A DNA stretch of 64,000 nucleotides, taken from contig ONJM01000018.1 in the NCBI GenBank assembly GCA_900318145.1, forward strand, positions 1 to 64,000, in the 5' to 3' direction. The notes under the pieces were generated by a model. It ran no database searches. It was not told the DNA's origin and saw nothing but the letters and a program-made list of their open reading frames with translations. Shown here in pieces: positions 1-64,000 of the stretch; position 1 is the first letter of the stretch; each line of letters begins with the position of its first letter. The stretch comes from an uncultured Eubacteriales bacterium. Its GTDB lineage: Bacteria; Bacillota; Clostridia; Christensenellales; Aristaeellaceae. Position numbers and translations under genes: made by a program.

Positions 1-25
1 GAAGAGAATAAACGTTATAGGCCAT
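1..25 (-). CDS. Start of a phage tail gene, probably tail tube (partial)
   Basis: The minus strand carries a strong ribosome binding site (GGAGGTGT) that overlaps the stop of the sheath gene, followed by ATG at 25 and eight codons reading MAYNVYSL before the window ends. A second ATG at 29 is out of frame with this reading. Tail tube genes normally follow the sheath gene in contractile phages, and DUF3277-type tube proteins often begin in a similar way; that assignment is inference from position and a few residues. Confidence 0.35.
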
Positions 26-39
26 GCATCACACCTCCA

Positions 40-1155
40 TCAGATCCGCACATTGACGGTAATGACGATACTCTCCAGGCTGCCCGCCAGCGTCAGCGCT
101 GCCTGGATTGGCACCGCCCTGTGCGCCGCCCGGTCTGCTTCGGACTGGTTGTCATACGAGTCCGCCCAGAGGGCAAAGCCGTTCTCGATATAATCTCCCG
201 CCTGGAAGCTGCCCACCGTGGACCCGCGCCACGCGGCCGTGGCAAGGACGCCGCGGTTCGTGTAGCCGATCAGCACCGCGCTGAAGGCGTTCATGAACTG
301 CGCAGACGCGTCGTCCGTCTGCGGCAGCTTGTCCGGGTTCTCCGCCAGGAGCGTGACCGCCGCGTTCTGCAGGTCCTGCGCGATCATATCCAGATACAGC
401 ACCTCGTCGTAGCGGTAGCCGGACGGGGTGCTTCCCTTCTCCAGCAGGTGGTGGGTATATCCCCGGGTGACATAGACATTACCGTTCAGGGCCTGGATGG
501 CGTCCACCTGGGACTGGGTCAGGGCGGACGGCTGGATGCCGCCGACGGACTTATAGCACAGGGAGAAGGCGGAAGCGGCGTGGGACGCCTGCAGGCCCAT
601 GGCGGTGCCCATGACCGCCGCGGCGTCGGAGACGGCGGCGGCGTAGGTCGCGACCGCCCGCTTCGTGCCGGCGGCATGGAGTTTGTCCAGGAGAGAGTTG
701 GCGGCTACGACGGAAGCCGGCGTGCCGGTGAGCGGGAGGAAGAGCATGCAGGGCTTGTCCAGGCCGGAGACATGGGTATCCAGCGCCAGGAGCTCCGTGT
801 CGGTGCGGGAATCCGCCAGGGCGACGCCGTAGAAATCGGAGGTCATATCCAGCACGGCGTCCAGCGCCTGCACAGGAGTTTCGGCCGCCGGATAGCAGGA
901 GACCAGGAGGCAGGCCGGGGACGGAGACGCGGCAAAGTACTTCTGCGCCGCCTTATAGGCCTCCGTCGATGCGGCAAAGCCGTCCTCGATGAGGCCGGCG
1001 GCCGCTTCGGCGGAAGAGGCGTAAGACCTCAGGCGCTTCGCGGCGGTGAAGTTGGCGTCCTTCACCAGCAGCAGGCCGGTGTCAAAGGACGTCGGGGCCG
1101 AGGCGGAACGGACGACATTGACGGCAACGCGGGCAATCGTATCGATGGAAAGCAT
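40..1155 (-). CDS. Phage tail sheath-like protein, DUF3383 family
   Basis: This 371-residue protein matches the DUF3383 family, which occupies the sheath position in a group of myovirus-like phages and prophages. It is rich in Ala/Ser/Thr, has no signal peptide or membrane segment, and the length is usual for the family. Sheath subunits stack around the tail tube and contract on infection. The start at 1155 is fixed by an excellent AAGGAGG seven bases upstream. In the minus-strand order it comes after the neck terminator gene (3378-3929), but 2.2 kb of plus-strand cargo separates the two. The next gene starts about 14 bases beyond its stop. The family assignment is from sequence memory; the sheath role is the known position-based interpretation of the family. 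Confidence 0.75.
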   Translation of the reverse strand: MLSIDTIARVAVNVVRSASAPTSFDTGLLLVKDANFTAAKRLRSYASSAEAAAGLIEDGFAASTEAYKAAQKYFAASPSPACLLVSCYPAAETPVQALDAVLDMTSDFYGVALADSRTDTELLALDTHVSGLDKPCMLFLPLTGTPASVVAANSLLDKLHAAGTKRAVATYAAAVSDAAAVMGTAMGLQASHAASAFSLCYKSVGGIQPSALTQSQVDAIQALNGNVYVTRGYTHHLLEKGSTPSGYRYDEVLYLDMIAQDLQNAAVTLLAENPDKLPQTDDASAQFMNAFSAVLIGYTNRGVLATAAWRGSTVGSFQAGDYIENGFALWADSYDNQSEADRAAHRAVPIQAALTLAGSLESIVITVNVRI

Positions 1156-1283
1156 GGGTGGACCTCCTTAACGCTTTCTGGAATGAACGTGATATGGTAT
1201 AATCCGATTGGTTACTGTTTGGAATAAATAACTTTAAAGTGAACGGGGCAACAGATCGGTATTTACGAAGGGACAACATTGAT

Positions 1284-2396
1284 ATGAGGAATGAATATTG
1301 GGAAAAGTGCAAAAACAGGCACATGAAGTGTATGGCTATTGCCATGGCTCTGATCTGTGCATTGCTGTTCTCAAACAGAATAGATGCATATGCTTCTTCT
1401 GCGGATCCGGAGAGTCCGAATCAGCAAACAGCGGAGGTTTCTGAGGACTGCCTGCATCCTGTTTCTTCCATTGAGTTCATGAGAGAATGGATTAACGAGA
1501 TCAATCAATCGGACGAGCTTATGGAGCAGCAGGGGTTTCATGCTGTAAGAAAGACCCTTTTTATGTCATTTGTGGAGGACGATACGCCTTACACCCCGAT
1601 TGAGAATATAGCAGCCGAAGGCAGCGGTGCTCATGCTACCGTTGTAATGAGAGTTGAAGAAGCAGACAGTAACGAATCTTCCGTTTTTTCAATGACAGCG
1701 GTTCTGCTGGCGAACGGAAAGCCAGTCAATTTTCGCCTGAATGAAAACAGCAGCCGGGAAGGGATTCTGACCGTTTCTCTGAATTCCAATCAGGATTACA
1801 TCATGTCCCTCAGTGCGGAAGATCTTCCCGCGGACGAAGGAGAGAACAAACTGATCCTGGTTGTTTTCGGATACTGCAAGGATCAGGATTTCTACCTGAA
1901 TCCGCAGAGCATAACGGGATTCTTCCAGTCCGCCGTGAAAAACGACGGTACTTCAGCCGTCCCGTGCGCGGAAAATGAAATTGACATCGTGACGATACAG
2001 AACAGAAGCGAACTGGGACAGTATGCCTGGATGGACTTCTTGTCTGACGAAGAAATGACAGATTTTCAGTCGGATCATTACGGCAATTATCTAATGACGT
2101 CAAAACCGGATCCTACTCTGCATTTTTTCATCGATAATATGAATAATCAGGGACAATATGATAACAGTAAAGGAATCATGTTCCTGCTGATTGACGGTGA
2201 ACTGAAGCCGGTATGGAACGGAAACTGCTTTGGGGAAATCTCCATACGGGACAGCGATCTGGTCAAAGTGATCCGACTGGAGAGCAGCTTCCCGGCAGGT
2301 GAACAGCATCATATATACTGGTATTATCAGGAGACGGAGGGAGTAACGGACTGGCCGGCCAGCGCGTCATTCCGGATGAAAATAAAAACCGAATGA
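1284..2396 (+). CDS. Secreted or membrane-anchored protein of unknown function, prophage cargo
   Basis: I do not recognise this 370-residue protein. It has a basic, hydrophilic stretch of about 14 residues, then a hydrophobic segment (MAIAMALICALLF) followed by a plausible signal-peptidase site (around AYASS), so it is probably exported. The rest is acidic and rich in Ser/Asn with no repeats or obvious catalytic motif. An ATG at 1284 with GAAGGGA upstream is preferred over the longer GTG start at 1239. It is transcribed against the phage structural genes and sits between the sheath and neck terminator genes, together with the next two plus-strand genes, so it is best seen as lysogenic-conversion cargo. 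A lipoprotein or surface-exposed role is possible but not shown. Confidence 0.6.
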   Translation: MRNEYWEKCKNRHMKCMAIAMALICALLFSNRIDAYASSADPESPNQQTAEVSEDCLHPVSSIEFMREWINEINQSDELMEQQGFHAVRKTLFMSFVEDDTPYTPIENIAAEGSGAHATVVMRVEEADSNESSVFSMTAVLLANGKPVNFRLNENSSREGILTVSLNSNQDYIMSLSAEDLPADEGENKLILVVFGYCKDQDFYLNPQSITGFFQSAVKNDGTSAVPCAENEIDIVTIQNRSELGQYAWMDFLSDEEMTDFQSDHYGNYLMTSKPDPTLHFFIDNMNNQGQYDNSKGIMFLLIDGELKPVWNGNCFGEISIRDSDLVKVIRLESSFPAGEQHHIYWYYQETEGVTDWPASASFRMKIKTE

Positions 2397-2461
2397 TACT
2401 TCAGCAACTGAACCGGAAAGCCGGAATTTACTTAACCATACAGTGCATTACGGGAGCTATT

Positions 2462-2629
2462 ATGGATACGAAAAAGTATCTGACATCCACAGCCATGCTA
2501 AATTATGATGAACCGGAATGTAAAGAAAATCAGGATCCGGATCGTTTGATTAACCGCAGTAAGGAAGCAGGTTTAATTTCCCCTGCCGCGAGCAACATGA
2601 GCAGATCGTTTTCGGAGATATATTTATGA
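2462..2629 (+). CDS. Small protein, possibly a truncated transglutaminase-like N-terminus
   Basis: This 55-residue ORF starts at ATG 2462 (a longer frame is open back to 2393, overlapping the preceding stop) and ends in an ATGA overlap with the RpiB-like gene at 2626, which argues that it is translated. It has no membrane segment. The beginning (MDTKKYLTSTAMLNYDEPE) resembles the first residues of cytosolic transglutaminase-like proteins as I remember them, but no catalytic region follows, so it could be a remnant, or simply a leader that couples translation to the downstream gene. Confidence 0.4.
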   Translation: MDTKKYLTSTAMLNYDEPECKENQDPDRLINRSKEAGLISPAASNMSRSFSEIYL

Positions 2630-3252
2630 GGATAGGAATTATTCAGGCCAGTTCTCAGGCAGCAAAGAATCAGCTGCTGTTTGACATGGTAAAAAAATAC
2701 GCAGCCGACGCCGAGGTCATCAACTTCGGATGTACAGAAGACGAACCGGAACGGTTCAGCTATGTGGAGATCTCTGTACTTGCGGGGATGCTGCTGGCAA
2801 GCGGGTCGGTCGATTTTATTGTGACCGGTTGTTCTTCCGGCCAGGGAATGATGCTGGCCTGCAACAGTTTCCCGGGCGTTTTGTGCGGATATGCACCTTC
2901 GCCGATGGATGCCTGGCTTTTTGCCCAAATCAACAACGGAAATGCTGTTTCACTTCCTCTGGGAGAAGAATATACCTGGACCGGATATGAAAATTTTGAG
3001 AATACTATCGCAAAGCTGTTTTCCGAACCTTTCGGACAGGGATATCCAAAGAGCGAAGCGGCCAGAAAAGCGGAAGATACCCGGATGCTCAAGGAAATCC
3101 GCGGCAGGTCTCAGCGTTCCGCGGCCGAACTGCTGGATTCCCTGGACAGATCGTTTGTTGAGCATATCATGCATAAGCAGGACGTCATCCGGTATATTCT
3201 GCAGCATGGGGAATCCGGTTTTGCGCTGTGGATACAGGATCGGCTGCTTTAA
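2626..3252 (+). CDS. RpiB/LacA/LacB-type sugar-phosphate isomerase family protein
   Basis: The 208-residue product has the Rossmann-like fold signature of the ribose-5-phosphate isomerase B / galactose-6-phosphate isomerase family: a start MRIGIIQASSQ, and the segment VTGCSSGQGMMLACNSFPG, which corresponds to the family's cysteine-containing anion-binding loop and the following helix. The family interconverts aldose and ketose phosphates. The protein is longer than typical RpiB (about 150 residues) because of an extra helical C-terminus (after about residue 130), so the substrate cannot be assigned. The start is fixed by the ATGA overlap with the upstream small ORF. It is cargo on the strand opposite to the phage structural genes. 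Related proteins annotated only as RpiB/LacA/LacB family occur widely in Clostridia. Confidence 0.65.
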   Translation: MRIGIIQASSQAAKNQLLFDMVKKYAADAEVINFGCTEDEPERFSYVEISVLAGMLLASGSVDFIVTGCSSGQGMMLACNSFPGVLCGYAPSPMDAWLFAQINNGNAVSLPLGEEYTWTGYENFENTIAKLFSEPFGQGYPKSEAARKAEDTRMLKEIRGRSQRSAAELLDSLDRSFVEHIMHKQDVIRYILQHGESGFALWIQDRLL

Positions 3253-3377
3253 ATCCGGCAAAGTGATCGGTCCGGACCTGCAGAGAAAAAAGTATGAACG
3301 AGGATGAAACAGAATACCAGGCATCAGAATGGATGATCCTGAGGAAACCGGAAGTTATGGAAGTCTAAAAACACAGC

Positions 3378-3929
3378 TCACCGGCCGGAATGAATCGTGA
3401 CCGCCGGAGGCACCGTTACCGCACCCCTTCTTGCGGGGTGCGTTTCCTTTTCCTCCCGGCGGAGCTGAACCGTCAGGTCCGCCCGCTGCCGCCAGAGGGA
3501 GCCCTCCGGCTCATGGAGCAGGAGCGGCTCCGGCGGGTCCGGCAGCGGGTACAGCCCGGCCTTCCGGAGAATGGACCGGGGATAGCCGGAGCCGTCCAGG
3601 TACAGCAGCGCCCGGATCTTCCGGGCGTTATCCAGGGCGTGGGGTCCGTAGCAGACAACCTGCAGGGTCCAGGCGGCGAAGGAGGAAACGGACGGGATAT
3701 GGGAAGACGAGCCCGGATTGTCCGCGGCATAGGACGGCGGAGCCTCCTGCACCGACGAATCCGGCGCTGCGGAATAATAGATCACATCGGTATTCCGGGG
3801 CGGCCGGGGCGCGTTCTCCGGCTCCTGATACGCCTCGCGGATCAGGCGGGATGCCTGCGATGAATTCGGCGACAGGCCGAAACAGGCACAGAGCGCAGCA
3901 TACAGAATTGAATAGGTTTCCTGGTTCAT
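3378..3929 (-). CDS. Phage neck terminator-like protein (LIC_12616 family)
   Basis: The 183-residue product starts at ATG 3929 with a GGAGGGC ribosome binding site; the longer frame to 4364 runs antisense through the acetyltransferase gene and is not used. The pattern MNQETYSILYAALCACFGL, then a Pro-rich stretch, then VQVVCYGPHALDNARKIRAL-like sequence (here TLQVVCYGPHALDNARKIR) fits the LIC_12616 / neck-terminator family that stands directly before DUF3383 sheath genes in related prophages. Such proteins close the neck and prepare tail attachment. The C-terminus is Arg-rich. The gene order supports the call; the exact family name is from memory. Confidence 0.6.
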   Translation of the reverse strand: MNQETYSILYAALCACFGLSPNSSQASRLIREAYQEPENAPRPPRNTDVIYYSAAPDSSVQEAPPSYAADNPGSSSHIPSVSSFAAWTLQVVCYGPHALDNARKIRALLYLDGSGYPRSILRKAGLYPLPDPPEPLLLHEPEGSLWRQRADLTVQLRREEKETHPARRGAVTVPPAVTIHSGR

Positions 3930-4019
3930 GGTATACTGCCCTCCGGGAAGAAATATTAAAGCATTATTTTTTTGAGTTATACGATCATCGAAAAATGAAG
4001 GTTTGGGAGGGAATAAATA

Positions 4020-4562
4020 ATGCTTGAAACAGAAAGACTGATATTGCGCCGATGGAAAGACAGCGATGCAGAGGACTTGTATCAATATGCAAAAGATCCC
4101 GATGTCGGCCCCATTGCCGGGTGGCCTCCTCATCAAAGCATCGACGAAAGCCGGTATATCATTGAAAAAGTGCTCAGCGGAAAGGAAGCATACGCCATCT
4201 GCCTGAAAACGGATCATAAGGCTATCGGTACGATCGAGCTGAAAATGAAAGGCCATACGGATATGACCGAGCGTGACGACGAATGCGAAATGGGCTACTG
4301 GCTCGGAAAGCCATTCTGGGGACAAGGCATCATGCCGGAAGCGGCCAGGGAAATGCTTCGGCATGCCTTTGAGGATATCGGTATGACAAAGGTTTGGGTT
4401 GGTTACTATGAGGGAAATACGAAATCAAGGCGTGTTCAGGAGAAAGTCGGATTCCGGTATCAGTGGAAATCGGAAGATGTTGATGTACCTCTGATGCATG
4501 AAACACGAACCGGCTATGTCAGCTGTATTACCAGGGACCAGTGGCAGAAGGACAGAACTTAG
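4020..4562 (+). CDS. GNAT N-acetyltransferase, RimJ/RimL-like
   Basis: The 180-residue protein is a full GNAT domain: it begins LETERLILRRWKDSDAEDL, has the glutamate-rich centre GYWLGKPFWGQGIMPEA that carries the acetyl-CoA pyrophosphate loop (Q/R-x-x-G-x-A type), and the NTKSRRVQEKVGFRYQ end strand. Members transfer acetyl groups from acetyl-CoA to protein N-termini or small amines. GGGAGGG eight bases upstream supports ATG 4020. It lies on the plus strand between two minus-strand phage neck genes, so it is prophage cargo; its target cannot be inferred. Confidence 0.85.
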   Translation: MLETERLILRRWKDSDAEDLYQYAKDPDVGPIAGWPPHQSIDESRYIIEKVLSGKEAYAICLKTDHKAIGTIELKMKGHTDMTERDDECEMGYWLGKPFWGQGIMPEAAREMLRHAFEDIGMTKVWVGYYEGNTKSRRVQEKVGFRYQWKSEDVDVPLMHETRTGYVSCITRDQWQKDRT

Positions 4563-4616
4563 TCGATTATCTCGGAATATATTCACAACAAGCCCATTCA
4601 CACAAGCCCGGACCGG

Positions 4617-4636
4617 CCCGCATCTGCGGGTCTTAT
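4617..4636 (+). terminator. Weak hairpin after the acetyltransferase gene
   Basis: CCCGCA (4617-4622) and TGCGGG (4625-4630) form a short G+C-rich stem followed by TCTTATT. It lies about 55 bases after the acetyltransferase stop and just overlaps the end of the convergent phage gene. The T tract is poor, so termination may be partial. Confidence 0.35.
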
Positions 4637-4998
4637 TCATGCATCCGCACCGCCAGCGCCTGCACATACCCGAACCCGGACCAGTCCCGGACCTTCACCA
4701 CCCGCCAGGCAGATCCGTTCCAGAGGATCCTGTCCGGCGTACTGTACGTGACTCCCCCGTCATCTTCCCCCAGGCTCAGAGGAAATTCGGTATAGACCTC
4801 AATATACTCCTCATGCCGGTCCTCCTCCGGCAGCAGTTGCAGCATCTCCGGCGCGCCGGGATGGACGCAGCCGGAGGCCTGCAGGACCTGGACGGACGGG
4901 ATGCTCTGCCCGTTCTGCCGGCGGTACAAATACCGCTGCACGGTGAAGGCCGTGAAGCCCATCTCCGGATCTGTCAGGGCTGCGGAAAGATCAATCAT
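4633..4998 (-). CDS. Phage neck/head-tail joining protein, unnamed family
   Basis: This 121-residue soluble protein begins MIDLSAALTDPEMGFTAFTV and contains a beta-rich segment ending in RILWNGSAWRVVKVRDWSGF, a pattern common in small head-tail joining or tail-assembly proteins that sit between the gp10-like protein and the neck terminator. It follows the 5002-5496 gene by three bases, implying translational coupling. I know the position but not a precise family. Confidence 0.55.
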   Translation of the reverse strand: MIDLSAALTDPEMGFTAFTVQRYLYRRQNGQSIPSVQVLQASGCVHPGAPEMLQLLPEEDRHEEYIEVYTEFPLSLGEDDGGVTYSTPDRILWNGSAWRVVKVRDWSGFGYVQALAVRMHE

Positions 4999-5001
4999 GG
5001 C

Positions 5002-5496
5002 TTATTCCTCAATCTCATACCCGAAGGCGTCGTACAAAGCCCCTGTGTCGAACAGGGGCTTATTGAATCCCTTGCCCTTCACATACACACCCTTGCGCGC
5101 CGCGCGGTTGTAAATCCAGCCGCCGTTTACCGTGACCGGGCTGTTGGGCGGCGGGATATTTGAATCGATATACGCCCGGATCCCGTCCGCGCCGGCCTGG
5201 CCGGCGGCCTCCAGATGCTCCCGGGGATCTTCGCCTTCCCAGGCAGCCTGCACGGCGCTGCGGAGTTCCTCCGCGACGGCGGAGCGGGTTTCCGGATTCG
5301 CCAGCGCCGGCCGCACCACCGGCCGGGCCGGGATCCGCATCAGGGGCGAACCGTGTTCCTGCACGGCCAGGATAAAATGAAGCCGGCCTCCCGCGGATTC
5401 GGGAAGGCCGACTTTCACTTTTGCCTGTTTCAGTTTCTGCAATGCCCGGAGGCGCTGCGCGAGCAGCTCCGGATCATCCCGGACGGTAAGTTTCAT
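5002..5496 (-). CDS. Phage tail completion / HK97 gp10-like protein
   Basis: The 164-residue protein has a Leu/Lys-rich coiled N-terminus, then KVKVGLPESAGG, VQEHGSPLMRIPARPVVRPA and a helical region ending near the tail, which together are typical of gp10/gpG-like tail completion proteins (the EHG...IPARP signature is highly characteristic). ATG 5496 is chosen because it begins just after the PspC gene; a longer start at 5541 would overlap that gene. No strong ribosome binding site is seen, so coupling to the upstream PspC stop, ten bases away, is likely. Confidence 0.65.
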   Translation of the reverse strand: MKLTVRDDPELLAQRLRALQKLKQAKVKVGLPESAGGRLHFILAVQEHGSPLMRIPARPVVRPALANPETRSAVAEELRSAVQAAWEGEDPREHLEAAGQAGADGIRAYIDSNIPPPNSPVTVNGGWIYNRAARKGVYVKGKGFNKPLFDTGALYDAFGYEIEE

Positions 5497-5506
5497 GGCT
5501 GCAGAA

Positions 5507-5683
5507 TCAATCTTCGGGACCGGGCATAATGACGGCGACAATCAGGTAAGCAATAATACCGACACCGGACAGGACCGTCAGGATCCGGATCAGCGCTGAA
5601 CTGGTGCCGAGATATTCGGCAATACCGCCGCAAACGCCCGCGATCCATTTGTCCGTACTACTTCTGCGAAGCTTCTTTTCCAT
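5507..5683 (-). CDS. PspC-domain small membrane protein
   Basis: A 58-residue protein that is almost entirely one PspC domain: a basic start [20 protein letters not shown], then [20 protein letters not shown] and a hydrophobic helix [13 protein letters not shown]. PspC proteins are membrane stress-response partners in many bacteria, and single-domain versions are common in Firmicutes. AAGGA eight bases upstream fixes ATG 5683. It is co-oriented with and squeezed between the DUF4054 and gp10-like phage genes, so it is probably a small cargo gene expressed with the structural operon. Confidence 0.8.
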
Positions 5684-5776
5684 GGGGATTCCTTCTTTCC
5701 TCGTGTTTTTGCACGACAGATTATAGCAAATGAGGGGCAGCAATTCAATCACCGGCGGGGATTTCCGGAAACAGGA

Positions 5777-6181
5777 TTACGGGATATACCGCGTGATCCC
5801 GTACAGCCGGAGCAGCGAGAGCAGCTGCAGGCCGTAGACGGTTTCCTTCAGGTCGGCAAGGCCGGTGGAAACAGCGCCGGCGGAAGAAGCGGAGGAATAG
5901 GTGACAGAAACATCCCCGACCTTTTTCGAGGATATTTCCTGCATGGCGCTTCTGCCGGCGGCGGCGATCTGCGCTTTCGCCGGCGTGACGCCGTCGGGCG
6001 GACTGGAAGCGCTGTACAGCGTCAGCCTGTGCGCAGTGAAAAGCCTGCGGGCTTCTTCGGCGTCTTCTCCGAAATCCGAAAAACGGGCGTTGGCCTGACG
6101 GAGGTATTCGGAAAGGACAACGCCCTGGGAGAAGGAGGAAAACTGGGGATAGAAAGCCAGGAAAGCAGCGGGGGTAAGCAT
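5777..6181 (-). CDS. Head-tail connector, DUF4054 family
   Basis: The 134-residue product begins MLTPAAFLAFYPQFSSFSQG and has an alternating helical pattern ending LQLLSLLRLYGITRYIP, as expected of DUF4054 proteins, which stand in the adaptor position (gp6-like) between capsid and neck genes. The start at 6181 has GGAGGG eight bases upstream; the upstream 22 residues of the open frame have no ribosome binding site. The protein would form part of the ring below the portal. The family assignment rests on the N-terminal PxxFLxxYPxF-type motif and gene order. Confidence 0.65.
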   Translation of the reverse strand: MLTPAAFLAFYPQFSSFSQGVVLSEYLRQANARFSDFGEDAEEARRLFTAHRLTLYSASSPPDGVTPAKAQIAAAGRSAMQEISSKKVGDVSVTYSSASSAGAVSTGLADLKETVYGLQLLSLLRLYGITRYIP

Positions 6182-6387
6182 GCGGACAACCCTCCGGTTA
6201 CGGGCGGCAGGCGCGCTGCCGGGGAACGGAAAACAGCAAAAAGGCAAAAAAAGGAAATTCAGGCGGTGGAAGGAAATATTACTGCCGGCAGCGAAGTCTG
6301 ATACGTATATAAAGGTGCCGGGAAGAAAAAACCGGAAAAAACGAAGTAAAGAAAAGAAAAGGCGCAGCGCGCAGGGAGGATAGGAAA

Positions 6388-6639
6388 ATGAGCGAACGGG
6401 AAATCAATCTGGAGGAAATGGCAAATGTATCCGGCGGTAAGGGCGGTTCCCGTACCATGCTGCCGCACAGGGAAGGATATCTGGTCTATCAGATCCGGCC
6501 GCGTGAAAACCTGACGGTTATTGCCAGGAACTTCCATACGACGGTGGATGAGATCTTTTTCTGCAACGAAACGATTACGAACAAGAATGACATTACTGCC
6601 GGTTACTGGATTTACATACCGGAAGAAGAAAACGGCTGA
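6388..6639 (+). CDS. Double-glycine-leader LysM protein 1
   Basis: The 83-residue product starts with an acidic leader ending VSGG at residues 14-17. Counted back from Gly17, Ile6 is at -12, Glu10 at -8, Met11 at -7 and Val14 at -4, the exact spacing of leaders cleaved by C39-peptidase ABC transporters. The 66-residue remainder is essentially one LysM domain (YLVYQIRPRENLTVIARNF, a central N..I.N.N motif, and YWIYIP at the end), which binds N-acetylglucosamine polymers such as peptidoglycan. Established leader and domain families predict an exported cell-wall-binding microprotein; no transporter is encoded in the window. GGGAGG upstream supports ATG 6388. It is on the strand opposite to the phage genes. 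Confidence 0.8.
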   Translation: MSEREINLEEMANVSGGKGGSRTMLPHREGYLVYQIRPRENLTVIARNFHTTVDEIFFCNETITNKNDITAGYWIYIPEEENG

Positions 6640-6670
6640 AATCAGCTGAGAATAAAAGGAGGAAAAGAAA

Positions 6671-6922
6671 ATGGAAAACGTTGAAATGAACCTGAACGAA
6701 ATGGAAGAAGTGTCTGGCGGAAAGATTCACTTCGCGCCGCAAAAGGATAAAGCCGGCTGGATCCAGCACAAGGTTGAGCCCGGCGACTGCCTGATCAGGC
6801 TGGCCAAGAAATACCATATTCCGGACTGGCGGATGATCCGTGAATGGAATCCCCACATTGACAAAACAACGAACATCATCGTCAACGGCGAGTATCTGTG
6901 GATTAAGGTCATGAAGCAATAA
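6671..6922 (+). CDS. Double-glycine-leader LysM protein 2
   Basis: A second 83-residue protein of the same design: leader MENVEMNLNEMEEVSGG with Met6, Glu10, Met11, Val14 and Gly16-Gly17 at the canonical positions, then a LysM domain (HKVEPGDCLIRLAKKYHI, IREWNPHID, GEYLWIKV). It follows the first gene by 31 bases with its own AAAGGAGG, so the two form an operon ending at the terminator at 6938. The two mature parts differ clearly in sequence while the leader pattern is kept, which suggests selection for export by one shared peptidase-transporter. A single cysteine follows the GD motif. It could serve as an adhesin, wall-active toxin or signalling protein; none is shown. Confidence 0.8.
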   Translation: MENVEMNLNEMEEVSGGKIHFAPQKDKAGWIQHKVEPGDCLIRLAKKYHIPDWRMIREWNPHIDKTTNIIVNGEYLWIKVMKQ

Positions 6923-6937
6923 TCACCGGATGATCGT

Positions 6938-6977
6938 ACAGGCCCCTGCACCGAGCGTGCAGGGGCCTGTGTTGTTT
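6938..6977 (+). terminator. Strong intrinsic terminator of the LysM pair
   Basis: A perfect 14-base-pair stem (6938-6951 with 6957-6970) around the loop CGAGC is followed by GTTGTTTC. It lies 15 bases after the second LysM stop and separates the pair from the convergent phage gene. Confidence 0.85.
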
Positions 6978-7282
6978 CAGGTCCGGTTTTCCTTTTTTTC
7001 CGCGGCGGTTTTCCGTGCTCCGGATGCCCCGGACGGTTTTTCAGACTGTTCCGGCCTGCAGGATGCGTCCGGAAGCTCCGGATCGTTTTCCAGCTGCTTC
7101 CGGCGGGCTTTTTCCTCGGTGACTTCAATGCTCCGGTCATTCAGCAGCATTTCAAACAGGGGATCCTCGCGGATGGATTCCGGGGCTTCAACGAAGGTCA
7201 GCCGGGATCTGGGCGTAACGGTAAAGACGGCGGCGCCGGTCCGGTCGTGGAACTCGGCGCAGACGCGGGAGAGCAGCAACAT
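6977..7282 (-). CDS. Small phage protein after the capsid gene, unknown function
   Basis: The 101-residue protein has a folded first half (MLLLSRVCAEFHDRTGAAVF, then RLTFVEAPESIREDPLFEML) and a Lys/Glu/Ala-rich, probably disordered tail. AAGGAG about seven bases upstream supports the start at 7282. It sits between the major capsid and DUF4054 genes, where head-completion or capsid-associated proteins are found. I do not recognise a family. Confidence 0.6.
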   Translation of the reverse strand: MLLLSRVCAEFHDRTGAAVFTVTPRSRLTFVEAPESIREDPLFEMLLNDRSIEVTEEKARRKQLENDPELPDASCRPEQSEKPSGASGARKTAAEKKENRT

Positions 7283-7363
7283 AAAATACTCCTTTCTTAC
7301 GGTCAGATATCAGCAGGCTCAACAGCCGCGGAGGCGTTACGGCCGCCTCCGCGACTTTTCGGC

Positions 7364-8326
7364 TTAAATCCCGTCCATGTACCTGACCGTGGTCGGATAC
7401 AGGAAACGGACTTCGGAGAACTGGGCGTAGTACGGGATCTTGATCCGCATATCCACGTATTCCGTTTCAAAGCGCTGGAGGGGCTGGGTCAGGTTGAAGC
7501 AGATCCGGTCCACCTGGTTCATGTACACGACCATCCTGTCCGTGTAATCCGTGCCGATGCCGGCGCACCACTTGCAGGGGGAGATGACGAGCGGACGTCC
7601 CTGCCGGGTGGCGATATTGTTTTCCAGCACATAGGTCAGGATGCTGCGTTCGGAATCATCGGAGACCTTCCGGGATACCAGCTGGCCGAACTGTTCCACC
7701 GGGACCAGGATATGGTTCGGCAGGGCGTCGGAGGCGCAGTCGTTTTCCTTCCACACGGCGGAAACGGCGGTGTTGATATCCGCCAGGATTTCATCCGCGG
7801 TCTTGTCCGCCCACCGGGTGGAGGTACTGCCCGTGTTCCGGGAGGCGGAGGAGCGGATCACGTTCGGGTTGTTGCAAAGCCCCCAGGAGGATACCTTCCG
7901 GAAACCCACGTATACGTTCCGGTCCAGCACTTTGTCAAAGTGGAGGCGGATGCCCTTGTTCAGGAAGGTTTCCGGATCCCGGCCCACCTCCATCATTTTC
8001 ATTCTTTCGACGCGGCTGAAGGCCATATACTCGGCGAAGGAGAAGGTCCGGGCCACCTGCTCGGACATATCCGCCTGGATCACGGGGATATCGTTGGCGG
8101 CGTCGAAAAAGATATTGTCGTCGTCCATGCCCGTGGAGGCGTAGGTCACGTCCACGGTGGCGATGGATTCGGTGATGCCGCCGCCGGTGATCACCGGCAT
8201 ATCCCTGGGCCAGTCGGTGCCGCTCAGGGGCTCCAGGATTTTGTCATCCACCTTTTCCAGTTCCTTCATAAGGAACAGGTAGGAGTCGTTGGCGCGCAGT
8301 TCTTTCATTACAGCATTGCTGATCAC
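7364..8326 (-). CDS. Phage major capsid protein, DUF2184 family
   Basis: This 320-residue protein matches the DUF2184 (gp24-like) major capsid family: an alpha-rich N-terminus, PVITGGGITESIATVDVTYA, a run on Gln/Ala-rich loops, HILVPVEQFGQL, and a C-terminal strand YVDMRIKIPYYAQF typical of HK97-fold capsid proteins. It forms the icosahedral shell. The start is GTG 8326 with GAGGTG five bases upstream. It follows the cement protein gene by 23 bases and precedes the small 101-residue gene, the usual order. Confidence 0.85.
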   Translation of the reverse strand: MISNAVMKELRANDSYLFLMKELEKVDDKILEPLSGTDWPRDMPVITGGGITESIATVDVTYASTGMDDDNIFFDAANDIPVIQADMSEQVARTFSFAEYMAFSRVERMKMMEVGRDPETFLNKGIRLHFDKVLDRNVYVGFRKVSSWGLCNNPNVIRSSASRNTGSTSTRWADKTADEILADINTAVSAVWKENDCASDALPNHILVPVEQFGQLVSRKVSDDSERSILTYVLENNIATRQGRPLVISPCKWCAGIGTDYTDRMVVYMNQVDRICFNLTQPLQRFETEYVDMRIKIPYYAQFSEVRFLYPTTVRYMDGI

Positions 8327-8349
8327 GGTTTCACCTCATTTCCGAATCA

Positions 8350-8835
8350 TCACAGCAGGTTCCGCCGGGTGAGGACAACTTCGGCGCATTTGTTTTCATC
8401 CCGGACGGTCCGTACGGTAACGCCGGGCAGATTTACGGTGGTGCCTTCCGCACCGGCGGCGGCCACGGTTTTCCCGTCCGCTTTCCGGACGTAGACCTTA
8501 TCGCCGGGAGCGGCGGCCGCGGTTTCCATGGTGATCACCGCGGAACCGCGGACCAGCACATCCACCGGATCACCCGGAGCGTAGGAAGCCAGATTGCTGC
8601 CGTAGGTATCCGGGGTTTTGTCCGCCGCGCGGACAGCGAAACCCAGGAAGGTTTCGGGGGTTGAAGTATCGGCGGAAAAAACCCGGCAGGCGTTTTCGCC
8701 GCTGACCTGGAAAACGGGGGCGCCGAAAGGAATTTCGGCGCCGGAGGCGTTTCGCGCGGAGATGATTACGGTATCCGCGGAGCGGGAAACCGCTCCGGGA
8801 AAACCGTTCTGGAAACGGGAGAGTACTTTGCCCAT
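8350..8835 (-). CDS. Phage structural cement (capsid decoration) protein
   Basis: The 161-residue product resembles the Gp24-type structural cement family found directly before DUF2184 capsid genes: N-terminal FQNGFPGAVSRSADTVI, then a beta-barrel-like region with IPFGAPVF, LGFAVRAADKT and a PGDKVYVRKADG stretch. Such proteins bind the capsid surface and strengthen it. The beta-sheet-rich, Ala/Gly/Val/Thr composition fits. Position between the DUF2213 and capsid genes supports the call. Confidence 0.75.
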   Translation of the reverse strand: MGKVLSRFQNGFPGAVSRSADTVIISARNASGAEIPFGAPVFQVSGENACRVFSADTSTPETFLGFAVRAADKTPDTYGSNLASYAPGDPVDVLVRGSAVITMETAAAAPGDKVYVRKADGKTVAAAGAEGTTVNLPGVTVRTVRDENKCAEVVLTRRNLL

Positions 8836-8855
8836 CGGACTGCTCCTTTCACGGC

Positions 8856-10088
8856 TTACTTGCCGGCATAGTTGACGTTGTGCTTTTCCATGATGCTCTT
8901 TCCCAGGGCGGAGAGATCCTTCTTCCGGGAACGGGCTCCGGCGGCGAGGCCGGCGTAGATCCCGGCATCCCTGGACTTACGGATTTTTCCCATGTTGGCG
9001 GCGATCTCAGCGCTGGCTTTGCGGCGCTGGGCGGGGCTCAGCTGCTCCAGCACCGGCCGGAAGGTCAGCACGGCGGCCCGGATGGCGTCCTGCGCGGAGG
9101 GGCTGTCGGGATCCCCGCAGTCGCCGCTCTCCTCGAGAGTCACGCTGGCGGTTTCCTCTTCCCCGGCGGGATTTTCCGCCTGCACGGCTTCCAGGGTTTC
9201 CTCCACGATCTCCGCGATTTCTTCGGCGGGATCCCCGTCGGCGGCCGGGGCGGGCTGCAGCGATGCGGAGATCAGGGAGATCAGGGTATCCAGCCGCTCC
9301 GTGACGGCGGTCAGGGCGCCTTCGTCAATGGTGATTTCCCGGTTTTCCGGCACCTCCACGGTGACGGATCCGGTGCTTTCGCCGGGATTTTCCGCGGGCT
9401 CCTCTGCCGGAGCGGCTTCGGCCGGAGACTCCTCCAGCATGGCTTCCAGTACCTCGGCGACAGCCTCCTCGTCATCCATGGCCATCCGGGCCAGCAGCTT
9501 CAGCAGGGGTTTGTTTACGGGCTTCTTCATTTTTTCGGGACTCCTTTCTGTCATGTGGTCTTTTATCGAAACGCGGGAACCGGCCCGCCCGGCGTCCACC
9601 ACGGCGATATGGTTCCCGCGGATCTTCCGCTGGATGTATTTTCCGTTTTCCAGGTGCAGTTCATAGGTATAGCCGCAGGAGATTTCCCGCTTTCCGGCCA
9701 GGATCGCCTCAATGAGCCGCGGGTCGGTGATGATCAGGTCGGCCAGCAGCAGATCCGACTCGTCCCCGGTGCCCCGGCGGATGTGATGCGCGTGCCCCGC
9801 CTGCAGCCGGCGGATATTGTCGATGTCCACCCCGTCGGGCGGATGGTCGTTGGTGACCGGCATCCCCTCAAAGGACGCGAGGGTTTCCGGCGAAAACACC
9901 TCTTCCGGCGGCCGTCGGACCGGAACCAGGGAAGGTCCTTCACCGGCGGCTGCCGAAGGCAATCCCAGTTCCTCCGGCAGGTATTCCTGCACCCCGGTGC
10001 GCGCCACCGGCACGTTCAGGCAGAGGAGATATCCTTCCGGCTCCCTGCGGGATATATTTTCCGACAGTCTTGTTCCGTAATACTGCAT
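8856..10088 (-). CDS. DUF2213 protein, capsid maturation protease with scaffold-like tail
   Basis: The first about 170 residues match the DUF2213 family, the presumed prohead protease of these phages (MQYYGTRLSENISRREPEGY, FEGMPVTNDHPPDGVD, REISCGYTYEL, RGNHIAVVDAGRAG). After residue about 190 the chain becomes very acidic and Ala/Glu-rich with coiled-coil character, as in protease-scaffold fusions, and ends in a basic segment. The protease would cleave the scaffold and capsid N-termini during maturation. The protein is 410 residues, consistent with a fused scaffold. It lies six bases after the portal gene stop in the operon. Confidence 0.75.
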   Translation of the reverse strand: MQYYGTRLSENISRREPEGYLLCLNVPVARTGVQEYLPEELGLPSAAAGEGPSLVPVRRPPEEVFSPETLASFEGMPVTNDHPPDGVDIDNIRRLQAGHAHHIRRGTGDESDLLLADLIITDPRLIEAILAGKREISCGYTYELHLENGKYIQRKIRGNHIAVVDAGRAGSRVSIKDHMTERSPEKMKKPVNKPLLKLLARMAMDDEEAVAEVLEAMLEESPAEAAPAEEPAENPGESTGSVTVEVPENREITIDEGALTAVTERLDTLISLISASLQPAPAADGDPAEEIAEIVEETLEAVQAENPAGEEETASVTLEESGDCGDPDSPSAQDAIRAAVLTFRPVLEQLSPAQRRKASAEIAANMGKIRKSRDAGIYAGLAAGARSRKKDLSALGKSIMEKHNVNYAGK

Positions 10089-10094
10089 GCTGAT

Positions 10095-11483
10095 TCACCT
10101 CGCTGTGTTCTGCCAAACGCCGTAGGGCGTTCCCCGGGCCCGGAGCTCGCTGAGGGCTTCCTCCCGCGTCAGCAGGCCTGCCCGGTAGGCCTCGATGACG
10201 GAGGCGGAGAGCTTTTCCACCAGCTCCGCGGTTTCTCCGGGGGACGCGGCGGCAATGGGATTGAAAACAAAGCCCGTGTCCTCCGGAAGGTATCCCCAGG
10301 CGGACAGGGCCAGGACGGGAAGAAGCTTTTCCAGGGCGGGGCGCAGGTGGCGCTCCTGCAGCTGGGCAATGTATTCATAGTAGTTCCGGAGGTCCGATTC
10401 CCCGGTGGCGTTCATCCCCGCGGGAGACCGGCCGAAGAGCTTCACGGCCGGGATTTCCGACGCTCCGGCCATGTCCAGCATGAACTGTTCGTAGATTTCC
10501 GCCAGGCCCCCGAAGGAATAGGGATGGTTTTCCAGCGTGTCCCCGGAGGAGAGGATCTGCAGGCCGAAGGAGGTGCGGAATCGGTTTTCCTCAAACACGG
10601 CGTCCCGGATCCGGCGCTTCTGCTCCTCCGTACCCATGGCCAGGAGGTCCCCGAAATCAGAGATCTTCAGGGTGGTGACGTTGGCCTGGAATATAAGCTG
10701 GGCGATATTGGCGGAGGCGGCGGAGCGCTTCTGCAGCTCCTCCTGAATATGTTCCAGTTCGCTGGCGCCCCAGTAGTTTTCCGCCTGTGCTTCCCGCCGG
10801 GGCAGTTCCCGCCCCGTGAAGCGGAGCACCCGGGAATGATGCATGCGCACCGGCCCAAGATCATCCAGGTCTACGGTATAGTATTTCGGCAGCCCGAAGT
10901 CTGGGTCGTCGATGTCCTGCTCCAGCTCCGCGGAGGGTTCGATTCCCTGTCCCCGGTCCAGCACCAGCAGGCCCCGGAAGCATCCGGGCAGCAGGAGATC
11001 CGTGTCCAGCGGCTCGGCGAGCCGCTCTTCCTCCCCCTGGAGCACCATGAGAGCGAGGGAACCGCCGTAAAGCCGGGCCCACCGGATGGCGTTGGTGATT
11101 TCCTGGCGCACGGAGTGCTTCGCTTCCAGCCGGCGGAGGGATTCCAGGTCCTCCTCCGGCAGCGGCGCGGAAAACCGGTACCAGGCCCGGGTCATGTCCT
11201 CCGACGGCGTGTCGATGATCCGCATGGTCAGCCAGGATTCCCGGTACATGGTGGTCAGCAGATCGATGTCGGAGGTAAGGCCGGAACGCAGGAAGGTTCC
11301 GGCGGAGAAAAGGGGCGACGCCTCGCCGAGGTACGCGGCGGGGTTGGTGTAGCCGTCGGAGGAGGAAAGTACCCGGAGGGCTTTCCGATCGCCCTCCGGA
11401 CCTCCTTCGGTATCTGAGATTGTTTTCCGGGGAGGGGGAGGCGGGCCGGCTCTTTTTCTTCTTTTATATTTCTTCATATTCAC
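10095..11483 (-). CDS. Phage portal protein, DUF1073 family
   Basis: A 462-residue portal of the DUF1073 / phage_portal_3 type. It has a basic, Pro-rich N-terminus (KYKRRKRAGPPPPP), the conserved portal core with YRESWLTMRIIDTPSEDMTR, IRWARLYGGSLALMVL, and the C-terminal wing/stem helices with VKLFGRSPAGMNATGESDLR, a strong family signature. The portal forms the dodecameric DNA channel at one capsid vertex and docks the terminase. Its start overlaps the terminase stop by four bases. Confidence 0.85.
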   Translation of the reverse strand: MNMKKYKRRKRAGPPPPPRKTISDTEGGPEGDRKALRVLSSSDGYTNPAAYLGEASPLFSAGTFLRSGLTSDIDLLTTMYRESWLTMRIIDTPSEDMTRAWYRFSAPLPEEDLESLRRLEAKHSVRQEITNAIRWARLYGGSLALMVLQGEEERLAEPLDTDLLLPGCFRGLLVLDRGQGIEPSAELEQDIDDPDFGLPKYYTVDLDDLGPVRMHHSRVLRFTGRELPRREAQAENYWGASELEHIQEELQKRSAASANIAQLIFQANVTTLKISDFGDLLAMGTEEQKRRIRDAVFEENRFRTSFGLQILSSGDTLENHPYSFGGLAEIYEQFMLDMAGASEIPAVKLFGRSPAGMNATGESDLRNYYEYIAQLQERHLRPALEKLLPVLALSAWGYLPEDTGFVFNPIAAASPGETAELVEKLSASVIEAYRAGLLTREEALSELRARGTPYGVWQNTAR

Positions 11484-12715
11484 CTGAACCGGTTATTCAG
11501 CGTATGGCAGAGGTAACGGAGGGCGTCCATGGCGTGGTCGTGGTCCTTGACGGGTTTTTCCTCTCCCCGCTGCCTCGCCTTTTCATCCCACAGGTAGGCG
11601 TGGATTTCCCGGAGAAAGCAGGGGCAGTTGTTCCGGTGGACCCGGACCGCGCGGCTTCCGATGAGCACCGCCGTGGCGGCGATTCCCTCCCGGACTTCGT
11701 TTTTCGCGTCCCGGACGCGGAAGCCCCGCTTGCGCAGCTCTGCTTTCAGGGAAGCCGCGCTGGGGTCGATGATGATCACCGCGTTCCGGTCTCCGCCCAG
11801 GAACGCGTCCAGGTCTTCCGCGTATTCCGCGTCGGTTTTCTGCCGCCGCTTCGCGGCGGAATCCCAGTAGTATTCGTTGGTGATCCAGAAGGTGCTCCCG
11901 TCATCCAGGACGTCCAGGAAGACACAGGGGTTTGCCGTTCCGTAGTCGATGGCCGCGAAACGGCGCGCCTCCCGGTATCTCGGCGGATCTTCATCCGAAA
12001 AAGTATTGGCGTCGTCGTCCCACATGGGATATACGGCGCCTTCCGCGCTCACCCATTCCCCCAGGATATACTGGCGGTAAAAAACGCCCGCGAAGCTGCG
12101 GGCGTAGGATTCCCGGATCTCCGGGGAGAGTGTCAGGTTGTCGTCCATGGTGAAATGGAGGCGGTATAAGCCGATTTCCCCGGCACGGTCGATGAAGTCC
12201 GTTTTGATATAGTGGTACGCTCCGTTGGGGTTGCAGTTCATGAAGATCTTGCTGCCCGCGACGGAGCACCGGCCGATCATCTGGTCGATGAACGACCGGG
12301 GGAACAGCGCGGCCTCGTCGGCGTACGCGCCGGCGGCAGTCATGCCCTGGAGCTTGTCCTGGGCGTTGTCCTTATCCGCGCCGAAGAGATGGTAGGTGTT
12401 GTCCCCGATGATCACCTTTCCTTCCGCCCGGCGGTATTCCCAGCCGATCCCGAAGGATTCCAGCATCCCGAAGAGCGGCGTGAGCACGTTCCGCTTCAGG
12501 GCGCCGGCGGTGACCCCGGCCAGGATGAAATCCGCGCCCCGGAAGCAGCTCTGGCTCCACAGCAGGAAGGAAAGGATCATGGAAACGGTTTTTCCGGAAC
12601 GGATCGCTCCGTCCGCCAGGAAAATGCGGCAGTGCTCGTGCCCGGATCCCGGCCGCCACCAGAGGAGCGCCTGTCTCTGGCGGCGGGAAAAGGGCTTCAG
12701 CTGAAAAGAGGTCAT
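11480..12715 (-). CDS. Terminase large subunit (PBSX-type)
   Basis: This 411-residue packaging motor has both functional halves. The ATPase half shows a Walker A variant DGAIRSGKT near residue 35 and a Walker B GAYADEAALF near residue 135. The nuclease half shows AAIDYGTANPCVF near 260, an acidic strand IIIDPSAASLKAEL near 325 and the last metal-binding motif KDHDHAMDALRYL near the C-terminus. It cuts and pumps DNA into the prohead. It overlaps both the small-subunit stop and the portal start by four bases. Length is typical for the family. Confidence 0.9.
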   Translation of the reverse strand: MTSFQLKPFSRRQRQALLWWRPGSGHEHCRIFLADGAIRSGKTVSMILSFLLWSQSCFRGADFILAGVTAGALKRNVLTPLFGMLESFGIGWEYRRAEGKVIIGDNTYHLFGADKDNAQDKLQGMTAAGAYADEAALFPRSFIDQMIGRCSVAGSKIFMNCNPNGAYHYIKTDFIDRAGEIGLYRLHFTMDDNLTLSPEIRESYARSFAGVFYRQYILGEWVSAEGAVYPMWDDDANTFSDEDPPRYREARRFAAIDYGTANPCVFLDVLDDGSTFWITNEYYWDSAAKRRQKTDAEYAEDLDAFLGGDRNAVIIIDPSAASLKAELRKRGFRVRDAKNEVREGIAATAVLIGSRAVRVHRNNCPCFLREIHAYLWDEKARQRGEEKPVKDHDHAMDALRYLCHTLNNRFR

Positions 12716-13095
12716 CCGAAGACCTCCCGCACCTCCTCCTCCGGCATCTGTACCGCCGCGGTCAGGGCCGCGAGGGCGGCCTGCGACGCGGCGGCGTCCG
12801 ACGATGCGGGCGGCAGGAAGCGGTTGTACTGCTGGGTGATCAGCGCGGCGCTCTTTTTCAGCTGCTCAAAGGAAGCCCGGCGGATCTGGATCAGGCCGTC
12901 CTGCCGGACAGCCCGGAGGATTTCCTCCAGATTCCGGCGGTAAATCTTCCGGCACCAGCGTTCCAGCTTTGCCCGGTCCGTGCCGACGTATCCCAGGATC
13001 TCCGGGATCTCGCACTGCAGGGCAGCCAGGTCCTCGAAAATCTCCTTCGTCAGCTCCCGCCGGTAGCCGCGCAGAGTATTTGATGTTTCTCCCAT
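12712..13095 (-). CDS. Terminase small subunit-like protein
   Basis: The 127-residue protein is all-helical and includes the pattern GTDRAKLERWCRKIYRRN, then IRRASFEQLKKSAALITQQYNRFL, seen in Clostridia phage small terminase proteins. The small subunit recognises packaging sites and activates the large subunit. It immediately precedes and overlaps the large subunit gene by four bases, which is the main support. The C-terminus is Ala-rich and acidic. Confidence 0.7.
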   Translation of the reverse strand: MGETSNTLRGYRRELTKEIFEDLAALQCEIPEILGYVGTDRAKLERWCRKIYRRNLEEILRAVRQDGLIQIRRASFEQLKKSAALITQQYNRFLPPASSDAAASQAALAALTAAVQMPEEEVREVFG

Positions 13096-13190
13096 GGCTG
13101 CCTCCTTCGGTTCTTTGCGATCCTACAATAACACGGAGGCGGGAGGTGCGTCATGGTGCATCCGGTGCAAACGGTGCGGAATCGGAAAAA

Positions 13191-13616
13191 TCACGCGGCG
13201 ATATTCAGCGGATCCTCCGGCAGGACCAGCAGTCCCATCGCTTTTGTGTGGATGCGGACGGCGCTGCTTTTATCCATGTACAGCAGGTTCCCGATCTCGA
13301 AAAACGTCTTCCCTTCCAGATACCGGTACAGAAGCACCAGGCGCATTTTCTCATCGGGCAGACCGGCGATGGTTTCCTCCATCTGCCGCTGCAGCCGGGA
13401 TCTGGTCTCGAGCTCCGAATCCAGCGTTTCCTCCAGCGCCTCAATCTTCTCGAGAAGCCGCGCGTAAGGCGCGTCAAAGGCAACAGTACCGGACGCTTCC
13501 CCCCACCGGGAGGAGACGGCGTCCTTTTCCCGCCGCAGCCGGTACAGCTGCTCCGAATGGAAAGTAATCCGCCCGGACAGGATCCCGAGCTGGGAAAGGT
13601 AATACTCCTTGGTCAT
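13191..13616 (-). CDS. Sigma-70 region 4-like phage regulator (DUF1492 / ArpU-Xpf type)
   Basis: This 141-residue protein has an N-terminal coiled-coil half (about residues 15-85, Leu/Glu/Arg-rich) and a C-terminal helix-turn-helix resembling sigma region 4: LVLLYRYLEGKTFFEIGNLL, then MDKSSAVRIHTKAMGLL. Proteins of this type (ArpU, DUF1492, Xpf in PBSX) switch on late phage genes, acting just upstream of the terminase. The start at 13616 is preceded by GGGAGT. Its position directly before the terminase genes fits a late-gene activator. Confidence 0.75.
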   Translation of the reverse strand: MTKEYYLSQLGILSGRITFHSEQLYRLRREKDAVSSRWGEASGTVAFDAPYARLLEKIEALEETLDSELETRSRLQRQMEETIAGLPDEKMRLVLLYRYLEGKTFFEIGNLLYMDKSSAVRIHTKAMGLLVLPEDPLNIAA

Positions 13617-13672
13617 ATAAAAACTCCCTTCTGTAATAGATTTACAGTATCATGCTGCGCAGCGCGAAGGGT

Positions 13673-13900
13673 CTATCCTTCTTCCCGGAGCCTGTCCAGC
13701 AGCGCCTGTCCGTCCACGGTAGTCAGCGTCCTGAACCACCGGGACGTAAAAAACCGCTCCAGGGATCGTTTTTGCGCGGCGGACTTTTGCAGGTCCGGAC
13801 GCCGCTTCAGCTTCCCGCAGACAGCCCGGTAGTCGTCAATGGCCTGCAGAATCACAGCGTTTGCCAGGGAAGTCCAGCATTCCATCATGTCCCGATCCAT
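13673..13900 (-). CDS. Small early phage protein of unknown function
   Basis: A 75-residue, basic, helical protein (MDRDMMECWTSLANAVILQAI, then DDYRAVCGKLKRRP, and a tryptophan-containing basic helix SRWFRTL). Such short proteins with an A.....DYR motif are common between repressor and terminase genes in Clostridia prophages. The function is not known to me. It is the first gene after the leftward promoter at 14013-14041. Confidence 0.55.
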   Translation of the reverse strand: MDRDMMECWTSLANAVILQAIDDYRAVCGKLKRRPDLQKSAAQKRSLERFFTSRWFRTLTTVDGQALLDRLREEG

Positions 13901-13990
13901 ATCTTTTCCTTTCAGATGCCGTGTTGTTTATCGCCGCGGAGGATAAAATGAAACCGCCGAAACCACGGCAGGCAACAACCGGATTTCAAT

Positions 13991-14087
13991 TTGTTGCTGT
14001 TCGGCAACAAGAAGTATAGAGCAACAGGAACCCCCTGTCAACCACTTTGACAACAAAAACATATTCAATTGTTGACAGTTGGCAATT
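13991..14087. promoter_or_regulatory. Three palindromic candidate repressor operators
   Basis: Three inverted repeats lie between the divergent genes: TTGTTGC-6-GCAACAA at 13991-14010, TGTCAA-5-TTGACA at 14036-14052, and an imperfect AATTG...CAATT palindrome at 14067-14087. They overlap or flank the two promoters (13991-14010 covers the leftward start region, the other two the -35 boxes), the layout expected for an XRE repressor that controls both directions. Confidence 0.6.
14013..14041 (-). promoter_or_regulatory. Leftward phage promoter
   Basis: On the minus strand TTGACA (14041-14036) and TATACT (14018-14013) are separated by exactly 17 bases, a near-perfect sigma-A promoter driving the regulator and structural genes. 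Confidence 0.8.
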
Positions 14088-14100
14088 TTCATCTTACAAT
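14072..14100 (+). promoter_or_regulatory. Rightward repressor promoter
   Basis: TTGACA (14072-14077), 17 bases, TACAAT (14095-14100), then GGAGGTG before ATG 14121. It should drive the XRE-ImmA pair and overlaps a palindrome, consistent with autoregulation. Confidence 0.8.
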
Positions 14101-14120
14101 AAGCGTGGAGGTGTGTACGG

Positions 14121-14561
14121 ATGAGCATGGATCTGGGAACCTATCTGGCGGCGGCCCGGAAGGAGCGGGGCTTTACCCAGCGGGATCTGGCGGAAAGATG
14201 CGGCACCTGCGCGTCCGAGATCTGCCGGCTGGAGGCTGGGAAGCGCATGAAGCCTTCCCCCACGATTCTGCGCGCCCTTGCGGACGCCCTGCTGGTCAGC
14301 TATCCGTATCTGATGCAGCTGGCCGGGTATTCCGGGGAAGAGGAAGCGGAGCTGCCGGAGCAGGAACCGGAGGACGTTTTTCTGGATGAGGACGGGAACA
14401 TTGTCGGCCTGACCAGCGGTGCCCGGGATATGATGAAGAAGGATTCCGCCTGGGCCAACGCCGCTTTCCGGGTTTCCCGGGAACTGGATGACAGCGAACG
14501 GTCGATCCTGACGGAAATGGCGATGGCTTTCCTGAAGCGGAGGCGCGGAGGCGGCGTCTGA
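14121..14561 (+). CDS. XRE/CI-type phage repressor
   Basis: This 146-residue protein has an N-terminal helix-turn-helix (MDLGTYLAAARKERGFTQRD, followed by CGTCASEICRLEAGKRM) and an acidic C-terminal region that probably mediates oligomerisation or contact with ImmA. It is the lysogeny repressor by position: divergent from the phage genes, beside three palindromes, and overlapping the ImmA gene by one base. In ICEBs1 and related elements ImmA cleaves such a repressor on DNA damage; the same is inferred here. Confidence 0.85.
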   Translation: MSMDLGTYLAAARKERGFTQRDLAERCGTCASEICRLEAGKRMKPSPTILRALADALLVSYPYLMQLAGYSGEEEAELPEQEPEDVFLDEDGNIVGLTSGARDMMKKDSAWANAAFRVSRELDDSERSILTEMAMAFLKRRRGGGV

Positions 14562-15430
14562 TGGAGCAGCTCGGTGAAGGATGCCTTCTGCTGGTGGAAA
14601 GCAGGCTCCGGAAATTCCGGAAGGCATACGGGATTGACTATGCTCCGGTGGACTGTTTCCGGCTGCTCCGGGGGCTGGAAAACAGCGGCAGCCTGGACAT
14701 ATCGTGGGAAACGACAAACGCCGTTCCCGGCCATTTTGACGCGGTCACATATTATTTTCCCGGAGAGGACTGCTACCTGATCATTTCCCGGAGCCCGCCG
14801 GAATCCTGGCGGAAGGTTTCAGCCTGGCGGCGGGTGAACTTCACCATGGCTCATGAGCTGGGCCATATCGCCCTGGGGCATCTCCGGGTGAACGAAGACC
14901 TGAAAACCTCGCAGACCAAAGCCCTGGAGGACCGGGAGGCGGATGCCTTTGCCGCGCGCCTCCTGATGCCGGAATCCGTGATGGGTTTCTTCCGCTCTGT
15001 TTCCGAGGCGGCGGACAGCCTGCTGGTTTCCGGGAGTGCGGTGCGCTTCCGCATCCGGGAGCTGGGAATCTCCTACGCGGAGAAGCGCTGTCCGGAGTGC
15101 GGCTTTCAGGTGCCGCCGGCGGCCCGTTTCTGCCGCAGGTGCGGGGAACAGCTGCTCCCCGGGCCGAATCCGGAGGATCCTCCGGAAATCCGCTTTCTGC
15201 CGATCCTGGGAAAAAAGTGTCCCGTCTGCGGGGCGGACGCGTACCGGGAAACCTGTGAAACCTGCGGCATAAGCCGCAGAAACTTCTGCAATCCGGAATA
15301 CAACCAGCCGAGGCATTCCTGTCCCCCGGACGCCCGCTACTGCGAGGTCTGCCATGCGGAAACGGAGTTCCTGTACTGGAAGGAAACCCTGCCGCGGTTG
15401 GAAAGGAAAAGGATGGGAATTCCGGACTGA
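14561..15430 (+). CDS. ImmA/IrrE metallopeptidase with zinc-ribbon tail
   Basis: The 289-residue protein contains the ImmA/IrrE zinc peptidase domain (about residues 10-165) with the catalytic HELGHIALGH motif near residue 100 and the downstream glutamate in READAFAARLLMP. After it come cysteine clusters: CPECGFQVPPAARFCRRCG near 170-190, then CPVCG...CETCG and further CxxC pairs to the end, arranged like two or three zinc ribbons. Most phage ImmA proteins lack this tail. ImmA peptidases inactivate their partner repressor to induce the prophage. Start and repressor stop share one base, so the pair is cotranslated. Confidence 0.85.
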   Translation: MEQLGEGCLLLVESRLRKFRKAYGIDYAPVDCFRLLRGLENSGSLDISWETTNAVPGHFDAVTYYFPGEDCYLIISRSPPESWRKVSAWRRVNFTMAHELGHIALGHLRVNEDLKTSQTKALEDREADAFAARLLMPESVMGFFRSVSEAADSLLVSGSAVRFRIRELGISYAEKRCPECGFQVPPAARFCRRCGEQLLPGPNPEDPPEIRFLPILGKKCPVCGADAYRETCETCGISRRNFCNPEYNQPRHSCPPDARYCEVCHAETEFLYWKETLPRLERKRMGIPD

Positions 15431-15469
15431 CACGGCGGATCAATTGCGGGCATGAAAGGAAACTGAATA

Positions 15470-16168
15470 ATGATTACCGAAGAAATCCGGAAAGAACTGA
15501 ACCGCCTGCAGGACCTGCGGTACCGGGACCTGCAGATCCGGACCATTCCGACTGTGCGGCCGGAGACGATCATCGGCGTGCGCACGCCGGAGCTGCGGAG
15601 GATGGCAAAGCAATTCAGCGGAACGGAAGAAACAAACACCTTCCTGAACGACCTGCCGCATTCATATTTTGAGGAGAACCAGCTGCACGCGTTCATTCTT
15701 TCCGGCATGAAGGACTACGCGGAATGCGTCCGGGAGCTGAACCGGTTCCTGCCGTATGTGGACAACTGGGCTACCTGCGATCAGATGTCTCCCCGGGTAT
15801 TCCGGAAACACCGGAAAGAGCTGCAGCGGGAAATCATGCAGTGGATCCGGTCTGATAAAGCCTATACGATCCGCTTCGGTGTCGGCATGCTGATGGAGCA
15901 CTACCTGGACGAAGACTTCGACGCCGTGTATCCGGAGACTGTCGCGTCCCTCCGTTCGGAAGAATATTACGTCAACATGATGATTGCCTGGTATTTTGCC
16001 ACCGCCCTGGCGAAACAGTATGAGACCGTCCTGCCGTACCTGGAAAACCGCCGGCTGGACGCCTGGACGCACAACAGGACGATCCAGAAAGCAGTGGAAA
16101 GCTACCGGATCACGCCGGAACAGAAAGCTTACCTGAAAACCCTGAAGGTCAGGCTGAAAGTTATATGA
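15470..16168 (+). CDS. DNA alkylation repair protein, AlkD-like
   Basis: The 232-residue all-helical protein fits the AlkD family of HEAT-repeat DNA glycosylases, which remove positively charged alkylated bases such as 3-methyladenine and 7-methylguanine without flipping them. Family features visible are GVRTPELRRMAKQF, a conserved FLPYVDNWATCDQM segment containing the catalytic aspartate region, and the AYTIRFGVGMLMEHY helix pair. The ribosome binding site AAAGGAAAC precedes ATG 15470. It starts 39 bases after the prophage gene and appears to be the first chromosomal gene; it might have its own promoter but none is clear. Confidence 0.85.
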   Translation: MITEEIRKELNRLQDLRYRDLQIRTIPTVRPETIIGVRTPELRRMAKQFSGTEETNTFLNDLPHSYFEENQLHAFILSGMKDYAECVRELNRFLPYVDNWATCDQMSPRVFRKHRKELQREIMQWIRSDKAYTIRFGVGMLMEHYLDEDFDAVYPETVASLRSEEYYVNMMIAWYFATALAKQYETVLPYLENRRLDAWTHNRTIQKAVESYRITPEQKAYLKTLKVRLKVI

Positions 16169-16308
16169 TACGATCACTATACACACTTTTTATATATTCA
16201 ACTTCCCCGAGTATCTTTCATTGAACCAATCAGGAAGTATTTTCACAAGTTTCTGCAATCTCGCCATTTTTCGGATAACCGCACGGAAACCGTCCGGGAA
16301 AAACCAGA

Positions 16309-16338
16309 TTACAGCCGAACTTTTCCTCCTTGTATAAT
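16309..16338 (+). promoter_or_regulatory. Promoter of the FN3/zinc-ribbon gene
   Basis: TTACAG (16309-16314), 18 bases, TATAAT (16333-16338); then 52 bases to ATG 16391. The -10 box is perfect, the -35 box is weak. Confidence 0.55.
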
Positions 16339-16390
16339 GCAGTTGTCAGCAGGAAACAAACCACTGCATTACATGAAGGAGGTTATCCAT

Positions 16391-17374
16391 ATGAAGCGCG
16401 TTCTCTCCATCCTTATCACCCTGGTTCTCCTGATCAGCCTCTCGATCCCAGCCTTGTCCCTGGCGGAAACACCTGCGACTCCCTCGATCAAGTCCGCAAG
16501 TACGTCTCCCACTTCCGTCACTGTTTCCTGGGGAGCTGTCAAAGGTGCTCTCTGGTATCAGGTCGCCTGGGGCAAGAAGGGTGTCTCTGATCTCCTGGAC
16601 AAGACCGCAACCACCACGGGCACCAGCCTGAAGGCAGCAGGCCTGAGTGAAAACACGACCTATGCTTTCCGGGTTCGCGCCTGTTACAAGAACGGCACTT
16701 CCACTAAGTACACATCCTGGTCCGCCAAGAAGTTCGTTACCACCGGTATCACCGAGCCCGCCGTTCCGTCGATTACCTCCATTTCATATTCAAACGGCAA
16801 GGTAACTCTCGGCTGGAGCATGGACAGCCACGCGAGAGGTTACGAAGTCTCCTGGTCGGAAAAAGGCGCCCTGATTCCCTGGGGTAGTCCGAAGGATGTC
16901 GGGAAGGTAAAGTCAGCGACCATTACGAACCGCATCATTACCGGCACCACGATGGCCTTCCGGGTCCGCGCCTATTGGGTGGAAGGTACCAGCCTGAAGT
17001 ATACATCCTGGTCCGCTACCAAGTATGTGAAGACTTCCGGCAGTGCCAGCACCGGTTACTGGACAGCCTGGAGCGACTGGACCACGAGCCGGAAGACCGT
17101 TACAGGCAGCATGCAGGAAAAAATCCGGCACCACATGTGGGCAGCGAAGTGCAAAAACTGCGGCACCCACAACCCTTACTGGGGATCCAATATCAAGTGC
17201 AGCAAGTGCGGCAAAAAGCTGTCCTCTTCCAATGTGCAGCATGTGAACGTCTACCCCACCACCAAGCCTTCTCTGAAGACCATCTCCGGCCGGAAGAACG
17301 GCGGAAAGGTGGACGGCAAGAATTACTGGTATTGTGAACCCCAGTACAGCTACCGGTACTGGAAGACCAAGTAA
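16391..17374 (+). CDS. Secreted protein with two FN3 domains and a C-terminal zinc ribbon
   Basis: The 327-residue protein has a clear signal peptide (MKRVLSILITLVLLISLSIP, cleavage probably after SLA), two fibronectin III domains (about residues 26-118 and 120-220, with paired TSWSAKK/TSWSATK endings), and a tail with AAKCKNCGTHNPYWG and IKCSKCGKKL, a four-cysteine zinc-ribbon-like module. ATG 16391 is fixed by AAGGAGG nine bases upstream; the open frame extends 18 codons further without support. FN3 domains usually act as spacers or carbohydrate/protein-binding modules outside the cell. A zinc ribbon on an exported protein is unusual. The function is unknown. Confidence 0.75.
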   Translation: MKRVLSILITLVLLISLSIPALSLAETPATPSIKSASTSPTSVTVSWGAVKGALWYQVAWGKKGVSDLLDKTATTTGTSLKAAGLSENTTYAFRVRACYKNGTSTKYTSWSAKKFVTTGITEPAVPSITSISYSNGKVTLGWSMDSHARGYEVSWSEKGALIPWGSPKDVGKVKSATITNRIITGTTMAFRVRAYWVEGTSLKYTSWSATKYVKTSGSASTGYWTAWSDWTTSRKTVTGSMQEKIRHHMWAAKCKNCGTHNPYWGSNIKCSKCGKKLSSSNVQHVNVYPTTKPSLKTISGRKNGGKVDGKNYWYCEPQYSYRYWKTK

Positions 17375-17403
17375 TTCTTCCGGATCACAGAAACACCGGA
17401 ACA

Positions 17404-17440
17404 GCCGGGCGGGATTTCCCGCCCGGCATATTCTTGTTTC
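17404..17440 (+). terminator. Intrinsic terminator
   Basis: GCCGGGCGGGA (17404-17414) pairs perfectly with TCCCGCCCGGC (17417-17427), followed by ATATTCTTGTTT. It lies 30 bases after the FN3/zinc-ribbon gene. Confidence 0.8.
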
Positions 17441-17634
17441 ACTAACCCCCCACGTCAGGCATGGAATTCGGGGAAGTTATAGCTTTGTGTATGATAGGAA
17501 AACTCCTTTTGCGTCGCTGGAGGAAAAATACCGGAATATACGGTCCTGAAAAGAACGGATGATACCGGTATTCGTGATGTAAGAGCCGATCCGGACATCT
17601 TTAATCTCTGTGTTTCTCAATTGAGGTTGACATT

Positions 17635-20600
17635 TTAGTAACTGGGATAACCATATCCGAAAATAGAGCTGTTTGTCCTGCTATACTCACAATAAGCCAC
17701 ACTGTTGTCGGAGTTTCCTTCTATCGTATACACTTTATTATCATCGAAATCATATACAAGCCCAGTGTGATATATTGAAGACCAGGTTTTTCCGTTTCCG
17801 AAGAATATCTGAGCGCCTATTTTCGGGGTAGTTCCAGTATTCTTGAAATAATTATATGAATATCCTGTTCCCGCTCCGGCTGACTTCTCTGGTTGACATA
17901 GGAGTTTTAAGGCTTCTTCATAACCAAAAGTCTGCACAAAGCACCAGTCAACGAACATGTCGCACCACTCATATCCATTCTTGGAACCATTATAGAATTC
18001 AATTTTGTATTTACGAAGGTCATCAAAAAACTGTGCGTATTTGGTATAATTGCCTGATCCGCTGTTAGCTTCTTTACTGTTAAGCTGATTGTTACTCTTC
18101 TTTTCTTTATAGCCTATTTCATTCTTTGCAGTCGCTATAACGTCATTCGCGTTTGATCCTGCTTTATTGATTGTAATTTTATAAGAAACTGATTTGCTTG
18201 ATTCATATCCGATTGCTGTTACAACAACCGTATAATCGCCGGGCGTAATGTTTGCCTCCGGATAGAACCTTACTATATAATTTGTATTATCATAGCTATA
18301 GCCCCATCCTTTATCGATTTTTCCGAAATCTCCTGCTCCGTCAAACAACCATGTGGATTTATATCCTTGCTTCGTATGCCTGTTGTCATCATGATCCCAT
18401 TTTTCCTGCACCTTAAAGCCTTTGAATTCAAACTTGAAGGAATGGGCTTTTTTGGCGGTGAAGGGAATAGCAAAGCTTGATTCTCCGCTGTTGACAACAG
18501 GTAATGGACTCTGTTGTATAACGTTTAGTGTTACACCTTCTGCTGAAGCCGACTGCACAGTAAACGTCAGCGCATCCGTCTGAGCGACTAAATGATCGTT
18601 ACTGTTGTATCCTCCGACCCACACCCGGTAGGAAACACCTTCCTGCAGGTACGAAGAAATCGAATAACTGTCGATGTTCCCCACATCCGCCGGCTTTCCT
18701 TCCTCGCCGATCACACGCGTACCGGATGCTTTGCACATGGATATTTTATAGGATTTGGCGCTGGCGGTCTTTGCCCAGGACAGCGTACCCAGGTTTGCTT
18801 TCGTATCCATGCCGCCTTCAGAAAGGCTGCCGAAGCTGCCTGTAAAACTCAGTTGTTCCGTCGTGCCTGTTCTTCCGGCGCTTACTGTACTTGCGCTGCT
18901 GCTGACAGCCGATCCGGATACTGTCTTGCGGGCGTATACCCTGTAATAATACGTCGTCCCGGATTCCAGACCTTCGTCACTGAAGGAACAGACTCCTGCA
19001 GCAGTTGTTTTTGCGTCGGTCCAGCCGCTTGTGCCGTTTTTCGACCTTTGAATCAGATATGTCGCACCGGAAACCGGATTCCAGGAGACCTTCAGTGTCT
19101 GAGGATCGATCGCCTCTATTTTCAGTCCGGTAGGCACAGGGACGGTTGTCTGTTTAATACTGACTGTGACTGTCTGGCTTGCTCCGCAGTCAGAGCATTT
19201 AATTGTCAGTTTGCCAGTCTTTGCGGAACTTAAGGAAGCAGATGTTACTTTCGCTGTAACAGTCGCGTTGCTCTTTGTATATGTCAGCCAGGAAGCATCG
19301 CTGGAGACCGTATAGCCGCTGACGCCTTGGACGATGATTTCCCTGCTGAGCTCGCTGGCGGAGGGCTCCCAGTAGATCCGTGACAGCTGCATACTACATT
19401 CATTGGACGCGGACGCGTTCTGAATAACTTTCAGTTCCGCTTTGGCATTCCCGCATGTAAAGGCCACTTTTCCGGTCCTTGACGCGCTGCCCGTGTTTTT
19501 GCTCGCGCTGACAATGACACTGTTTCCGTTTGTTCCGGATGTTTTGGAAAGGGTGATCCAGCTTGCACTGGCTGCAGCAGACCAGCTCGCGGTGCTGTTG
19601 ACGGTTATGGCGGTCTGCGCAGCATCGATTGTGGGGATAACCCATTCCGTCGCGGAGATATGGACATTGTTTTCTTCAACTGTAACTCCGTGCGCTTCGA
19701 CAGCGATTCCTTTCGAAGCCGCAAACTGCTCAGCGTAGGATCCGCTGATACAGTGAATTGTCAGATTTGGGCAGTTGCTGAAAGCGTCATCCGCAATAAA
19801 TCTGACACTCTCCGGAAGATTGATGCTCTGCAGATTCGTACAATTGCTGAAAGCTTTGCTTTCGATCGTTAACAGGCTGCTTTTGCCCGCGTCAAATGTG
19901 CGCAGGAGTTTGTTTCCGGAAAAAGCCTCAGTTTCAATCGTGGTTATGGCCTGGGGCAGAACATAATGGATCCAGTCTTCGCGATCCGGTATTCTGATAT
20001 ATACATACTTTGACCAGCTGCTCTTGTATCCGTCCGCTTCCGCTTCAACCACGAATTTATACCATGTATTCGGCTGAACGTTTGCTCCGGCCAGAACAAA
20101 CTGACGTCCGACGGCGCCTGTCATACCCGACCAGGTTTTGGCAGCCTTTTCATTATCCGAATAGTTGGGTTCTCCGGACAGCTGTTTCACATAATATCTG
20201 TATCCTGTCGCGTTGTTTACTTTTGTCCAGGCCAGGCGGATATCATCCCCCGCCATAAGGTCTTCCTTTGCCGCTGGCGAAGTAATCACCGGCCGGCTGA
20301 GGCTGCTCTGCTCGCCTACATAAATATATACATAATTAGACCAGCTTGAAGAAGAGGCGTTGTATGCCTCAACCACAAACTTGTACCAGTAACCTGCTTC
20401 CACGTTGCCCGACGAGAGGGTATAGCTGAGATTTGTTCCGCGGTCAATCCGCCATGTCTTTACGCTCGGTTCATTCGCGTTGCTCGTGTCCGGATAACCG
20501 CTCAGTTTCTTGATATGAATCCGGTAACCCGTCGCACTGGATACCGATCCCCATTTTACGGAAATACCGCTGCCTTCAGTAAAATCATCATCCCAGTTTT

Positions 20601-21963
20601 GCGGGGAGGAAATAACAGGTTTTTCCAGATGTGCTTCGTCCAGGTAACAGTATACCCACTCTGACCAGGAAGAAGTCATGCCGTCCGCATGCGCTTCAAC
20701 CACAAATTTATACCAATAACCCGGTATTGCGTTGCCTGCCGCCAGTGTATATTTTGTTGTACTGGCATTTGTCGTCCCGTCCCAGGATTTCAATGCCGGT
20801 TCGTTAGTATTTGTCCGGTCCGGCATGCCGCTGAGACGCTTAATGTACCAATGGTATCCCTCAGCGCCGGTAACGGCGTCCCAATCGAACAGAATTGCCT
20901 GATTCCCGCTGTAGGTCGCCGTATTTGACGGAGACACTACTTTTGCTTTTGCCAGCTGGCCCGGCTCAACGTACGTATATACCCAGGAAGACCAGGAGGA
21001 GCTTACACCGCTCGCGTATGCCTCAACCACAAACTTATACCAGTAACCGCCCTTGACATTCGTTCCGCCGAGCGTGTAGTACAGCCGGCTGGAAGAAACG
21101 GATCCTTCCCATTTGTTGATATATGCCTCATCCTGGTTGTTCCGGTCAGGCGCGCCGGACAGCTGCTTTATGTAATACCTGTATCCATCCGCTCCGGATA
21201 CGGCATTCCACTGCAGCTTAATGTCTGTTCCCGCGGAACAGGTTCCGCTGTCAGACGGATTGGTAATTACCGGCTTGCTCAGGTTGCCCACAAGTGTTTT
21301 AAAGCTTTTTGCCGACGTATATTCTTCCCCGGCTTCATTTTCCGCGTATGCGCGATAGTAATATGTCGTATTGGGAGAAAGCCCTGTGATCTGGGCTGTT
21401 TTTGTACCTTTGGTTGTGGCACCGTAGCTGTACTGTTCCATTGAGCTGACGGAAGAAGACGTGCCGACATAGAAACCCCAGTCAGTGATATCAAACCCGT
21501 AATTCAGGTTGATATCCATACTCAGCACAGCACCGGTGGATGTAATGCTCTCTGCGCTGCCGTTGGTGATATCCGGCTCATGCGCCACATAAAAATCCAG
21601 TTGATCCTGGCTTAAGTAAGTATCAGCTGATTCGGATGCAACCGCGCCGACCCAGATATGGTAAGTCGCACTTTCTTCCGGCATATAGCTGGATATTTTG
21701 AAACTGGTATTCTCCGTATATGTTTTTTCAACAACAAGCGTATCCGTTGTTTTGTTTCTCAAAGCAATATAATATCCGGATGCGCCGGTAACGGAATTCC
21801 ATCTCGCTGTAATTGAATCATCCCATGACCATACCGACCACGCATCCGGATTTGAAATCGTCAATGTGGAACTTGCCGCCAGAGCGGAATCAATGAATAA
21901 AAACCCGCTTATTAAAACACAGCATACCAATAAACAAACCGCAAGCCGTCTGACGATATTCAT
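17635..21963 (-). CDS. Giant secreted FN3/LRR_5/BACON protein with C-terminal CHAP-type hydrolase
   Basis: The 1442-residue protein has a signal peptide (residues 1-29), then an array of about six FN3-like domains (30-660) of which four are close copies with the motif GYWYKFVVEAYASG, one BspA-type LRR_5 block (about 670-770, SINLPESVRFIADDAF), two BACON-like domains (about 775-945, with SWITLSKTSGTNGNS), two more FN3-like domains (about 950-1140), a linker domain, and a CHAP-type domain (about 1273-1442). In the last, GYEWCDMFVDWCF carries the candidate nucleophile cysteine and YHTGLVYDFDD the histidine. CHAP domains cleave peptidoglycan amide bonds, so this may be a wall-processing or anti-bacterial surface enzyme. 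AGGAGG precedes ATG 21963. It is convergent with the preceding gene. Confidence 0.8.
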   Translation of the reverse strand: MNIVRRLAVCLLVCCVLISGFLFIDSALAASSTLTISNPDAWSVWSWDDSITARWNSVTGASGYYIALRNKTTDTLVVEKTYTENTSFKISSYMPEESATYHIWVGAVASESADTYLSQDQLDFYVAHEPDITNGSAESITSTGAVLSMDINLNYGFDITDWGFYVGTSSSVSSMEQYSYGATTKGTKTAQITGLSPNTTYYYRAYAENEAGEEYTSAKSFKTLVGNLSKPVITNPSDSGTCSAGTDIKLQWNAVSGADGYRYYIKQLSGAPDRNNQDEAYINKWEGSVSSSRLYYTLGGTNVKGGYWYKFVVEAYASGVSSSWSSWVYTYVEPGQLAKAKVVSPSNTATYSGNQAILFDWDAVTGAEGYHWYIKRLSGMPDRTNTNEPALKSWDGTTNASTTKYTLAAGNAIPGYWYKFVVEAHADGMTSSWSEWVYCYLDEAHLEKPVISSPQNWDDDFTEGSGISVKWGSVSSATGYRIHIKKLSGYPDTSNANEPSVKTWRIDRGTNLSYTLSSGNVEAGYWYKFVVEAYNASSSSWSNYVYIYVGEQSSLSRPVITSPAAKEDLMAGDDIRLAWTKVNNATGYRYYVKQLSGEPNYSDNEKAAKTWSGMTGAVGRQFVLAGANVQPNTWYKFVVEAEADGYKSSWSKYVYIRIPDREDWIHYVLPQAITTIETEAFSGNKLLRTFDAGKSSLLTIESKAFSNCTNLQSINLPESVRFIADDAFSNCPNLTIHCISGSYAEQFAASKGIAVEAHGVTVEENNVHISATEWVIPTIDAAQTAITVNSTASWSAAASASWITLSKTSGTNGNSVIVSASKNTGSASRTGKVAFTCGNAKAELKVIQNASASNECSMQLSRIYWEPSASELSREIIVQGVSGYTVSSDASWLTYTKSNATVTAKVTSASLSSAKTGKLTIKCSDCGASQTVTVSIKQTTVPVPTGLKIEAIDPQTLKVSWNPVSGATYLIQRSKNGTSGWTDAKTTAAGVCSFSDEGLESGTTYYYRVYARKTVSGSAVSSSASTVSAGRTGTTEQLSFTGSFGSLSEGGMDTKANLGTLSWAKTASAKSYKISMCKASGTRVIGEEGKPADVGNIDSYSISSYLQEGVSYRVWVGGYNSNDHLVAQTDALTFTVQSASAEGVTLNVIQQSPLPVVNSGESSFAIPFTAKKAHSFKFEFKGFKVQEKWDHDDNRHTKQGYKSTWLFDGAGDFGKIDKGWGYSYDNTNYIVRFYPEANITPGDYTVVVTAIGYESSKSVSYKITINKAGSNANDVIATAKNEIGYKEKKSNNQLNSKEANSGSGNYTKYAQFFDDLRKYKIEFYNGSKNGYEWCDMFVDWCFVQTFGYEEALKLLCQPEKSAGAGTGYSYNYFKNTGTTPKIGAQIFFGNGKTWSSIYHTGLVYDFDDNKVYTIEGNSDNSVAYCEYSRTNSSIFGYGYPSY

Positions 21964-21991
21964 TTCTATATCCTCCTTTTTTCATGGAATC

Positions 21992-22021
21992 ATTATAGAA
22001 TGCAGGAGGAATTATTGTCAA
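21992..22021 (-). promoter_or_regulatory. Promoter of the giant FN3/CHAP gene
   Basis: On the minus strand TTGACA (22021-22016), 18 bases, TATAAT (21997-21992), about 29 bases before the start codon with AGGAGG between them. Confidence 0.75.
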
Positions 22022-22116
22022 ATATTTCCTTTTTGGTTTGTTACATTCTTGATGACTGGCCATCAAATATAAACCGGGCACAATTATCAAATATTGAGAA
22101 GTTGATATATTTTCCA

Positions 22117-22145
22117 TTGAAGATATTACCATCATAGAGTATAAT
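22117..22145 (+). promoter_or_regulatory. Promoter of the TPR/FN3 paralogue operon
   Basis: TTGAAG (22117-22122), 17 bases, TATAAT (22140-22145); the untranslated leader to ATG 22308 is about 155 bases. Confidence 0.65.
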
Positions 22146-22307
22146 AATTTAGATTTATGCGAAATAGATTATATAACATCGGATTAATTGCACAGTATAA
22201 ACTGCGGATTCTTTATATTTCAGGCGAAGTGTATTAGTATCAATTCAGGTACTAAATCCAGAAAGCCTGTATTATCCGGTTGCCTTTTATCGGGGAGGAT
22301 ATGCGAA

Positions 22308-23519
22308 ATGAAGGATTATCTGAAAGGACTAGCTTGTATGCTGTTGTGTATGTGCCTTCTGACAGGTATATGCACCGCGGAACAGGTGATCAATCCGAGT
22401 TTTACTTTTGATAATTTTATTGAGGAAGTTCAGGCAGAGAATTATGAACAAGCACTGAGAATGTATGAGGAACTTCAGGAAGAATACGATTATTCGACCA
22501 CAATTCCTGAATTTCCCGTGTATGAGATATATGTGAGGGGACTTCTGGCGCTGAATAATGGGGATCTGGAAGAAGCCCTCGCGCAGATTGAGCTGGCGCA
22601 GAGGGTCGGCGGGACGAATGGCGTTGATTTTCCGGATCATGAAGGACTTGTTCCCTGTACGATAATCATTGCTTATCTGAAGGGACGTATCGCGTTTGAC
22701 AAAAAAGAATACCAGACTGCGCTGGAATATCTTGACGAGTGTACGAATTACAGAGATACCAATAAACTGAAAATAAGGATACTGGAAATTGAAGCGGAAC
22801 CGGACAGATATTGTCTTACAGGCACAGAAACGACGGATACAACCGCAGTTCTCTCCTGGACGGATTCTGAAGCAGCGGATCGATACAGCGTCGTCTATTC
22901 ATGCGGCAGAAAACAAGAGCAGATGGTCCAGACTGCCGAATGCAGCGTAACACTGGAGGAATTGCTTCCTGAAACGGAGTATTCGGTGAGCGTCATTGCT
23001 GAAGATGGTTCAACGGAGAGCCTGACAACCAGAATTGAAACAAAACAGGCGGAAGGGCTTCATGGTTCCATTCGGGCAGACGGAAGAGGATATCTTCGCT
23101 TCTATGAGGCAAACAAAGCGGAAAAGTATACTTTTTCGCAGATGAGCAACAGAAATATGATTCATGACGCTGAATCCATGAAAGATTCCGAGGGAACGGA
23201 TACCGGACTGATCGGCGTTAATGTCAGGCAGGGATTTGCAAAGGGCAGTTATCTGTATGACTATTATATCCCATTATCCAATACGGATGAAACGAGGACA
23301 TCCTTCTCCTGGACGATGATTTTGCGGATGGCACACGGGAACGATAAAACGGAAGACACTACTGGCTTTGATGTTTATTCCGTAACCGGAACATCAGAAG
23401 CGCCGAAGGCGAGAAAAAGTATTCAAAGTCTGTACCGTTTTGATCAGGTTCAGGATTTGCTTGCCAGGCATTTTGAGGCTTATGAAAAAAAAATGGGAGG
23501 AAGGCGCGGGAATCATTGA
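22308..23519 (+). CDS. Secreted TPR/FN3 protein, paralogue 1, frameshifted near its end
   Basis: The 403-residue protein has a signal peptide (MKDYLKGLACMLLCMCLLTG), TPR-like helical repeats (about residues 30-155; NYEQALRMYEELQEEY, EYQTALEYLDECTNYRDTNK), an FN3 domain (about 165-250) and a C-terminal domain shared with the next gene. The reading frame leaves the homologous track at a run of nine A (23485-23493) and ends MGGRRGNH. In the alternative frame the sequence continues KWEEGAGIIELYIDGMYVD to a stop at 23575-23577 and aligns with the end of paralogue 2 (KGWPYDTDLIIEFYSGD). So one A is extra, by mutation, sequencing error or designed slippage. GGGGAGG precedes ATG 22308; the open frame upstream to 22188 has no support. 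Confidence 0.7.
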   Translation: MKDYLKGLACMLLCMCLLTGICTAEQVINPSFTFDNFIEEVQAENYEQALRMYEELQEEYDYSTTIPEFPVYEIYVRGLLALNNGDLEEALAQIELAQRVGGTNGVDFPDHEGLVPCTIIIAYLKGRIAFDKKEYQTALEYLDECTNYRDTNKLKIRILEIEAEPDRYCLTGTETTDTTAVLSWTDSEAADRYSVVYSCGRKQEQMVQTAECSVTLEELLPETEYSVSVIAEDGSTESLTTRIETKQAEGLHGSIRADGRGYLRFYEANKAEKYTFSQMSNRNMIHDAESMKDSEGTDTGLIGVNVRQGFAKGSYLYDYYIPLSNTDETRTSFSWTMILRMAHGNDKTEDTTGFDVYSVTGTSEAPKARKSIQSLYRFDQVQDLLARHFEAYEKKMGGRRGNH

Positions 23520-23592
23520 ACTGTATATAGACGGAATGTATGTGGATAGAATTGAGATTTGCATTGTTATACAGTAAGGGGTGTAAAGAGGA

Positions 23593-24825
23593 ATGAGGCG
23601 ACTGACAGCGCTGATTCTATTGTTCTGTTGTTTGCTGCTTTCCTGCGGATCAGCGGCGGCAGAAAGCATGCTTGATTATAATGAAGCTGTTCAACAGATG
23701 ATGGATCTGTTTGACCAACGTGATTATCAGGGTGTCATCGAGATATATGATGAGATCTGCAGGGAATGGCCGGATCCGCTGGAGCGGCAGGGAAGCATTG
23801 ATAACTATGCCCAGTACGCCAGGGCGCGGCTAGCGGTTGAGCAGCATGATTATAATTCGGCGATTCTGATTTTAAGCACGCTGGGCAATTTCCCGTCAGC
23901 GGACGAGCCGCTGAACGCAGCACGACTGCAGATCTATTGTGAAGCTCAGCGATTTCTGACATTCCACCTGTATGAAGAAGCGCTGAAAAAGTTTATGGCG
24001 TGTAATGGAATTCTGGATTCCGCACGGATGGTTGAGTTGCTGAGCAGTGAAGAACAGGAAACAATATATAATTTCAGTGCGGTATGCGGCAGCAATTCCG
24101 CGACGCTGAGCTGGGTGGATCTGGAGCCGGATACTGACAGCTACTTTATTACCTATATGCCAAAAGACGTTGAATCCGGTGCGAAAACGGAACAGTCCAG
24201 CAATCAGTTGCTGGTCCTGACGGATCTGATTCCGAGGACCACATATTCCGCATACCTGATACCCGTAAAAAACGGCATTGCTTCCGGGCTGAGCGCGGCA
24301 ATTGAGTTTTCTACCGGGACACCTCAGAAATCCACCGGGGCTAAGGTAAAGGAGTTTGCACTGTTCGCGTACGACAGAAAATCCAAAGAGGAATATCTCA
24401 GGCCGTTTAAAGAAAAAAGCGAAAATATATACCTGAAAGCGGTTATTGATAAAAAGAAGAGATCGATTTTGAAGGACAGTGTATGGGAAGTGGAAGAGGA
24501 ACTTGCTCTTCCGATCAGTGATATGGCATTTGCTGATACAGGATACATTGTTTATTTTTCCTGGTCGCAGAAAATCAATCCCGGCGAAACAATCCGGGCA
24601 GTGATCAGAAGCGAGAACGGCGAGAATAAAAACCTGGTTTATGCGACGGACGTGCCGGTGTTCTATAAGGCCGGTATCGCTGATGCAGGTTTTTATCTGG
24701 ACGAACTGCTGGATGCGATGTACGCTAATCAGAAGGGATGGCCATATGATACAGATTTGATTATTGAGTTTTATTCGGGGGATACGCTGCTCTGTCAGGA
24801 AAGTTATCATCTGGTTGCGGAATAA
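23593..24825 (+). CDS. Secreted TPR/FN3 protein, paralogue 2
   Basis: The 410-residue protein is a paralogue of the preceding one: signal peptide with a lipobox-like LLLSCGSAAAE (a possible lipoprotein, cysteine near residue 17), TPR-like repeats (about 25-150; DYQGVIEIYDEICREW), a weak FN3 domain with CGSNSATLSWVDLEPDTDSY, and a C-terminal domain ending IIEFYSGDTLLCQESYHLVAE. AGAGG precedes ATG 23593. It starts 16 bases after the frameshift-corrected end of paralogue 1, so both are probably one transcript. Its role is unknown; TPR plus FN3 suggests a surface scaffold. Confidence 0.7.
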   Translation: MRRLTALILLFCCLLLSCGSAAAESMLDYNEAVQQMMDLFDQRDYQGVIEIYDEICREWPDPLERQGSIDNYAQYARARLAVEQHDYNSAILILSTLGNFPSADEPLNAARLQIYCEAQRFLTFHLYEEALKKFMACNGILDSARMVELLSSEEQETIYNFSAVCGSNSATLSWVDLEPDTDSYFITYMPKDVESGAKTEQSSNQLLVLTDLIPRTTYSAYLIPVKNGIASGLSAAIEFSTGTPQKSTGAKVKEFALFAYDRKSKEEYLRPFKEKSENIYLKAVIDKKKRSILKDSVWEVEEELALPISDMAFADTGYIVYFSWSQKINPGETIRAVIRSENGENKNLVYATDVPVFYKAGIADAGFYLDELLDAMYANQKGWPYDTDLIIEFYSGDTLLCQESYHLVAE

Positions 24826-24837
24826 CAAGCAGGAAAA

Positions 24838-25178
24838 ATAAGCGGAAGTGCTGGTCAGGCATTTTATAATGAAAAAGTGGTTTATATCCAGATACTGTTC
24901 TGTTGGACGAATGTGACGGTGTTGAGCAGCTTCCCTTTGTGGATCTTGACGGCCGATATATCCGAATGCTGGACGCTGTGGATTACAGAGCTGCCAGGCC
25001 GGCATATCAGATTATTCAGTTGCTGATAGACGGGGATGAGCTTTCCTTTACTCTCGAAACGACAAACTGCGTATTGACGGATGGGATTGCCTGCCAGATT
25101 GTGACGGCTGAAGGTACGGTTTTCTTTGCTAGATTTACAGATGCTCGGGAAAACAGTAAGCATCAAATATGGCTATGA
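24838..25178 (+). pseudogene. Decayed 5' part of a gene, two frameshifts
   Basis: Three open segments in different frames can be joined: SGSAGQAFYNEKVVYI (to about 24888), PDTVLLDECDGVEQLPFVDL onwards (24888 to about 25123), and LLDLQMLGKTVSIKYGYEQ (from 25126) which runs into the LRR gene at 25141. One deleted C near 24888 and one extra T near 25126 would restore a single frame. No signal peptide or start codon is left in front. The encoded part is not clearly related to the TPR/FN3 proteins. Confidence 0.5.
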
Positions 25179-26328
25179 GCAGTCGCTTTATAAAATCACA
25201 CATGATTGGAAAGAAGCAGACTGTGAGAATCCGCGAACCTGCACGATTCATGGTGAAACAGACGGAGAACCTTTAGGGCATGACTGGCTGGAAGCGACCT
25301 GTACGCAGCCAAAAACATGCAAACGGTGCGGTGCTTTGGACGGAAAACCTTTAGGGCATGACTGGCTGGAAGCGACCTGTACGCAGCCAAAAACATGTAA
25401 ACAGTGCGGAGCTACGGAAGGAAAACCGTTAGGGCATGATTGGCTGGAAGCAACATTTACCGAACCGAAAACATGCCTGCGCTGCGGACTGACAGAAGGA
25501 GAACCTATACAGATCATACCAGGGACGCCTTATGTTAGCGGTGATTATGAGTATTTGCTCACGAATACCGGGAATGCGATTATTTATAAATATTCAGGAA
25601 AAGATGAAACATTGGACATTCCAGAAACGATAGATAATTATAGCGTGACTAGTATCGGAGAACGAGCATTCTCATGGTGTTCCACTTTGATTTCCATTAC
25701 AATTCCGGATAGTGTGACCAGTATCGGGGATGATGCATTCTATTACTGTTCCTCCCTGACAAATGTCATGATTCCGAACAGCGTGACCAGTATCGGGGAT
25801 AATGTGTTCCGTGATTGTTCCGCCCTGACCGCCGTGACGATCCCGAACAGCGTAACGAGCATTGGCAATAATGCGTTCGCGCATTGTTCTGCTCTAAACT
25901 CTGTAACGATTCCGAACAGTGTAACCAGTATCGGTGACGGTGCATTTCTTAACTGTCCCTCGCTGACAGCCATTACGATTCCGGACAGTGTGACCAGCAT
26001 TGGGGACTATGTATTCAACAACTGTTCATCCCTGACCTCCATTACGATTCCGGACAGCGTGACCAGCATCGGGGATTATGCGTTCTGCAGCTGCTCCGCC
26101 TTATCCTCTGTTACGATTCCGGACAATGTGACCAGCATTGGGGATCGTGCGTTTTATTACTGTCCTTCCCTGACTACCATTACGATTCCGGACAGCGTAA
26201 CCAGTATCGGAGTACATGCTTTCAAAAATGATCCTCAATTAACTGTACAGACAAGCCATAATTCTTATGCGGAGAAATATTGTGTCGATAATAGTATTCG
26301 ATATACTGTTCCTGCCGCTTTTCATTGA
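25141..26328 (+). CDS. BspA-type LRR_5 protein with cysteine-rich repeats, 5' end damaged
   Basis: The open frame contains three and a half repeats of 26 residues (GHDWLEATCTQPKTCKRCG type, a Trp/Cys module common in Firmicutes surface proteins) followed by about nine LRR_5 repeats of 23 residues (pattern VTIPNSVTSIGDNVF..CSAL), then a short cap. BspA-like LRR proteins bind host or environmental ligands. No signal peptide or ribosome binding site precedes the first ATG (25141), and the sequence continues upstream only through the frameshifted remnant at 24838-25178, so it is probably the 3' part of a broken gene, or expressed after frame correction. Confidence 0.65.
   Translation: MLGKTVSIKYGYEQSLYKITHDWKEADCENPRTCTIHGETDGEPLGHDWLEATCTQPKTCKRCGALDGKPLGHDWLEATCTQPKTCKQCGATEGKPLGHDWLEATFTEPKTCLRCGLTEGEPIQIIPGTPYVSGDYEYLLTNTGNAIIYKYSGKDETLDIPETIDNYSVTSIGERAFSWCSTLISITIPDSVTSIGDDAFYYCSSLTNVMIPNSVTSIGDNVFRDCSALTAVTIPNSVTSIGNNAFAHCSALNSVTIPNSVTSIGDGAFLNCPSLTAITIPDSVTSIGDYVFNNCSSLTSITIPDSVTSIGDYAFCSCSALSSVTIPDNVTSIGDRAFYYCPSLTTITIPDSVTSIGVHAFKNDPQLTVQTSHNSYAEKYCVDNSIRYTVPAAFH
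25271..25504 (+). repeat. 78-base tandem repeats encoding Cys-rich modules
   Basis: Three units start at 25271, 25349 and 25427. The first two are nearly identical over 50 bases, the third diverges more; a degenerate unit lies just before. The high identity points to recent duplication or gene conversion. Confidence 0.85.
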
Positions 26329-26410
26329 CAAGGGATATAATATACCCATATTGCAGAATAAAACATATGTTATCAGTATAATATTTCTTTCTTAGTTTGG
26401 AGGAAAGATT

Positions 26411-27673
26411 ATGTGGAAAAAAAAGGAATTATTCCGGAGAGCAGTGTTGGTTTGGCTACTTACAGCAGCATTTCTCCTGTTGCTTGGTATAAGTGCGCTT
26501 GCAAGTGAGAGTGGAAAATGGGGGAATCTGAACTGGAAAATAAATGACGGAGGTACTTTGAGTATTTCCGGTTCGGGTGATATGGATAATTTTGCCGGTC
26601 AACAGGATAGAGAAAGTGCATGGAGACAATATGCGGATAAAATCAATGAAATAATTATTAATCCAGGAGTAACTAGTATCGGGAACTATGCATTTTATAA
26701 ATGCATTAATCTTAGAAGCATCACGATTCCAACCAGTATTACCAGTATTGGGAATAATGCTTTTAACCGTTGCGAAAGACTGACGAGTATTACCATCCCG
26801 AGCAGTGTAACCAGTATTGCAGATGATGTGTTCTCTGATTGCAAAAGTCTGAAAACAGTAACAGTTACTGCAAAGAATAAAAAATACAGTTCCGAGGATG
26901 GGGTGTTATTTAATAAGCAAAAAACAGAACTCCTCGTCTGTCCTTGTGGAAAGGCAGGAGAATATATCATTCCCGACGAAATAACGAGCATATCGGGAGG
27001 AGCGTTTTCCGGCTGTTGCAATCTGACAAGTATCACCATTCCCAAAAGTTTAACGGGTATTCTTATCGGCAGTATGTTTAACGGGTGCGATAATTTACAA
27101 ACAATAACGGTTGCTTCAAAGAACAGCAAATACAGTTCTAGTGGCGGAGTGCTGTATAATAAAGCAAGAACAAAACTCATCTGCTGTCCCCCTGGTAAAG
27201 AAGGACGGTATAAGATTCCCGACAGCGTGACGATCATCGGAGAATATGCTTTTTATAATTGCAGAAAACTGGATTATATAATCATTCCTCATGCAGTTAC
27301 AAATATTGATTACAACGCATTAGATGGTAAAATGTATACCGATCCAGATTCCAATGATCATTATACATACTTTAGATCTATAATCTATGATGGATCAGAG
27401 ACTGAATGGAACAAGATTCAAATTGATTCCTGGGTGGATGATAATGCGCTTGTTTTGTTAACTGGCTTCCTTGAGCTTCTTCCTGGAACTGAATCCATAA
27501 ACGCGGAAGAATTTGTAGACATAGAAAATATGGTAATCAAGATTCCGGCCAGCGTAGCATACATATCAGAAAAAGCATTCAGTAATAAGGTGCTTATCTG
27601 GTGCAAATCCGAAAGCTATGCAAAAGACCGATGTGTAGAGCTGGGATTGCCGTATATTGTTTATTTTGATTAA
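26411..27673 (+). CDS. Secreted BspA-type LRR_5 protein
   Basis: The 420-residue protein has a basic N-terminus and signal peptide (LVWLLTAAFLLLLGISALAS), then an N-terminal module GNLNWKINDGGTLSISGSGDM typical of BspA proteins, and LRR_5 repeats to the end (ITSIGNNAFNRCERL, ITIPSSVTSIADDVF), with two inserted blocks of the form KNKKYSSEDGVLFNKQKTEL that mark the longer BspA repeat type. A TTGGAGGAAAG ribosome binding site precedes ATG 26411. No sortase motif is visible. It probably acts at the cell surface or is released. It stands alone, with a possible TATAAT at 26377. Confidence 0.85.
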   Translation: MWKKKELFRRAVLVWLLTAAFLLLLGISALASESGKWGNLNWKINDGGTLSISGSGDMDNFAGQQDRESAWRQYADKINEIIINPGVTSIGNYAFYKCINLRSITIPTSITSIGNNAFNRCERLTSITIPSSVTSIADDVFSDCKSLKTVTVTAKNKKYSSEDGVLFNKQKTELLVCPCGKAGEYIIPDEITSISGGAFSGCCNLTSITIPKSLTGILIGSMFNGCDNLQTITVASKNSKYSSSGGVLYNKARTKLICCPPGKEGRYKIPDSVTIIGEYAFYNCRKLDYIIIPHAVTNIDYNALDGKMYTDPDSNDHYTYFRSIIYDGSETEWNKIQIDSWVDDNALVLLTGFLELLPGTESINAEEFVDIENMVIKIPASVAYISEKAFSNKVLIWCKSESYAKDRCVELGLPYIVYFD

Positions 27674-27820
27674 ATACCATTGTGTTTGTTATGTTTTTGG
27701 GTTGTTGGGCAAACCATATTTGGCAAAGAATATCAGCATTTTAGTGAAGCAGTCAATATCCTCCTGTCTTATCAAATCTTGCCCGTGCATTACCGGTGGT
27801 GATAATCCGTTTCTCGCTCG

Positions 27821-27849
27821 TTGCGGATTTGCTGAAGCTGTGTTATTAT
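27821..27849 (+). promoter_or_regulatory. Promoter before the Wzz-like genes
   Basis: TTGCGG (27821-27826), 17 bases, TATTAT (27844-27849), ending 49 bases before the preferred TTG start. Confidence 0.55.
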
Positions 27850-27898
27850 GCTATTTGTATTATTATGCTCCCTGGGTGGAGAAATGGAGGGTGTAGTC

Positions 27899-29440
27899 TT
27901 GGGGAACAATGAACGTCCATCCGGCAACCTGCTGCCGGAAAAGGATACCACAATTCAATTGGTAGTCAACAATTCCGACACCGAAGAAGATTCGATTGAT
28001 CTGGGTCGGATTCTGCATAATTTCAAACTGAAATCCAGGATTTTTGCCTGGGTGCTGATCCTTTGCATGGTTGTCGGGATCTGCGCCCCTCTGCTGCTGT
28101 ATCAACTGAATAAGCCGGTGCTGACAGTGTCTTCCGTGGTATCACTGCGGTTTGACGTGCCAAGCAAGTATAAGGGGCTGCTGGTGGATCCGGAGGGCAA
28201 TGCACTGGATCTGTCCGCGGTTACTTCCGCTCCCGTTCTGCAGAAAGCGCTGAACGGCCTGACCCTTTCCGAGCCGGTTACCGTAGAGAACATCCGGAAC
28301 AATATGACCATTACCCGCGTTCTGACAGAGGAAAGCAGCCGTACCAAGGAAGTGCTGGCCGGACTTGCGGAAGTAAAGGATGTGGAGGCATATAACCGGC
28401 TCGAGAAAACAGAAATGGCCTACCAGAACCGTTTTATCGTCTCTCTGACCAACGGATTTGGAGATGAGGAATCCAGGGAAAAGCTTATTCTGAAAGATGA
28501 AGAACTCCGTATCCTGCTGAACCGGATTCTGGACGCGTACAACGACATGCTGATCCTGCAGTACGCGAACGTCCGTCTGCCGGAGGATCAGGCTTCGCTT
28601 ATTGATACAGAAACAATGGACCTGCCAGAGATTCTGGACAGTCTGAGCGACGCGCTGGATAGCCTGAAATCCTACTGCAACAGCCGACCGGAGAACGTCC
28701 GGCAGTACCGTTCCTGGCAGACAGGCCTCAACCTGAATGAGTGGGCGGATACCATTGATACAGTACAATCTGTGAATATCGATTATCTGGAAGCGTATAT
28801 CTACGCCCGCGGCATTATGAAAGACAAGGACGCGGTTGCCCTGACATACCGTTACCGTATCCGTACCTACCAGAATGACTTGGATAAGGTGAATGAAGAT
28901 ATAGACGATGTCAATGAGCTACTGAAGAGCTATAAAAACAATGAAGTATTTGTCAGTATGCAGGAGTCCGATACCGCCCGCACCACAAAGATGACGACGG
29001 AATACTACAATGAGCTGGTGCTTCAGCAGCAAAACAACTACACAAAGGCGGCCGGTCTGCGCACAGCCATCGCGACAACACAGAACAAACTGGACCGGCT
29101 TTCCGCAAGCGTCAGGCGGACGGAAGTTCAGGATGCCGAAGAAGAACTGAGTAAAGCGATAAACGCCGTGAAGGATCTTTATACAGGCGTCCGCACGCAT
29201 ATGACGGAACTGTTTGCAAGCCCCATATTCACCACCTATTCCGAACACAGTGCGCCTCAGGGGAAACTGGATAATTTCCTGGTGGCTTCCGCGAAAAAAA
29301 TGATTATCGGCTGCGCCGCAGGCGCGATCATCGGCCTGGGCATCTGGTTCCTTGCTGCTCTGGCTCCGGAATTCCGGCACAGGAAACAAAGCGATGCTTT
29401 GAAAGCGGATACGGAAGGAAAGGAGGCGGCTGAAGCATGA
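27899..29440 (+). CDS. Wzz/chain-length-determinant-like membrane protein 1
   Basis: The 513-residue protein has the Wzz (polysaccharide co-polymerase) layout: a cytoplasmic N-terminus, a first membrane helix (RIFAWVLILCMVVGICAPLL), a long extracytoplasmic region (about 65-475) with coiled-coil segments, and a second helix (IGCAAGAIIGLGIWFLAALA) near the C-terminus, then a basic tail. Such proteins set the length of surface polysaccharides together with Wzy. TTG 27899 is chosen because GGAGGG lies seven bases ahead; ATG 27884 overlaps that site. No tyrosine-kinase domain is present. It is the first gene of the polysaccharide locus and overlaps the next by four bases. Confidence 0.65.
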   Translation: MGNNERPSGNLLPEKDTTIQLVVNNSDTEEDSIDLGRILHNFKLKSRIFAWVLILCMVVGICAPLLLYQLNKPVLTVSSVVSLRFDVPSKYKGLLVDPEGNALDLSAVTSAPVLQKALNGLTLSEPVTVENIRNNMTITRVLTEESSRTKEVLAGLAEVKDVEAYNRLEKTEMAYQNRFIVSLTNGFGDEESREKLILKDEELRILLNRILDAYNDMLILQYANVRLPEDQASLIDTETMDLPEILDSLSDALDSLKSYCNSRPENVRQYRSWQTGLNLNEWADTIDTVQSVNIDYLEAYIYARGIMKDKDAVALTYRYRIRTYQNDLDKVNEDIDDVNELLKSYKNNEVFVSMQESDTARTTKMTTEYYNELVLQQQNNYTKAAGLRTAIATTQNKLDRLSASVRRTEVQDAEEELSKAINAVKDLYTGVRTHMTELFASPIFTTYSEHSAPQGKLDNFLVASAKKMIIGCAAGAIIGLGIWFLAALAPEFRHRKQSDALKADTEGKEAAEA

Positions 29441-30861
29441 AAAGGACACATTGGTTCAGAAATACCATAATTACTGTTGCGGTCTGCGCGCTGGCCGGCA
29501 TTATTCTTGCCGTTATTCTCTTCAACGCAAACCCTGAGCGTACCAGCGCCTCTTCCTCCATTCAGTTTTCGTTCAACGGCGCAGCGGAAGGCCTGGCTCC
29601 GAACGGATACCGTTTTGACCTTTCCGGTTTTACTTCGGAAGAGGTTCTGTCCGCGGCACTTGCGGACGTGGGACTGTCCGACCGGTATACAACAGATCAG
29701 ATCCGGGGAAACCTCCTGATTACAGGCGCCTATCCGGAGAATATCATCGAGCAGATGACCGGTTACGAATCACTGCTGACCGGAGACGCAGGCAAGACAT
29801 CCGTCAAAGATTATCACGCGACGTACTATACAGTAACGCTGTACAATGATTTTGACAGGAATATCTCCCGGGCGAATCTGGAAAAACTGCTGGAAAACAT
29901 CATGGCAGAATTCCGTACTTACTTTGAAAGAACTTATATGTTCTTCCTGGGAGCGGACAACCTGCTGGAAAGCCTTTCCGAATATGATTATCCGCAGCAG
30001 CTGGAGGTGCTGGAAAGCGCTGTTTCCCGGCATGAAGCTTTTGCCGGGCAGATGGCGGAGGAACATCCGGAATTCCTGATGAACGGGGAAGGCTTCGCGG
30101 ATATTGCCGTGCAGTACAGGATCCTGCGAACTTCTGATCTGGAGCGGCTCAGCGGTATTGTTACCATGAACGCTTTGTCCCAGGATCAGAACCGGATTAC
30201 CGACCAGTATGAAAACAGGATCAAGATTCTGGAAATCCGGCTGAGGGAACTGGATCAAAGGGCAAAGGATATGGATTCCCTGATCAGCGGATATAATAAA
30301 GATGACATTATTTATGTTTCCACTGCGGGAACATTGCAGCAGGTCGGCGGTAATTCCACAGAAACCTATGACAGTCTGGTGCAGTCCTACCATGCAATCG
30401 AGGCAAGTATATCCAGCCTGAATAAGGAACTGATCCAGGTTAAGCAGAAGCTTGCCGATATCCAGGGCGAAACCACAGCGCAAAAGGAGAAAATAGCCGA
30501 AACTGAGACTACGGAAGCTTCTGAAACGGATGAAATAACTGCGGAACAGGTCGCAGTGGTTTCCGAGGAAGAACGTGAAGCACACAGGAAAGTCGTGGAA
30601 GCCAACGTTTCCGCAACTAAAGCAAAACTTGACGCGATCACGGAAAGATTTGCCGCTGTTCTTAAAGCTTTCTTTGAAAAGGAGATGGACGACAGCACCC
30701 TGGCGGTTTCTGCAGTACTGTATGAATCTCCGAAGCTTCTTTCCGGCGAATTTGCCAAAAAGGTCATCGAAGTCGCTGGTCCTGTTTGTGCTTTAGGCTT
30801 TATAGCCTGTCTTGTGGGAATTATTATCAGCAGAAAAAAAGGAGAAAAAACTGAAGCATAA
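29437..30861 (+). CDS. Wzz/chain-length-determinant-like membrane protein 2
   Basis: A 474-residue protein with the same plan: N-terminal helix (IITVAVCALAGIILAVILF), a long extracytoplasmic alpha-helical region (coiled coil predicted by eye around 290-350), and C-terminal helix (VCALGFIACLVGIIISRKK). A Glu/Thr-rich low-complexity stretch (about 345-385) is unusual. It starts in an ATGA overlap with the first Wzz-like gene. Two different co-polymerases in tandem suggest a heteromeric chain-length complex or a split role in export. A terminator follows. Confidence 0.65.
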   Translation: MKRTHWFRNTIITVAVCALAGIILAVILFNANPERTSASSSIQFSFNGAAEGLAPNGYRFDLSGFTSEEVLSAALADVGLSDRYTTDQIRGNLLITGAYPENIIEQMTGYESLLTGDAGKTSVKDYHATYYTVTLYNDFDRNISRANLEKLLENIMAEFRTYFERTYMFFLGADNLLESLSEYDYPQQLEVLESAVSRHEAFAGQMAEEHPEFLMNGEGFADIAVQYRILRTSDLERLSGIVTMNALSQDQNRITDQYENRIKILEIRLRELDQRAKDMDSLISGYNKDDIIYVSTAGTLQQVGGNSTETYDSLVQSYHAIEASISSLNKELIQVKQKLADIQGETTAQKEKIAETETTEASETDEITAEQVAVVSEEEREAHRKVVEANVSATKAKLDAITERFAAVLKAFFEKEMDDSTLAVSAVLYESPKLLSGEFAKKVIEVAGPVCALGFIACLVGIIISRKKGEKTEA

Positions 30862-30879
30862 ATTGAGCATATCTTTTTC

Positions 30880-30904
30880 GGTCCGGCAGACGCCGGGCCT
30901 TTTT
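30880..30904 (+). terminator. Terminator after the Wzz-like pair
   Basis: GGTCCGGC (30880-30887) pairs with GCCGGGCC (30892-30899) with one wobble pair; TTTTT follows directly (30900-30904). Confidence 0.75.
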
Positions 30905-30959
30905 GTTGCAATTCGGGAAAAATAAAAAACAGCATAAGAACAAGCAAAAAAAGGAAAAA

Positions 30960-30988
30960 TTGACTCCTGGATGCATATGGGTTATAAT
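30960..30988 (+). promoter_or_regulatory. Main promoter of the polysaccharide biosynthesis operon
   Basis: TTGACT (30960-30965), 17 bases, TATAAT (30983-30988). No other promoter of this quality precedes the first gene at 31261, so a leader of about 265 bases is expected. Confidence 0.75.
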
Positions 30989-30994
30989 TCATTC

Positions 30995-31260
30995 TGTATG
31001 ACTATGTGGGTTAGGAGAAGTCTGCCCAAATGTCATACAAAAAAATGGAGTGAGGGAGTAATCACAGGCAAGCGGTGAAAACTCGCAGTGGTTTGCTGGA
31101 GTTATATGCTGCTGAAAAAAGAAATACTTTTGCCGGACGGCTTACGTCCTGCACGGCGGAGCATATCTTTCTTTGAGCTTGTAACTGACAGGAAGGTTTT
31201 CAAAAAAACATTCAGAATCCGCTACAGACAGCAAAATACTTCGTATGAGGTGAAACGAGC
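30995..31260 (+). other. Long untranslated leader of the polysaccharide operon
   Basis: About 265 bases without a convincing gene. It contains a 7-base-pair closing stem (30996-31002 with 31032-31038), a hairpin around 31074-31088 with a GAAA-containing loop, and another compound stem at 31136-31161 (GCCGGACG...CGTC...CGGC). No intrinsic terminator hairpin is obvious. It may be a regulatory leader; no known riboswitch fits. Confidence 0.45.
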
Positions 31261-32445
31261 GTGCTGCAACAAATCAACTATAGAAAATGGATCAAGTATT
31301 TTAGTTTTATTGCTCTTGATCTGGCGTGTCTCCATATAGCATTTATTCTGGCTTGCGGATTTTATCTTGGCTGGAAAAAGACGGGTTACGCTGATGAAGA
31401 CTATGCGGTTGTAGCGCTTGTAATGTCCCTGTCGGATATCCTTGTTACGGTTGTATTTAAGACTTTGTATCTTGTGCTGCGGCGCAGCGTACGCAGGGAA
31501 TTGCTGGAAACAATGAAGCATGTATTGCTGAGTTTTGTGTTTCTGTCGTTATTTCTGTTTTCCACAAAACAAGGCAGCGTGTATTCCCGTGTAACGATTT
31601 ATCTGATGTACGGGATAGACGCGGTTCTTGTGTTTTCATCCAGAGAGATCTGGAAAATGATATTAAAAAAACACAGAAAGAAGAGAGAACCTTCCACAGC
31701 GCTGCTGATCACGACTTCCGGATATGCTGTTGAAGGCCTGGAAGCTCTCAGGAGAACAGATACGACCGTCAAAGGGATGTTTATTACCGACAAGGCGAAT
31801 GAAGGATCCATTCAGAATGTACCGGTTATTGTAGACCGCAGGGAAGCTGTGGATTTTCTGTGCTGGGAATGGATTGACAAGCTTTACATCTGCGGCCCTG
31901 AAGGAATGGATATTCCTGGATCCATATTGACGGCCAGCAGGCAGATGGGTGTAACGGTTCATACCGCCATCAGCAAAAAAAGCTTTTATTACGAAGTCGT
32001 AAAAATCAGGACAGCGCTGCAAAAGGATGACGAACATTCCGGATTATCCTTCTTTGAAGGAGAGCACGATATTCCTTTCCGCATCAGCAGGTTTTATTCC
32101 ATATACGAAAGCGAACAGGATCAGCAGAAAGGTTTCCATCCGCATAAACAAAGCTGGCATCTGCTTTTCTGTCCGTATGGCTGTATAGATGTTTACATTG
32201 ATACCGGAAAAGAGACCAGACATATCTTACTTGACGATCCGTCTGTCGGTCTGATTCTGCATCCCAGTGTCTGGAGGGAAATGGTATGGAAAATACCCGG
32301 AAGCGTATTGTGCGTTGCGGCTTCAGGTCATTATGACTCGGACAAACTGAGGAATGATTATACCGCTTATGTAAAATTCCTGAAAGAAAAAGAATGGTCA
32401 GCAGTCATGGAATCCGCGCAGATCACAGGGGAGGGAATCGTGTGA
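31261..32445 (+). CDS. Fusion: membrane/Rossmann half of an initiating sugar transferase with an FdtA-like cupin
   Basis: The 394-residue protein has four membrane helices (about 12-33, 43-65, 85-105, 108-128) and a Rossmann-like cytoplasmic domain (about 140-240, ALLITTSGYAVEGLEAL), the arrangement found in the N-terminal part of WbaP/CpsE-type polyprenyl-phosphate sugar-phosphotransferases. Instead of the catalytic domain it carries a cupin of the WxcM/FdtA ketoisomerase type (about 265-394) with GFHPHKQSWHLLF, holding the HxHK catalytic pair, and HPSVWREMVWKI. The missing catalytic domain is encoded separately at 38113. GAGGTG precedes GTG 31261. Inference: it ties sugar-nucleotide formation to the membrane initiation complex. 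Confidence 0.75.
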   Translation: MLQQINYRKWIKYFSFIALDLACLHIAFILACGFYLGWKKTGYADEDYAVVALVMSLSDILVTVVFKTLYLVLRRSVRRELLETMKHVLLSFVFLSLFLFSTKQGSVYSRVTIYLMYGIDAVLVFSSREIWKMILKKHRKKREPSTALLITTSGYAVEGLEALRRTDTTVKGMFITDKANEGSIQNVPVIVDRREAVDFLCWEWIDKLYICGPEGMDIPGSILTASRQMGVTVHTAISKKSFYYEVVKIRTALQKDDEHSGLSFFEGEHDIPFRISRFYSIYESEQDQQKGFHPHKQSWHLLFCPYGCIDVYIDTGKETRHILLDDPSVGLILHPSVWREMVWKIPGSVLCVAASGHYDSDKLRNDYTAYVKFLKEKEWSAVMESAQITGEGIV

Positions 32446-32861
32446 ACAAGTATTACGAGGGCATAAGGATGCTGACATTCCCGACATTTAATGATAATGG
32501 ATATATCGAGGTTGAAGGGTGCAAGGATGTTCCGTTCGAAATTAAGAGAATATTCTATATTTTCGGCAAAGGAAATGTAGGCACAGTACGGGGCAAACAC
32601 TCAAATCGAAAATCAGAGTTTGTTTTGTTCAATGTTAAGGGGAAAAGTAAAGTCAAAACAATTGATGAAAACAGAAATGAGGTTGTTTACGAACTGAATG
32701 AACCCAATCAGGCAGTTTATCTTCCCAAATATGTCTGGAAGGAAATGTATGACTTTACGGAAGATTCCGTATTGATGGTCCTCACCAATGAATACTATGA
32801 CGCCACGGAATATATCAGAGATTTTGATGAGTTTGCGGCGGAAATGAAAGCGGAGGCATAA
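32442..32861 (+). CDS. FdtA/WxcM-like sugar 3,4-ketoisomerase cupin
   Basis: This 139-residue cupin matches the FdtA/QdtA/WxcM family, which converts dTDP-4-keto-6-deoxyglucose to the 3-keto isomer on the way to 3-amino-3,6-dideoxyhexoses. Family features: [40 protein letters not shown] and [16 protein letters not shown]. The catalytic loop reads [11 protein letters not shown] rather than the usual RGxHAHK, so the second histidine is replaced. GTG 32442 overlaps the upstream stop and has GGGGAGGG seven bases ahead. The next gene is the matching aminotransferase. Confidence 0.8.
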
Positions 32862-32865
32862 TGCT

Positions 32866-33957
32866 ATGAAAGTCGATGCGGTAGTATTGAAAAGGACATT
32901 TGATTTGCATAAGGAAGAATATGAGGAAGCAGCACTGAGGGCGCTCAATTCGGGATGGTATATTCTTGGAAAAGAGATGCTGGAATTTGAAAAGCAGTTT
33001 GCCGAGTGGACCGGAAGGAAGTATTGTGTGGCTCTGAACTCCGGGACTGACGCGCTGATCCTGGCTTTCCGTGCTTTGGGCATCGGTCCTGGGGATGAAG
33101 TGATTGTACCGGCCAATACCTACATTGCTTCTGTCATCGGCATTACGGAAAACGGCGCGACACCGGTATTTGTGGACGCGGATGATCATATGGAAATTGA
33201 TGCGGATCAGATTGAGGGAAAGATTACCAGCCGGACAAAAGCAGTCCTGCCGGTTCATCTGTATGGCCAGCCCAGCAGAATGGATATCATTACGGAACTT
33301 GCAGACAAGTATAATCTCAAAATTGTTGAAGACTGCGCACAATGCCACGGGTCAACCTTTAAAGGGAAGAAAACAGGAACATTCGGCACGCTGGGCTGCT
33401 TCAGCTTTTATCCGACCAAACCGCTCGGGGCCTTTGGCGACGCGGGAGCCATTGTAACGGATGATGAAGAGCTTGCGGAAAAACTGAGAATGCTGAGATT
33501 CTACGGATCCAAAGTCAAATACCATAATGAAATCAAGGGCGTTAACAGCCGTATGGACGAGATCCAGGCGGCCATCCTGCAGGTCGGCCTCCAATACCTC
33601 GACGCAGGGAACGAGGAAAGAAGACGCCAGGCGAATTTGTACAAGGCAGGCATTGTCAACAACAAGGTAGTCATTCCCCCGACCTATGCGGACGTTTATC
33701 ATGTATATCATCTTTTCCCCGTTCTTGTGGAAAACCGGGAAGCTTTCCAGTCATACCTGAAAGAAAACGGCATCAATACCCAGGTGCATTATCCGATTCC
33801 GCCTTATGTGGCAGAATGCTATAAAGAATGGGGATATAACTGGAGCGATTTTCCGAATGCGGAAAAATACGCAAAACAGGAAGTATCACTGCCGATCTAT
33901 TGCGGCATGCCGGATGAAGAGATAAAGTATGTAATAGAGGTAATAAATAATTACTGA
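32866..33957 (+). CDS. DegT/DnrJ/EryC1-type sugar aminotransferase (FdtB-like)
   Basis: The 363-residue PLP enzyme has the family signatures: [33 protein letters not shown] (PLP-contacting aspartate) and [15 protein letters not shown] with the PLP-binding lysine. Together with the neighbouring ketoisomerase it should make dTDP-Fuc3N or dTDP-Qui3N from the 3-keto intermediate, using glutamate as amino donor. The dTDP-glucose enzymes RmlA and RmlB that feed this pathway are not in the window. GGAGG nine bases upstream supports ATG 32866. Length is usual for the family. Confidence 0.85.
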
Positions 33958-33974
33958 TAGACAGTTTTTTAGTT

Positions 33975-34003
33975 TTGGATTGAATAACGTCAGTTACTAT
34001 ACA
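33975..34003 (+). promoter_or_regulatory. Candidate internal promoter of the acyl module
   Basis: TTGGAT (33975-33980), 17 bases, TATACA (33998-34003), in the 120-base gap before the FabD-like gene, the largest gap in this part of the operon. Confidence 0.45.
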
Positions 34004-34077
34004 TAATTATTCCAAAGCAGCTGGCAGTACAGTGAATCAACAAAAAAAACAGCATCAAAGAGCGGGAGCAATAACGA

Positions 34078-35001
34078 ATGAAGACAGCGTTCCTCTTTTC
34101 CGGTCAGGGTGCACAATATCCCGGAATGATAAAAGATCTGTATGAAACGGAACCTGCGGTAAAAGCCGTATTTGATTCAGCGGATAAAGTGCTGAACCGG
34201 AAGATTTCCGAACTGTGTTTTTCCGGGACGCAGGAAGAGCTGAATCTGACGCACAATACACAACCCTGTGTGCTGGCGGCAGACCTTGCGGCGGGCATGT
34301 GCCTGAAAGCGCACGGAATAATGCCGGACGCGGCTGCGGGCTTTTCTCTCGGGGAGTATGCCGCGCTGGCCTTTGCGGGATCGATGAGCACAGATGAAGC
34401 TTTCAGGATTATTCAGATCCGTGCGGATGCCATGCAGGAAGCGGTGGCACCCGGGGAAGGAGCTATGGCTGCTTTTGTCGGCATTACTCCGGAACAGGCG
34501 GAGATAATCTGTGAACAGGCGGGAGCATATGTTGTTCCGGCAAATTATAACAGCCCGGTACAAACGGTCGTTTCGGGAACAGCCAAAGGCGTGGACAGAG
34601 CCTGCGAAATCGCGGAAGCGCAGGGATTTCGCTGTGTGAAGCTTGCGGTCAGCGCACCGTTCCATTGCAAACTGATGGAACCGGCAGCGATGAAACTGAA
34701 GGAGGTTTTTTCTTCCATTACGTTTTTGAAGCCCGCAATCCCTGTCTATATGAATGTAAACGGCAGGCAGCCGGAAGAAACGGACAATATTTCCGATTTG
34801 CTGGTGAAGCAGGCAATGAGTCCGGTGCGTTGGGTACAGACGCTGCAGAAAATGCGGGAGGACGGGATCGATACATTTATTGAGTGCGGTCCGGGACGGA
34901 CACTTTCCGGACTGGTCAAAAAGACACTGAAGGACGTTACGGTCCTGCGCGTGGAAGACAGCAAAACGCTGATGAACACGCTTGAAGCCATGAAAGCATG
35001 A
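34078..35001 (+). CDS. fabD: Malonyl-CoA:ACP transacylase (FabD-like)
   Basis: The 307-residue protein shows the FabD motifs: LFSGQGAQYPGM at the N-terminus, GFSLGEYAAL with the nucleophile serine, the IQIRADAMQEA arginine that binds the malonyl carboxylate, and SAPFHCKLM with the catalytic histidine. It loads malonyl from CoA onto an acyl carrier protein. Full length for the family. This is probably not the housekeeping copy, because it sits in a polysaccharide operon, next to its own KAS III, reductases, carrier proteins and a malonyl-CoA-forming transcarboxylase. The next gene overlaps by four bases. Confidence 0.85.
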   Translation: MKTAFLFSGQGAQYPGMIKDLYETEPAVKAVFDSADKVLNRKISELCFSGTQEELNLTHNTQPCVLAADLAAGMCLKAHGIMPDAAAGFSLGEYAALAFAGSMSTDEAFRIIQIRADAMQEAVAPGEGAMAAFVGITPEQAEIICEQAGAYVVPANYNSPVQTVVSGTAKGVDRACEIAEAQGFRCVKLAVSAPFHCKLMEPAAMKLKEVFSSITFLKPAIPVYMNVNGRQPEETDNISDLLVKQAMSPVRWVQTLQKMREDGIDTFIECGPGRTLSGLVKKTLKDVTVLRVEDSKTLMNTLEAMKA

Positions 35002-35624
35002 AGATTGAACAGTATGATTCCGGGCTTCTGCATTCAAACATGTATGTGATATTCGAGAACGGGCATGCGATTGTGATCGATCCGTCATTGAACACCGAGC
35101 CGGCTAGAGATCTTGAAATCGACTGGATTCTGCTGACGCATGAGCATTACGACCACATTTCCGGCGTGAACGCATGGAAGGAGAAAACACACGGGAAAGT
35201 CCTTTGTTCGGCAGCGTGCGCCGAAAGGATCCGGAATCCCAACAAAAACCTGGCCAGATTGTTTCCGGAGTTCTGTCAGCTGCAGACATGGATTGATCAT
35301 TATGAGGTTCCGGATACGGACAGAGGATACAGATGCTCCGCGGACGAAACATTTAGTGATGAAACGCGGTTTGTATGGCAGGGGCACCTGATACGGCTTC
35401 AGGAAATACCGGGTCATTCGCCGGGAAGCATAGGAATCTTTTTTGACCGGGATTGTTTTTTCTCCGGTGACAGCCTGCTGAAAAACCGGGAGATCGAACT
35501 GAGGTTTCCCGGCGGAAGCAGGGAACAATGGGCTCAGACGGGATTGGCCAGAATAGAAGCTGTTCCAAAGGGGACGATTATTTATCCGGGCCATTTTGAA
35601 AAATACAAATTAACGGAACACTAA
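34998..35624 (+). CDS. Metallo-beta-lactamase-fold hydrolase
   Basis: The 208-residue protein has the MBL fold signature THEHYDHISG (HxHxDH), then GHSPGSIGIFF, SGDSLL and a final YPGHFEKY histidine, giving a full metal site for one or two zinc or iron ions. In this context a thioesterase or glyoxalase II-like activity on an acyl thioester is the likeliest role (inference); MBL thioesterases occur in polyketide clusters. It is translationally coupled to FabD (ATGA overlap). Confidence 0.8.
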   Translation: MKIEQYDSGLLHSNMYVIFENGHAIVIDPSLNTEPARDLEIDWILLTHEHYDHISGVNAWKEKTHGKVLCSAACAERIRNPNKNLARLFPEFCQLQTWIDHYEVPDTDRGYRCSADETFSDETRFVWQGHLIRLQEIPGHSPGSIGIFFDRDCFFSGDSLLKNREIELRFPGGSREQWAQTGLARIEAVPKGTIIYPGHFEKYKLTEH

Positions 35625-35641
35625 GGGAGGATCACCACAGA

Positions 35642-36730
35642 ATGTCTGTTTTCAGGAGTGAGGGAATCGGAATCGCCGGAATTGCCTGCGCAGTTCCGAA
35701 AAATCATGTAGCAGTGGACAGTTTTATTCCTGTTTTCGGGGAAGAAGTTACTTCAAAGTTCACAGCCGGAACCGGAATAAAGGCAATGTATAAGGCCCTT
35801 CCGGAACAAACAGCCAGCGATCTGGCCGTGGCTGCGGCGGAAAATCTGTTTTCCCGCACAGATATCGGTAGAAATGAAATCGGAGCCATGCTGATGGTAA
35901 CCCAGTCCCCGGATTACCGCAGGCCTTCCAGCGCCAGCATTGTTCAAAAAAGGCTGGGGCTTCCGATCGACTGTTCCTGCATGGAGATCAATCTTGGCTG
36001 TTCCGGGTTTGTTTACGGTCTGCAGACGGCCATGTCGCTGATGAACAGTTCGGATATCCGTTACGCGCTTCTGCTTATGGGAGAGACGGCGTCCAAGCTG
36101 GTTGATCCGAAAGATAAATCCATCGTCATGATGTACGGCGACGCCGGAGCGGCGATTCTTCTGGCCAGGCAGCCGGAAGCAAAAACAACAACGCTGCTGC
36201 GGAGCGACGGCGACCGTTTTAAGGCGATTGTCCTGCCTGCCGGCGGATTCCGTGATATGTATCCGGGCCGGGAACGCTTTGTCTGCAGTGACGGAATCGA
36301 ACGTTCCCTTTATGATATTTTTATGGATGGAACCTCTGTGTTTTCTTTTTCCATTACGGATGTGCCGAAGGCGCTGAAAGATTATCTGGAAGCGACGGGT
36401 ACCGGCGCAGCGGATTATGACGCCTTTGTTTTCCATCAGGCCAATCAGTTTATTATCAATCAGCTGATCCGTAAAATGAAGCTGCCCAAAGACTGTGTTC
36501 CTGTTTCACTGGACCGTTACGGAAACACCGGCGGAATATCCATTCCGCTTACGCTTTGCGACGCGTTTGGAAAAGAAGATTCCGGCAAAAAGAGACTGCT
36601 GATGTGCGGTTTCGGTATCGGACTTTCCTGGGGTGTTTCCAATGCGGAGCTTGATACCGGAAAAGTGTATCCGATCATCGAGACGGAAGATTACTATGCG
36701 GAAGGGAAATTTGTTCCCGGAACATATTGA
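35642..36730 (+). CDS. 3-oxoacyl-ACP synthase III (FabH-like)
   Basis: A 362-residue KAS III with the catalytic triad visible: the cysteine in EINLGCSGFVYGL, the histidine in FVFHQANQFIINQL and the asparagine in RYGNTGGISIP. The C-terminal GFGIGLSWG is also typical. FabH-type enzymes condense an acyl-CoA primer with malonyl-ACP to give a 3-ketoacyl-ACP. It is slightly longer than housekeeping FabH (about 320). No FabF-type elongation enzyme is nearby, so a single condensation is the simplest reading. GGGAGG precedes ATG 35642. Confidence 0.85.
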   Translation: MSVFRSEGIGIAGIACAVPKNHVAVDSFIPVFGEEVTSKFTAGTGIKAMYKALPEQTASDLAVAAAENLFSRTDIGRNEIGAMLMVTQSPDYRRPSSASIVQKRLGLPIDCSCMEINLGCSGFVYGLQTAMSLMNSSDIRYALLLMGETASKLVDPKDKSIVMMYGDAGAAILLARQPEAKTTTLLRSDGDRFKAIVLPAGGFRDMYPGRERFVCSDGIERSLYDIFMDGTSVFSFSITDVPKALKDYLEATGTGAADYDAFVFHQANQFIINQLIRKMKLPKDCVPVSLDRYGNTGGISIPLTLCDAFGKEDSGKKRLLMCGFGIGLSWGVSNAELDTGKVYPIIETEDYYAEGKFVPGTY

Positions 36731-36743
36731 GGAAACGGAAACA

Positions 36744-37499
36744 ATGCGGAATCTGATTGATTTTTCAGGGAAAAAGATTATCGTTGCAGGCGCTTCATCC
36801 GGAATCGGCAGGCAGACAGCCATTGTGCTCAGCACAGTTGGCGCCCGGGTGATTTTGATTGCCAGGAGAGAGGAAAAGCTTCAGGAAACGCTACGGCTGC
36901 TTGAGGGAGAAGGGCACAGTTGTTACGCGGCGGATCTGAGCGATCTGGAGGGTATAGAACCTCTTTTCAAAAGAATTTATGAAGAGCAGGGCGCGTCAGA
37001 CGGCCTTGTTTACTGTGCGGGAATAAACTCGACTTTGCCTCTGCAGCAACTGAAGCCGCAAAAATTGCAGGATGTTTTTCAGACCAATTTTTTCGGGTTT
37101 ATTGAAACGGTCCGGCAGGCGGTACGGCGCGGAAGATTCAACGAAGGAATGCGGATCGTTGCTGTTTCTTCAAATGCAGCGATACGGGGAGACAAGGCGC
37201 ATACAGCATATTCTTCTTCGAAAGCGGCCATGAACGCGGCAGTCCGCTGCCTTGCAAAGGAGCTTGCAGACAAAGGAATCAATATAAACGCCGTTTCCCC
37301 TGCTGTAACAAACACAGAGATCTATCGGCAATATGCTTCTGAATCCAGCGACAGTGAAAAAGCCCTTATGGAGAGGCAGTATCTGGGACTGATTGAACCG
37401 GAGGATGTTGCGGATTCAATCGTTTTCTTGTTAAGTCCCGCCGCAAAAATGATCACAGGAACTGTACTTTTTGTGGATGGCGGATTATCATCAAACTAA
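36744..37499 (+). CDS. Short-chain dehydrogenase/reductase 1 (FabG-like)
   Basis: The 251-residue SDR has the NAD(P)-binding GASSGIGRQ, the NNAG-equivalent YCAGIN, catalytic Ser in VAVSSNAAIRG and Tyr-Lys in AYSSSKAAMNA. It ends with DGGLSSN, as is common in 3-oxoacyl-ACP reductases. The likely reaction is reduction of the 3-keto product of the KAS III to 3-hydroxyacyl-ACP. ATG 36744 with GAGGAAA is chosen over the long upstream extension, which overlaps the KAS III gene. The carrier protein gene follows within 20 bases. Confidence 0.8.
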   Translation: MRNLIDFSGKKIIVAGASSGIGRQTAIVLSTVGARVILIARREEKLQETLRLLEGEGHSCYAADLSDLEGIEPLFKRIYEEQGASDGLVYCAGINSTLPLQQLKPQKLQDVFQTNFFGFIETVRQAVRRGRFNEGMRIVAVSSNAAIRGDKAHTAYSSSKAAMNAAVRCLAKELADKGININAVSPAVTNTEIYRQYASESSDSEKALMERQYLGLIEPEDVADSIVFLLSPAAKMITGTVLFVDGGLSSN

Positions 37500-37518
37500 A
37501 AATGCAGGAGGTATTACC

Positions 37519-37740
37519 ATGTCTGAACAGGAAAAAATCGCAATGATCGAGGAAACGCTGGAGCTGGATGAGGGGACGCTGACGCCTGATACGGTACTGG
37601 CGGATGTGGATGAGTACGATTCCATGGCAAAGCTGTCCCTGATTGTTATGGCGGATGATGAATTCGGCGTTAAGCTCACCGGAGACATGATCAAGGGATT
37701 CAAAACTGTTGCTGATATACTCGCCGTGCTGGACAAGTAA
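37519..37740 (+). CDS. Acyl carrier protein 1
   Basis: A 73-residue acidic helical protein with the 4'-phosphopantetheine site EYDSMAKLSLIVMADDEFG (serine of DSM). Size and pattern fit an ACP. It lies directly after the reductase and before a second carrier protein. GCAGGAGG seven bases upstream fixes ATG 37519. Confidence 0.85.
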   Translation: MSEQEKIAMIEETLELDEGTLTPDTVLADVDEYDSMAKLSLIVMADDEFGVKLTGDMIKGFKTVADILAVLDK

Positions 37741-37759
37741 AGAATCGAGGATAATCAAG

Positions 37760-37999
37760 ATGGACAACCTGAAGAAATACAATGATGTGTTTTGCAGAGT
37801 TCTTGGCGTCAATGAATCCATGCTGAATGAAAAGTTCACTTTCAAGGATGTACCGCAATGGGATTCGGTGGCACATCTTTCCCTGATCTCCGAACTGGAG
37901 GATACGTTTGATGTGTTTTTTGAATCAGGGGATATTCTGCATTACGGATCCTATCTGAACGGAATAGAGATTCTGAAAAGATACGGTGTAGAGTTCTGA
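37760..37999 (+). CDS. Acyl carrier protein 2 (polysaccharide-cluster type)
   Basis: A 79-residue acidic protein with the phosphopantetheine motif QWDSVAHLSLISELEDTF. The W-DS-x-x-H pattern is that of carrier proteins found with acyl-AMP ligases in surface polysaccharide and secondary-metabolite clusters rather than of fatty acid synthase ACP. It follows ACP 1 by 19 bases with CGAGGA upstream of ATG 37760. Two different carriers suggest two acyl donors or a hand-over. Confidence 0.8.
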   Translation: MDNLKKYNDVFCRVLGVNESMLNEKFTFKDVPQWDSVAHLSLISELEDTFDVFFESGDILHYGSYLNGIEILKRYGVEF

Positions 38000-38112
38000 T
38001 AAGAATCCGGAAGAACAGACGGAACAGATTGAAAATGGACTTAGCTGTTCTGCGACAATATGCGGAATAAAAGAACCGGGAACAGATTCTTTTCCTGATG
38101 GAGGATATATCG

Positions 38113-38928
38113 ATGGGAGAAAAGTTTGGGAAAGGCAGCAATCTGGTATCGAAGGAAGAAGCAGAGTATGCAAGATACTTAAAAGAGAACTTTTATGATG
38201 CTGTAAACAATAATTCTCCAAAAGTTAATCCCCGGACCAGCTTTTATACAAAGTACGGCAAAAGAATGCTGGATCTTATTATTTCAATACCGGTTTTTCT
38301 GCTGCTTCTGCCGTTGAATCTTATTTTTGCCATATGTACTTTTTGCGATGTCGGCAGGCCGATTTTTTACAAACAGCAAAGAATCGGATTGGATGGGAAA
38401 CCGTTTACATTGGTGAAATTCAGAAATATGAACGAAAAACGGGATGCCGAAGGGAATTTGTTGCCTGCGAGTGAGCGTGTAACTAAGTTCGGACGTTTTA
38501 TGCGAAAACTGTCATTGGATGAATTGTTAAATTTCTGGAGTGTGATAAAAGGCGAGATGTCAATTATCGGTCCCAGACCGCTTCCTGCTTTTTTTCACCA
38601 GCGAATGACTGAACGGCACAACGCAAGGGTAAATGTAAGACCCGGACTTGAATGCCCGAGAATGATTTCAATCACAGAGGAAGAAACGGGTTATTATCAT
38701 GTTCAATTTGAAAATGATATCTGGTATGTGGAAAACATCAGTTTTCTGACAGATCTGAAAATGTTGTTCGGGCTTGTCAGAATGGTTTTTGACACTAAGG
38801 ACAGAACAAAACACGCGAATGTGAATGTGGGCGGGTCCTATTTTGTCGGATACAATGAAGAAGGAATTGCTTTAAGCCTGAGGCTCGCAAAGGAACAATA
38901 TCCACATGTTTCGGAGAAACAAGTCTGA
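38113..38928 (+). CDS. Initiating sugar transferase, catalytic domain with one membrane helix
   Basis: The 271-residue protein is a bacterial sugar transferase (WbaP/PglC-type polyprenyl-phosphate hexose-1-phosphate transferase). Features: YGKRMLDLIISIPVFLLLLP membrane re-entrant helix, PIFYKQQRIGLDGKPFTLVK, LDELLNFWSVIKGEMSIIGP with the conserved DE...GxMSxxGPRP motif, and RHNARVNVRPGLE. It moves a sugar phosphate from a nucleotide to undecaprenyl phosphate, the first step of repeat-unit assembly. It lacks the four-helix/Rossmann N-terminal part, which is found fused to a cupin at 31261. ATG 38113 is preferred to 38098 because GGAGG then sits eight bases away. Confidence 0.85.
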   Translation: MGEKFGKGSNLVSKEEAEYARYLKENFYDAVNNNSPKVNPRTSFYTKYGKRMLDLIISIPVFLLLLPLNLIFAICTFCDVGRPIFYKQQRIGLDGKPFTLVKFRNMNEKRDAEGNLLPASERVTKFGRFMRKLSLDELLNFWSVIKGEMSIIGPRPLPAFFHQRMTERHNARVNVRPGLECPRMISITEEETGYYHVQFENDIWYVENISFLTDLKMLFGLVRMVFDTKDRTKHANVNVGGSYFVGYNEEGIALSLRLAKEQYPHVSEKQV

Positions 38929-38976
38929 AACAGTATTTAGCTGGAATAATCAGTTCTACACAGAGGATGAGGAAGA

Positions 38977-39531
38977 ATGATATACCAAGGTATTGTTGAA
39001 GGAATCGGAATCAATCTGCGTCCGGTTGAGGAATCTGATGCTGAATTTACATACATGCTGCGTCAGGACAAAGAAAGAACAAAGTATGTTCACTCCGTAA
39101 GCGGAACTGTTGAAGATCAGCGGAACTGGATCAGAAATCAAAGAAAAAGGGAAGGGGATTACTTTTTCATTGTAGAGGATAAAGAGGGAAATCCCCTGGG
39201 AACCGTTGGATATTATGATCTTGAAGGCAAAAACGGAGAAATGGGGCGGATGGTAATCAACGGAAGTTATGCCCAAAACTGTGACGCGATCCTGCAACTC
39301 AGAAGATTTGCTTTTGAAATAATAGGAGCGGATTATGTGCGCTGTACAGCCGTGAATGGCAATAAGCCTGTTATTGCGCAGCTCAAAAGGCTTGGAGCGG
39401 TTCAGACCAGTTCGTATATTGATGAAAAGGATGGCTTTGAAGTGCTTGTTTTTCAGGTAAAACGTGAAGCTTATGAAGCAAGAAAAGACAAGATTCTGAA
39501 ACTGGTGCAAAGAAGCTATGAGATTGCCTGA
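38977..39531 (+). CDS. GNAT acyltransferase of the polysaccharide locus
   Basis: The 184-residue GNAT-fold protein has INLRPVEESDAEFTYMLRQD at the start, the acetyl-CoA region around GEMGRMVINGSYAQN, and NKPVIAQLKRLGAV near the end. The pyrophosphate loop is less canonical than in the 4020 protein. Its position in the 3-amino-sugar locus with carrier proteins makes it the candidate N-acyltransferase that loads the acyl group on the Fuc3N/Qui3N amine (inference; trimeric LbH enzymes are more usual). GAGGATGAGG precedes ATG 38977. Confidence 0.7.
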   Translation: MIYQGIVEGIGINLRPVEESDAEFTYMLRQDKERTKYVHSVSGTVEDQRNWIRNQRKREGDYFFIVEDKEGNPLGTVGYYDLEGKNGEMGRMVINGSYAQNCDAILQLRRFAFEIIGADYVRCTAVNGNKPVIAQLKRLGAVQTSSYIDEKDGFEVLVFQVKREAYEARKDKILKLVQRSYEIA

Positions 39532-39622
39532 ATCAGCAGAATAAACAATAGATATTCTGTTAAATTCTTTATACTTCCTGAATAACAGACAGTCAATTGA
39601 TTGCTGACATAGGAGCCAACTC

Positions 39623-41173
39623 ATGGATTATCAATGGCAGGAGAAAACGGAATACTTGCTGTCCAGAAGACAGGAAGTGCTTGCGGGCGGCGGCGAAGAC
39701 AGAATCGCCCGGCAGCATGAATCCGGAAAGCTTACGGCGAGGGAACGGATTGAGGCGTTATTCGACGACGGTACTTTTGTTGAAATAAATGACATGATTT
39801 CTTCCCGCGCCACAGATTTCGGGATGGACCGGAAAAAACGGACCGGCGACGGGGTAGTTACAGGATACGGCCGTATACATGGCCGTATCGCATTCGTTGC
39901 TTCCCAGGATTTTACAGTCGGCGGCGGTTCGCTTGGTGAAGCGCATGCCATGAAAATCTGCCGGGCGATGGATAAAGCGCTGGAAATGAAAGTACCGTTT
40001 ATTTCGATCAATGACAGCGGCGGGGCCAGAATTGAGGAAGGAATTGACAGCCTTTCCGGATATGCGGATATCTTTTACCGGAATACGATTGCTTCCGGTG
40101 TGATTCCACAGATTTCGGTGATTCTCGGACCGTGTGCCGGCGGTGCCTGCTATTCACCTGCTATTACCGATTTTATTTTCATGAATGAAGAAACCAGCCA
40201 GATGTACATTACCGGTCCGGCAGTCGTCAAGTCTGTTACGGGAGAAATCATTTCCTCATCGGATCTTGGAGGAGCGTCTGTACATAGTTCGGTGTCCGGT
40301 GTGTCTCATTTTGTTTACCCGGATGATCTTTCCTGTATCAACGGAGTCCGCCGTCTGATGGGATATCTTCCCCAGAACAACGGGGAAATCCCGATGACTG
40401 TTGAAGGACGAAAGACAGACCGTTCAGCTGTTCTTACTGACATTGTTCCGGGTGATTCCAAAAAGGCCTATGACGTCAGGCGGGTCATCGATGCCTTTGC
40501 GGATGCAGGCACTTTTTTTGAGGTTCAGCCGGATTTTGCGAAAAACCTGGTGGTCGGTTTCGCAAGATTATCCGGAGAAGTAATCGGTATCGTCGCAAAT
40601 CAAAGCCAGTATATGGCTGGTTCACTGGAGATCAACGCATCGGATAAGGGAGCCAGGTTCATCCGTTTCTGCGACTGCTTCAATATCCCGCTGCTGACGC
40701 TGGTGGATGTCCCCGCTTTTCTTCCGGGAAGCCAGCAGGAGCATGGGGGGATTATCCGCCATGGAGCGAAAATGCTCTTTGCGTATGCCGAAGCTACCGT
40801 CCCAAAGATCAGCCTGATTATGCGCAAAGCATACGGCGGCGCCTATATTGCCATGAACAGCAAGGGAATCGGGGCGGACATTGTATATGCCTGGCCGATT
40901 GCGGAGATTGCTGTCATGGGCGCGGCGGGAGCTGTTTCAATTATCGGGAAAAAAGAAATTGCCAAAGCGGAAGATCCGACAGCCAAAAAGGAAGAATTGC
41001 TGAATGCATATAACAGCAGGTTTATGAATCCGTATATTGCCGCGGAGCACGGTTATGTGGACGAGGTTATTTTACCGGAGGAAACCAGGGAGCGGATTGC
41101 CGGCGCGTTTCAGATGCTGAAAACAAAAAAACAGATCCGGCCGGTGAAAAAACACGGGAATATACCCCTGTAA
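39623..41173 (+). CDS. Carboxyltransferase, 12S-type (MmdA/PccB family)
   Basis: The 516-residue protein matches the acyl-CoA carboxyltransferase family of methylmalonyl-CoA carboxyltransferase 12S, MmdA and PccB. Landmarks are FTVGGGSLGEAHAMKICRAM, ISINDSGGARIEEGI, PCAGGACYSPAITDF (N-terminal oxyanion region) and, in the second crotonase domain, DVPAFLPGSQQEHGGIIRHG and RKAYGGAYIAM. It would transfer carboxyl between biotin and acetyl- or propionyl-CoA. No biotin carboxylase gene is nearby; the other transcarboxylase subunits follow directly. AGGAG precedes ATG 39623. Confidence 0.85.
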   Translation: MDYQWQEKTEYLLSRRQEVLAGGGEDRIARQHESGKLTARERIEALFDDGTFVEINDMISSRATDFGMDRKKRTGDGVVTGYGRIHGRIAFVASQDFTVGGGSLGEAHAMKICRAMDKALEMKVPFISINDSGGARIEEGIDSLSGYADIFYRNTIASGVIPQISVILGPCAGGACYSPAITDFIFMNEETSQMYITGPAVVKSVTGEIISSSDLGGASVHSSVSGVSHFVYPDDLSCINGVRRLMGYLPQNNGEIPMTVEGRKTDRSAVLTDIVPGDSKKAYDVRRVIDAFADAGTFFEVQPDFAKNLVVGFARLSGEVIGIVANQSQYMAGSLEINASDKGARFIRFCDCFNIPLLTLVDVPAFLPGSQQEHGGIIRHGAKMLFAYAEATVPKISLIMRKAYGGAYIAMNSKGIGADIVYAWPIAEIAVMGAAGAVSIIGKKEIAKAEDPTAKKEELLNAYNSRFMNPYIAAEHGYVDEVILPEETRERIAGAFQMLKTKKQIRPVKKHGNIPL

Positions 41174-41187
41174 CAGGAGGCGCCGGG

Positions 41188-41367
41188 ATGGAAACAGAAA
41201 TGATCGTGGCGATGGCCGTCGCGGCGATTGCAGAGGAAACAGGAACAGATCCCAGGCAGGTGATTGTTCATTCCTTCAAAGAGATACAGAAAAGCAGCCT
41301 GGAAAAATACATTGCGGATCATCATCTGTCCTATCATAAGTACCAGCTGGAGGATCATCACGAATGA
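41188..41367 (+). CDS. Small transcarboxylase/decarboxylase accessory subunit, MmdE/OadG-tail-like
   Basis: This short 59-residue gene is fixed by AGGAGG seven bases before ATG 41188 and by an ATGA overlap with the biotin carrier at 41364. It has no membrane segment. The first half, [10 protein letters not shown]-like followed by [10 protein letters not shown], resembles the cytosolic C-terminal tail of OadG/MmdD and the small MmdE subunit of methylmalonyl-CoA decarboxylase; the second half is His-rich ([16 protein letters not shown]). It may stabilise the complex. The family link is from memory. Confidence 0.6.
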
Positions 41368-41756
41368 GTAAATATCGGATTACGATTGAGGGAAAAGTTT
41401 ACGAGATGGAAATCGAGCTTTTGCCGGAGGACAGCATGGTACCCGCTCCGAAAAAAGAGGCGTTTAAGGAATTCCGCGGCGCGGACAAGGATACAACCGT
41501 TCGTATTATTGATCCTTCCGCGCAGAAAACAACGATCAATGAAACCGGAGCCGTAACCAGTCCGATGCCCGGGACGGTGATCAGAATTCTCAAATCAGAG
41601 GGTGAGACGGTAAAAAACGGTGAAGTTGTTCTGGTTCTGGAAGCAATGAAAATGGAAAACGAAATCTACGCTCCCAAAGACGGCAGGATCCTGAAAATGG
41701 AATGCTCCCCAGGCAGTACTGTTGCCGGCGGGGAAACGCTGTTTGAAATCGGATAA
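41364..41756 (+). CDS. Biotin carboxyl carrier protein, 1.3S-type
   Basis: The 130-residue protein has an N-terminal [18 protein letters not shown] domain, a linker, and a biotinyl domain (about 60-130) with [12 protein letters not shown] and the biotin-lysine motif EAMKMENEI. It shuttles carboxyl between the 5S-type and 12S-type subunits. This layout matches the transcarboxylase 1.3S and decarboxylase carrier proteins rather than a long AccB. It is coupled to the previous small gene. Confidence 0.9.
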
Positions 41757-41765
41757 GAATAATAT

Positions 41766-43175
41766 ATGATAAAACAGTTTGAGAATAAAAAGCCGTTGCT
41801 GGTTACAGATACCATCCTCCGGGACGCGCATCAGTCCCAGGCAGCGACCCGCATGCGGATTGAGGATATGCTTCCGGCCTGTGAGGTACTCGACAGCATC
41901 GGCTACTGGTCGATTGAATGCTGGGGCGGGGCGACCTTTGACGCCTGTATGCGCTTTCTGAACGAAGACCCGTGGGAACGGCTGAGGACGCTCCGGAAAG
42001 CGCTTCCGAACACCAGGCTGCAGATGCTGCTCCGCGGGCAGAATCTGCTGGGGTACCGACATTACGCGGACGATGTGGTGGAAGCTTTTGTCGCCCGTTC
42101 TGTGGAGAACGGGATTGATGTGGTTCGCGTTTTTGACGCGCTGAACGATCCGCGGAACATGGAAGCCGCGATGAAGGCGGTCCGGAAGAATCACGCGCAT
42201 TGCGAGGCGGCGGTCAGCTACACGACCAGTCCGGTTCATAACGAGGAATACTTCGTGAATCTGGCGGTTCAGCTGGAAAATATGGGCGCGGACACGATCT
42301 GCGTCAAGGATATGGCGAATCTTCTGCTGCCGGAAGCTGCCTATTCGCTGGTCAGAAGGCTGAAGGAAAAGGTGCATGTGCCTATACACATCCATACCCA
42401 TAACACAACCGGTACCGGCGATATGGTTTATCTGATGGCTGCCATGGCCGGCGCGGATATCATCGACTGCGCGCTGTCGCCGTTCGCGAACGGTACCTCC
42501 CAGCCGGCAACGGAATCCATGGTTGCGGCATTGGCCGGTACAGACCGGGATACAGGCCTGGATCAGGGAAAGCTGAGCAGGGCGGCGGCCCATTTCAGGG
42601 ATGTTGCGCAGCGGATGCAGGAGGAAGGCGTTCTGAATCCAAAGGTCCTGCGGGTAGATCCGAAGACCCTGCTGTATCAGGTACCCGGCGGCATGCTGTC
42701 CAATCTGCTCAGCCAGCTGAAGCAGGCGAACGCGGAAGATAAGTTTGAAGAAGTTCTGCAGGAAGTACCAAGGGTCCGGAAAGACTTTGGATATCCGCCG
42801 CTGGTAACGCCGACCAGCCAGATTGTCGGATCCCAGGCAGTTCTGAATGTGATCAGCGGGGAACGGTATAAAATGTTTCCCAAAGAATCCAGGATGCTTC
42901 TGCGGGGCGAATACGGCAGGCTGCCGGGCGCGGTGGATGAGGAAGTACGAAAGAAAGCGGTGGGAGAGGATGAAATCATAACCTGCCGCCCTGCCGATCT
43001 GATACAGCCTGAGATGGAGAAACTGAGAACTGAAACAGCAGAATACGCGAAATGCGAAGAGGATGTTCTGAGCTGCGCGCTGTTTCCGCAGGTTGCATCG
43101 GAATTTCTGAAGAAAAAGTATCAGGGACCAGAACCTGAAAAGGTTCATGAAATTGATGTCCTCTGGAAAAGATAA
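41766..43175 (+). CDS. Oxaloacetate/pyruvate carboxyltransferase subunit, 5S-type
   Basis: The 469-residue HMGL-like TIM-barrel protein fits the 5S subunit of transcarboxylase and the OadA N-terminal part: LLVTDTILRDAHQSQAATRM at the start, WGGATFDACMRFLNEDPW, the carbamylated-lysine motif TICVKDMANLLLP and the metal-binding HIHTHNTTGTG. The C-terminal conserved domain (about 300-460) is present but the biotinyl domain of OadA is absent, being supplied by the separate carrier. With the carrier and 12S it would move carboxyl from oxaloacetate to acyl-CoA. Alternative: a Na+-independent oxaloacetate decarboxylase part. Confidence 0.85.
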   Translation: MIKQFENKKPLLVTDTILRDAHQSQAATRMRIEDMLPACEVLDSIGYWSIECWGGATFDACMRFLNEDPWERLRTLRKALPNTRLQMLLRGQNLLGYRHYADDVVEAFVARSVENGIDVVRVFDALNDPRNMEAAMKAVRKNHAHCEAAVSYTTSPVHNEEYFVNLAVQLENMGADTICVKDMANLLLPEAAYSLVRRLKEKVHVPIHIHTHNTTGTGDMVYLMAAMAGADIIDCALSPFANGTSQPATESMVAALAGTDRDTGLDQGKLSRAAAHFRDVAQRMQEEGVLNPKVLRVDPKTLLYQVPGGMLSNLLSQLKQANAEDKFEEVLQEVPRVRKDFGYPPLVTPTSQIVGSQAVLNVISGERYKMFPKESRMLLRGEYGRLPGAVDEEVRKKAVGEDEIITCRPADLIQPEMEKLRTETAEYAKCEEDVLSCALFPQVASEFLKKKYQGPEPEKVHEIDVLWKR

Positions 43176-43186
43176 AGAGGTGCTGT

Positions 43187-43951
43187 ATGGGAGAAAGCTC
43201 TTTTGGACTGCTGAAGGGAAAGGTAATCATTGTTACAGGGGCCGGCAGGGGGATCGGCCAGGCTATGGCAACTGTCTTCGCGCAGAACGGCGCGATTGTC
43301 TACGCGACAGACGTCAGACAGGGCTCCGTCGAGGAATGGTGCCCGGAAGCAAACGCGTCTTCGGAAGGTGAGGTTCGATCCCTGTATTTTGATATCAGCA
43401 ATGAACAGGAAGCAAGAAACGCGGTGACGCGGGTCAAAAAAGAATGCGGGCATATTGACGGGCTGGTAAACAACGCCGGAGTTGAGTTCAATGAACTGAT
43501 CGGCATGATCAGCCCGGAAAACATGCAGAAGATGTTCGCTGTGAATGTTTTCGGAGCGATCAATATGCTGCAGATTGTCAGCCGGATTATGGGAAGGCAG
43601 GAAAACGGCGGAAGCATTGTCAATATCGCGTCCATGGTCGCGCTTCGCGGAAACCGGGGCCAGCTGGTCTATTCCGCGACAAAGGGTGCAGTGGTATCCC
43701 TGACAAAATCCGCGGCCAAGGAGCTGGCTGAAAAGAAGATCCGGGTGAACGCGATCGCTCCCGGACTGACGAATACCGCGATGATGCAGCAGGCTGATCC
43801 GGAAAAGCTGCAGAGCAGGATTAACAACATCTGCATGGGCCGCCTTGCGGAACCGGAGGATATCGCGAAAGCCTGTATGTTTATGCTGTCAGATCTGTCC
43901 GAATATGTATCCGGGCAGATCCTGGCGGTGGACGGTTGCACGATTATGTGA
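43187..43951 (+). CDS. Short-chain dehydrogenase/reductase 2 (FabG-like)
   Basis: A 254-residue SDR with GAGRGIGQAM, NNAGVEFNELIG, Ser in VNIASMVALRG, Tyr-Lys in VYSATKGAVVSL and NAIAPGLTNTAMM. This is a second FabG-type reductase in the acyl module, so one may act on the 3-ketoacyl chain and the other on another oxo group, for instance a keto sugar or a second acyl intermediate. It follows the 5S gene by 11 bases with AGAGGTG before ATG 43187. Confidence 0.8.
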   Translation: MGESSFGLLKGKVIIVTGAGRGIGQAMATVFAQNGAIVYATDVRQGSVEEWCPEANASSEGEVRSLYFDISNEQEARNAVTRVKKECGHIDGLVNNAGVEFNELIGMISPENMQKMFAVNVFGAINMLQIVSRIMGRQENGGSIVNIASMVALRGNRGQLVYSATKGAVVSLTKSAAKELAEKKIRVNAIAPGLTNTAMMQQADPEKLQSRINNICMGRLAEPEDIAKACMFMLSDLSEYVSGQILAVDGCTIM

Positions 43952-43987
43952 GCAGAAACGGCAAAAGAGTCAAAGGAGAAGCAGACC

Positions 43988-45394
43988 ATGTTTTTGAATG
44001 TCGACAGACATGACCAGACCAAAACGGCAATCAAGGATGACAGCGGTTATTCACTTACCTACGGGGATGTTTGCGAGACTATCCGGGAATTTGACAATCT
44101 GAAGCTTCCGCGCAGCGTGATTTTCTGTCTGTGCGAGAACTGCGCAGGATCTCTGATCGGTTATATGGCTTTTGAAAACAACAGACAGGTTCCCCTGCTG
44201 CTCAGCGCCGGGCTGGACGATGAACTGAGGGCACGTCTGGAGAGCATGTATACACCTTCCTATTACTGGATTCCGGAAAGAAAAAAGGAAGAGATAGCAG
44301 GTGAGCCGGTTTATTCCGCGTTCGGATATATACTGCTGAAAACGAAATACGAGCCGTACCCGCTGAATGAAAACCTGTCCATGCTGCTGACTACATCCGG
44401 CTCCACGGGAAGCCCCAAGCTTGTACGCCATAAGTACGGGAACCTGGAAGCGAACGCGGAAAATGTCGCGAAGGTTTTCAGCTGGAGCGTAAACGAAGTC
44501 GGCATCTGCGATCTGCCGATGAACTATACCATGGGGCTGAACGTGATTAACAGCCATCTGACAGTCGGCGCTTCCGTGCTGATGATCAAGACGAACCTGA
44601 TGGATCCTGATTTCTGGGAATTCATTAAAGTCAACAAAGGCACCAGTTTCTGCGGTGTTCCCTTCAGCTACGAGGTCATGCGCCGGGTCGGATTCGATCA
44701 GATGGACCTGCCGGATCTTTATACGCTCGCGGAGGGCGGCGGCAAACTGACAGACAAGATGTTTACCTGGATTGCGACCTACTGCAAAAACAGCGGGAAA
44801 CGCTTCTGCGCCACATTCGGCACCAGTGAAACCAGCGCCCGGATGGCATTCCTGGATCCGGACCTCGCACTGGAAAAAATCGGCAGCATGGGGAAAGCAA
44901 TCCCGAACGGAGAGCTTTTCCTGCTGGATGAGATAGAAAACGAAGACGGAACAGTAACCGGTGAACTGGGGTACCGCGGACCGAACGTGACGATGGGATA
45001 CGCGCTTTGCAGGGAAGACCTGATGAAGGGCGATGAATTCCAAGGTGAATACCATACAGGGGATATCGCAAAGAGGGACAGGGACGGTTTCTATTTTATC
45101 ATCGGCAGAAAAGGCCGTTTCCTGAAGCTTTTCGGCCTTCGGGTCAGCCTGGATGAGACAGAAAGAATCCTGAAGACATGGCAGCCTGCAGCGGATTTTG
45201 TCTGTACGGGCGATGACAAAAGGATGAATATCTTTACAACGGATGCGGCACTGAAAGATGAAATCGTTCCCTTTATCAGCGGGAAAACAAACCTGCACAA
45301 TTCCGCGTTCAGAGTTTTTGTGATCAACGAGATACCGCGGAACGACTATGGAAAAGTCAAGTTTGCTGAGCTGGAAAAAATAACGGGAGAATAA
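43988..45394 (+). CDS. AMP-forming acyl-CoA/acyl-ACP ligase
   Basis: The 468-residue protein belongs to the ANL adenylating superfamily: LLTTSGSTGSPKLVRH is the ATP-binding loop, FGTSETSARMA the second core motif, EYHTGDIAKRD the hinge aspartate region, and the C-terminal IPRNDYGKVKFAEL contains the catalytic lysine. The N-terminal domain is short. It activates a carboxylic acid as acyl-AMP and passes it to CoA or, more likely here, to carrier protein 2. Its substrate (short hydroxy acid, amino acid, fatty acid) cannot be read from sequence. Confidence 0.85.
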   Translation: MFLNVDRHDQTKTAIKDDSGYSLTYGDVCETIREFDNLKLPRSVIFCLCENCAGSLIGYMAFENNRQVPLLLSAGLDDELRARLESMYTPSYYWIPERKKEEIAGEPVYSAFGYILLKTKYEPYPLNENLSMLLTTSGSTGSPKLVRHKYGNLEANAENVAKVFSWSVNEVGICDLPMNYTMGLNVINSHLTVGASVLMIKTNLMDPDFWEFIKVNKGTSFCGVPFSYEVMRRVGFDQMDLPDLYTLAEGGGKLTDKMFTWIATYCKNSGKRFCATFGTSETSARMAFLDPDLALEKIGSMGKAIPNGELFLLDEIENEDGTVTGELGYRGPNVTMGYALCREDLMKGDEFQGEYHTGDIAKRDRDGFYFIIGRKGRFLKLFGLRVSLDETERILKTWQPAADFVCTGDDKRMNIFTTDAALKDEIVPFISGKTNLHNSAFRVFVINEIPRNDYGKVKFAELEKITGE

Positions 45395-45452
45395 TTCGGG
45401 TGAACCAGCTTCCCGATCAGGAGAAATACTGAACAAGACAGGGTGAATGCTG

Positions 45453-46595
45453 ATGACAATCTGGGTAATCGGCCGGAGCTATCCGACAAAACAAAACAAA
45501 ATGTCCGGGTCCTTTGAACTGGAGCAGGCAAAGCTGATCGCGAAATATGGGGAAGGAAAAGATAAAGTAAGCTATATTACTGTATGTTTTCATCCTTTCA
45601 GAAAAATCAGGAAAAGAGGATACTGTTCATTTGAGGAAGACGGTGTTTCTATCTATGCCGATTCAGTATTGTTTGTTCCGGATAAGCTTCATATTCATCT
45701 GAAACCGTTTCGAAAATTTATCTGGAAAAGACTGCTGCAAAAAGTTGAAAAAGAGACTGGCATTCCGGATGTGATTCATGTTCATTATCCGGCGCTGATT
45801 ACAGTGCCTGAACCGATCCTGGAGTACCAGAAAAAAGGAACGCGCGTGGTTCTGACGGAGCACTGGACGAAAGTACTGAACAATACGATCGACTCTTTTC
45901 AAAGGAAACAGCTTACGCAGTATGTTCAGAACGCAGACCGGGTTATTTGTGTTGGCCAGCCGTTAAAAGAATCCATTCAAAAGATTACAGGCGCAGACCG
46001 GAAACTGGTTGTAATTCCCAATGTTGTTTCAAATCTGTTTTATCCGGAAAGAAACGCGAAGGGGAAATGCTTTAACTTTGTTACTGTCGGAAGGCTTGTT
46101 CCGGTAAAGCAGATGGATCAGGTGGCGCTCGCGTTTTCAAAGGCTTTTGCAGGCCGAGAGGACATTACACTTACGGTTGTGGGAGGCGGCGGAGAAAGAA
46201 AAAAAATAGAGTCTGTCATAAAATCCTACCATATGGAATCGCAGATCCTTATGACCGGAACACTGTCCCGTGAAGAGACCGCGCAGAAGGTCAGGGCCGC
46301 GGACGCGCTGGTCTGTTTCAGTCGCCTTGAGACCTTCGGGGTTCCTGTGATTGAAGCATGGGCCAGCGGGATACCTGCGATTGCTACAGACTGCCTTGGA
46401 TTCCTGGAATACTGGACAGAGGATCTCGGAATTCTGGTCCGGCATGACAAACCGGAAGAGCTGGAAACGGCAATGAAGCTGATCCATAGTAATTCAGACA
46501 GATATGACGCTGAAAAGATATCCCGGTTTGCGCAGGATAATTTCAGTGAGCCGGTGGTTTATCATAAACTCATGCAGATCTATAAAGAAACATGA
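45453..46595 (+). CDS. Glycosyltransferase, GT4 family
   Basis: The 380-residue GT-B enzyme has a C-terminal nucleotide-binding half with VGRLVPVKQMDQV and the retaining-GT motif SRLETFGVPVIEAWASGIPA (E-x7-E). It adds a sugar to the lipid-linked repeat unit on the cytoplasmic side. ATG 45453 is preferred over 45447 because AGGGTGA is then six bases away. It is the only clear glycosyltransferase in the locus. Confidence 0.85.
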   Translation: MTIWVIGRSYPTKQNKMSGSFELEQAKLIAKYGEGKDKVSYITVCFHPFRKIRKRGYCSFEEDGVSIYADSVLFVPDKLHIHLKPFRKFIWKRLLQKVEKETGIPDVIHVHYPALITVPEPILEYQKKGTRVVLTEHWTKVLNNTIDSFQRKQLTQYVQNADRVICVGQPLKESIQKITGADRKLVVIPNVVSNLFYPERNAKGKCFNFVTVGRLVPVKQMDQVALAFSKAFAGREDITLTVVGGGGERKKIESVIKSYHMESQILMTGTLSREETAQKVRAADALVCFSRLETFGVPVIEAWASGIPAIATDCLGFLEYWTEDLGILVRHDKPEELETAMKLIHSNSDRYDAEKISRFAQDNFSEPVVYHKLMQIYKET

Positions 46596-46616
46596 TGATA
46601 CGGGTTGGAGCGGACT

Positions 46617-47882
46617 ATGACGCAAAGGAAAGTGAAGATTGTTCAGTTTGATCTTATCTGGATAATCGGATTTCTGTTTTTTTTCAAGCCGGCATCGTAT
46701 GTAGTAGGAGATACAGCGGGTAAGCTCCTGAATGGCATAGTACTGGGCATTTCCTTAGGAATGGTTTTGCTTGCTATGCTGCTGTTCGGGCATGGATACA
46801 AGGTGAGTAAACCAGTATTAGGGATATTGGTACTATATTTCTGGATGCTGGTCGGCTCTTCTGTCTTGAATATGGTAAAAGGAAATCAGATTGATCTCCT
46901 GGATGTTGTAGTTTATTCTTCATCGACACTTTGTTTTGTTCTTTTGTGCGATGTGGGATGCTGGTATTCTCCTGAAAGGACATGCCGTATTTTTTTGATT
47001 GTTGGGATAATCATGTGTTCCTTGAATGCGGTATCTATGTTTATGTTTAAAGGTGCCGGAGGACTGAATCACGAGACAGTAAATGAGCTGACTACTCCTG
47101 ATTATTACCTTCTGGCACGCGATAACGCATCATATTTCTGGAGTTGGCCTGTTCTGGTGATGGCATGGTTATATTATTACAGGTACAATCCGAAAAAAAA
47201 TATGCGACGGATCGCGTTGGGCTATACATTTCTGTTGGTTGCGAGTTATATATATGTATGGTCGGTACTCGCGGCTGTGGCATGCCTGTGTGTTCCGCTG
47301 GTTTTGCTTCTGCTCATGCATGAACTGAAAAAAGAGAAAAAGCAGGGGAAAAAGAAAAGCGCAATCACGAAGCTTGTAAAGCTAAAGATTCTGTGGCCGC
47401 TGGGTCTTGGGTTCAATATTATTCTATCACAGGGAATAATTATCCAGTGGTTTGCCCCAATTATTGAAAATGTTTTCAATAAGAAGCTGACCCTGTCCGG
47501 CAGAACACTTATATGGGAAAAAGCATATGCTGAAATTGCAAAATCTCCTTTGATCGGTTATGGCTGTGAACCGGTGGATGTTTCCATCGTAAAAATAATC
47601 TTAAATCATGCTCATAATCTGTATCTCGAAATTCTGTACCGGGGAGGAATCATTGGCCTGCTGCTGTTTATTATCGCATTTATACTGATCAGTGACAAAG
47701 CAGACAGAATCAAAAACAATGTTCTCAGTAAATACCTGATTCTGATGGTTTTCCTTTTTATCATCGGAAGTTCGGTTGAATTTGCTTTTTACAGGTATCA
47801 TTACTTAATCATTCTTGTATATCTCTGCCATAGTGAATTATTCAGCACAAAAAACAAGGGATTGGAGTTATTGCGCCTATGA
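46617..47882 (+). CDS. O-antigen polymerase/ligase family protein (Wzy-like)
   Basis: This 421-residue protein has about ten to twelve membrane helices and the Wzy_C/O-antigen ligase signature ILNHAHNLYLEILYRGGIIG in a large loop near residue 335, preceded by YAEIAKSPLIGYGCEP. Such proteins polymerise repeat units on the outer face of the membrane. GGAG six bases ahead supports ATG 46617 over TTG 46605. It overlaps the pyruvyl-transferase-family gene by four bases. Confidence 0.8.
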   Translation: MTQRKVKIVQFDLIWIIGFLFFFKPASYVVGDTAGKLLNGIVLGISLGMVLLAMLLFGHGYKVSKPVLGILVLYFWMLVGSSVLNMVKGNQIDLLDVVVYSSSTLCFVLLCDVGCWYSPERTCRIFLIVGIIMCSLNAVSMFMFKGAGGLNHETVNELTTPDYYLLARDNASYFWSWPVLVMAWLYYYRYNPKKNMRRIALGYTFLLVASYIYVWSVLAAVACLCVPLVLLLLMHELKKEKKQGKKKSAITKLVKLKILWPLGLGFNIILSQGIIIQWFAPIIENVFNKKLTLSGRTLIWEKAYAEIAKSPLIGYGCEPVDVSIVKIILNHAHNLYLEILYRGGIIGLLLFIIAFILISDKADRIKNNVLSKYLILMVFLFIIGSSVEFAFYRYHYLIILVYLCHSELFSTKNKGLELLRL

Positions 47883-48955
47883 AAATAGGAATTCTGACGT
47901 TTACGGATACTACGAACTACGGGGCTTCCCTTCAGGCATACGCGCTGCAGCAGGCACTGACAGGCAAAGGACAGCAGGTTGAGATAATCAGTTATACCAA
48001 TGAAAATGTATATGCGATGCATGATCCATATGGTGTTTTCAAATGGCATGGGGTGAAAAAACTGCTTGCGCCTTTTGCGTTCAGAGTATACAGGAAAAGG
48101 CAGGAGAAATTCAAAGAATTTGAAGGAAAATATTGTACCTTCAGCAACCGGTGTGAAAAAGCCACATTTGCAAAATTTACCGGAAGATATGACCGTATTG
48201 TTGTCGGAAGTGATCAGGTCTGGAATACAGACATTACAGGAGACGACAGAACTTTTTTCCTGGACAGCATTCCGGATCGAAAAAAGAAATACTCATATGC
48301 CGCAAGCGTCGGAACCGGTTATTTTTCCAACAATGCGGGCAAGTATGAAAAGCTGCTGAAAGAATTCAGCCTGATCAGTGTTCGGGAAGAAGAAACGGCT
48401 GAAACATTAAAAAAGAGTATCGGCAGGGATGACGTCACATGCGATGTGGATCCAACTCTTCTGATCCGGCATCAATGGATAGACTTCGTAAACGATGAGA
48501 ATCCTTACGGAGATTATATCCTTATGTATCTGACACCGGAGGGAAAGGACCTGTTAAATGCCGTCCGTGAATTTGCAAGGAAAGCAGGATGCAAAATAAT
48601 CCTGCTGAAGAAGAGTGTTGTCAGAAGAAAAGGGATCCGGGTGATCAATGTTGCGTCCCCGGCTGATTTCATCAATCTGGTTGCCCACGCAAAACATATT
48701 GTGACAGGCTCATTTCACGCATTATGCTTTTCAATTATATTTGAAAAGTCATTTTACACTACTTCATCCACTGAAAAAAGCAGGCATGGGAGGCTTGTTA
48801 ATATGCTGAATGTGTTGGGCCTTACGGACCGTAACATTTCAGGACCTGATTACAGATTTGCGGAAAATAAGATTGATTACCATTCGGTGAATAACAGACT
48901 TGACGAGGAAGTGAAGAAATCACTGAAAACGATAGAAAAGATCTGTCAGGAATAA
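47879..48955 (+). CDS. Polysaccharide pyruvyl transferase family protein
   Basis: The 358-residue protein fits the pyruvyl-transferase family (PF04230): MKIGILTFTDTTNYGASLQA at the N-terminus, VVGSDQVWNTDI, YAASVG and HIVTGSFHALCFSIIF near the end. Members add pyruvate ketals to sugars or act as GT-B-like transferases of unknown donor. In this operon it either decorates the repeat unit or serves as a second transferase, which would ease the shortage of glycosyltransferases. Confidence 0.8.
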   Translation: MKIGILTFTDTTNYGASLQAYALQQALTGKGQQVEIISYTNENVYAMHDPYGVFKWHGVKKLLAPFAFRVYRKRQEKFKEFEGKYCTFSNRCEKATFAKFTGRYDRIVVGSDQVWNTDITGDDRTFFLDSIPDRKKKYSYAASVGTGYFSNNAGKYEKLLKEFSLISVREEETAETLKKSIGRDDVTCDVDPTLLIRHQWIDFVNDENPYGDYILMYLTPEGKDLLNAVREFARKAGCKIILLKKSVVRRKGIRVINVASPADFINLVAHAKHIVTGSFHALCFSIIFEKSFYTTSSTEKSRHGRLVNMLNVLGLTDRNISGPDYRFAENKIDYHSVNNRLDEEVKKSLKTIEKICQE

Positions 48956-49011
48956 GGGAACACAGTTATTGGTAGACCCCAAAAATATCATTGCAATGGA
49001 GGTTGGTTACG

Positions 49012-50736
49012 ATGGGTAAGTATTCCGATGAAAGAAACGTTCAGATTCTGATTGCTGTTCTGAAGGCAAATGGAATTAAAAAGGTTGTTGTCAGTCCCGG
49101 GGCAACAAATGTCAGTTTTGTCGTCAGCCTGATGAATGACGGCGGCTTTGAAATGTATTCGGCGGTCGACGAACGGGGAGCGGCGTATATTGCGTGCGGC
49201 CTTGCTTCAGAAAGCCAGGAACCGGTTGTGATCACCTGTACCGGCGCGACGGCGTCAAGAAACTATTTCCCGGGCCTTTCGGAAGCGTATCACAGGAAGT
49301 TGCCGATTATTGCCGTCACCGCTTCACAGGATTTTACCAGGTGTGGGAATCTGAGCCCTCAGTATATCGACAGAACTGAGCATCCGAAGGATACACTTCG
49401 GATGAGTGTCCAGGTCCCTGTGGTCAGATGCGATGAAGATGAATACGAGGCCACCCTGAAGATCAACAAGGCGGTTTCAGAGATCAAAAGAAGGGGCGGC
49501 GGACCTGTCCTGATTGACCTTCCGACTGCGCATAACAATAAGTTTGAAACAAATGACCTATCCGATGTGCGGGTCATCAAAAGATATACATACGGGGATG
49601 TGCTTCCTCCGATCCAGGGCAAACCAAAGGTTGCGGTGATTATCGGAAATCACAAGCAGTTTTCACAGAGGCTGACAGATGCTGTGGACAGATTCTGCGC
49701 CAAATATGATGGTATTGTTATTGTGGATCACAGCAGCCATTACTGGGGGAAATACCGCGTGCTGCCTACGATCTGCTCCACGCAGGAAATGTACCGCACA
49801 AATCTGCTGAATACAGACCTGCTGATTCATCTGGGTGAGGAACACGGAGATTATTATTCGGACTGGATCGGAACCAAAGCGAAGGAAGTATGGCGGGTAA
49901 GCGAAGACGGCGAAATGCGTGATCCGTTCAAAAAGCTTACTTCCGTGTTTGAAATGAAGGAAGAGTTCTTCTTCAACATTTACGCAGGAGAAAATGAGAA
50001 TATTCCGTCACAGCATGCTTTCCGTGATACGGTGATGAAGGAAATCAACGAAATCTATGATTTGATTCCCGAACTGCCTTTTTCAAACATCTGGATTGCC
50101 CAGCATGTGATTCCCAAGTTTCCATCCGATGCCTGCCTGGAGCTGGGCGTAAGCAATACCATGCGGGCCTGGACGTTCTTTGATTTCAAGAAGGAAACAT
50201 ATGTCCTGGCCAATACGGGCTGCAGAGGAATCGACGGCGCAGTGCCTACGCTGCTGGGGATGTCCCTGGCAAATCCGGACAAGCTGCATTTTGCCGTTAT
50301 GGGCGATCTGACGTTCTTCTACAGCTTTAATGTACTAGGCAACCGGCATGTCGGAAAGAATATCCGCATTCTTCTTGTGAACAACGGATGCGGAGAGGAA
50401 TTCCATAACTATCAGCACCGGGCGTACAAGGTTCTGAACGGAGACCATGAAAAACTCAACCAGTTCGTTGCTGCCGGAGGGCATACAGGGACCAAGAAAA
50501 ACCTGGTCCGACATTTTGCGGAGGATATCGGATTTGAATACCTGACCGCCTCCAATAAGGATGAATTCAATAAAAACCTTGATCATTTCCTGGCTCCGGA
50601 CAATGATAGATCCATCATCTTTGAAGTGTTTACGGACGTAGTTGAGGAAAGCAAAGCGTTAAAGACCATTCGGAGCCTCAAGCTGGACAGCAAAGGACTT
50701 CTTAAGGGAACAATCAAAACAATCATGGGGAAATAA
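49012..50736 (+). CDS. MenD-like thiamine diphosphate enzyme of the polysaccharide locus
   Basis: The 574-residue protein has the full ThDP-enzyme layout: Pyr domain with VVVSPGATNVSFVVSLMNDG and the glutamate in AVDERGAAYIACGLASES, a central domain, and the PP domain with GDLTFFYSFNVLGN...NN, the GDG-N-type cofactor motif. It is closest in pattern to MenD (SEPHCHC synthase) but stands in a sugar cluster, so it may decarboxylate a 2-oxo acid and add the carbon unit to a keto sugar or acyl group, like YerE-type enzymes (inference). GGAGG precedes ATG 49012. Confidence 0.75.
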   Translation: MGKYSDERNVQILIAVLKANGIKKVVVSPGATNVSFVVSLMNDGGFEMYSAVDERGAAYIACGLASESQEPVVITCTGATASRNYFPGLSEAYHRKLPIIAVTASQDFTRCGNLSPQYIDRTEHPKDTLRMSVQVPVVRCDEDEYEATLKINKAVSEIKRRGGGPVLIDLPTAHNNKFETNDLSDVRVIKRYTYGDVLPPIQGKPKVAVIIGNHKQFSQRLTDAVDRFCAKYDGIVIVDHSSHYWGKYRVLPTICSTQEMYRTNLLNTDLLIHLGEEHGDYYSDWIGTKAKEVWRVSEDGEMRDPFKKLTSVFEMKEEFFFNIYAGENENIPSQHAFRDTVMKEINEIYDLIPELPFSNIWIAQHVIPKFPSDACLELGVSNTMRAWTFFDFKKETYVLANTGCRGIDGAVPTLLGMSLANPDKLHFAVMGDLTFFYSFNVLGNRHVGKNIRILLVNNGCGEEFHNYQHRAYKVLNGDHEKLNQFVAAGGHTGTKKNLVRHFAEDIGFEYLTASNKDEFNKNLDHFLAPDNDRSIIFEVFTDVVEESKALKTIRSLKLDSKGLLKGTIKTIMGK

Positions 50737-50759
50737 CGGATAATATAAGGACCGGAATT

Positions 50760-52199
50760 ATGCAGAAGATTAAAGAACGATACGAAGGGGTGTCTCCCAA
50801 GTTAAGGGCAACATTTTGGTTTCTTGTCTGTTCTGTTCTTCAAAAAGGTATCTCGACCATTACAACACCTATCATTACCAGGCTGTTATCGACTTCCGAA
50901 TATGGCCAGTATGGAGTATTCAATTCCTGGCTTGCTATCGTCCAGATTATTGTGACTTTGGATCTGACAGCCGGCGTCTATACAATGGGACTTGTTAAGT
51001 TCAGGGAAGAGGAGAAAGTATTTACCTCTTCCCTTCAGGGACTTAACCTGGTTCTTTGCCTCACATGGACGGTCGTTTATCTGGCTTTCCATGATTTCTG
51101 GAACTCTTTGCTGTCTTTGACGACAGTCCAGATGCTTGCGATGCTGGTAATGGTCTGGGCGACGGCAGCGTTTACCTTCTGGATGACAACGCAGCGGAAC
51201 CAGTTTAAATACAGGACGCTGGTAATTGCTACGCTCATTGTTTCTATTCTGAAGCCGCTGGTAGGGATCCTTTTTATCCTGAATTCTGAAGACAAGGTCA
51301 CTGCCAATATACTCGGGTTGACCCTGGTTGAACTGATAGGTTATTCGGGCTTTTTTGTGATTCAGATGAACAAGGGCAGGGTGTTTTTTTCCAGAAAATA
51401 CTGGAAGTATGCTTTATTGTTCAATCTTCCGCTTCTGCCGCACTATCTGGCGGGAACGATTCTCGCGTCTTCAGACCGTATTATGATTCAGCATATGGTG
51501 GGATTGTCTGAGGCGGGAATCTATACGTTGGCATATTCTGTATCCATGGTAATGTCCCTGGTAAAGGATTCACTGAATAAAACAATCAGCCCCCACCTGT
51601 ACCAGTGTATCAGGAAAAAAGATTATCAGAGTATTTCAAAAGTGGTATATCCGGCACTGATAATCATTGCAATAGCAAATATAATTCTGATTGCTTTTGC
51701 TCCGGAAGTAATCAGCATATTTGCCCCAAAGGAATACATGGAAGCAATCTATGTGATTCCGCCGGTCGCCATGAGTGTGTATGTACAGTTTCTGTACCTG
51801 AGTTTTGCCCCATTTGAGTTTTATTTCGAGAAACGTATCTGGACAGCCATCGGATCCGTATCCAGTGCCCTGCTGAATTTGCTTCTGAATTATATTTTTA
51901 TTCAGCTGTGCGGATACCAGGCGGCCGGATATACGACGCTGGTCTGTTATTCGATTAATTCCATGCTGCATTATTATTTCATGCGAAAAGTATGCAGGAC
52001 TTATCTTGACGACGTAAAGCCCTATAATCTTAAAATACTGCTGGGAATCACAGGCGGATTCTTTGCAATAGGTTTTATCTATATCCCGACCTATTCATAT
52101 CCTGTAATCCGTTTTATTCTGACGGCCGTCATTCTGGTGATCGTCTATCTCAAAAGGGCGAAGTATCTGCCGGCACTGAAAAAAATCATCAAAAAATGA
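50760..52199 (+). CDS. Oligosaccharide flippase (Wzx-like)
   Basis: The 479-residue polytopic protein has about 12-14 membrane helices and the polysaccharide transporter/MATE-like pattern, starting with RATFWFLVCSVLQKGISTIT and containing AGTILASSDRIMIQHMVGLS, a segment conserved in Wzx proteins. It flips lipid-linked repeat units across the membrane. With the Wzy- and Wzz-like proteins it completes a Wzx/Wzy-dependent pathway. AAGG lies shortly before ATG 50760. Confidence 0.85.
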   Translation: MQKIKERYEGVSPKLRATFWFLVCSVLQKGISTITTPIITRLLSTSEYGQYGVFNSWLAIVQIIVTLDLTAGVYTMGLVKFREEEKVFTSSLQGLNLVLCLTWTVVYLAFHDFWNSLLSLTTVQMLAMLVMVWATAAFTFWMTTQRNQFKYRTLVIATLIVSILKPLVGILFILNSEDKVTANILGLTLVELIGYSGFFVIQMNKGRVFFSRKYWKYALLFNLPLLPHYLAGTILASSDRIMIQHMVGLSEAGIYTLAYSVSMVMSLVKDSLNKTISPHLYQCIRKKDYQSISKVVYPALIIIAIANIILIAFAPEVISIFAPKEYMEAIYVIPPVAMSVYVQFLYLSFAPFEFYFEKRIWTAIGSVSSALLNLLLNYIFIQLCGYQAAGYTTLVCYSINSMLHYYFMRKVCRTYLDDVKPYNLKILLGITGGFFAIGFIYIPTYSYPVIRFILTAVILVIVYLKRAKYLPALKKIIKK

Positions 52200-52239
52200 A
52201 AAACTGTCTTAAACGGATACGGTTATTCGGAGGAACTGT

Positions 52240-53310
52240 ATGAAAGTCTTGATTCTCGGCGGAACGGGGGCAATGGGTAAACCCCTGCAGCAGCATCTGC
52301 TCGGCCTGGGGCACGCGGTTCATGTTACCAGCAGAAGCAGGCATGAAAACGGGGATATAATCTTTCACTGCGGAAACGCGCATGAAAACAGCTTTCTTGA
52401 AGAGCTGCTGAAGGATGAATTCGACGTTATCGTTGATTTTATGTCTTACAAGACGGATGAGTTTGCTGCCCGCGCATCCATGCTGTGCGCAAAAACAGGT
52501 CAATACGTTTTTACCAGCTCGGCGCGTGTATACGCACCGTGCGAAGGCCTGATCACCGAGGATCAGCCGCGGCTGCTGGACGTATGTGACGATCAGAAAT
52601 ACCTGCAGACAGATGAATACGCGCTTACCAAAGCAAGGCAGGAAAATATACTCAGGAAATGTGGATATGATAACTGGACGATTGTAAGGCCGGGATTAAC
52701 CTATAATTCAGAGCGGCTGCAATATGCGCTGGGTGAAAAGGAAGAATGGCTGTACCGGTATCTGCAGGGAGAAAAGATCGTTTTCCCGAAGAACATGAGC
52801 GATGTTCTGACGACCATGAGTTATGGGGATGACGTATCCGGGGCAATCGCTCGCCTGACCGGCAATGAAGAGGCGTATGGGAAAACGGTGCATATCGCGG
52901 GAGCAAAAGCGGTCACCTGGGAAAAGGTGAACGCAATTTACAGCAGGGAACTGGAGAGAAGGTTTGGCAGAACTCCGGAATTTGTCTATATTGATGACTG
53001 GGAAAAAACAGGGAAAGCGCTCAAAAGATATTATCAGCTGAAATATGCCAGATCCGTCAGCAGGAGGTTTGACAGTTCCAGGCTTGATAGCCTGATCGGG
53101 TGCCAGCCGTTTACGGATCCGGAAATAGGATTGGCAAAATGTCTGAATGAGTTTTTTGAAAACAAACTGAAGTTAAAAAAAATACCGTGGAATACCGAAG
53201 CATACTATAATAGGATCACAAAAGACAAAGGGAATATAAAGAGTTTCCAGCATGCGGAGAGAATAAAGTACCTGATTGGGAGATATACTCCATATTTTGA
53301 TCTTCGGTGA
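52240..53310 (+). CDS. NAD-dependent epimerase/dehydratase (extended SDR)
   Basis: A 356-residue extended SDR with LILGGTGAMGKPL (Rossmann loop), TSSARVYAP and the catalytic YxxxK in DEYALTKARQ. It modifies a nucleotide sugar, probably by epimerisation or reduction at C4. The C-terminal about 50 residues are basic and less conserved. CGGAGGA precedes ATG 52240. It is the last gene of the polysaccharide locus; no strong terminator follows. Confidence 0.8.
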   Translation: MKVLILGGTGAMGKPLQQHLLGLGHAVHVTSRSRHENGDIIFHCGNAHENSFLEELLKDEFDVIVDFMSYKTDEFAARASMLCAKTGQYVFTSSARVYAPCEGLITEDQPRLLDVCDDQKYLQTDEYALTKARQENILRKCGYDNWTIVRPGLTYNSERLQYALGEKEEWLYRYLQGEKIVFPKNMSDVLTTMSYGDDVSGAIARLTGNEEAYGKTVHIAGAKAVTWEKVNAIYSRELERRFGRTPEFVYIDDWEKTGKALKRYYQLKYARSVSRRFDSSRLDSLIGCQPFTDPEIGLAKCLNEFFENKLKLKKIPWNTEAYYNRITKDKGNIKSFQHAERIKYLIGRYTPYFDLR

Positions 53311-53485
53311 TTTACCAGATTATTAAAGCTATATCAAAGTTCGGTGTTTTTGGAAAAGGTATTCTGTTTACTGGAAAAATGTGATATAATTGTTCAGCAT
53401 CGAAGAAAGAAAAGATGAAAAATCGGCAGTTGATGTATTTTGCTGTATATCCGAATATTCTGAGAGATGTAAATAAAATAAGTCG

Positions 53486-53513
53486 TTGGTTATAATTATC
53501 ACCTGGATATAAT
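53486..53513 (+). promoter_or_regulatory. Promoter of the small LRR gene
   Basis: TTGGTT (53486-53491), 16 bases, TATAAT (53508-53513), only 24 bases before ATG 53537. Confidence 0.55.
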
Positions 53514-53536
53514 ATTTTAAAAAGGAGGTGAAAGCC

Positions 53537-54172
53537 ATGAAAAACAGGAACCGTTTTGTTTTGCTGACAGCGATCATATTTATGGCTTTCGCCTTCTGCC
53601 TGTTACTGCCGCCCGGAAAGACAGCAAAAATCGAAAACATCTTCCGGAATCCTGAGATGCTTTCACAGGAACGGGATGAAACGCAGAAACAGATTATAAA
53701 CATGCTGCCTTCTTCACTGCAAGATATCGGCGATGAGGCGTTTGAGGGAACTGCCCTCGGAAATATTCAGCTGCCGGAATCCGTTGCCACGGTCGGTGAC
53801 AGAGCCTTTGCGGACAATAAAGAGCTGCAGATGGTTCGTTTTCCGGAGAAGCTGGAACTTCTCGGCAAGAATGTATTTGCCGGCAGTGATCACGCGGTGC
53901 TGGATGTATTTGCCGGCAGCGATGTAATGATCCGCGCAATGGAAGAAGGATACCGCTTCCGTATCATGACAGCCATTGCCAGGGCGAAAGCAAAAAAAGA
54001 ATCTTTGGCGATTGCCGGTTCACTGGTTACAATCCAGAACAGCGCGCGGCAGCGAGGCATTTGTTCGGTAGAGGAAAAGGAACAAAGAACCGGAAGAACA
54101 GACGCGGAACTGAAAGCTGAAAAGAGCCAGGGAATCGCTTCTGTATATATTCAAAGCAGGTATTTCCCGTAG
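53537..54172 (+). CDS. Small exported LRR_5 protein
   Basis: The 211-residue protein has an N-terminal hydrophobic segment (RFVLLTAIIFMAFAFCLLLP) that may be an uncleaved anchor, two LRR_5 repeats (about 55-115; LQDIGDEAFEGTALGNIQLP), a GSDHAVLDVFAGSD turn, and a basic C-terminal tail. AAAGGAGGTG is a near-perfect ribosome binding site for ATG 53537; GTG 53528 lies inside it. The function is unknown. Related repeats occur in the next five secreted proteins. Confidence 0.75.
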   Translation: MKNRNRFVLLTAIIFMAFAFCLLLPPGKTAKIENIFRNPEMLSQERDETQKQIINMLPSSLQDIGDEAFEGTALGNIQLPESVATVGDRAFADNKELQMVRFPEKLELLGKNVFAGSDHAVLDVFAGSDVMIRAMEEGYRFRIMTAIARAKAKKESLAIAGSLVTIQNSARQRGICSVEEKEQRTGRTDAELKAEKSQGIASVYIQSRYFP

Positions 54173-54174
54173 TG

Positions 54175-54202
54175 TTGCTCATCTTTTCGAATTCCATACA
54201 AT
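54175..54202 (+). promoter_or_regulatory. Candidate promoter of the SH3/repeat/FN3 gene
   Basis: TTGCTC (54175-54180), 16 bases, TACAAT (54197-54202), with AGAGGAG before ATG 54227. Confidence 0.45.
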
Positions 54203-54226
54203 ACCAGAAAAGAGGAGTAAACACTC

Positions 54227-57200
54227 ATGAAGAAAAAAGGGATTATCAGCATTCTGCTGATTCTGACGATGATTGTTTCCTGCCTGCTGCCTTCGTATCT
54301 GTCGGTGGCAGAAGATCTGGAACAGCCCGCAGAATCCATGACGCGGAAACTGAGTAAAGGCACAGTCCTGTATGAGGATGAGAAACTGAAGACAGAGATC
54401 GGCACGCTGGAAAAAGACGCGTTGGTGATTCTGAGCGAAAGCGGAGAAAAATCCTCCAGCGTTCTCTATGCTGTTGAAGTGAACGGAGAAAAAGAAGTAA
54501 AAACAGCATGGGTCAAGAACAAAGCGCTGAAGGATACCGATAAAGTTCGGAAGGAAGAAGATCTGTTGAGGAGCCCGTGGAAGAGCCTGCTCCCGTGGAA
54601 GAACCCGTTGAGGAACCCGCGGAAGAGCCTGCTCCCGTGGAAGAACCCGTTGAGGAACCCGCTCCCGTGGAAGAGCCCGTTGAGGAACCTGCGGAAGAGC
54701 CCGCTCCCGTGGAAGAACCCGTCGAGGAACCCGCGGAAGAGCCCGCTCCCGTGGAAGAACCCGTCGAGGAACCCGCGGAAGAGCCTGCTCCCGTGGAAGA
54801 ACCCGTAGAGGAGCCCGCGGAAGAGCCCGCCCCCGTGGAAGAACCCATAGAGGAGCCCGCTCCTGTGGAAGAACCCGTAGAGGAGCCTGCGGAAGAGCCC
54901 GCACCTGTGGAAGAACCCGTAGTGGAGCCCGCGGAAGAGCCCGCTCCCGTGGAAGAACCCGTAGAGGAGCCCGCGGAAGAGCCCGCACCTGTGGAAGAAC
55001 CCGTAGAGGAGCCCGCAGAAGAGCCCGCTCCCGTGAAAGAGCCTGTTGAGGAACCCGCGGAAGAACCCGCTCCCGTGGAAGAGCCTGTTGAGGAACCCGC
55101 GGAAGAGCCCGCTCCCGTGGAAGAGCCTGTTGAGGAACCCGCGGAAGAACCCGCTCCCGTGGAAGAGCCTGTTGAGGAACCCGCGGAAGAGCCCGCACCT
55201 GTGGAAGAACCCGTAGAGGAGCCCGCGGAAGAGCCCGCTCCTGTGGAAGAACCCGTTGAGGAACCCGCGGAAGAGCCCGCTCCTGTGGAAGAACCCGTTG
55301 AGGAACCCGCGGAAGAGCCCGCTCCTGTGGAAGAACCCGTAGAGGAGCCCGCGGAAGAGCCCGCTCCCGTGGAAGAACCCGTTGAGGAGCCCGCGGAAGA
55401 GCCCGCTCCCGTGGAAGAGCCTGTTGAGGAGCCCGCGGAAGAGCCCGCTCCCGTGGAAGAACCCGTTGAGGAGCCTGCGGAAGAGCCTGCTCCTGCGGAA
55501 GAACCCGTTGAGGAGCCCGCGGAAGAGCCCGCTCCTGTGGAAGAGCCCGTTGAGGAGCCCACGGAAGAGCCCGCTCCTGTGGAAGAACCCGTTGAGGAGC
55601 CCGCAGAAGAGCCCGCTCCTGTGGAAGAACCTGCCGAGGAGCCTGCTCCTGTCGCAGCGCCGGAAAACTGGAAGAAAGCACCGGTGATTAATGCCATCGA
55701 GCAGACCGGAGCCGGAAAGATCCGGATTTCCTGGAGTGTGGAAGAAGCGGCTGACGACTATATCATCTATAGCGTTGCGGATGAGCAGTATAAAGCCATC
55801 AAGACCGTTCCCGGAAACACGTCTGTGACGCTGACCGGTATCCCGGTCGGCGCAAGCCGCTACGCTGTCCGCGCAAGGAAGACCGTCGACGGGAAGAAAG
55901 TCTACGGTGAGTATTCCGAGATCGAAGCGGTTATTGTCCGGGAAGGCTGGAAACTGGCGCCCGTGATTTCCGCGCTGAAGCAGACCGGAGACGGAGAAGT
56001 CCGGATTGCCTGGACTGCGGAAGAACAGGCGGAACAGTATGTCGTTTACGAAGTTGTTGACGGAACCAAGAAGACGGTCAAGACAGTGACCGGCGCGATG
56101 GAGGCAACCCTGACCAAAGTCGCTGTTGGTGCGCATGAGTATGTTGTCCGCGCGAAGCAGACAGTGGACGGCAAAGCGGCATACAGCAAGTATTCCGAAG
56201 CGGCCGCTGTGACTGTGGCCGAGGTCGAGGCAGAGGAAGCGCCGCCTGCAGCGCATGAAGCGGATGATACATGGAAGACCGCTCCGACGATTACCAGCGC
56301 CAAGCAGACGGGTGAAGGAGAAGTCACACTGACCTGGACCGCAGAAGGCAGCCCGACAGGATTCTCTATTCGCGAGTATGTTGACGGCGCATACAAGAAA
56401 CTGGGAACCGCGACAGGAACAACAAAGACGCTGACCGGCGTAACAAACGGGACGCATAAGTATATTGTGGTGCCGTATAAGACGGCAAGCGGTACAACGA
56501 CCTACGGAACACAGTCCGCGCAGAAGAGCGTTTACGTGACGGATCTCTGGAGAGTAGCTCCGACCATTACAAGCATCACCCAGACCGCGGCAGGAACCGT
56601 CAAGATTACCTGGACCAGCATTGGGAGTCCGAAAGGCTATTCGATCCGTGAATATGTCGACGGCGACTACAAGAAACTGGGAACTGTGACAGGAACAACA
56701 AAGACACTGACCGGTGTGGCGAACGGAACGCATACCTATGTGATTGTACCGTACAATACCATAGACGGAACAACAACATACGGATTACAGTCCGAAAAGA
56801 AGAGCATCACTGTTCAGGATACCTGGAAGGTTGCTCCGGTTATTACGAGCATCACCCAGACCGGTGACGGGACCATTAAACTTACCTGGACACATGTCGG
56901 AAGCCCGACCGGGTATTCGGTCCGCGAGCTTGTCAACGGTGAATACAAGAAACTGGGAACCGTGACAGGAAAAACAAAGACCCTGACCGGCGTGACAAAG
57001 GGTAAGCATACCTATGTGGTTGTGCCCTACAAGACCGCAAGCGGGTCGACGACATACGGCACAGAATCCGCACAGAAGAGCATTACCGTACAGGATGCTT
57101 GGAAGGTTGCCCCGACAATCACGAGTATCACTCAGACCGGCGGCGCAGCTGTTAAACTGGTATGGACCAGCGTCGGTGATCCGACAGGTTATTCGATCCG

Positions 57201-57918
57201 TGAGCTTGTCAACGGCGAATACAAGAAACTGGGAACCGCGACAGGAACAACAAAGACGCTGACTGAAGTAACAAAAGGAAAGCATACTTATGTGGTTGTA
57301 CCGTATAAGACTGTAGACGGAACAACGACCTACGGCACGCAGTCCGCGCAGAAGAGTATTACAGTAACGTATGCCTGGCAGGTAGCGCCGGTTATTTCCA
57401 GCGTTACCCAGACCGCGGAAGGCACGGTCAAGATTACCTGGACAGCGATCGGCAGCCCGACCGGATACTCCATCCGTGAGTATGTGGACGGCGAATACAA
57501 GAAACTGGGAACAGCGACAGGAAAAACAAAGACTCTGACAGGCGTAGCGCCCGGCACTCACAAATACATCGTTGTTCCGTATCTGACGAAAGACGGCGAA
57601 ACTAATTTCGGCGGTGAGTCGGCACAGAAGAGCCTGTTCGTCAAGATCATTTCCTCCGCGGACGTCGGCGTCTACACGTATGGCGTGATTGAAGGAAAGG
57701 AAAAAGAGCTGAAGATCCTGAAGTATAACGGAAACGGCACTACTTTGACTGTACCGAAGACGGTTGTGGAAGACTATTACACCATTACTGCGATCGGTGA
57801 TTCCGCTTACGAAGGCAGAACGGCCATTAAGTCGATCAAGCTTCCGAACGCGATCACTTCCATCGGGAAGAAAGCCTTCAAAGGCTGCACAAGCCTTGCA
57901 ACCATGACCACCTATTGA
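54227..57918 (+). CDS. Secreted SH3-like / Glu-Pro-repeat / FN3 / LRR_5 protein, frameshifted at the repeat start
   Basis: Two frames together encode one long protein. Frame A (from ATG 54227) gives a signal peptide and an SH3-like domain (about residues 38-110), then leaves coding sense as KEEDLLRSPWKS and stops at 54808. Frame B, from about 54565, encodes about 24 copies of the 14-residue unit EEPAPVEEPVEEPA, seven FN3 domains (about 55670-57650), and a short LRR_5 block ending ITSIGKKAFKGCTSL. One missing base near 54553-54567 joins them; a -1 ribosomal shift would do the same. The sister gene at 62655 has the same signal-SH3-repeat order in one frame, which supports the join. A strong terminator follows at 57957. 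Likely a cell-wall-spanning surface protein. Confidence 0.75.
54565..55650 (+). repeat. 42-base tandem repeats encoding Glu-Pro-Ala-Val units
   Basis: About 24 slightly varied copies of a 42-base unit (14 codons). The repeats are free of stop codons in nearly all six frames, which creates long spurious ORFs on both strands. Confidence 0.9.
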
Positions 57919-57956
57919 CAGGGACTGCTATCCGAATAACAGTACCTGAACAGGTT

Positions 57957-57987
57957 CCGGCCCGGATTATTCCGGGCCGGTTTTTTT
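57957..57987 (+). terminator. Strong intrinsic terminator
   Basis: CCGGCCCGGA (57957-57966) and TCCGGGCCGG (57971-57980) form a perfect 10-base-pair stem with loop TTAT, followed by seven T. Confidence 0.95.
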
Positions 57988-58052
57988 ATCCAGACAGATG
58001 GAACACTGTTTTTTCAGGACAAATATTCGGGAAAAAGCAGGAGGTAAAAAAG

Positions 58053-59588
58053 ATGTCTTTTCTGAAGAAGCTCGGTTTTGCGGTATTGCTGGTTCTGCTG
58101 CTGTCGGTTGCAGCAAACGCCGGAGCGGAGTATCCGGTGGATCCGACTTTCAGCCAGATGCGGGCGTTTAAACAGGAGGAACTGCGCTATAAAGCCCGAA
58201 GCGAGAAAGACGGCGCGAAAGGATATTCCGACGGGGTGAGCATATCCATCAGCGGAACCAAGAGTCCCGCACAGACGCTGACTTTTACAGCAAAAGTGGA
58301 CGGTGTTTCAGATGTAAGCGGCTATGAATTCCACTGGGGAATATCGGATTCCGACCGGGATCCGTACGGATATCTATTTTACCCGCAGCATGGCGATTTA
58401 CTTGGGAAGAAAACGATCAAGTACAAGTTTTACAGCGCAGGAAACTATGAGTGCTTCCTCAGCGTTTCCAAAGACGGAAGTTATGTCGGTTATGCTTACG
58501 TGTCGTTTACCATCGCGGAAGACGGGACCCATCCCACCATTGAACAGAAGGCAGCTCAGATTGTAAAGACCTGCAAGGGCTCCAGCAACTGGGAGACCGC
58601 GCTGAATCTGTACGACTGGCTGACACATCATTCATATTACGACGCTTCCCTGGATTACCACGGAGCGGATATTCTGTTTTACGGGTACGGCGTATGCGAC
58701 AGCTATTCCAAAGCTTACAGCCTGCTTTGCGAGACCGCGGGGATTCCTGTGGAGCGCTGTCTCGGCCCCAACCATGCCTGGAACACGTTGCAGCTGGGCG
58801 GAAAATGGTACCAGGCGGACGCGACCTGGGACGATCCCAATTCAGCGCAGCCGGGAGAAGGTGAAGCGGTAAGCGGCTATGAAGGACATCTGTTTTTCTG
58901 TGTGAACGCGGCGGCAATGAAGGAAATATCTTCCCATGCTTATAGCGACGGGAGCCAGGAAGGGGAACATGCCGCAGACTGTACATCCATGGACGCGAAT
59001 TATTATATTCATGAGGGCCTTTGGAAGAGCTTTGGAGATTATTACGGACGTTACGCAGACCAGATTCTGGAACAATTTGCGAACGGTTATCAGGTGTATG
59101 AGCAGAGTATAAGTACATGGGTATACTATTACGACCAGGACGGGAACCAGCAATCTGAAGGTTTCCGGTATTCTTCGATTCTCCGCGAGATCCTGAAGGC
59201 AGGATTCCCCAAATACATTTTCAAGTATGGCAATGAAGAAATGAAAGTCAGGATAACGGTCAGCGATGGTCCGGTACTGACCGCAAAGCTGACCGGCTGG
59301 GATATTACAGAGACAGGGACACTGACGCTGCCTAAGAAAACGACCCAGATCCTGGCCAATGCTTTTGAAAAAACCGCAGCGACAACGGTGGTAATCCCGC
59401 AAGGCTGTAAAACGATCGGGGCCAGGGCGTTCGCGAACAGCGGAGTCCGGACGGTAAAGATTCCGGCATCGGTAACAACCATAGCGGACGACGCGTTCTA
59501 CAGCTGCGGTAAAATCATCATGGTAACCACCAATGAAACAGCCATTGAGTATGCCCGGGAGCATAATATGATGGTGGGGGTACCGTAA
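58053..59588 (+). CDS. Secreted transglutaminase-like protein with LRR_5 tail, paralogue 1
   Basis: The 511-residue protein has a signal peptide (MSFLKKLGFAVLLVLLLSVA), an Ig-like region (about 40-165), a transglutaminase-like domain (about 170-270) with the cysteine in YGYGVCDSYSKAYSLL, the histidine in GPNHAWNTLQL and the aspartate in YQADATWDDP, and a C-terminal LRR_5 block (about 425-505). The Cys-His-Asp triad is complete; such proteins act as cysteine proteases or cross-linkers. GGAGG lies seven bases before ATG 58053; the longer frame to 57915 crosses the terminator. Confidence 0.85.
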   Translation: MSFLKKLGFAVLLVLLLSVAANAGAEYPVDPTFSQMRAFKQEELRYKARSEKDGAKGYSDGVSISISGTKSPAQTLTFTAKVDGVSDVSGYEFHWGISDSDRDPYGYLFYPQHGDLLGKKTIKYKFYSAGNYECFLSVSKDGSYVGYAYVSFTIAEDGTHPTIEQKAAQIVKTCKGSSNWETALNLYDWLTHHSYYDASLDYHGADILFYGYGVCDSYSKAYSLLCETAGIPVERCLGPNHAWNTLQLGGKWYQADATWDDPNSAQPGEGEAVSGYEGHLFFCVNAAAMKEISSHAYSDGSQEGEHAADCTSMDANYYIHEGLWKSFGDYYGRYADQILEQFANGYQVYEQSISTWVYYYDQDGNQQSEGFRYSSILREILKAGFPKYIFKYGNEEMKVRITVSDGPVLTAKLTGWDITETGTLTLPKKTTQILANAFEKTAATTVVIPQGCKTIGARAFANSGVRTVKIPASVTTIADDAFYSCGKIIMVTTNETAIEYAREHNMMVGVP

Positions 59589-59648
59589 TAATTCCGGTCC
59601 GGCTGAAAGCATATGAATCAGTCAGAAAGTGAAGAGGAGGATTGCCGA

Positions 59649-61160
59649 ATGAAAAAAAGGACAGTTTTCTTCGCTTTTCTGATTGTTTGGATCCTGATTG
59701 CCTGCGGCATAGCCGCGGCGGAAGGGCAGACCAATCCCCGCCGGAAGCATGCGGTGGATACGATTAAGTGGAGGGACGGGGAGTCCGGTGCTTTTGAAGC
59801 CAATGGACCGGAGATAACTGTTATATGCGATAAAGCACCGACATTGTCAGAACCGGGAACGTTTACGGTTCAGGTCAGCGGGGACAGCGGATCTGAACTG
59901 TGGTTTGAGTATGGTATCAGTGATACCGGCAGAGACGCCGGCGGGTATATTTTTTTGGGCAGCAGGACCACAAGCAGGACGTTTGATGATTTTGTGTTTT
60001 ATACGCCCGGGGAATACAGGCTTTATGTCTTTCTTTACATGCAGGAAGAAGGAGGCAGCGCGGCGGCGACAGCGAGATACAGCTTCACGGTAGCGGCGGA
60101 GGCAGGATATCCGACGCTGGAAGAAAAAGCGCAGGAGATCGTCGATGAATGGCAGGTGACAGGAAACGACTGGCAGACGGCGCTGAACCTGCACGACTGG
60201 CTGACCCGAAGCACCTATTATGACCAGAATTATGAATATTACGGGGCGGATGTGCTGTTCCGGGGCAAGGGCGTCTGCGACAGTTATTCCAAAGCCTTTA
60301 AGCTGCTGTGCAATACTGCGGGGATAACGGTTGAAAGAGTGACAAGCGACGAGCAGGGACACGCCTGGAATGTCATGCAGCTCGGCGGGATATGGTATCA
60401 GGTGGACGTAACCTGGGACGATCCGACCGTGAAAACGGCACCGACGGACGCGGTCAGCGGAAGAGAGCATTGGGCGTATTTCTGCCTGAGCGACGATGTG
60501 CTGTATCTGGATCATACCCGGCGGGACGCGTCCTATGATCCCGGATGCCCGTCCATGGAGATGAATTACTATCTTGTGATGGATGCATGGCAGGTTTTTG
60601 GGAACTATGACTCCGCCGGAAACACTGTCGCGGGATATTTCCAGGACAGGCTGGAACGTGGATATGCCAGTGCGTATATTTCATTTGAAGACTGGAAGTA
60701 TTACTGGCCCGGGGATGGTATCGGGTACGGCATGAAGGAAGTCCGGTACGCGATCTATACGATCGGGCTGCAACGGACGGAATGGACACTGGACAATGAT
60801 TCGCTGGTTGCTGATTTTGAACTGAATTCCGATGACAACTGCGTAACAATGAATGTAACAGGCTGGGACCTGCCGGAAACCGGAACGCTTACGCTGCCTC
60901 CTTCGATTGCGGTGATCGCTGAAAACGCCTTTGAAGGAATCAGGGCGACAACCGTAGTAATTCCGGACGGATGCAGCGGGATCGAAACAGGAGCGTTCCG
61001 GAACAGCGGTGTCCGGAAGATGTTTGTGCCGGGAACGGTGACGACGTTCGCGGAGGACGCGTTTGACGGCTGCGAACGTATCTTTTTTATCCTGGACACA
61101 CCGGACAGTGAATTCGCAGACTTTGCCAGGCAGAAGGGACATCTGGTTTCGGAACCCTGA
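59649..61160 (+). CDS. Secreted transglutaminase-like protein with LRR_5 tail, paralogue 2
   Basis: A 503-residue paralogue of the preceding gene: signal peptide (KRTVFFAFLIVWILIACGIA, with a possible lipobox cysteine), Ig-like region, transglutaminase domain with FRGKGVCDSYSKAFKLL, EQGHAWNVMQLG and YQVDVTWDDP, then an LRR_5 segment (TTVVIPDGCSGIETGAF). The triad is intact. AGAGGAGG nine bases ahead supports ATG 59649 over 59613. It lies 60 bases after paralogue 1 and 59 before the caspase-like gene, suggesting one operon. Confidence 0.85.
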   Translation: MKKRTVFFAFLIVWILIACGIAAAEGQTNPRRKHAVDTIKWRDGESGAFEANGPEITVICDKAPTLSEPGTFTVQVSGDSGSELWFEYGISDTGRDAGGYIFLGSRTTSRTFDDFVFYTPGEYRLYVFLYMQEEGGSAAATARYSFTVAAEAGYPTLEEKAQEIVDEWQVTGNDWQTALNLHDWLTRSTYYDQNYEYYGADVLFRGKGVCDSYSKAFKLLCNTAGITVERVTSDEQGHAWNVMQLGGIWYQVDVTWDDPTVKTAPTDAVSGREHWAYFCLSDDVLYLDHTRRDASYDPGCPSMEMNYYLVMDAWQVFGNYDSAGNTVAGYFQDRLERGYASAYISFEDWKYYWPGDGIGYGMKEVRYAIYTIGLQRTEWTLDNDSLVADFELNSDDNCVTMNVTGWDLPETGTLTLPPSIAVIAENAFEGIRATTVVIPDGCSGIETGAFRNSGVRKMFVPGTVTTFAEDAFDGCERIFFILDTPDSEFADFARQKGHLVSEP

Positions 61161-61219
61161 AAGCTGATCACCGGCAGCAAACAGGAACGGGCCGGGAATA
61201 ATGATACGGAGGAAACCGC

Positions 61220-62500
61220 ATGAGGCGTTCGGGAGAATTCTTTCACCGGATATGGATCCTGCTGCTGATCCTGTCCGTTGTGACGGGATTCCCATGCGTT
61301 TCCGGCATGGCGGACGGGACGGTTCTGGCGTTTCCACAGAATATGGAAAGCATCCGGGAAGAAGCTTTCCGCGGAGATTCTTCCATTCAGAAAGCGGTAT
61401 TGCCGGAAGGCATTACGACAATTGAAGCGCTCGCCTTTGCGGAAAGTTCCCTGCAGGAGATCAATCTCCCGGATTCCCTGACATTTATCGCGGAGGACGC
61501 GTTTCTGGACTGCAGTCTGCAGAACGTTACAGCGACAAATGGAAGCTACGCATACAACTGGGCCAGGGAAAACGGATACATCACAGAATTTCAGGCGCTG
61601 CTGATCGGGGAAGAGTCGTTTTTCAGAACAGATTCTGACGGAATTCCCTATATAGAAACAAAGATCCGGAATTCAAACGACACGGCAAAGATGGCCGCGA
61701 TGCTGGGCAATGTAACCGGGCCGGATGGCACAGAATTCAAGATAACCCGGAAGACTAACGCGGGGTACGACGCGATCCGGTCCGCAATCCGGACAACATT
61801 TGCCGGGACAATTGATCAGGATGTTTCCCTTTTCTTTATCGCGTCCCACGGGGACAGCATCAACGACGGGGAACTGGAGATGCCGTTTACCGGAGACCCG
61901 GATGACGGTGATGATATCGCGGCTTACCTGGAAAAACAGTACCTGTCCTTTGAGACACTGGCGTCCTGGCTGTCTGAAATGGTGAAAGGCAAAGTTGTGG
62001 TGATTCTGGAATCCTGCGGAGCAGGATCTTCCATCTACATCGAACCGGAATCCAACGGAAGAAAAGGCGCGCGAAAGGCGGAGGAAGACCGGCCGGAAGA
62101 CTTCGTAAAGGCGGCGGTTAAGGCTTTTGCGGGCGCCGATCCGGGGATCATAACGGTATCGGAAGAAAACACATACCAGAAATCCACCGGAGATATGCGC
62201 CAGCCGAAGTTCTATGTCCTGGCCGCGGCAGCCCATCATGAAATGAGCTGGGGTCAATCAAACGCGTCAGAGGATCCCATGAATCTGTTTACAAGATGGC
62301 TGATCCAGGGAATTGGCGAGAAAGGCAATTCTCCTGCGGACCAGGATCCGCAGGACGATATCCTGACGCTGAACGAACTGCACCGGTACATTCAGTCGGT
62401 GGGGGATAGCTTCCCGATTGTCAGCCAGGGGATCACCTATTATCAGCATGTGCAGGCGTATCCGGAAAACAGCGGGCAGGAGATCTTTATCCTGAAATAA
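61220..62500 (+). CDS. Secreted LRR_5 / caspase-like (clan CD) cysteine protease
   Basis: The 426-residue protein starts with a signal peptide (about residues 1-30), followed by an LRR_5 block (about 33-125; INLPDSLTFIAEDAF) and a caspase-like domain (about 130-420). The putative catalytic dyad is visible: histidine in SLFFIASHGDS near residue 213 and cysteine in VVVILESCGAGSS near 260. This resembles C13/C14/gingipain-type clan CD peptidases. No obvious propeptide cleavage site is seen. CGGAGGAAA precedes ATG 61220. LRR fusion suggests surface targeting of the protease. Confidence 0.75.
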   Translation: MRRSGEFFHRIWILLLILSVVTGFPCVSGMADGTVLAFPQNMESIREEAFRGDSSIQKAVLPEGITTIEALAFAESSLQEINLPDSLTFIAEDAFLDCSLQNVTATNGSYAYNWARENGYITEFQALLIGEESFFRTDSDGIPYIETKIRNSNDTAKMAAMLGNVTGPDGTEFKITRKTNAGYDAIRSAIRTTFAGTIDQDVSLFFIASHGDSINDGELEMPFTGDPDDGDDIAAYLEKQYLSFETLASWLSEMVKGKVVVILESCGAGSSIYIEPESNGRKGARKAEEDRPEDFVKAAVKAFAGADPGIITVSEENTYQKSTGDMRQPKFYVLAAAAHHEMSWGQSNASEDPMNLFTRWLIQGIGEKGNSPADQDPQDDILTLNELHRYIQSVGDSFPIVSQGITYYQHVQAYPENSGQEIFILK

Positions 62501-62510
62501 ATATACTGGA

Positions 62511-62551
62511 TTCATGGCGTGAAACCGGACAATTCATGGCGTGAAACCGGA
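62511..62551 (+). repeat. Two 19-base direct repeats, 22-base period
   Basis: TTCATGGCGTGAAACCGGA occurs at 62511-62529 and again at 62533-62551, ending nine bases before the -35 box of the next promoter. The 22-base period equals two helical turns, typical of tandem activator sites. Confidence 0.7.
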
Positions 62552-62559
62552 TAATTGTA

Positions 62560-62588
62560 TTGACAGGTATTACCAATTACAGGATAAT
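62560..62588 (+). promoter_or_regulatory. Promoter of the second SH3/Glu-Pro-repeat gene
   Basis: TTGACA (62560-62565), 17 bases, GATAAT (62583-62588), about 67 bases before ATG 62655. Confidence 0.8.
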
Positions 62589-62654
62589 AATCCAAAGGAA
62601 TCCAAACAGAAATATAATGGCTATTCAGTGTTTCAGTCAGGAGGAAAAGGTCAG

Positions 62655-64000
62655 ATGAAAAGGACATTCACACTGTTTCTTGCGCTGCTGATGGTGATGA
62701 GCAGTCTGGTATCTTTTTCCGGCGCCGAAAAGGGCACTGCGGAGGGAACAGAAGCTGCTGATGAAAGCGCGGCAGTTGAAACGGTTGAGGAGGATTCCGG
62801 GGATCCTGCGAAGGAAGAGACCGTGAAGCAGGAGAAAGAGGAATCTTCCGAGTCGGGGAAGACGAAGCAGAAAAAGAAGTCTTCAAAGCAGGAAGAAGAG
62901 TCCGCGAAACAGGAAGAGCCCGCGAAGGAAGAGACCGCGAAGCAGGAGAAAGAGGAATCTTCCGAGTCGGGGAAGACGAAGCAGAAAAAGAAGTCTTCGA
63001 AGCAGGAAGAATCCGCAAAACAGGAAGAGCCTGCGAAGGAAGAGACCGCCAAGCAGGAAGAACCTGCAGAGGTTCCTGAAGATAAAATAGAAAAAGCGGA
63101 AGAACCCGCGGAAGAAGCCCGCTTTACGGAAGGGTATGTTCTTCTGAAGAAGGGTACTTCTGTCTATAAAAAAGCGGAGAAAGCAGAAGCCATCGGAAAG
63201 ATCACAAAAGAATCCGTGGCGTACGCTGTTGTAAAAAAAGAGAGCAAGAATGCGGCAAAGAGCTGGCTGCAGATTACTTTTGATACGGAAGACGCGCGCG
63301 CAAAGGGCGAAAATCTCCTGAAAGGCTATGTACAGGCAGAACAGGTGACTGTACTGAACGAGGGAGAGGTAAAAGCGCTGGAACAAAAACTGGCCAGCGA
63401 TTCGCTTGCGCGGAAGACGGGCGGGCATAAGCTGCCGGCAGCAGGATTCAAACCTACGGAAGAACCGGTAAGTGAACCGAAAGAGGAACCTGCTCCGGCT
63501 GAAAAACCTGTGGAGAAGCCTGCGGAAGAACCTGCAGAAGAGTCCGCTCCTGCGGAAGAACCCGCGGAAGAACCCGCTCCCGTGGAGGAACCTGCAGAAG
63601 AGCCCGCTCCCGTGGAGGAACCTGCAGAAGAGCCCGCTCCCGTGGAAGAACCTGTCGAAGAGTCTGCTCCTGCGGTAGAGTCCGTCGAAGAGCCCGCACC
63701 TGCGGAAGAACCCGCTGAAGAACCCGCTCCCGTGGAGGAACCTGCAGAAGAGCCCGTCGAAGAGCCCGCACCTGCGGAAGAACCTGCAGAAGAGTCCGCT
63801 CCCGTGGAGGAACCTGCAGAAGAGCCCGTCGAAGAGCCCGCACCTGCGGAAGAACCTGCAGAAGAGTCCGCTCCCGTGGAAGAACCTGTCGAAGAGTCTG
63901 CTCCTGCGGTAGAGTCCGTCGAAGAACCCGCACCTGCGGAAGAGCCGGTCGAAGAGCCCGCACCTGCGGAAGAACCAGCAGAAGAGCCCGTTCCTGCGGA
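62655..64000 (+). CDS. Secreted Lys/Glu-rich, SH3-like, Glu-Pro-repeat protein (partial)
   Basis: The frame is open from ATG 62655 to the window end (448 codons). It encodes a signal peptide (MKRTFTLFLALLMVMSSLVS), a Lys/Glu/Ser-rich region (about 30-155) made of a 38-residue unit duplicated with 114-base period, an SH3-like domain (about 157-238; EGYVLLKKGTSVYKKAEKAE), a linker, and a Glu-Pro-Ala repeat region from about 63480. It is the sister of the frameshifted gene at 54227 with the same order in one uninterrupted frame. AGGAGGAAAAGG precedes the start. Further domains, likely FN3, may follow outside. Confidence 0.8.
   Translation, partial: MKRTFTLFLALLMVMSSLVSFSGAEKGTAEGTEAADESAAVETVEEDSGDPAKEETVKQEKEESSESGKTKQKKKSSKQEEESAKQEEPAKEETAKQEKEESSESGKTKQKKKSSKQEESAKQEEPAKEETAKQEEPAEVPEDKIEKAEEPAEEARFTEGYVLLKKGTSVYKKAEKAEAIGKITKESVAYAVVKKESKNAAKSWLQITFDTEDARAKGENLLKGYVQAEQVTVLNEGEVKALEQKLASDSLARKTGGHKLPAAGFKPTEEPVSEPKEEPAPAEKPVEKPAEEPAEESAPAEEPAEEPAPVEEPAEEPAPVEEPAEEPAPVEEPVEESAPAVESVEEPAPAEEPAEEPAPVEEPAEEPVEEPAPAEEPAEESAPVEEPAEEPVEEPAPAEEPAEESAPVEEPVEESAPAVESVEEPAPAEEPVEEPAPAEEPAEEPVPA
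63480..64000 (+). repeat. Glu-Pro-Ala coding repeats, running off the window
   Basis: Variants of the units GAAGAACCCGCGGAAGAGCC and related 9- to 14-codon blocks repeat to the last base, with a larger near-duplicate of about 66 bases around 63730-63870. Same type as the 54565-55650 array, but less regular. Confidence 0.85.

Follow-up and report, generated by a model that had tools for sequence, protein, structure and literature searches.

A surface-glycan operon with a predicted dedicated pathway for a 3-hydroxybutyryl sugar in an uncultured Eubacteriales bacterium

The viosamine island of Pseudomonas syringae (vioA, vioM, vioT, vioS, vioB, vioR and acp) brings a KAS III, a 3-oxoacyl-ACP reductase, an ACP, an aminotransferase and an N-acyltransferase together in one glycan locus; no dehydratase is listed among its genes, and its product bears a 3-hydroxybutyryl group, so that vioS, vioR and acp, with a vioR mutant described, are a genetic precedent for a locally built acyl group (PMC3927599). 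For the Flavobacterium psychrophilum O-PS genes wfpC, wfpD, wfpE, wfpF and wfpG, which include two KAS, an ACP, a ketoreductase and a PglD-type acyltransferase, the authors propose a type II-like synthesis of the R-group, here 3,5-dihydroxyhexanoyl on Qui2NAc4N (PMC6519341). RmlA, FdtAB and FdhC have been assigned to the 3-hydroxybutyrylation of dTDP-Fuc3N in Escherichia coli O103 and Hafnia alvei PCM1211, and the account of these loci names no acyl-building module (PMC4869667). Lastly, Aeromonas group II flagellar glycosylation islands place an ACP, a 3-oxoacyl-ACP reductase and an AMP-dependent synthetase near glycan genes, together with luxC/luxE; no KAS III or transcarboxylase is named in that description (PMC7874193).

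We analyzed a 64,000-nucleotide stretch (the window) of contig ONJM01000018.1 from an uncultured Eubacteriales bacterium (GCA_900318145.1), assigning gene families with Pfam and NCBIfam profiles and taking the nearest solved structures from the PDB. As originally predicted, an acyl-building module lies within a surface polysaccharide operon; the profile matches and intact catalytic residues both confirm this. The module genes (34078–45394) each have one terminal stop and are separated by gaps of -4 to 190 bases, and they and the other window genes described here are on the + strand. Like the viosamine and wfp genes, they include a KAS, a ketoreductase, an ACP and an N-acyltransferase adjoining sugar genes, and a Pfam scan of the operon ORFs found neither a dehydratase nor a FabF family, in agreement with the original prediction.

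The sugar genes include a fusion (31261–32445) of the N-terminal membrane/CoA_binding_3 half of a polyprenyl glycosylphosphotransferase (PF13727; TIGR03025 over residues 19-244, below cut-off) to an FdtA/QdtA-like 3,4-ketoisomerase (PF05523), a domain closest in the PDB to QdtA 4o9e (E 2.2e-21). The catalytic half of an initiating sugar-phosphate transferase is at 38098–38928 (PF02397, E 1.7e-48). A second FdtA/QdtA-like ketoisomerase (32442–32861; PF05523 on the ORF from 32394; 4o9e, E 5.2e-26) aligns with His-x-Asn where others have His-x-His, as does WlaRA 5tpv. It is followed by a QdtB/FdtB-like aminotransferase (32866–33957; PF01041), predicted to aminate C3, for which QdtB 3frk (E 7.1e-107) was third of 19 PDB rows behind the scyllo-inositol transaminase 7b0d (E 3.1e-111) and 7n63; none of the listed NCBIfam models for aminotransferases, of which PseC ranked first, reached its cut-off. 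Homologues of the ketoisomerase and C3-type aminotransferase of a 3-amino-3,6-dideoxyhexose pathway are thus present together. The only clear sugar N-acyltransferase in the window is a GNAT (38977–39531), a predicted sugar N-3-hydroxyacyltransferase that is nearest, by both sequence and fold among the solved structures listed, to FdhC; this resemblance lends support to the earlier proposal that a 3-amino-3,6-dideoxy sugar may be N-hydroxyacylated. The FdhC of the E. coli O103 and H. alvei loci draws its acyl-CoA donor from the host. These loci resemble the window in having FdtA/FdtB-type genes and an FdhC or FdhC-like acyltransferase, and their FdhC is linked by name to the crystallized one (PDB 5ktc; PMC4869667). 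The remaining glycan operon (45447–53310) comprises, by Pfam and NCBIfam, a glycosyltransferase, a Wzy-like polymerase/ligase, a pyruvyl transferase family member, a TPP enzyme, a Wzx-like flippase and an epimerase family member.

Several of the acyl-building enzymes keep their catalytic residues. FabD, the malonyl-CoA:ACP transacylase (34078–35001), has an intact Ser-Arg-His-Gln set, exceeds the TIGR00128 cut-off (281 vs 260.9 bits) and is the only FabD detected in a search of its own genome. KAS III (35642–36730; PF08541/PF08545) has an intact Cys120-His265-Asn295 triad, and we call it divergent because it misses both fabH cut-offs (TIGR00747, 177.6 vs 292.1; NF006829, 210.7 vs 249). ACP1 (37519–37740; PF00550) belongs to an alignment in which the carrier Ser is conserved in 53/53 sequences; for ACP2 (37760–37999) the Ser is conserved in 35/35, with a weak, below-cut-off match to the NCBIfam ACP model NF002150 (E 7e-4) and no Pfam match. 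There are also a glyoxalase II-like hydrolase of metallo-beta-lactamase fold (34998–35624; PF00753; 1xm8, E 9.6e-11) and an AMP-forming acyl ligase of ANL fold (43988–45394; PF00501) that retains both Lys positions checked. Two SDRs, SDR1 (36744–37499; PF13561/PF00106 on the longer ORF from 36633) and SDR2, a second reductase/dehydrogenase (43187–43951; Pfam), have intact Ser-Tyr-Lys. As to the enoyl reductase originally predicted to be absent, the best Pfam match of both SDRs is PF13561, titled 'Enoyl-(ACP) reductase'. FabI-type enzymes have a Tyr-Lys spacing wider than x3. Because both SDRs carry Tyr-x3-Lys and the FabL model scored SDR1 far under its cut-off (135 vs 328), we still read both as probably ketoreductase-type, SDR1 being a putative FabG-type enzyme.

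Like the Propionibacterium transcarboxylase (PDB 1on3, 1rqb), the window encodes three subunit types with active residues kept: a 12S-like carboxyltransferase (39623–41173; PF01039, E 7e-184; PDB matches 1vrg, 7w5u and 1on3), a 1.3S-like biotin carrier with an EAMKMEN site (41364–41756; PF00364; biotin Lys in 12/12 aligned) and a 5S-like oxaloacetate-half carboxyltransferase (41766–43175; PF02436/PF00682; Asp-Lys-His-His in 11/11 aligned). In contrast to that enzyme, the set is embedded in a glycan operon and its 5S fails the NCBIfam transcarboxylase 5S model NF008984 (579.9 vs 827). The 5S matches 1rqb (E 1.5e-139), with pyruvate carboxylase and oxaloacetate decarboxylase chains scoring better, and passes the oxaloacetate decarboxylase alpha model NF008985 (730.7 vs 718). 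The 12S scores under the NCBIfam mmdA cut-off (764.6 vs 998.8). Since the 5S misses the curated model, we do not file the set as a transcarboxylase; we suggest that it works like one. The original prediction knew of no locus with such a full supply chain; the viosamine and wfp loci are partial precedents and make it less isolated than supposed. No malonyl supply is described for the wfp genes (PMC6519341), and the seven viosamine ORFs, which serve a 4-amino sugar on flagellin, include no FabD, transcarboxylase, metallo-hydrolase or ligase (PMC3927599).

From the genes, their catalytic residues, their recurrence and the gaps in this host assembly, we infer each reaction below and its product. 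We think it probable that the operon has a dedicated short-chain acyl pathway that makes its own malonyl-CoA and places 3-hydroxybutyryl on an amino-sugar nitrogen. The 5S would move a carboxyl group from oxaloacetate to the carrier's biotin, and the 12S would pass it to acetyl-CoA, giving malonyl-CoA without acetyl-CoA carboxylase. FabD would load an ACP with malonyl, KAS III would condense malonyl-ACP with acetyl-CoA to acetoacetyl-ACP, and SDR1 would reduce this to 3-hydroxybutyryl-ACP, where the chain would stop because there is no dehydratase. A ketoisomerase and the aminotransferase would yield a dTDP-3-amino-3,6-dideoxyhexose, onto whose nitrogen the FdhC-like GNAT would move the 3-hydroxybutyryl group; the acylated sugar would enter the glycan through the adjoining Wzx/Wzy-type genes. 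The single condensation foreseen originally fits the described precedents, in which one KAS III goes with 3-hydroxybutyryl (PMC3927599) and two KAS with 3,5-dihydroxyhexanoyl (PMC6519341). The ligase, hydrolase and SDR2 are superfluous to this simple scheme; our guess is that the hydrolase is most likely a thioesterase that removes chains that have stalled or are incorrect, and that the ligase most likely reactivates the released acid on ACP2 or CoA.

The module recurs across families, and it is thus not a chance assembly. We tallied 24 loci, the window plus 23 KAS III relatives at 63–88% identity, leaving out weaker or partial KAS III matches (L083–L105, including an 86% fragment, L088). FabD was present in 17/24, and in 12/24 the full 12S-1.3S-5S set shared the contig at a distance of no more than about 20 kb, on the module's strand in all but one of these 12 (G446, where it is opposite to KAS III). 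A single clade with support 100/99 unites the module FabDs (20 rows, in which two genes appear twice); it spans Lachnospiraceae, Oscillospiraceae, Clostridiaceae and a Chloroflexota MAG and is separate from the FAS II FabDs found in the genus to which the window belongs, 'module' and 'canonical' being labels that we set by locus. A distant version of the module (G405, L043; FabD 36%) falls outside this clade. The full set was found in 9/12 hosts lacking FabF compared to 3/12 with FabF (p 0.039, Fisher; five such tests gave p 0.013 to 0.069, ignoring kinship and using mostly MAGs). The FabF tally covered 27/46 loci, with the status of G061 and G409 taken from a separate FabF search, and SDR1 and KAS III counts were entered by hand from locus listings. 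Malonyl supply cannot explain everything, given the three FabF-bearing hosts with the set, the 6/24 loci with a 12S whose genomes contain no module-type 5S, and the 6/24 with no 12S in the stretch seen. One genome (G061) has the module, no FabF, and a 12S on a separate contig.

Gene order in the relatives bears on a rather unlikely alternative, that two units are present: FabD, KAS III, SDR1, ACP1 and the GNAT for one acyl group, and ACP2, SDR2 and the ligase for another acid. The latter three are consecutive in seven loci (L062, L063, L070, L076, L079, L080, L082), L075 groups KAS III, ACP1 and GNAT without SDR1, ACP2, SDR2 or ligase, and the Aeromonas islands offer a comparable ACP, reductase and synthetase (PMC7874193). 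However, both units co-occur in many loci as a common neighborhood, and the window has a single clear sugar N-acyltransferase.

The substrate of the 12S allows another reading, which we consider improbable, in which the set carboxylates propionyl-CoA to methylmalonyl-CoA, leading to a 2-methyl-3-hydroxybutyryl or comparable acyl group. In its favor, the 12S matches propionyl-CoA carboxylase beta chains (1vrg, E 7.1e-194) as well as transcarboxylase 12S (1on3, E 3.2e-178); the FabF-bearing hosts with the set are unexplained by malonyl supply alone; and the G405 12S adjoins a glyoxalase-family gene that we read as a possible methylmalonyl-CoA epimerase. On the other hand, FabD reaches the cut-off of the ACP S-malonyltransferase family, FdhC's crystallized product carries unbranched 3-hydroxybutyryl, and the 12S YGGAYI stretch has Ile as in the acetyl-CoA carboxylase chain 7w5u, although 1vrg, annotated as propionyl-CoA carboxylase, shares it.

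The malonyl reading gains support from the host. In this assembly, an 88% complete MAG, we found no FabF (PF02801), no biotin carboxylase (PF02785) and no thiolase C-domain; this bacterium apparently no longer makes fatty acids in the ordinary way. One could suppose that a normal FAS II/ACC cluster is merely missing and that the set has an ordinary role as an anaplerotic enzyme or a decarboxylase, given the incomplete MAG, the 5S match to the decarboxylase model and the FAS II cluster in six congeners. This is more doubtful still: the position after rplA, occupied by the FAS II cluster in genome G382, holds another gene here; FabF is also missing from FabD-less congeners that are 91-97% complete (G079, G311, G403, G422); the set has no biotin carboxylase partner or decarboxylase beta subunit, the genome's single OAD beta being on C61 beside its own alpha, a separate OadA; and set and module shared a contig in 10/10 stretches fetched. 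Among 16 related genomes, a 12S at 53% identity or higher occurred only in the 5 module carriers. These host gaps and the co-inheritance of set and module argue for the malonyl-supplying role originally predicted. A diffusible metabolite made by KAS III, hydrolase and ligase hitch-hiking in a glycan locus is very unlikely, for although the combination recalls pqsA/BCD/E and the KAS III matches the PQS enzyme 3h76 (E 5.4e-29), in relatives the module accompanies an aminotransferase, a sugar-phosphate transferase and PglD- or FdhC-type sugar N-acyltransferases.

Relatives have one, two or three KAS III per locus, and several, like wfp, have a PglD-type gene with two or more KAS III. We tentatively suggest, as a possibility somewhat short of even, that in Clostridia that have lost acetyl-CoA carboxylase as well as fatty-acid synthesis, the sole remaining use of malonyl-CoA chemistry is to decorate a surface sugar, with an oxaloacetate-driven transcarboxylase-like complex in place of acetyl-CoA carboxylase, and that the number of KAS III/reductase pairs (1, 2 or 3) sets the chain as 3-hydroxybutyryl, 3,5-dihydroxyhexanoyl or trihydroxy. 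If so, this would be a natural malonyl-CoA route that bypasses acetyl-CoA carboxylase and is retained for glycan decoration, and such loci in rumen and gut Clostridia would become readable, the acyl group being predictable from KAS III and reductase gene counts. Since antigen type can depend on unusual N-acyl groups, as with the wfp genes (PMC6519341), this would bear on surface variation in gut bacteria.

We also noted a 59-aa ORF (41188–41367) between the 12S and biotin carrier genes, overlooked earlier, for which profile comparison gave no confident family; a pattern search found a similar ORF in 6/11 relatives' loci. Relatives of the locus occur in the named strains [Clostridium] aminophilum KH1P1 and [Clostridium] symbiosum ATCC 14940.

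All 22 co-directional genes from 31261 to 53310 have clean reading frames by ORF analysis of the window, and Pfam and NCBIfam scans found every gene named in the original prediction, which had read them as an acyl-building module within a surface-glycan operon. The starts of SDR1, ACP1, and ACP2 are at 36744, 37519, and 37760, respectively. The catalytic residues that we checked (in KAS III, FabD, both SDRs, both ACPs, the biotin carrier, 5S, and the ligase) are intact in the window and likewise conserved among aligned relatives, truncated rows excepted. The prediction had also held that dehydratase and FabF were missing; indeed, a Pfam scan of the operon ORFs found no member of either family. 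The top Pfam match of both SDRs is PF13561, a model titled enoyl reductase; both have, however, a FabG-type Tyr-x3-Lys, and the FabL model scores SDR1 far under its cut-off. GC content is 0.47 at 31.0-53.3 kb and 0.46 at 22-31 kb, lower than the 0.56 and 0.53 of the window's outer parts. We also noted a small ORF of 59 aa between 12S and the biotin carrier (41188-41367), absent from the annotation, for which Pfam gave no confident family; a pattern search found a similar small ORF in the loci of six of 11 relatives.

KAS III is rare in the order to which the window belongs: matches with E of at most 1e-30 occur in 20 of 396 genomes, and identity of at least 40% was found only in the window's own genome, G061 (70%), and G035 (45%). 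Scanning a four-row KAS III alignment against 84,980 species genomes yielded 46 loci; we sampled 24 loci, the window and 23 others (L060-L082) with 63-88% KAS III identity. FabD, adjoined by the metallo-hydrolase, is present in 17 of the 24. The numbers of KAS III and SDR1 genes per locus are 1+1 in nine loci, 2+1 in seven, 2+2 in five, and 3+3, 3+2, and 1+0 in one each, and the two counts increase together (Spearman 0.65, not corrected for kinship). By pattern search, 13 of the 23 relatives have a PglD-type gene, which in 12 of these 13 lies immediately upstream of FabD, the hydrolase, or KAS III; L066 and L072 each have two more genes that resemble this type, judged by eye. The window and L077 have the FdhC-like GNAT, and the pattern revealed no PglD-type gene in either. 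L075 has KAS III, ACP1, and the GNAT together, alone. In a tree, the module FabDs form one clade (20 rows, support 100/99) that crosses family boundaries and is separate from the FAS II FabDs found in the window's genus; two row pairs in the clade are each a single gene in duplicate, and long branches elsewhere in the tree were flagged as unsure.

Several loci have further genes. L070 has a phosphopantetheinyl transferase (ACPS family; 19940-20317) adjoining 12S. In [Clostridium] aminophilum (L062, 5360-7796), the module's sugar-phosphate transferase, SDR1, and FabD are interspersed with a PIG-L deacetylase and a hexapeptide-repeat protein that weakly matches LpxD. Strain KH1P1 of this species has a single KAS III, a PglD-type transferase, and FdtA- and FdtB-like genes of its own. 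G405, of the window's genus, has a distant version of the module (L043, 9572-16409, and L119; FabD and KAS III at 35-36%) with a weak FkbH-like HAD protein and a glyoxalase-family gene adjoining 12S; no module-type 5S was found in this genome. In congener G409 (L118, 556-8443), SDR2 and the ligase are separated by what read, in translation, as an MBOAT-like protein, an extra AMP-ligase, and one more carrier protein, a gene content that suggests O-acylation too.

The 12S-1.3S-5S set accompanies the module. The 5S-type genes of 32 genomes fall into two groups, with 72-100% identity to that of the window in 12 genomes and best identity of at most 68% in 19 (one genome was unmatched). For the first group, all 10 stretches examined have the three genes together on the same contig as the KAS III module, on the KAS III strand in nine; in G446, the set is on the opposite strand, with an ACP pair. 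In eight of the 10, SDR2 comes directly after 5S, and in six the ligase comes after it; some stretches end at that point. In G409, the order 12S-1.3S-5S-SDR2 is identical and on the module's strand. The full set is thus present in 12 of the 24 loci; six others have 12S with no module-type 5S in the genome, and six have no 12S within the available stretch. Among 16 related genomes, 12S with at least 53% identity occurs only in the five module carriers (G000, G409, G405, G035, and G061, in the last on a contig other than the module's), and was not found in five congeners without FabD and FabF (G079, G311, G403, G422, and G408). The window's genome has one further 5S-type gene (48%), beside its sole OAD beta. 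NCBIfam places the module's 5S in oxaloacetate decarboxylase alpha, not transcarboxylase 5S; the two would catalyze the same half reaction, and we do not claim membership in the transcarboxylase family for this putative 5S.

In the most likely order of steps from oxaloacetate to a 3-hydroxybutyryl sugar, 5S would move the carboxyl of oxaloacetate to biotin, and 12S would pass it to acetyl-CoA, giving malonyl-CoA, which FabD would load onto ACP. KAS III would condense this with acetyl-CoA, SDR1 would reduce the product, and the GNAT would transfer the 3-hydroxybutyryl group to dTDP-3-amino-3,6-dideoxyhexose. The viosamine island has a single KAS III, its acyl group is 3-hydroxybutyryl, and deletion of vioR resulted in loss of the modified sugar (PMC3927599); the wfp genes have two KAS and a 3,5-dihydroxyhexanoyl group (PMC6519341). 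These two precedents fit a tie between KAS count and chain length.

The roles of the ligase, hydrolase, and SDR2 in this scheme are putative. A serious rival, compatible with 3-hydroxybutyrylation, is that ACP2, SDR2, and the ligase make up a second acylation unit. In 12 of the 22 aligned SDR2 sequences, that of the window included, strand 2 ends with Asp, a residue that often signals NAD rather than NADP. FAS II-bearing hosts also have the full 12S-1.3S-5S set, which shows that a lack of acetyl-CoA carboxylase cannot be the sole reason to keep it; the set may serve methylmalonyl-CoA or a separate malonyl pool. The full set occurs in nine of 12 hosts without FabF versus three of 12 with FabF (P = 0.039), and the locus contains FabD in 11 of 12 versus six of 12 (P = 0.069); P values from three earlier versions were 0.013, 0.027, and 0.043 (the last for full set versus 12S alone), all five values ignoring kinship and MAG gaps and uncorrected for the number of tests.

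The window's assembly (3.24 Mb, 63 contigs, 88% complete; the window is on contig C37) has a single FabD, that of the module, and profile searches of it found no FabF, biotin carboxylase C-domain, or thiolase C-domain; the absence of thiolase from the assembly is consistent with the C4 unit having to be made by way of KAS III. In the compared genome G382, a FabK-FabD-FabG-FabF-AccB-FabZ-AccC-AccD-AccA cluster (names other than FabD and FabF read from translations) starts ~530 bases past rplA. In the window's genome, similarity to G382 extends no further than the rplA stop codon, beyond which an unrelated large ORF runs to the end of a 4.8 kb contig; thus, no FAS II cluster lies at the rplA site, though one may lie elsewhere, in the missing 12% of the assembly.

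Other features of the window concern the glycan operon and its flanks. A polyprenyl glycosylphosphotransferase seems to be divided between two genes: one (31261-32445) joins the N-terminal membrane/CoA_binding_3 half to an FdtA ketoisomerase domain, and the other, ~6 kb away (38098-38928), encodes the catalytic half. G409 (L042/L072) has a protein of similar length that is 40% identical. The operon also has a TPP enzyme (48991-50736; MenD-like, below cut-off), which might form a branched sugar and to which none of the ORFs in the compared loci is related. The operon is flanked (17635-21963 on the minus strand, 22188-27673, and 53528-62500) by BspA-type leucine-rich-repeat and fibronectin-III proteins; LRR proteins among them carry transglutaminase-like domains, and one carries a caspase-like domain.
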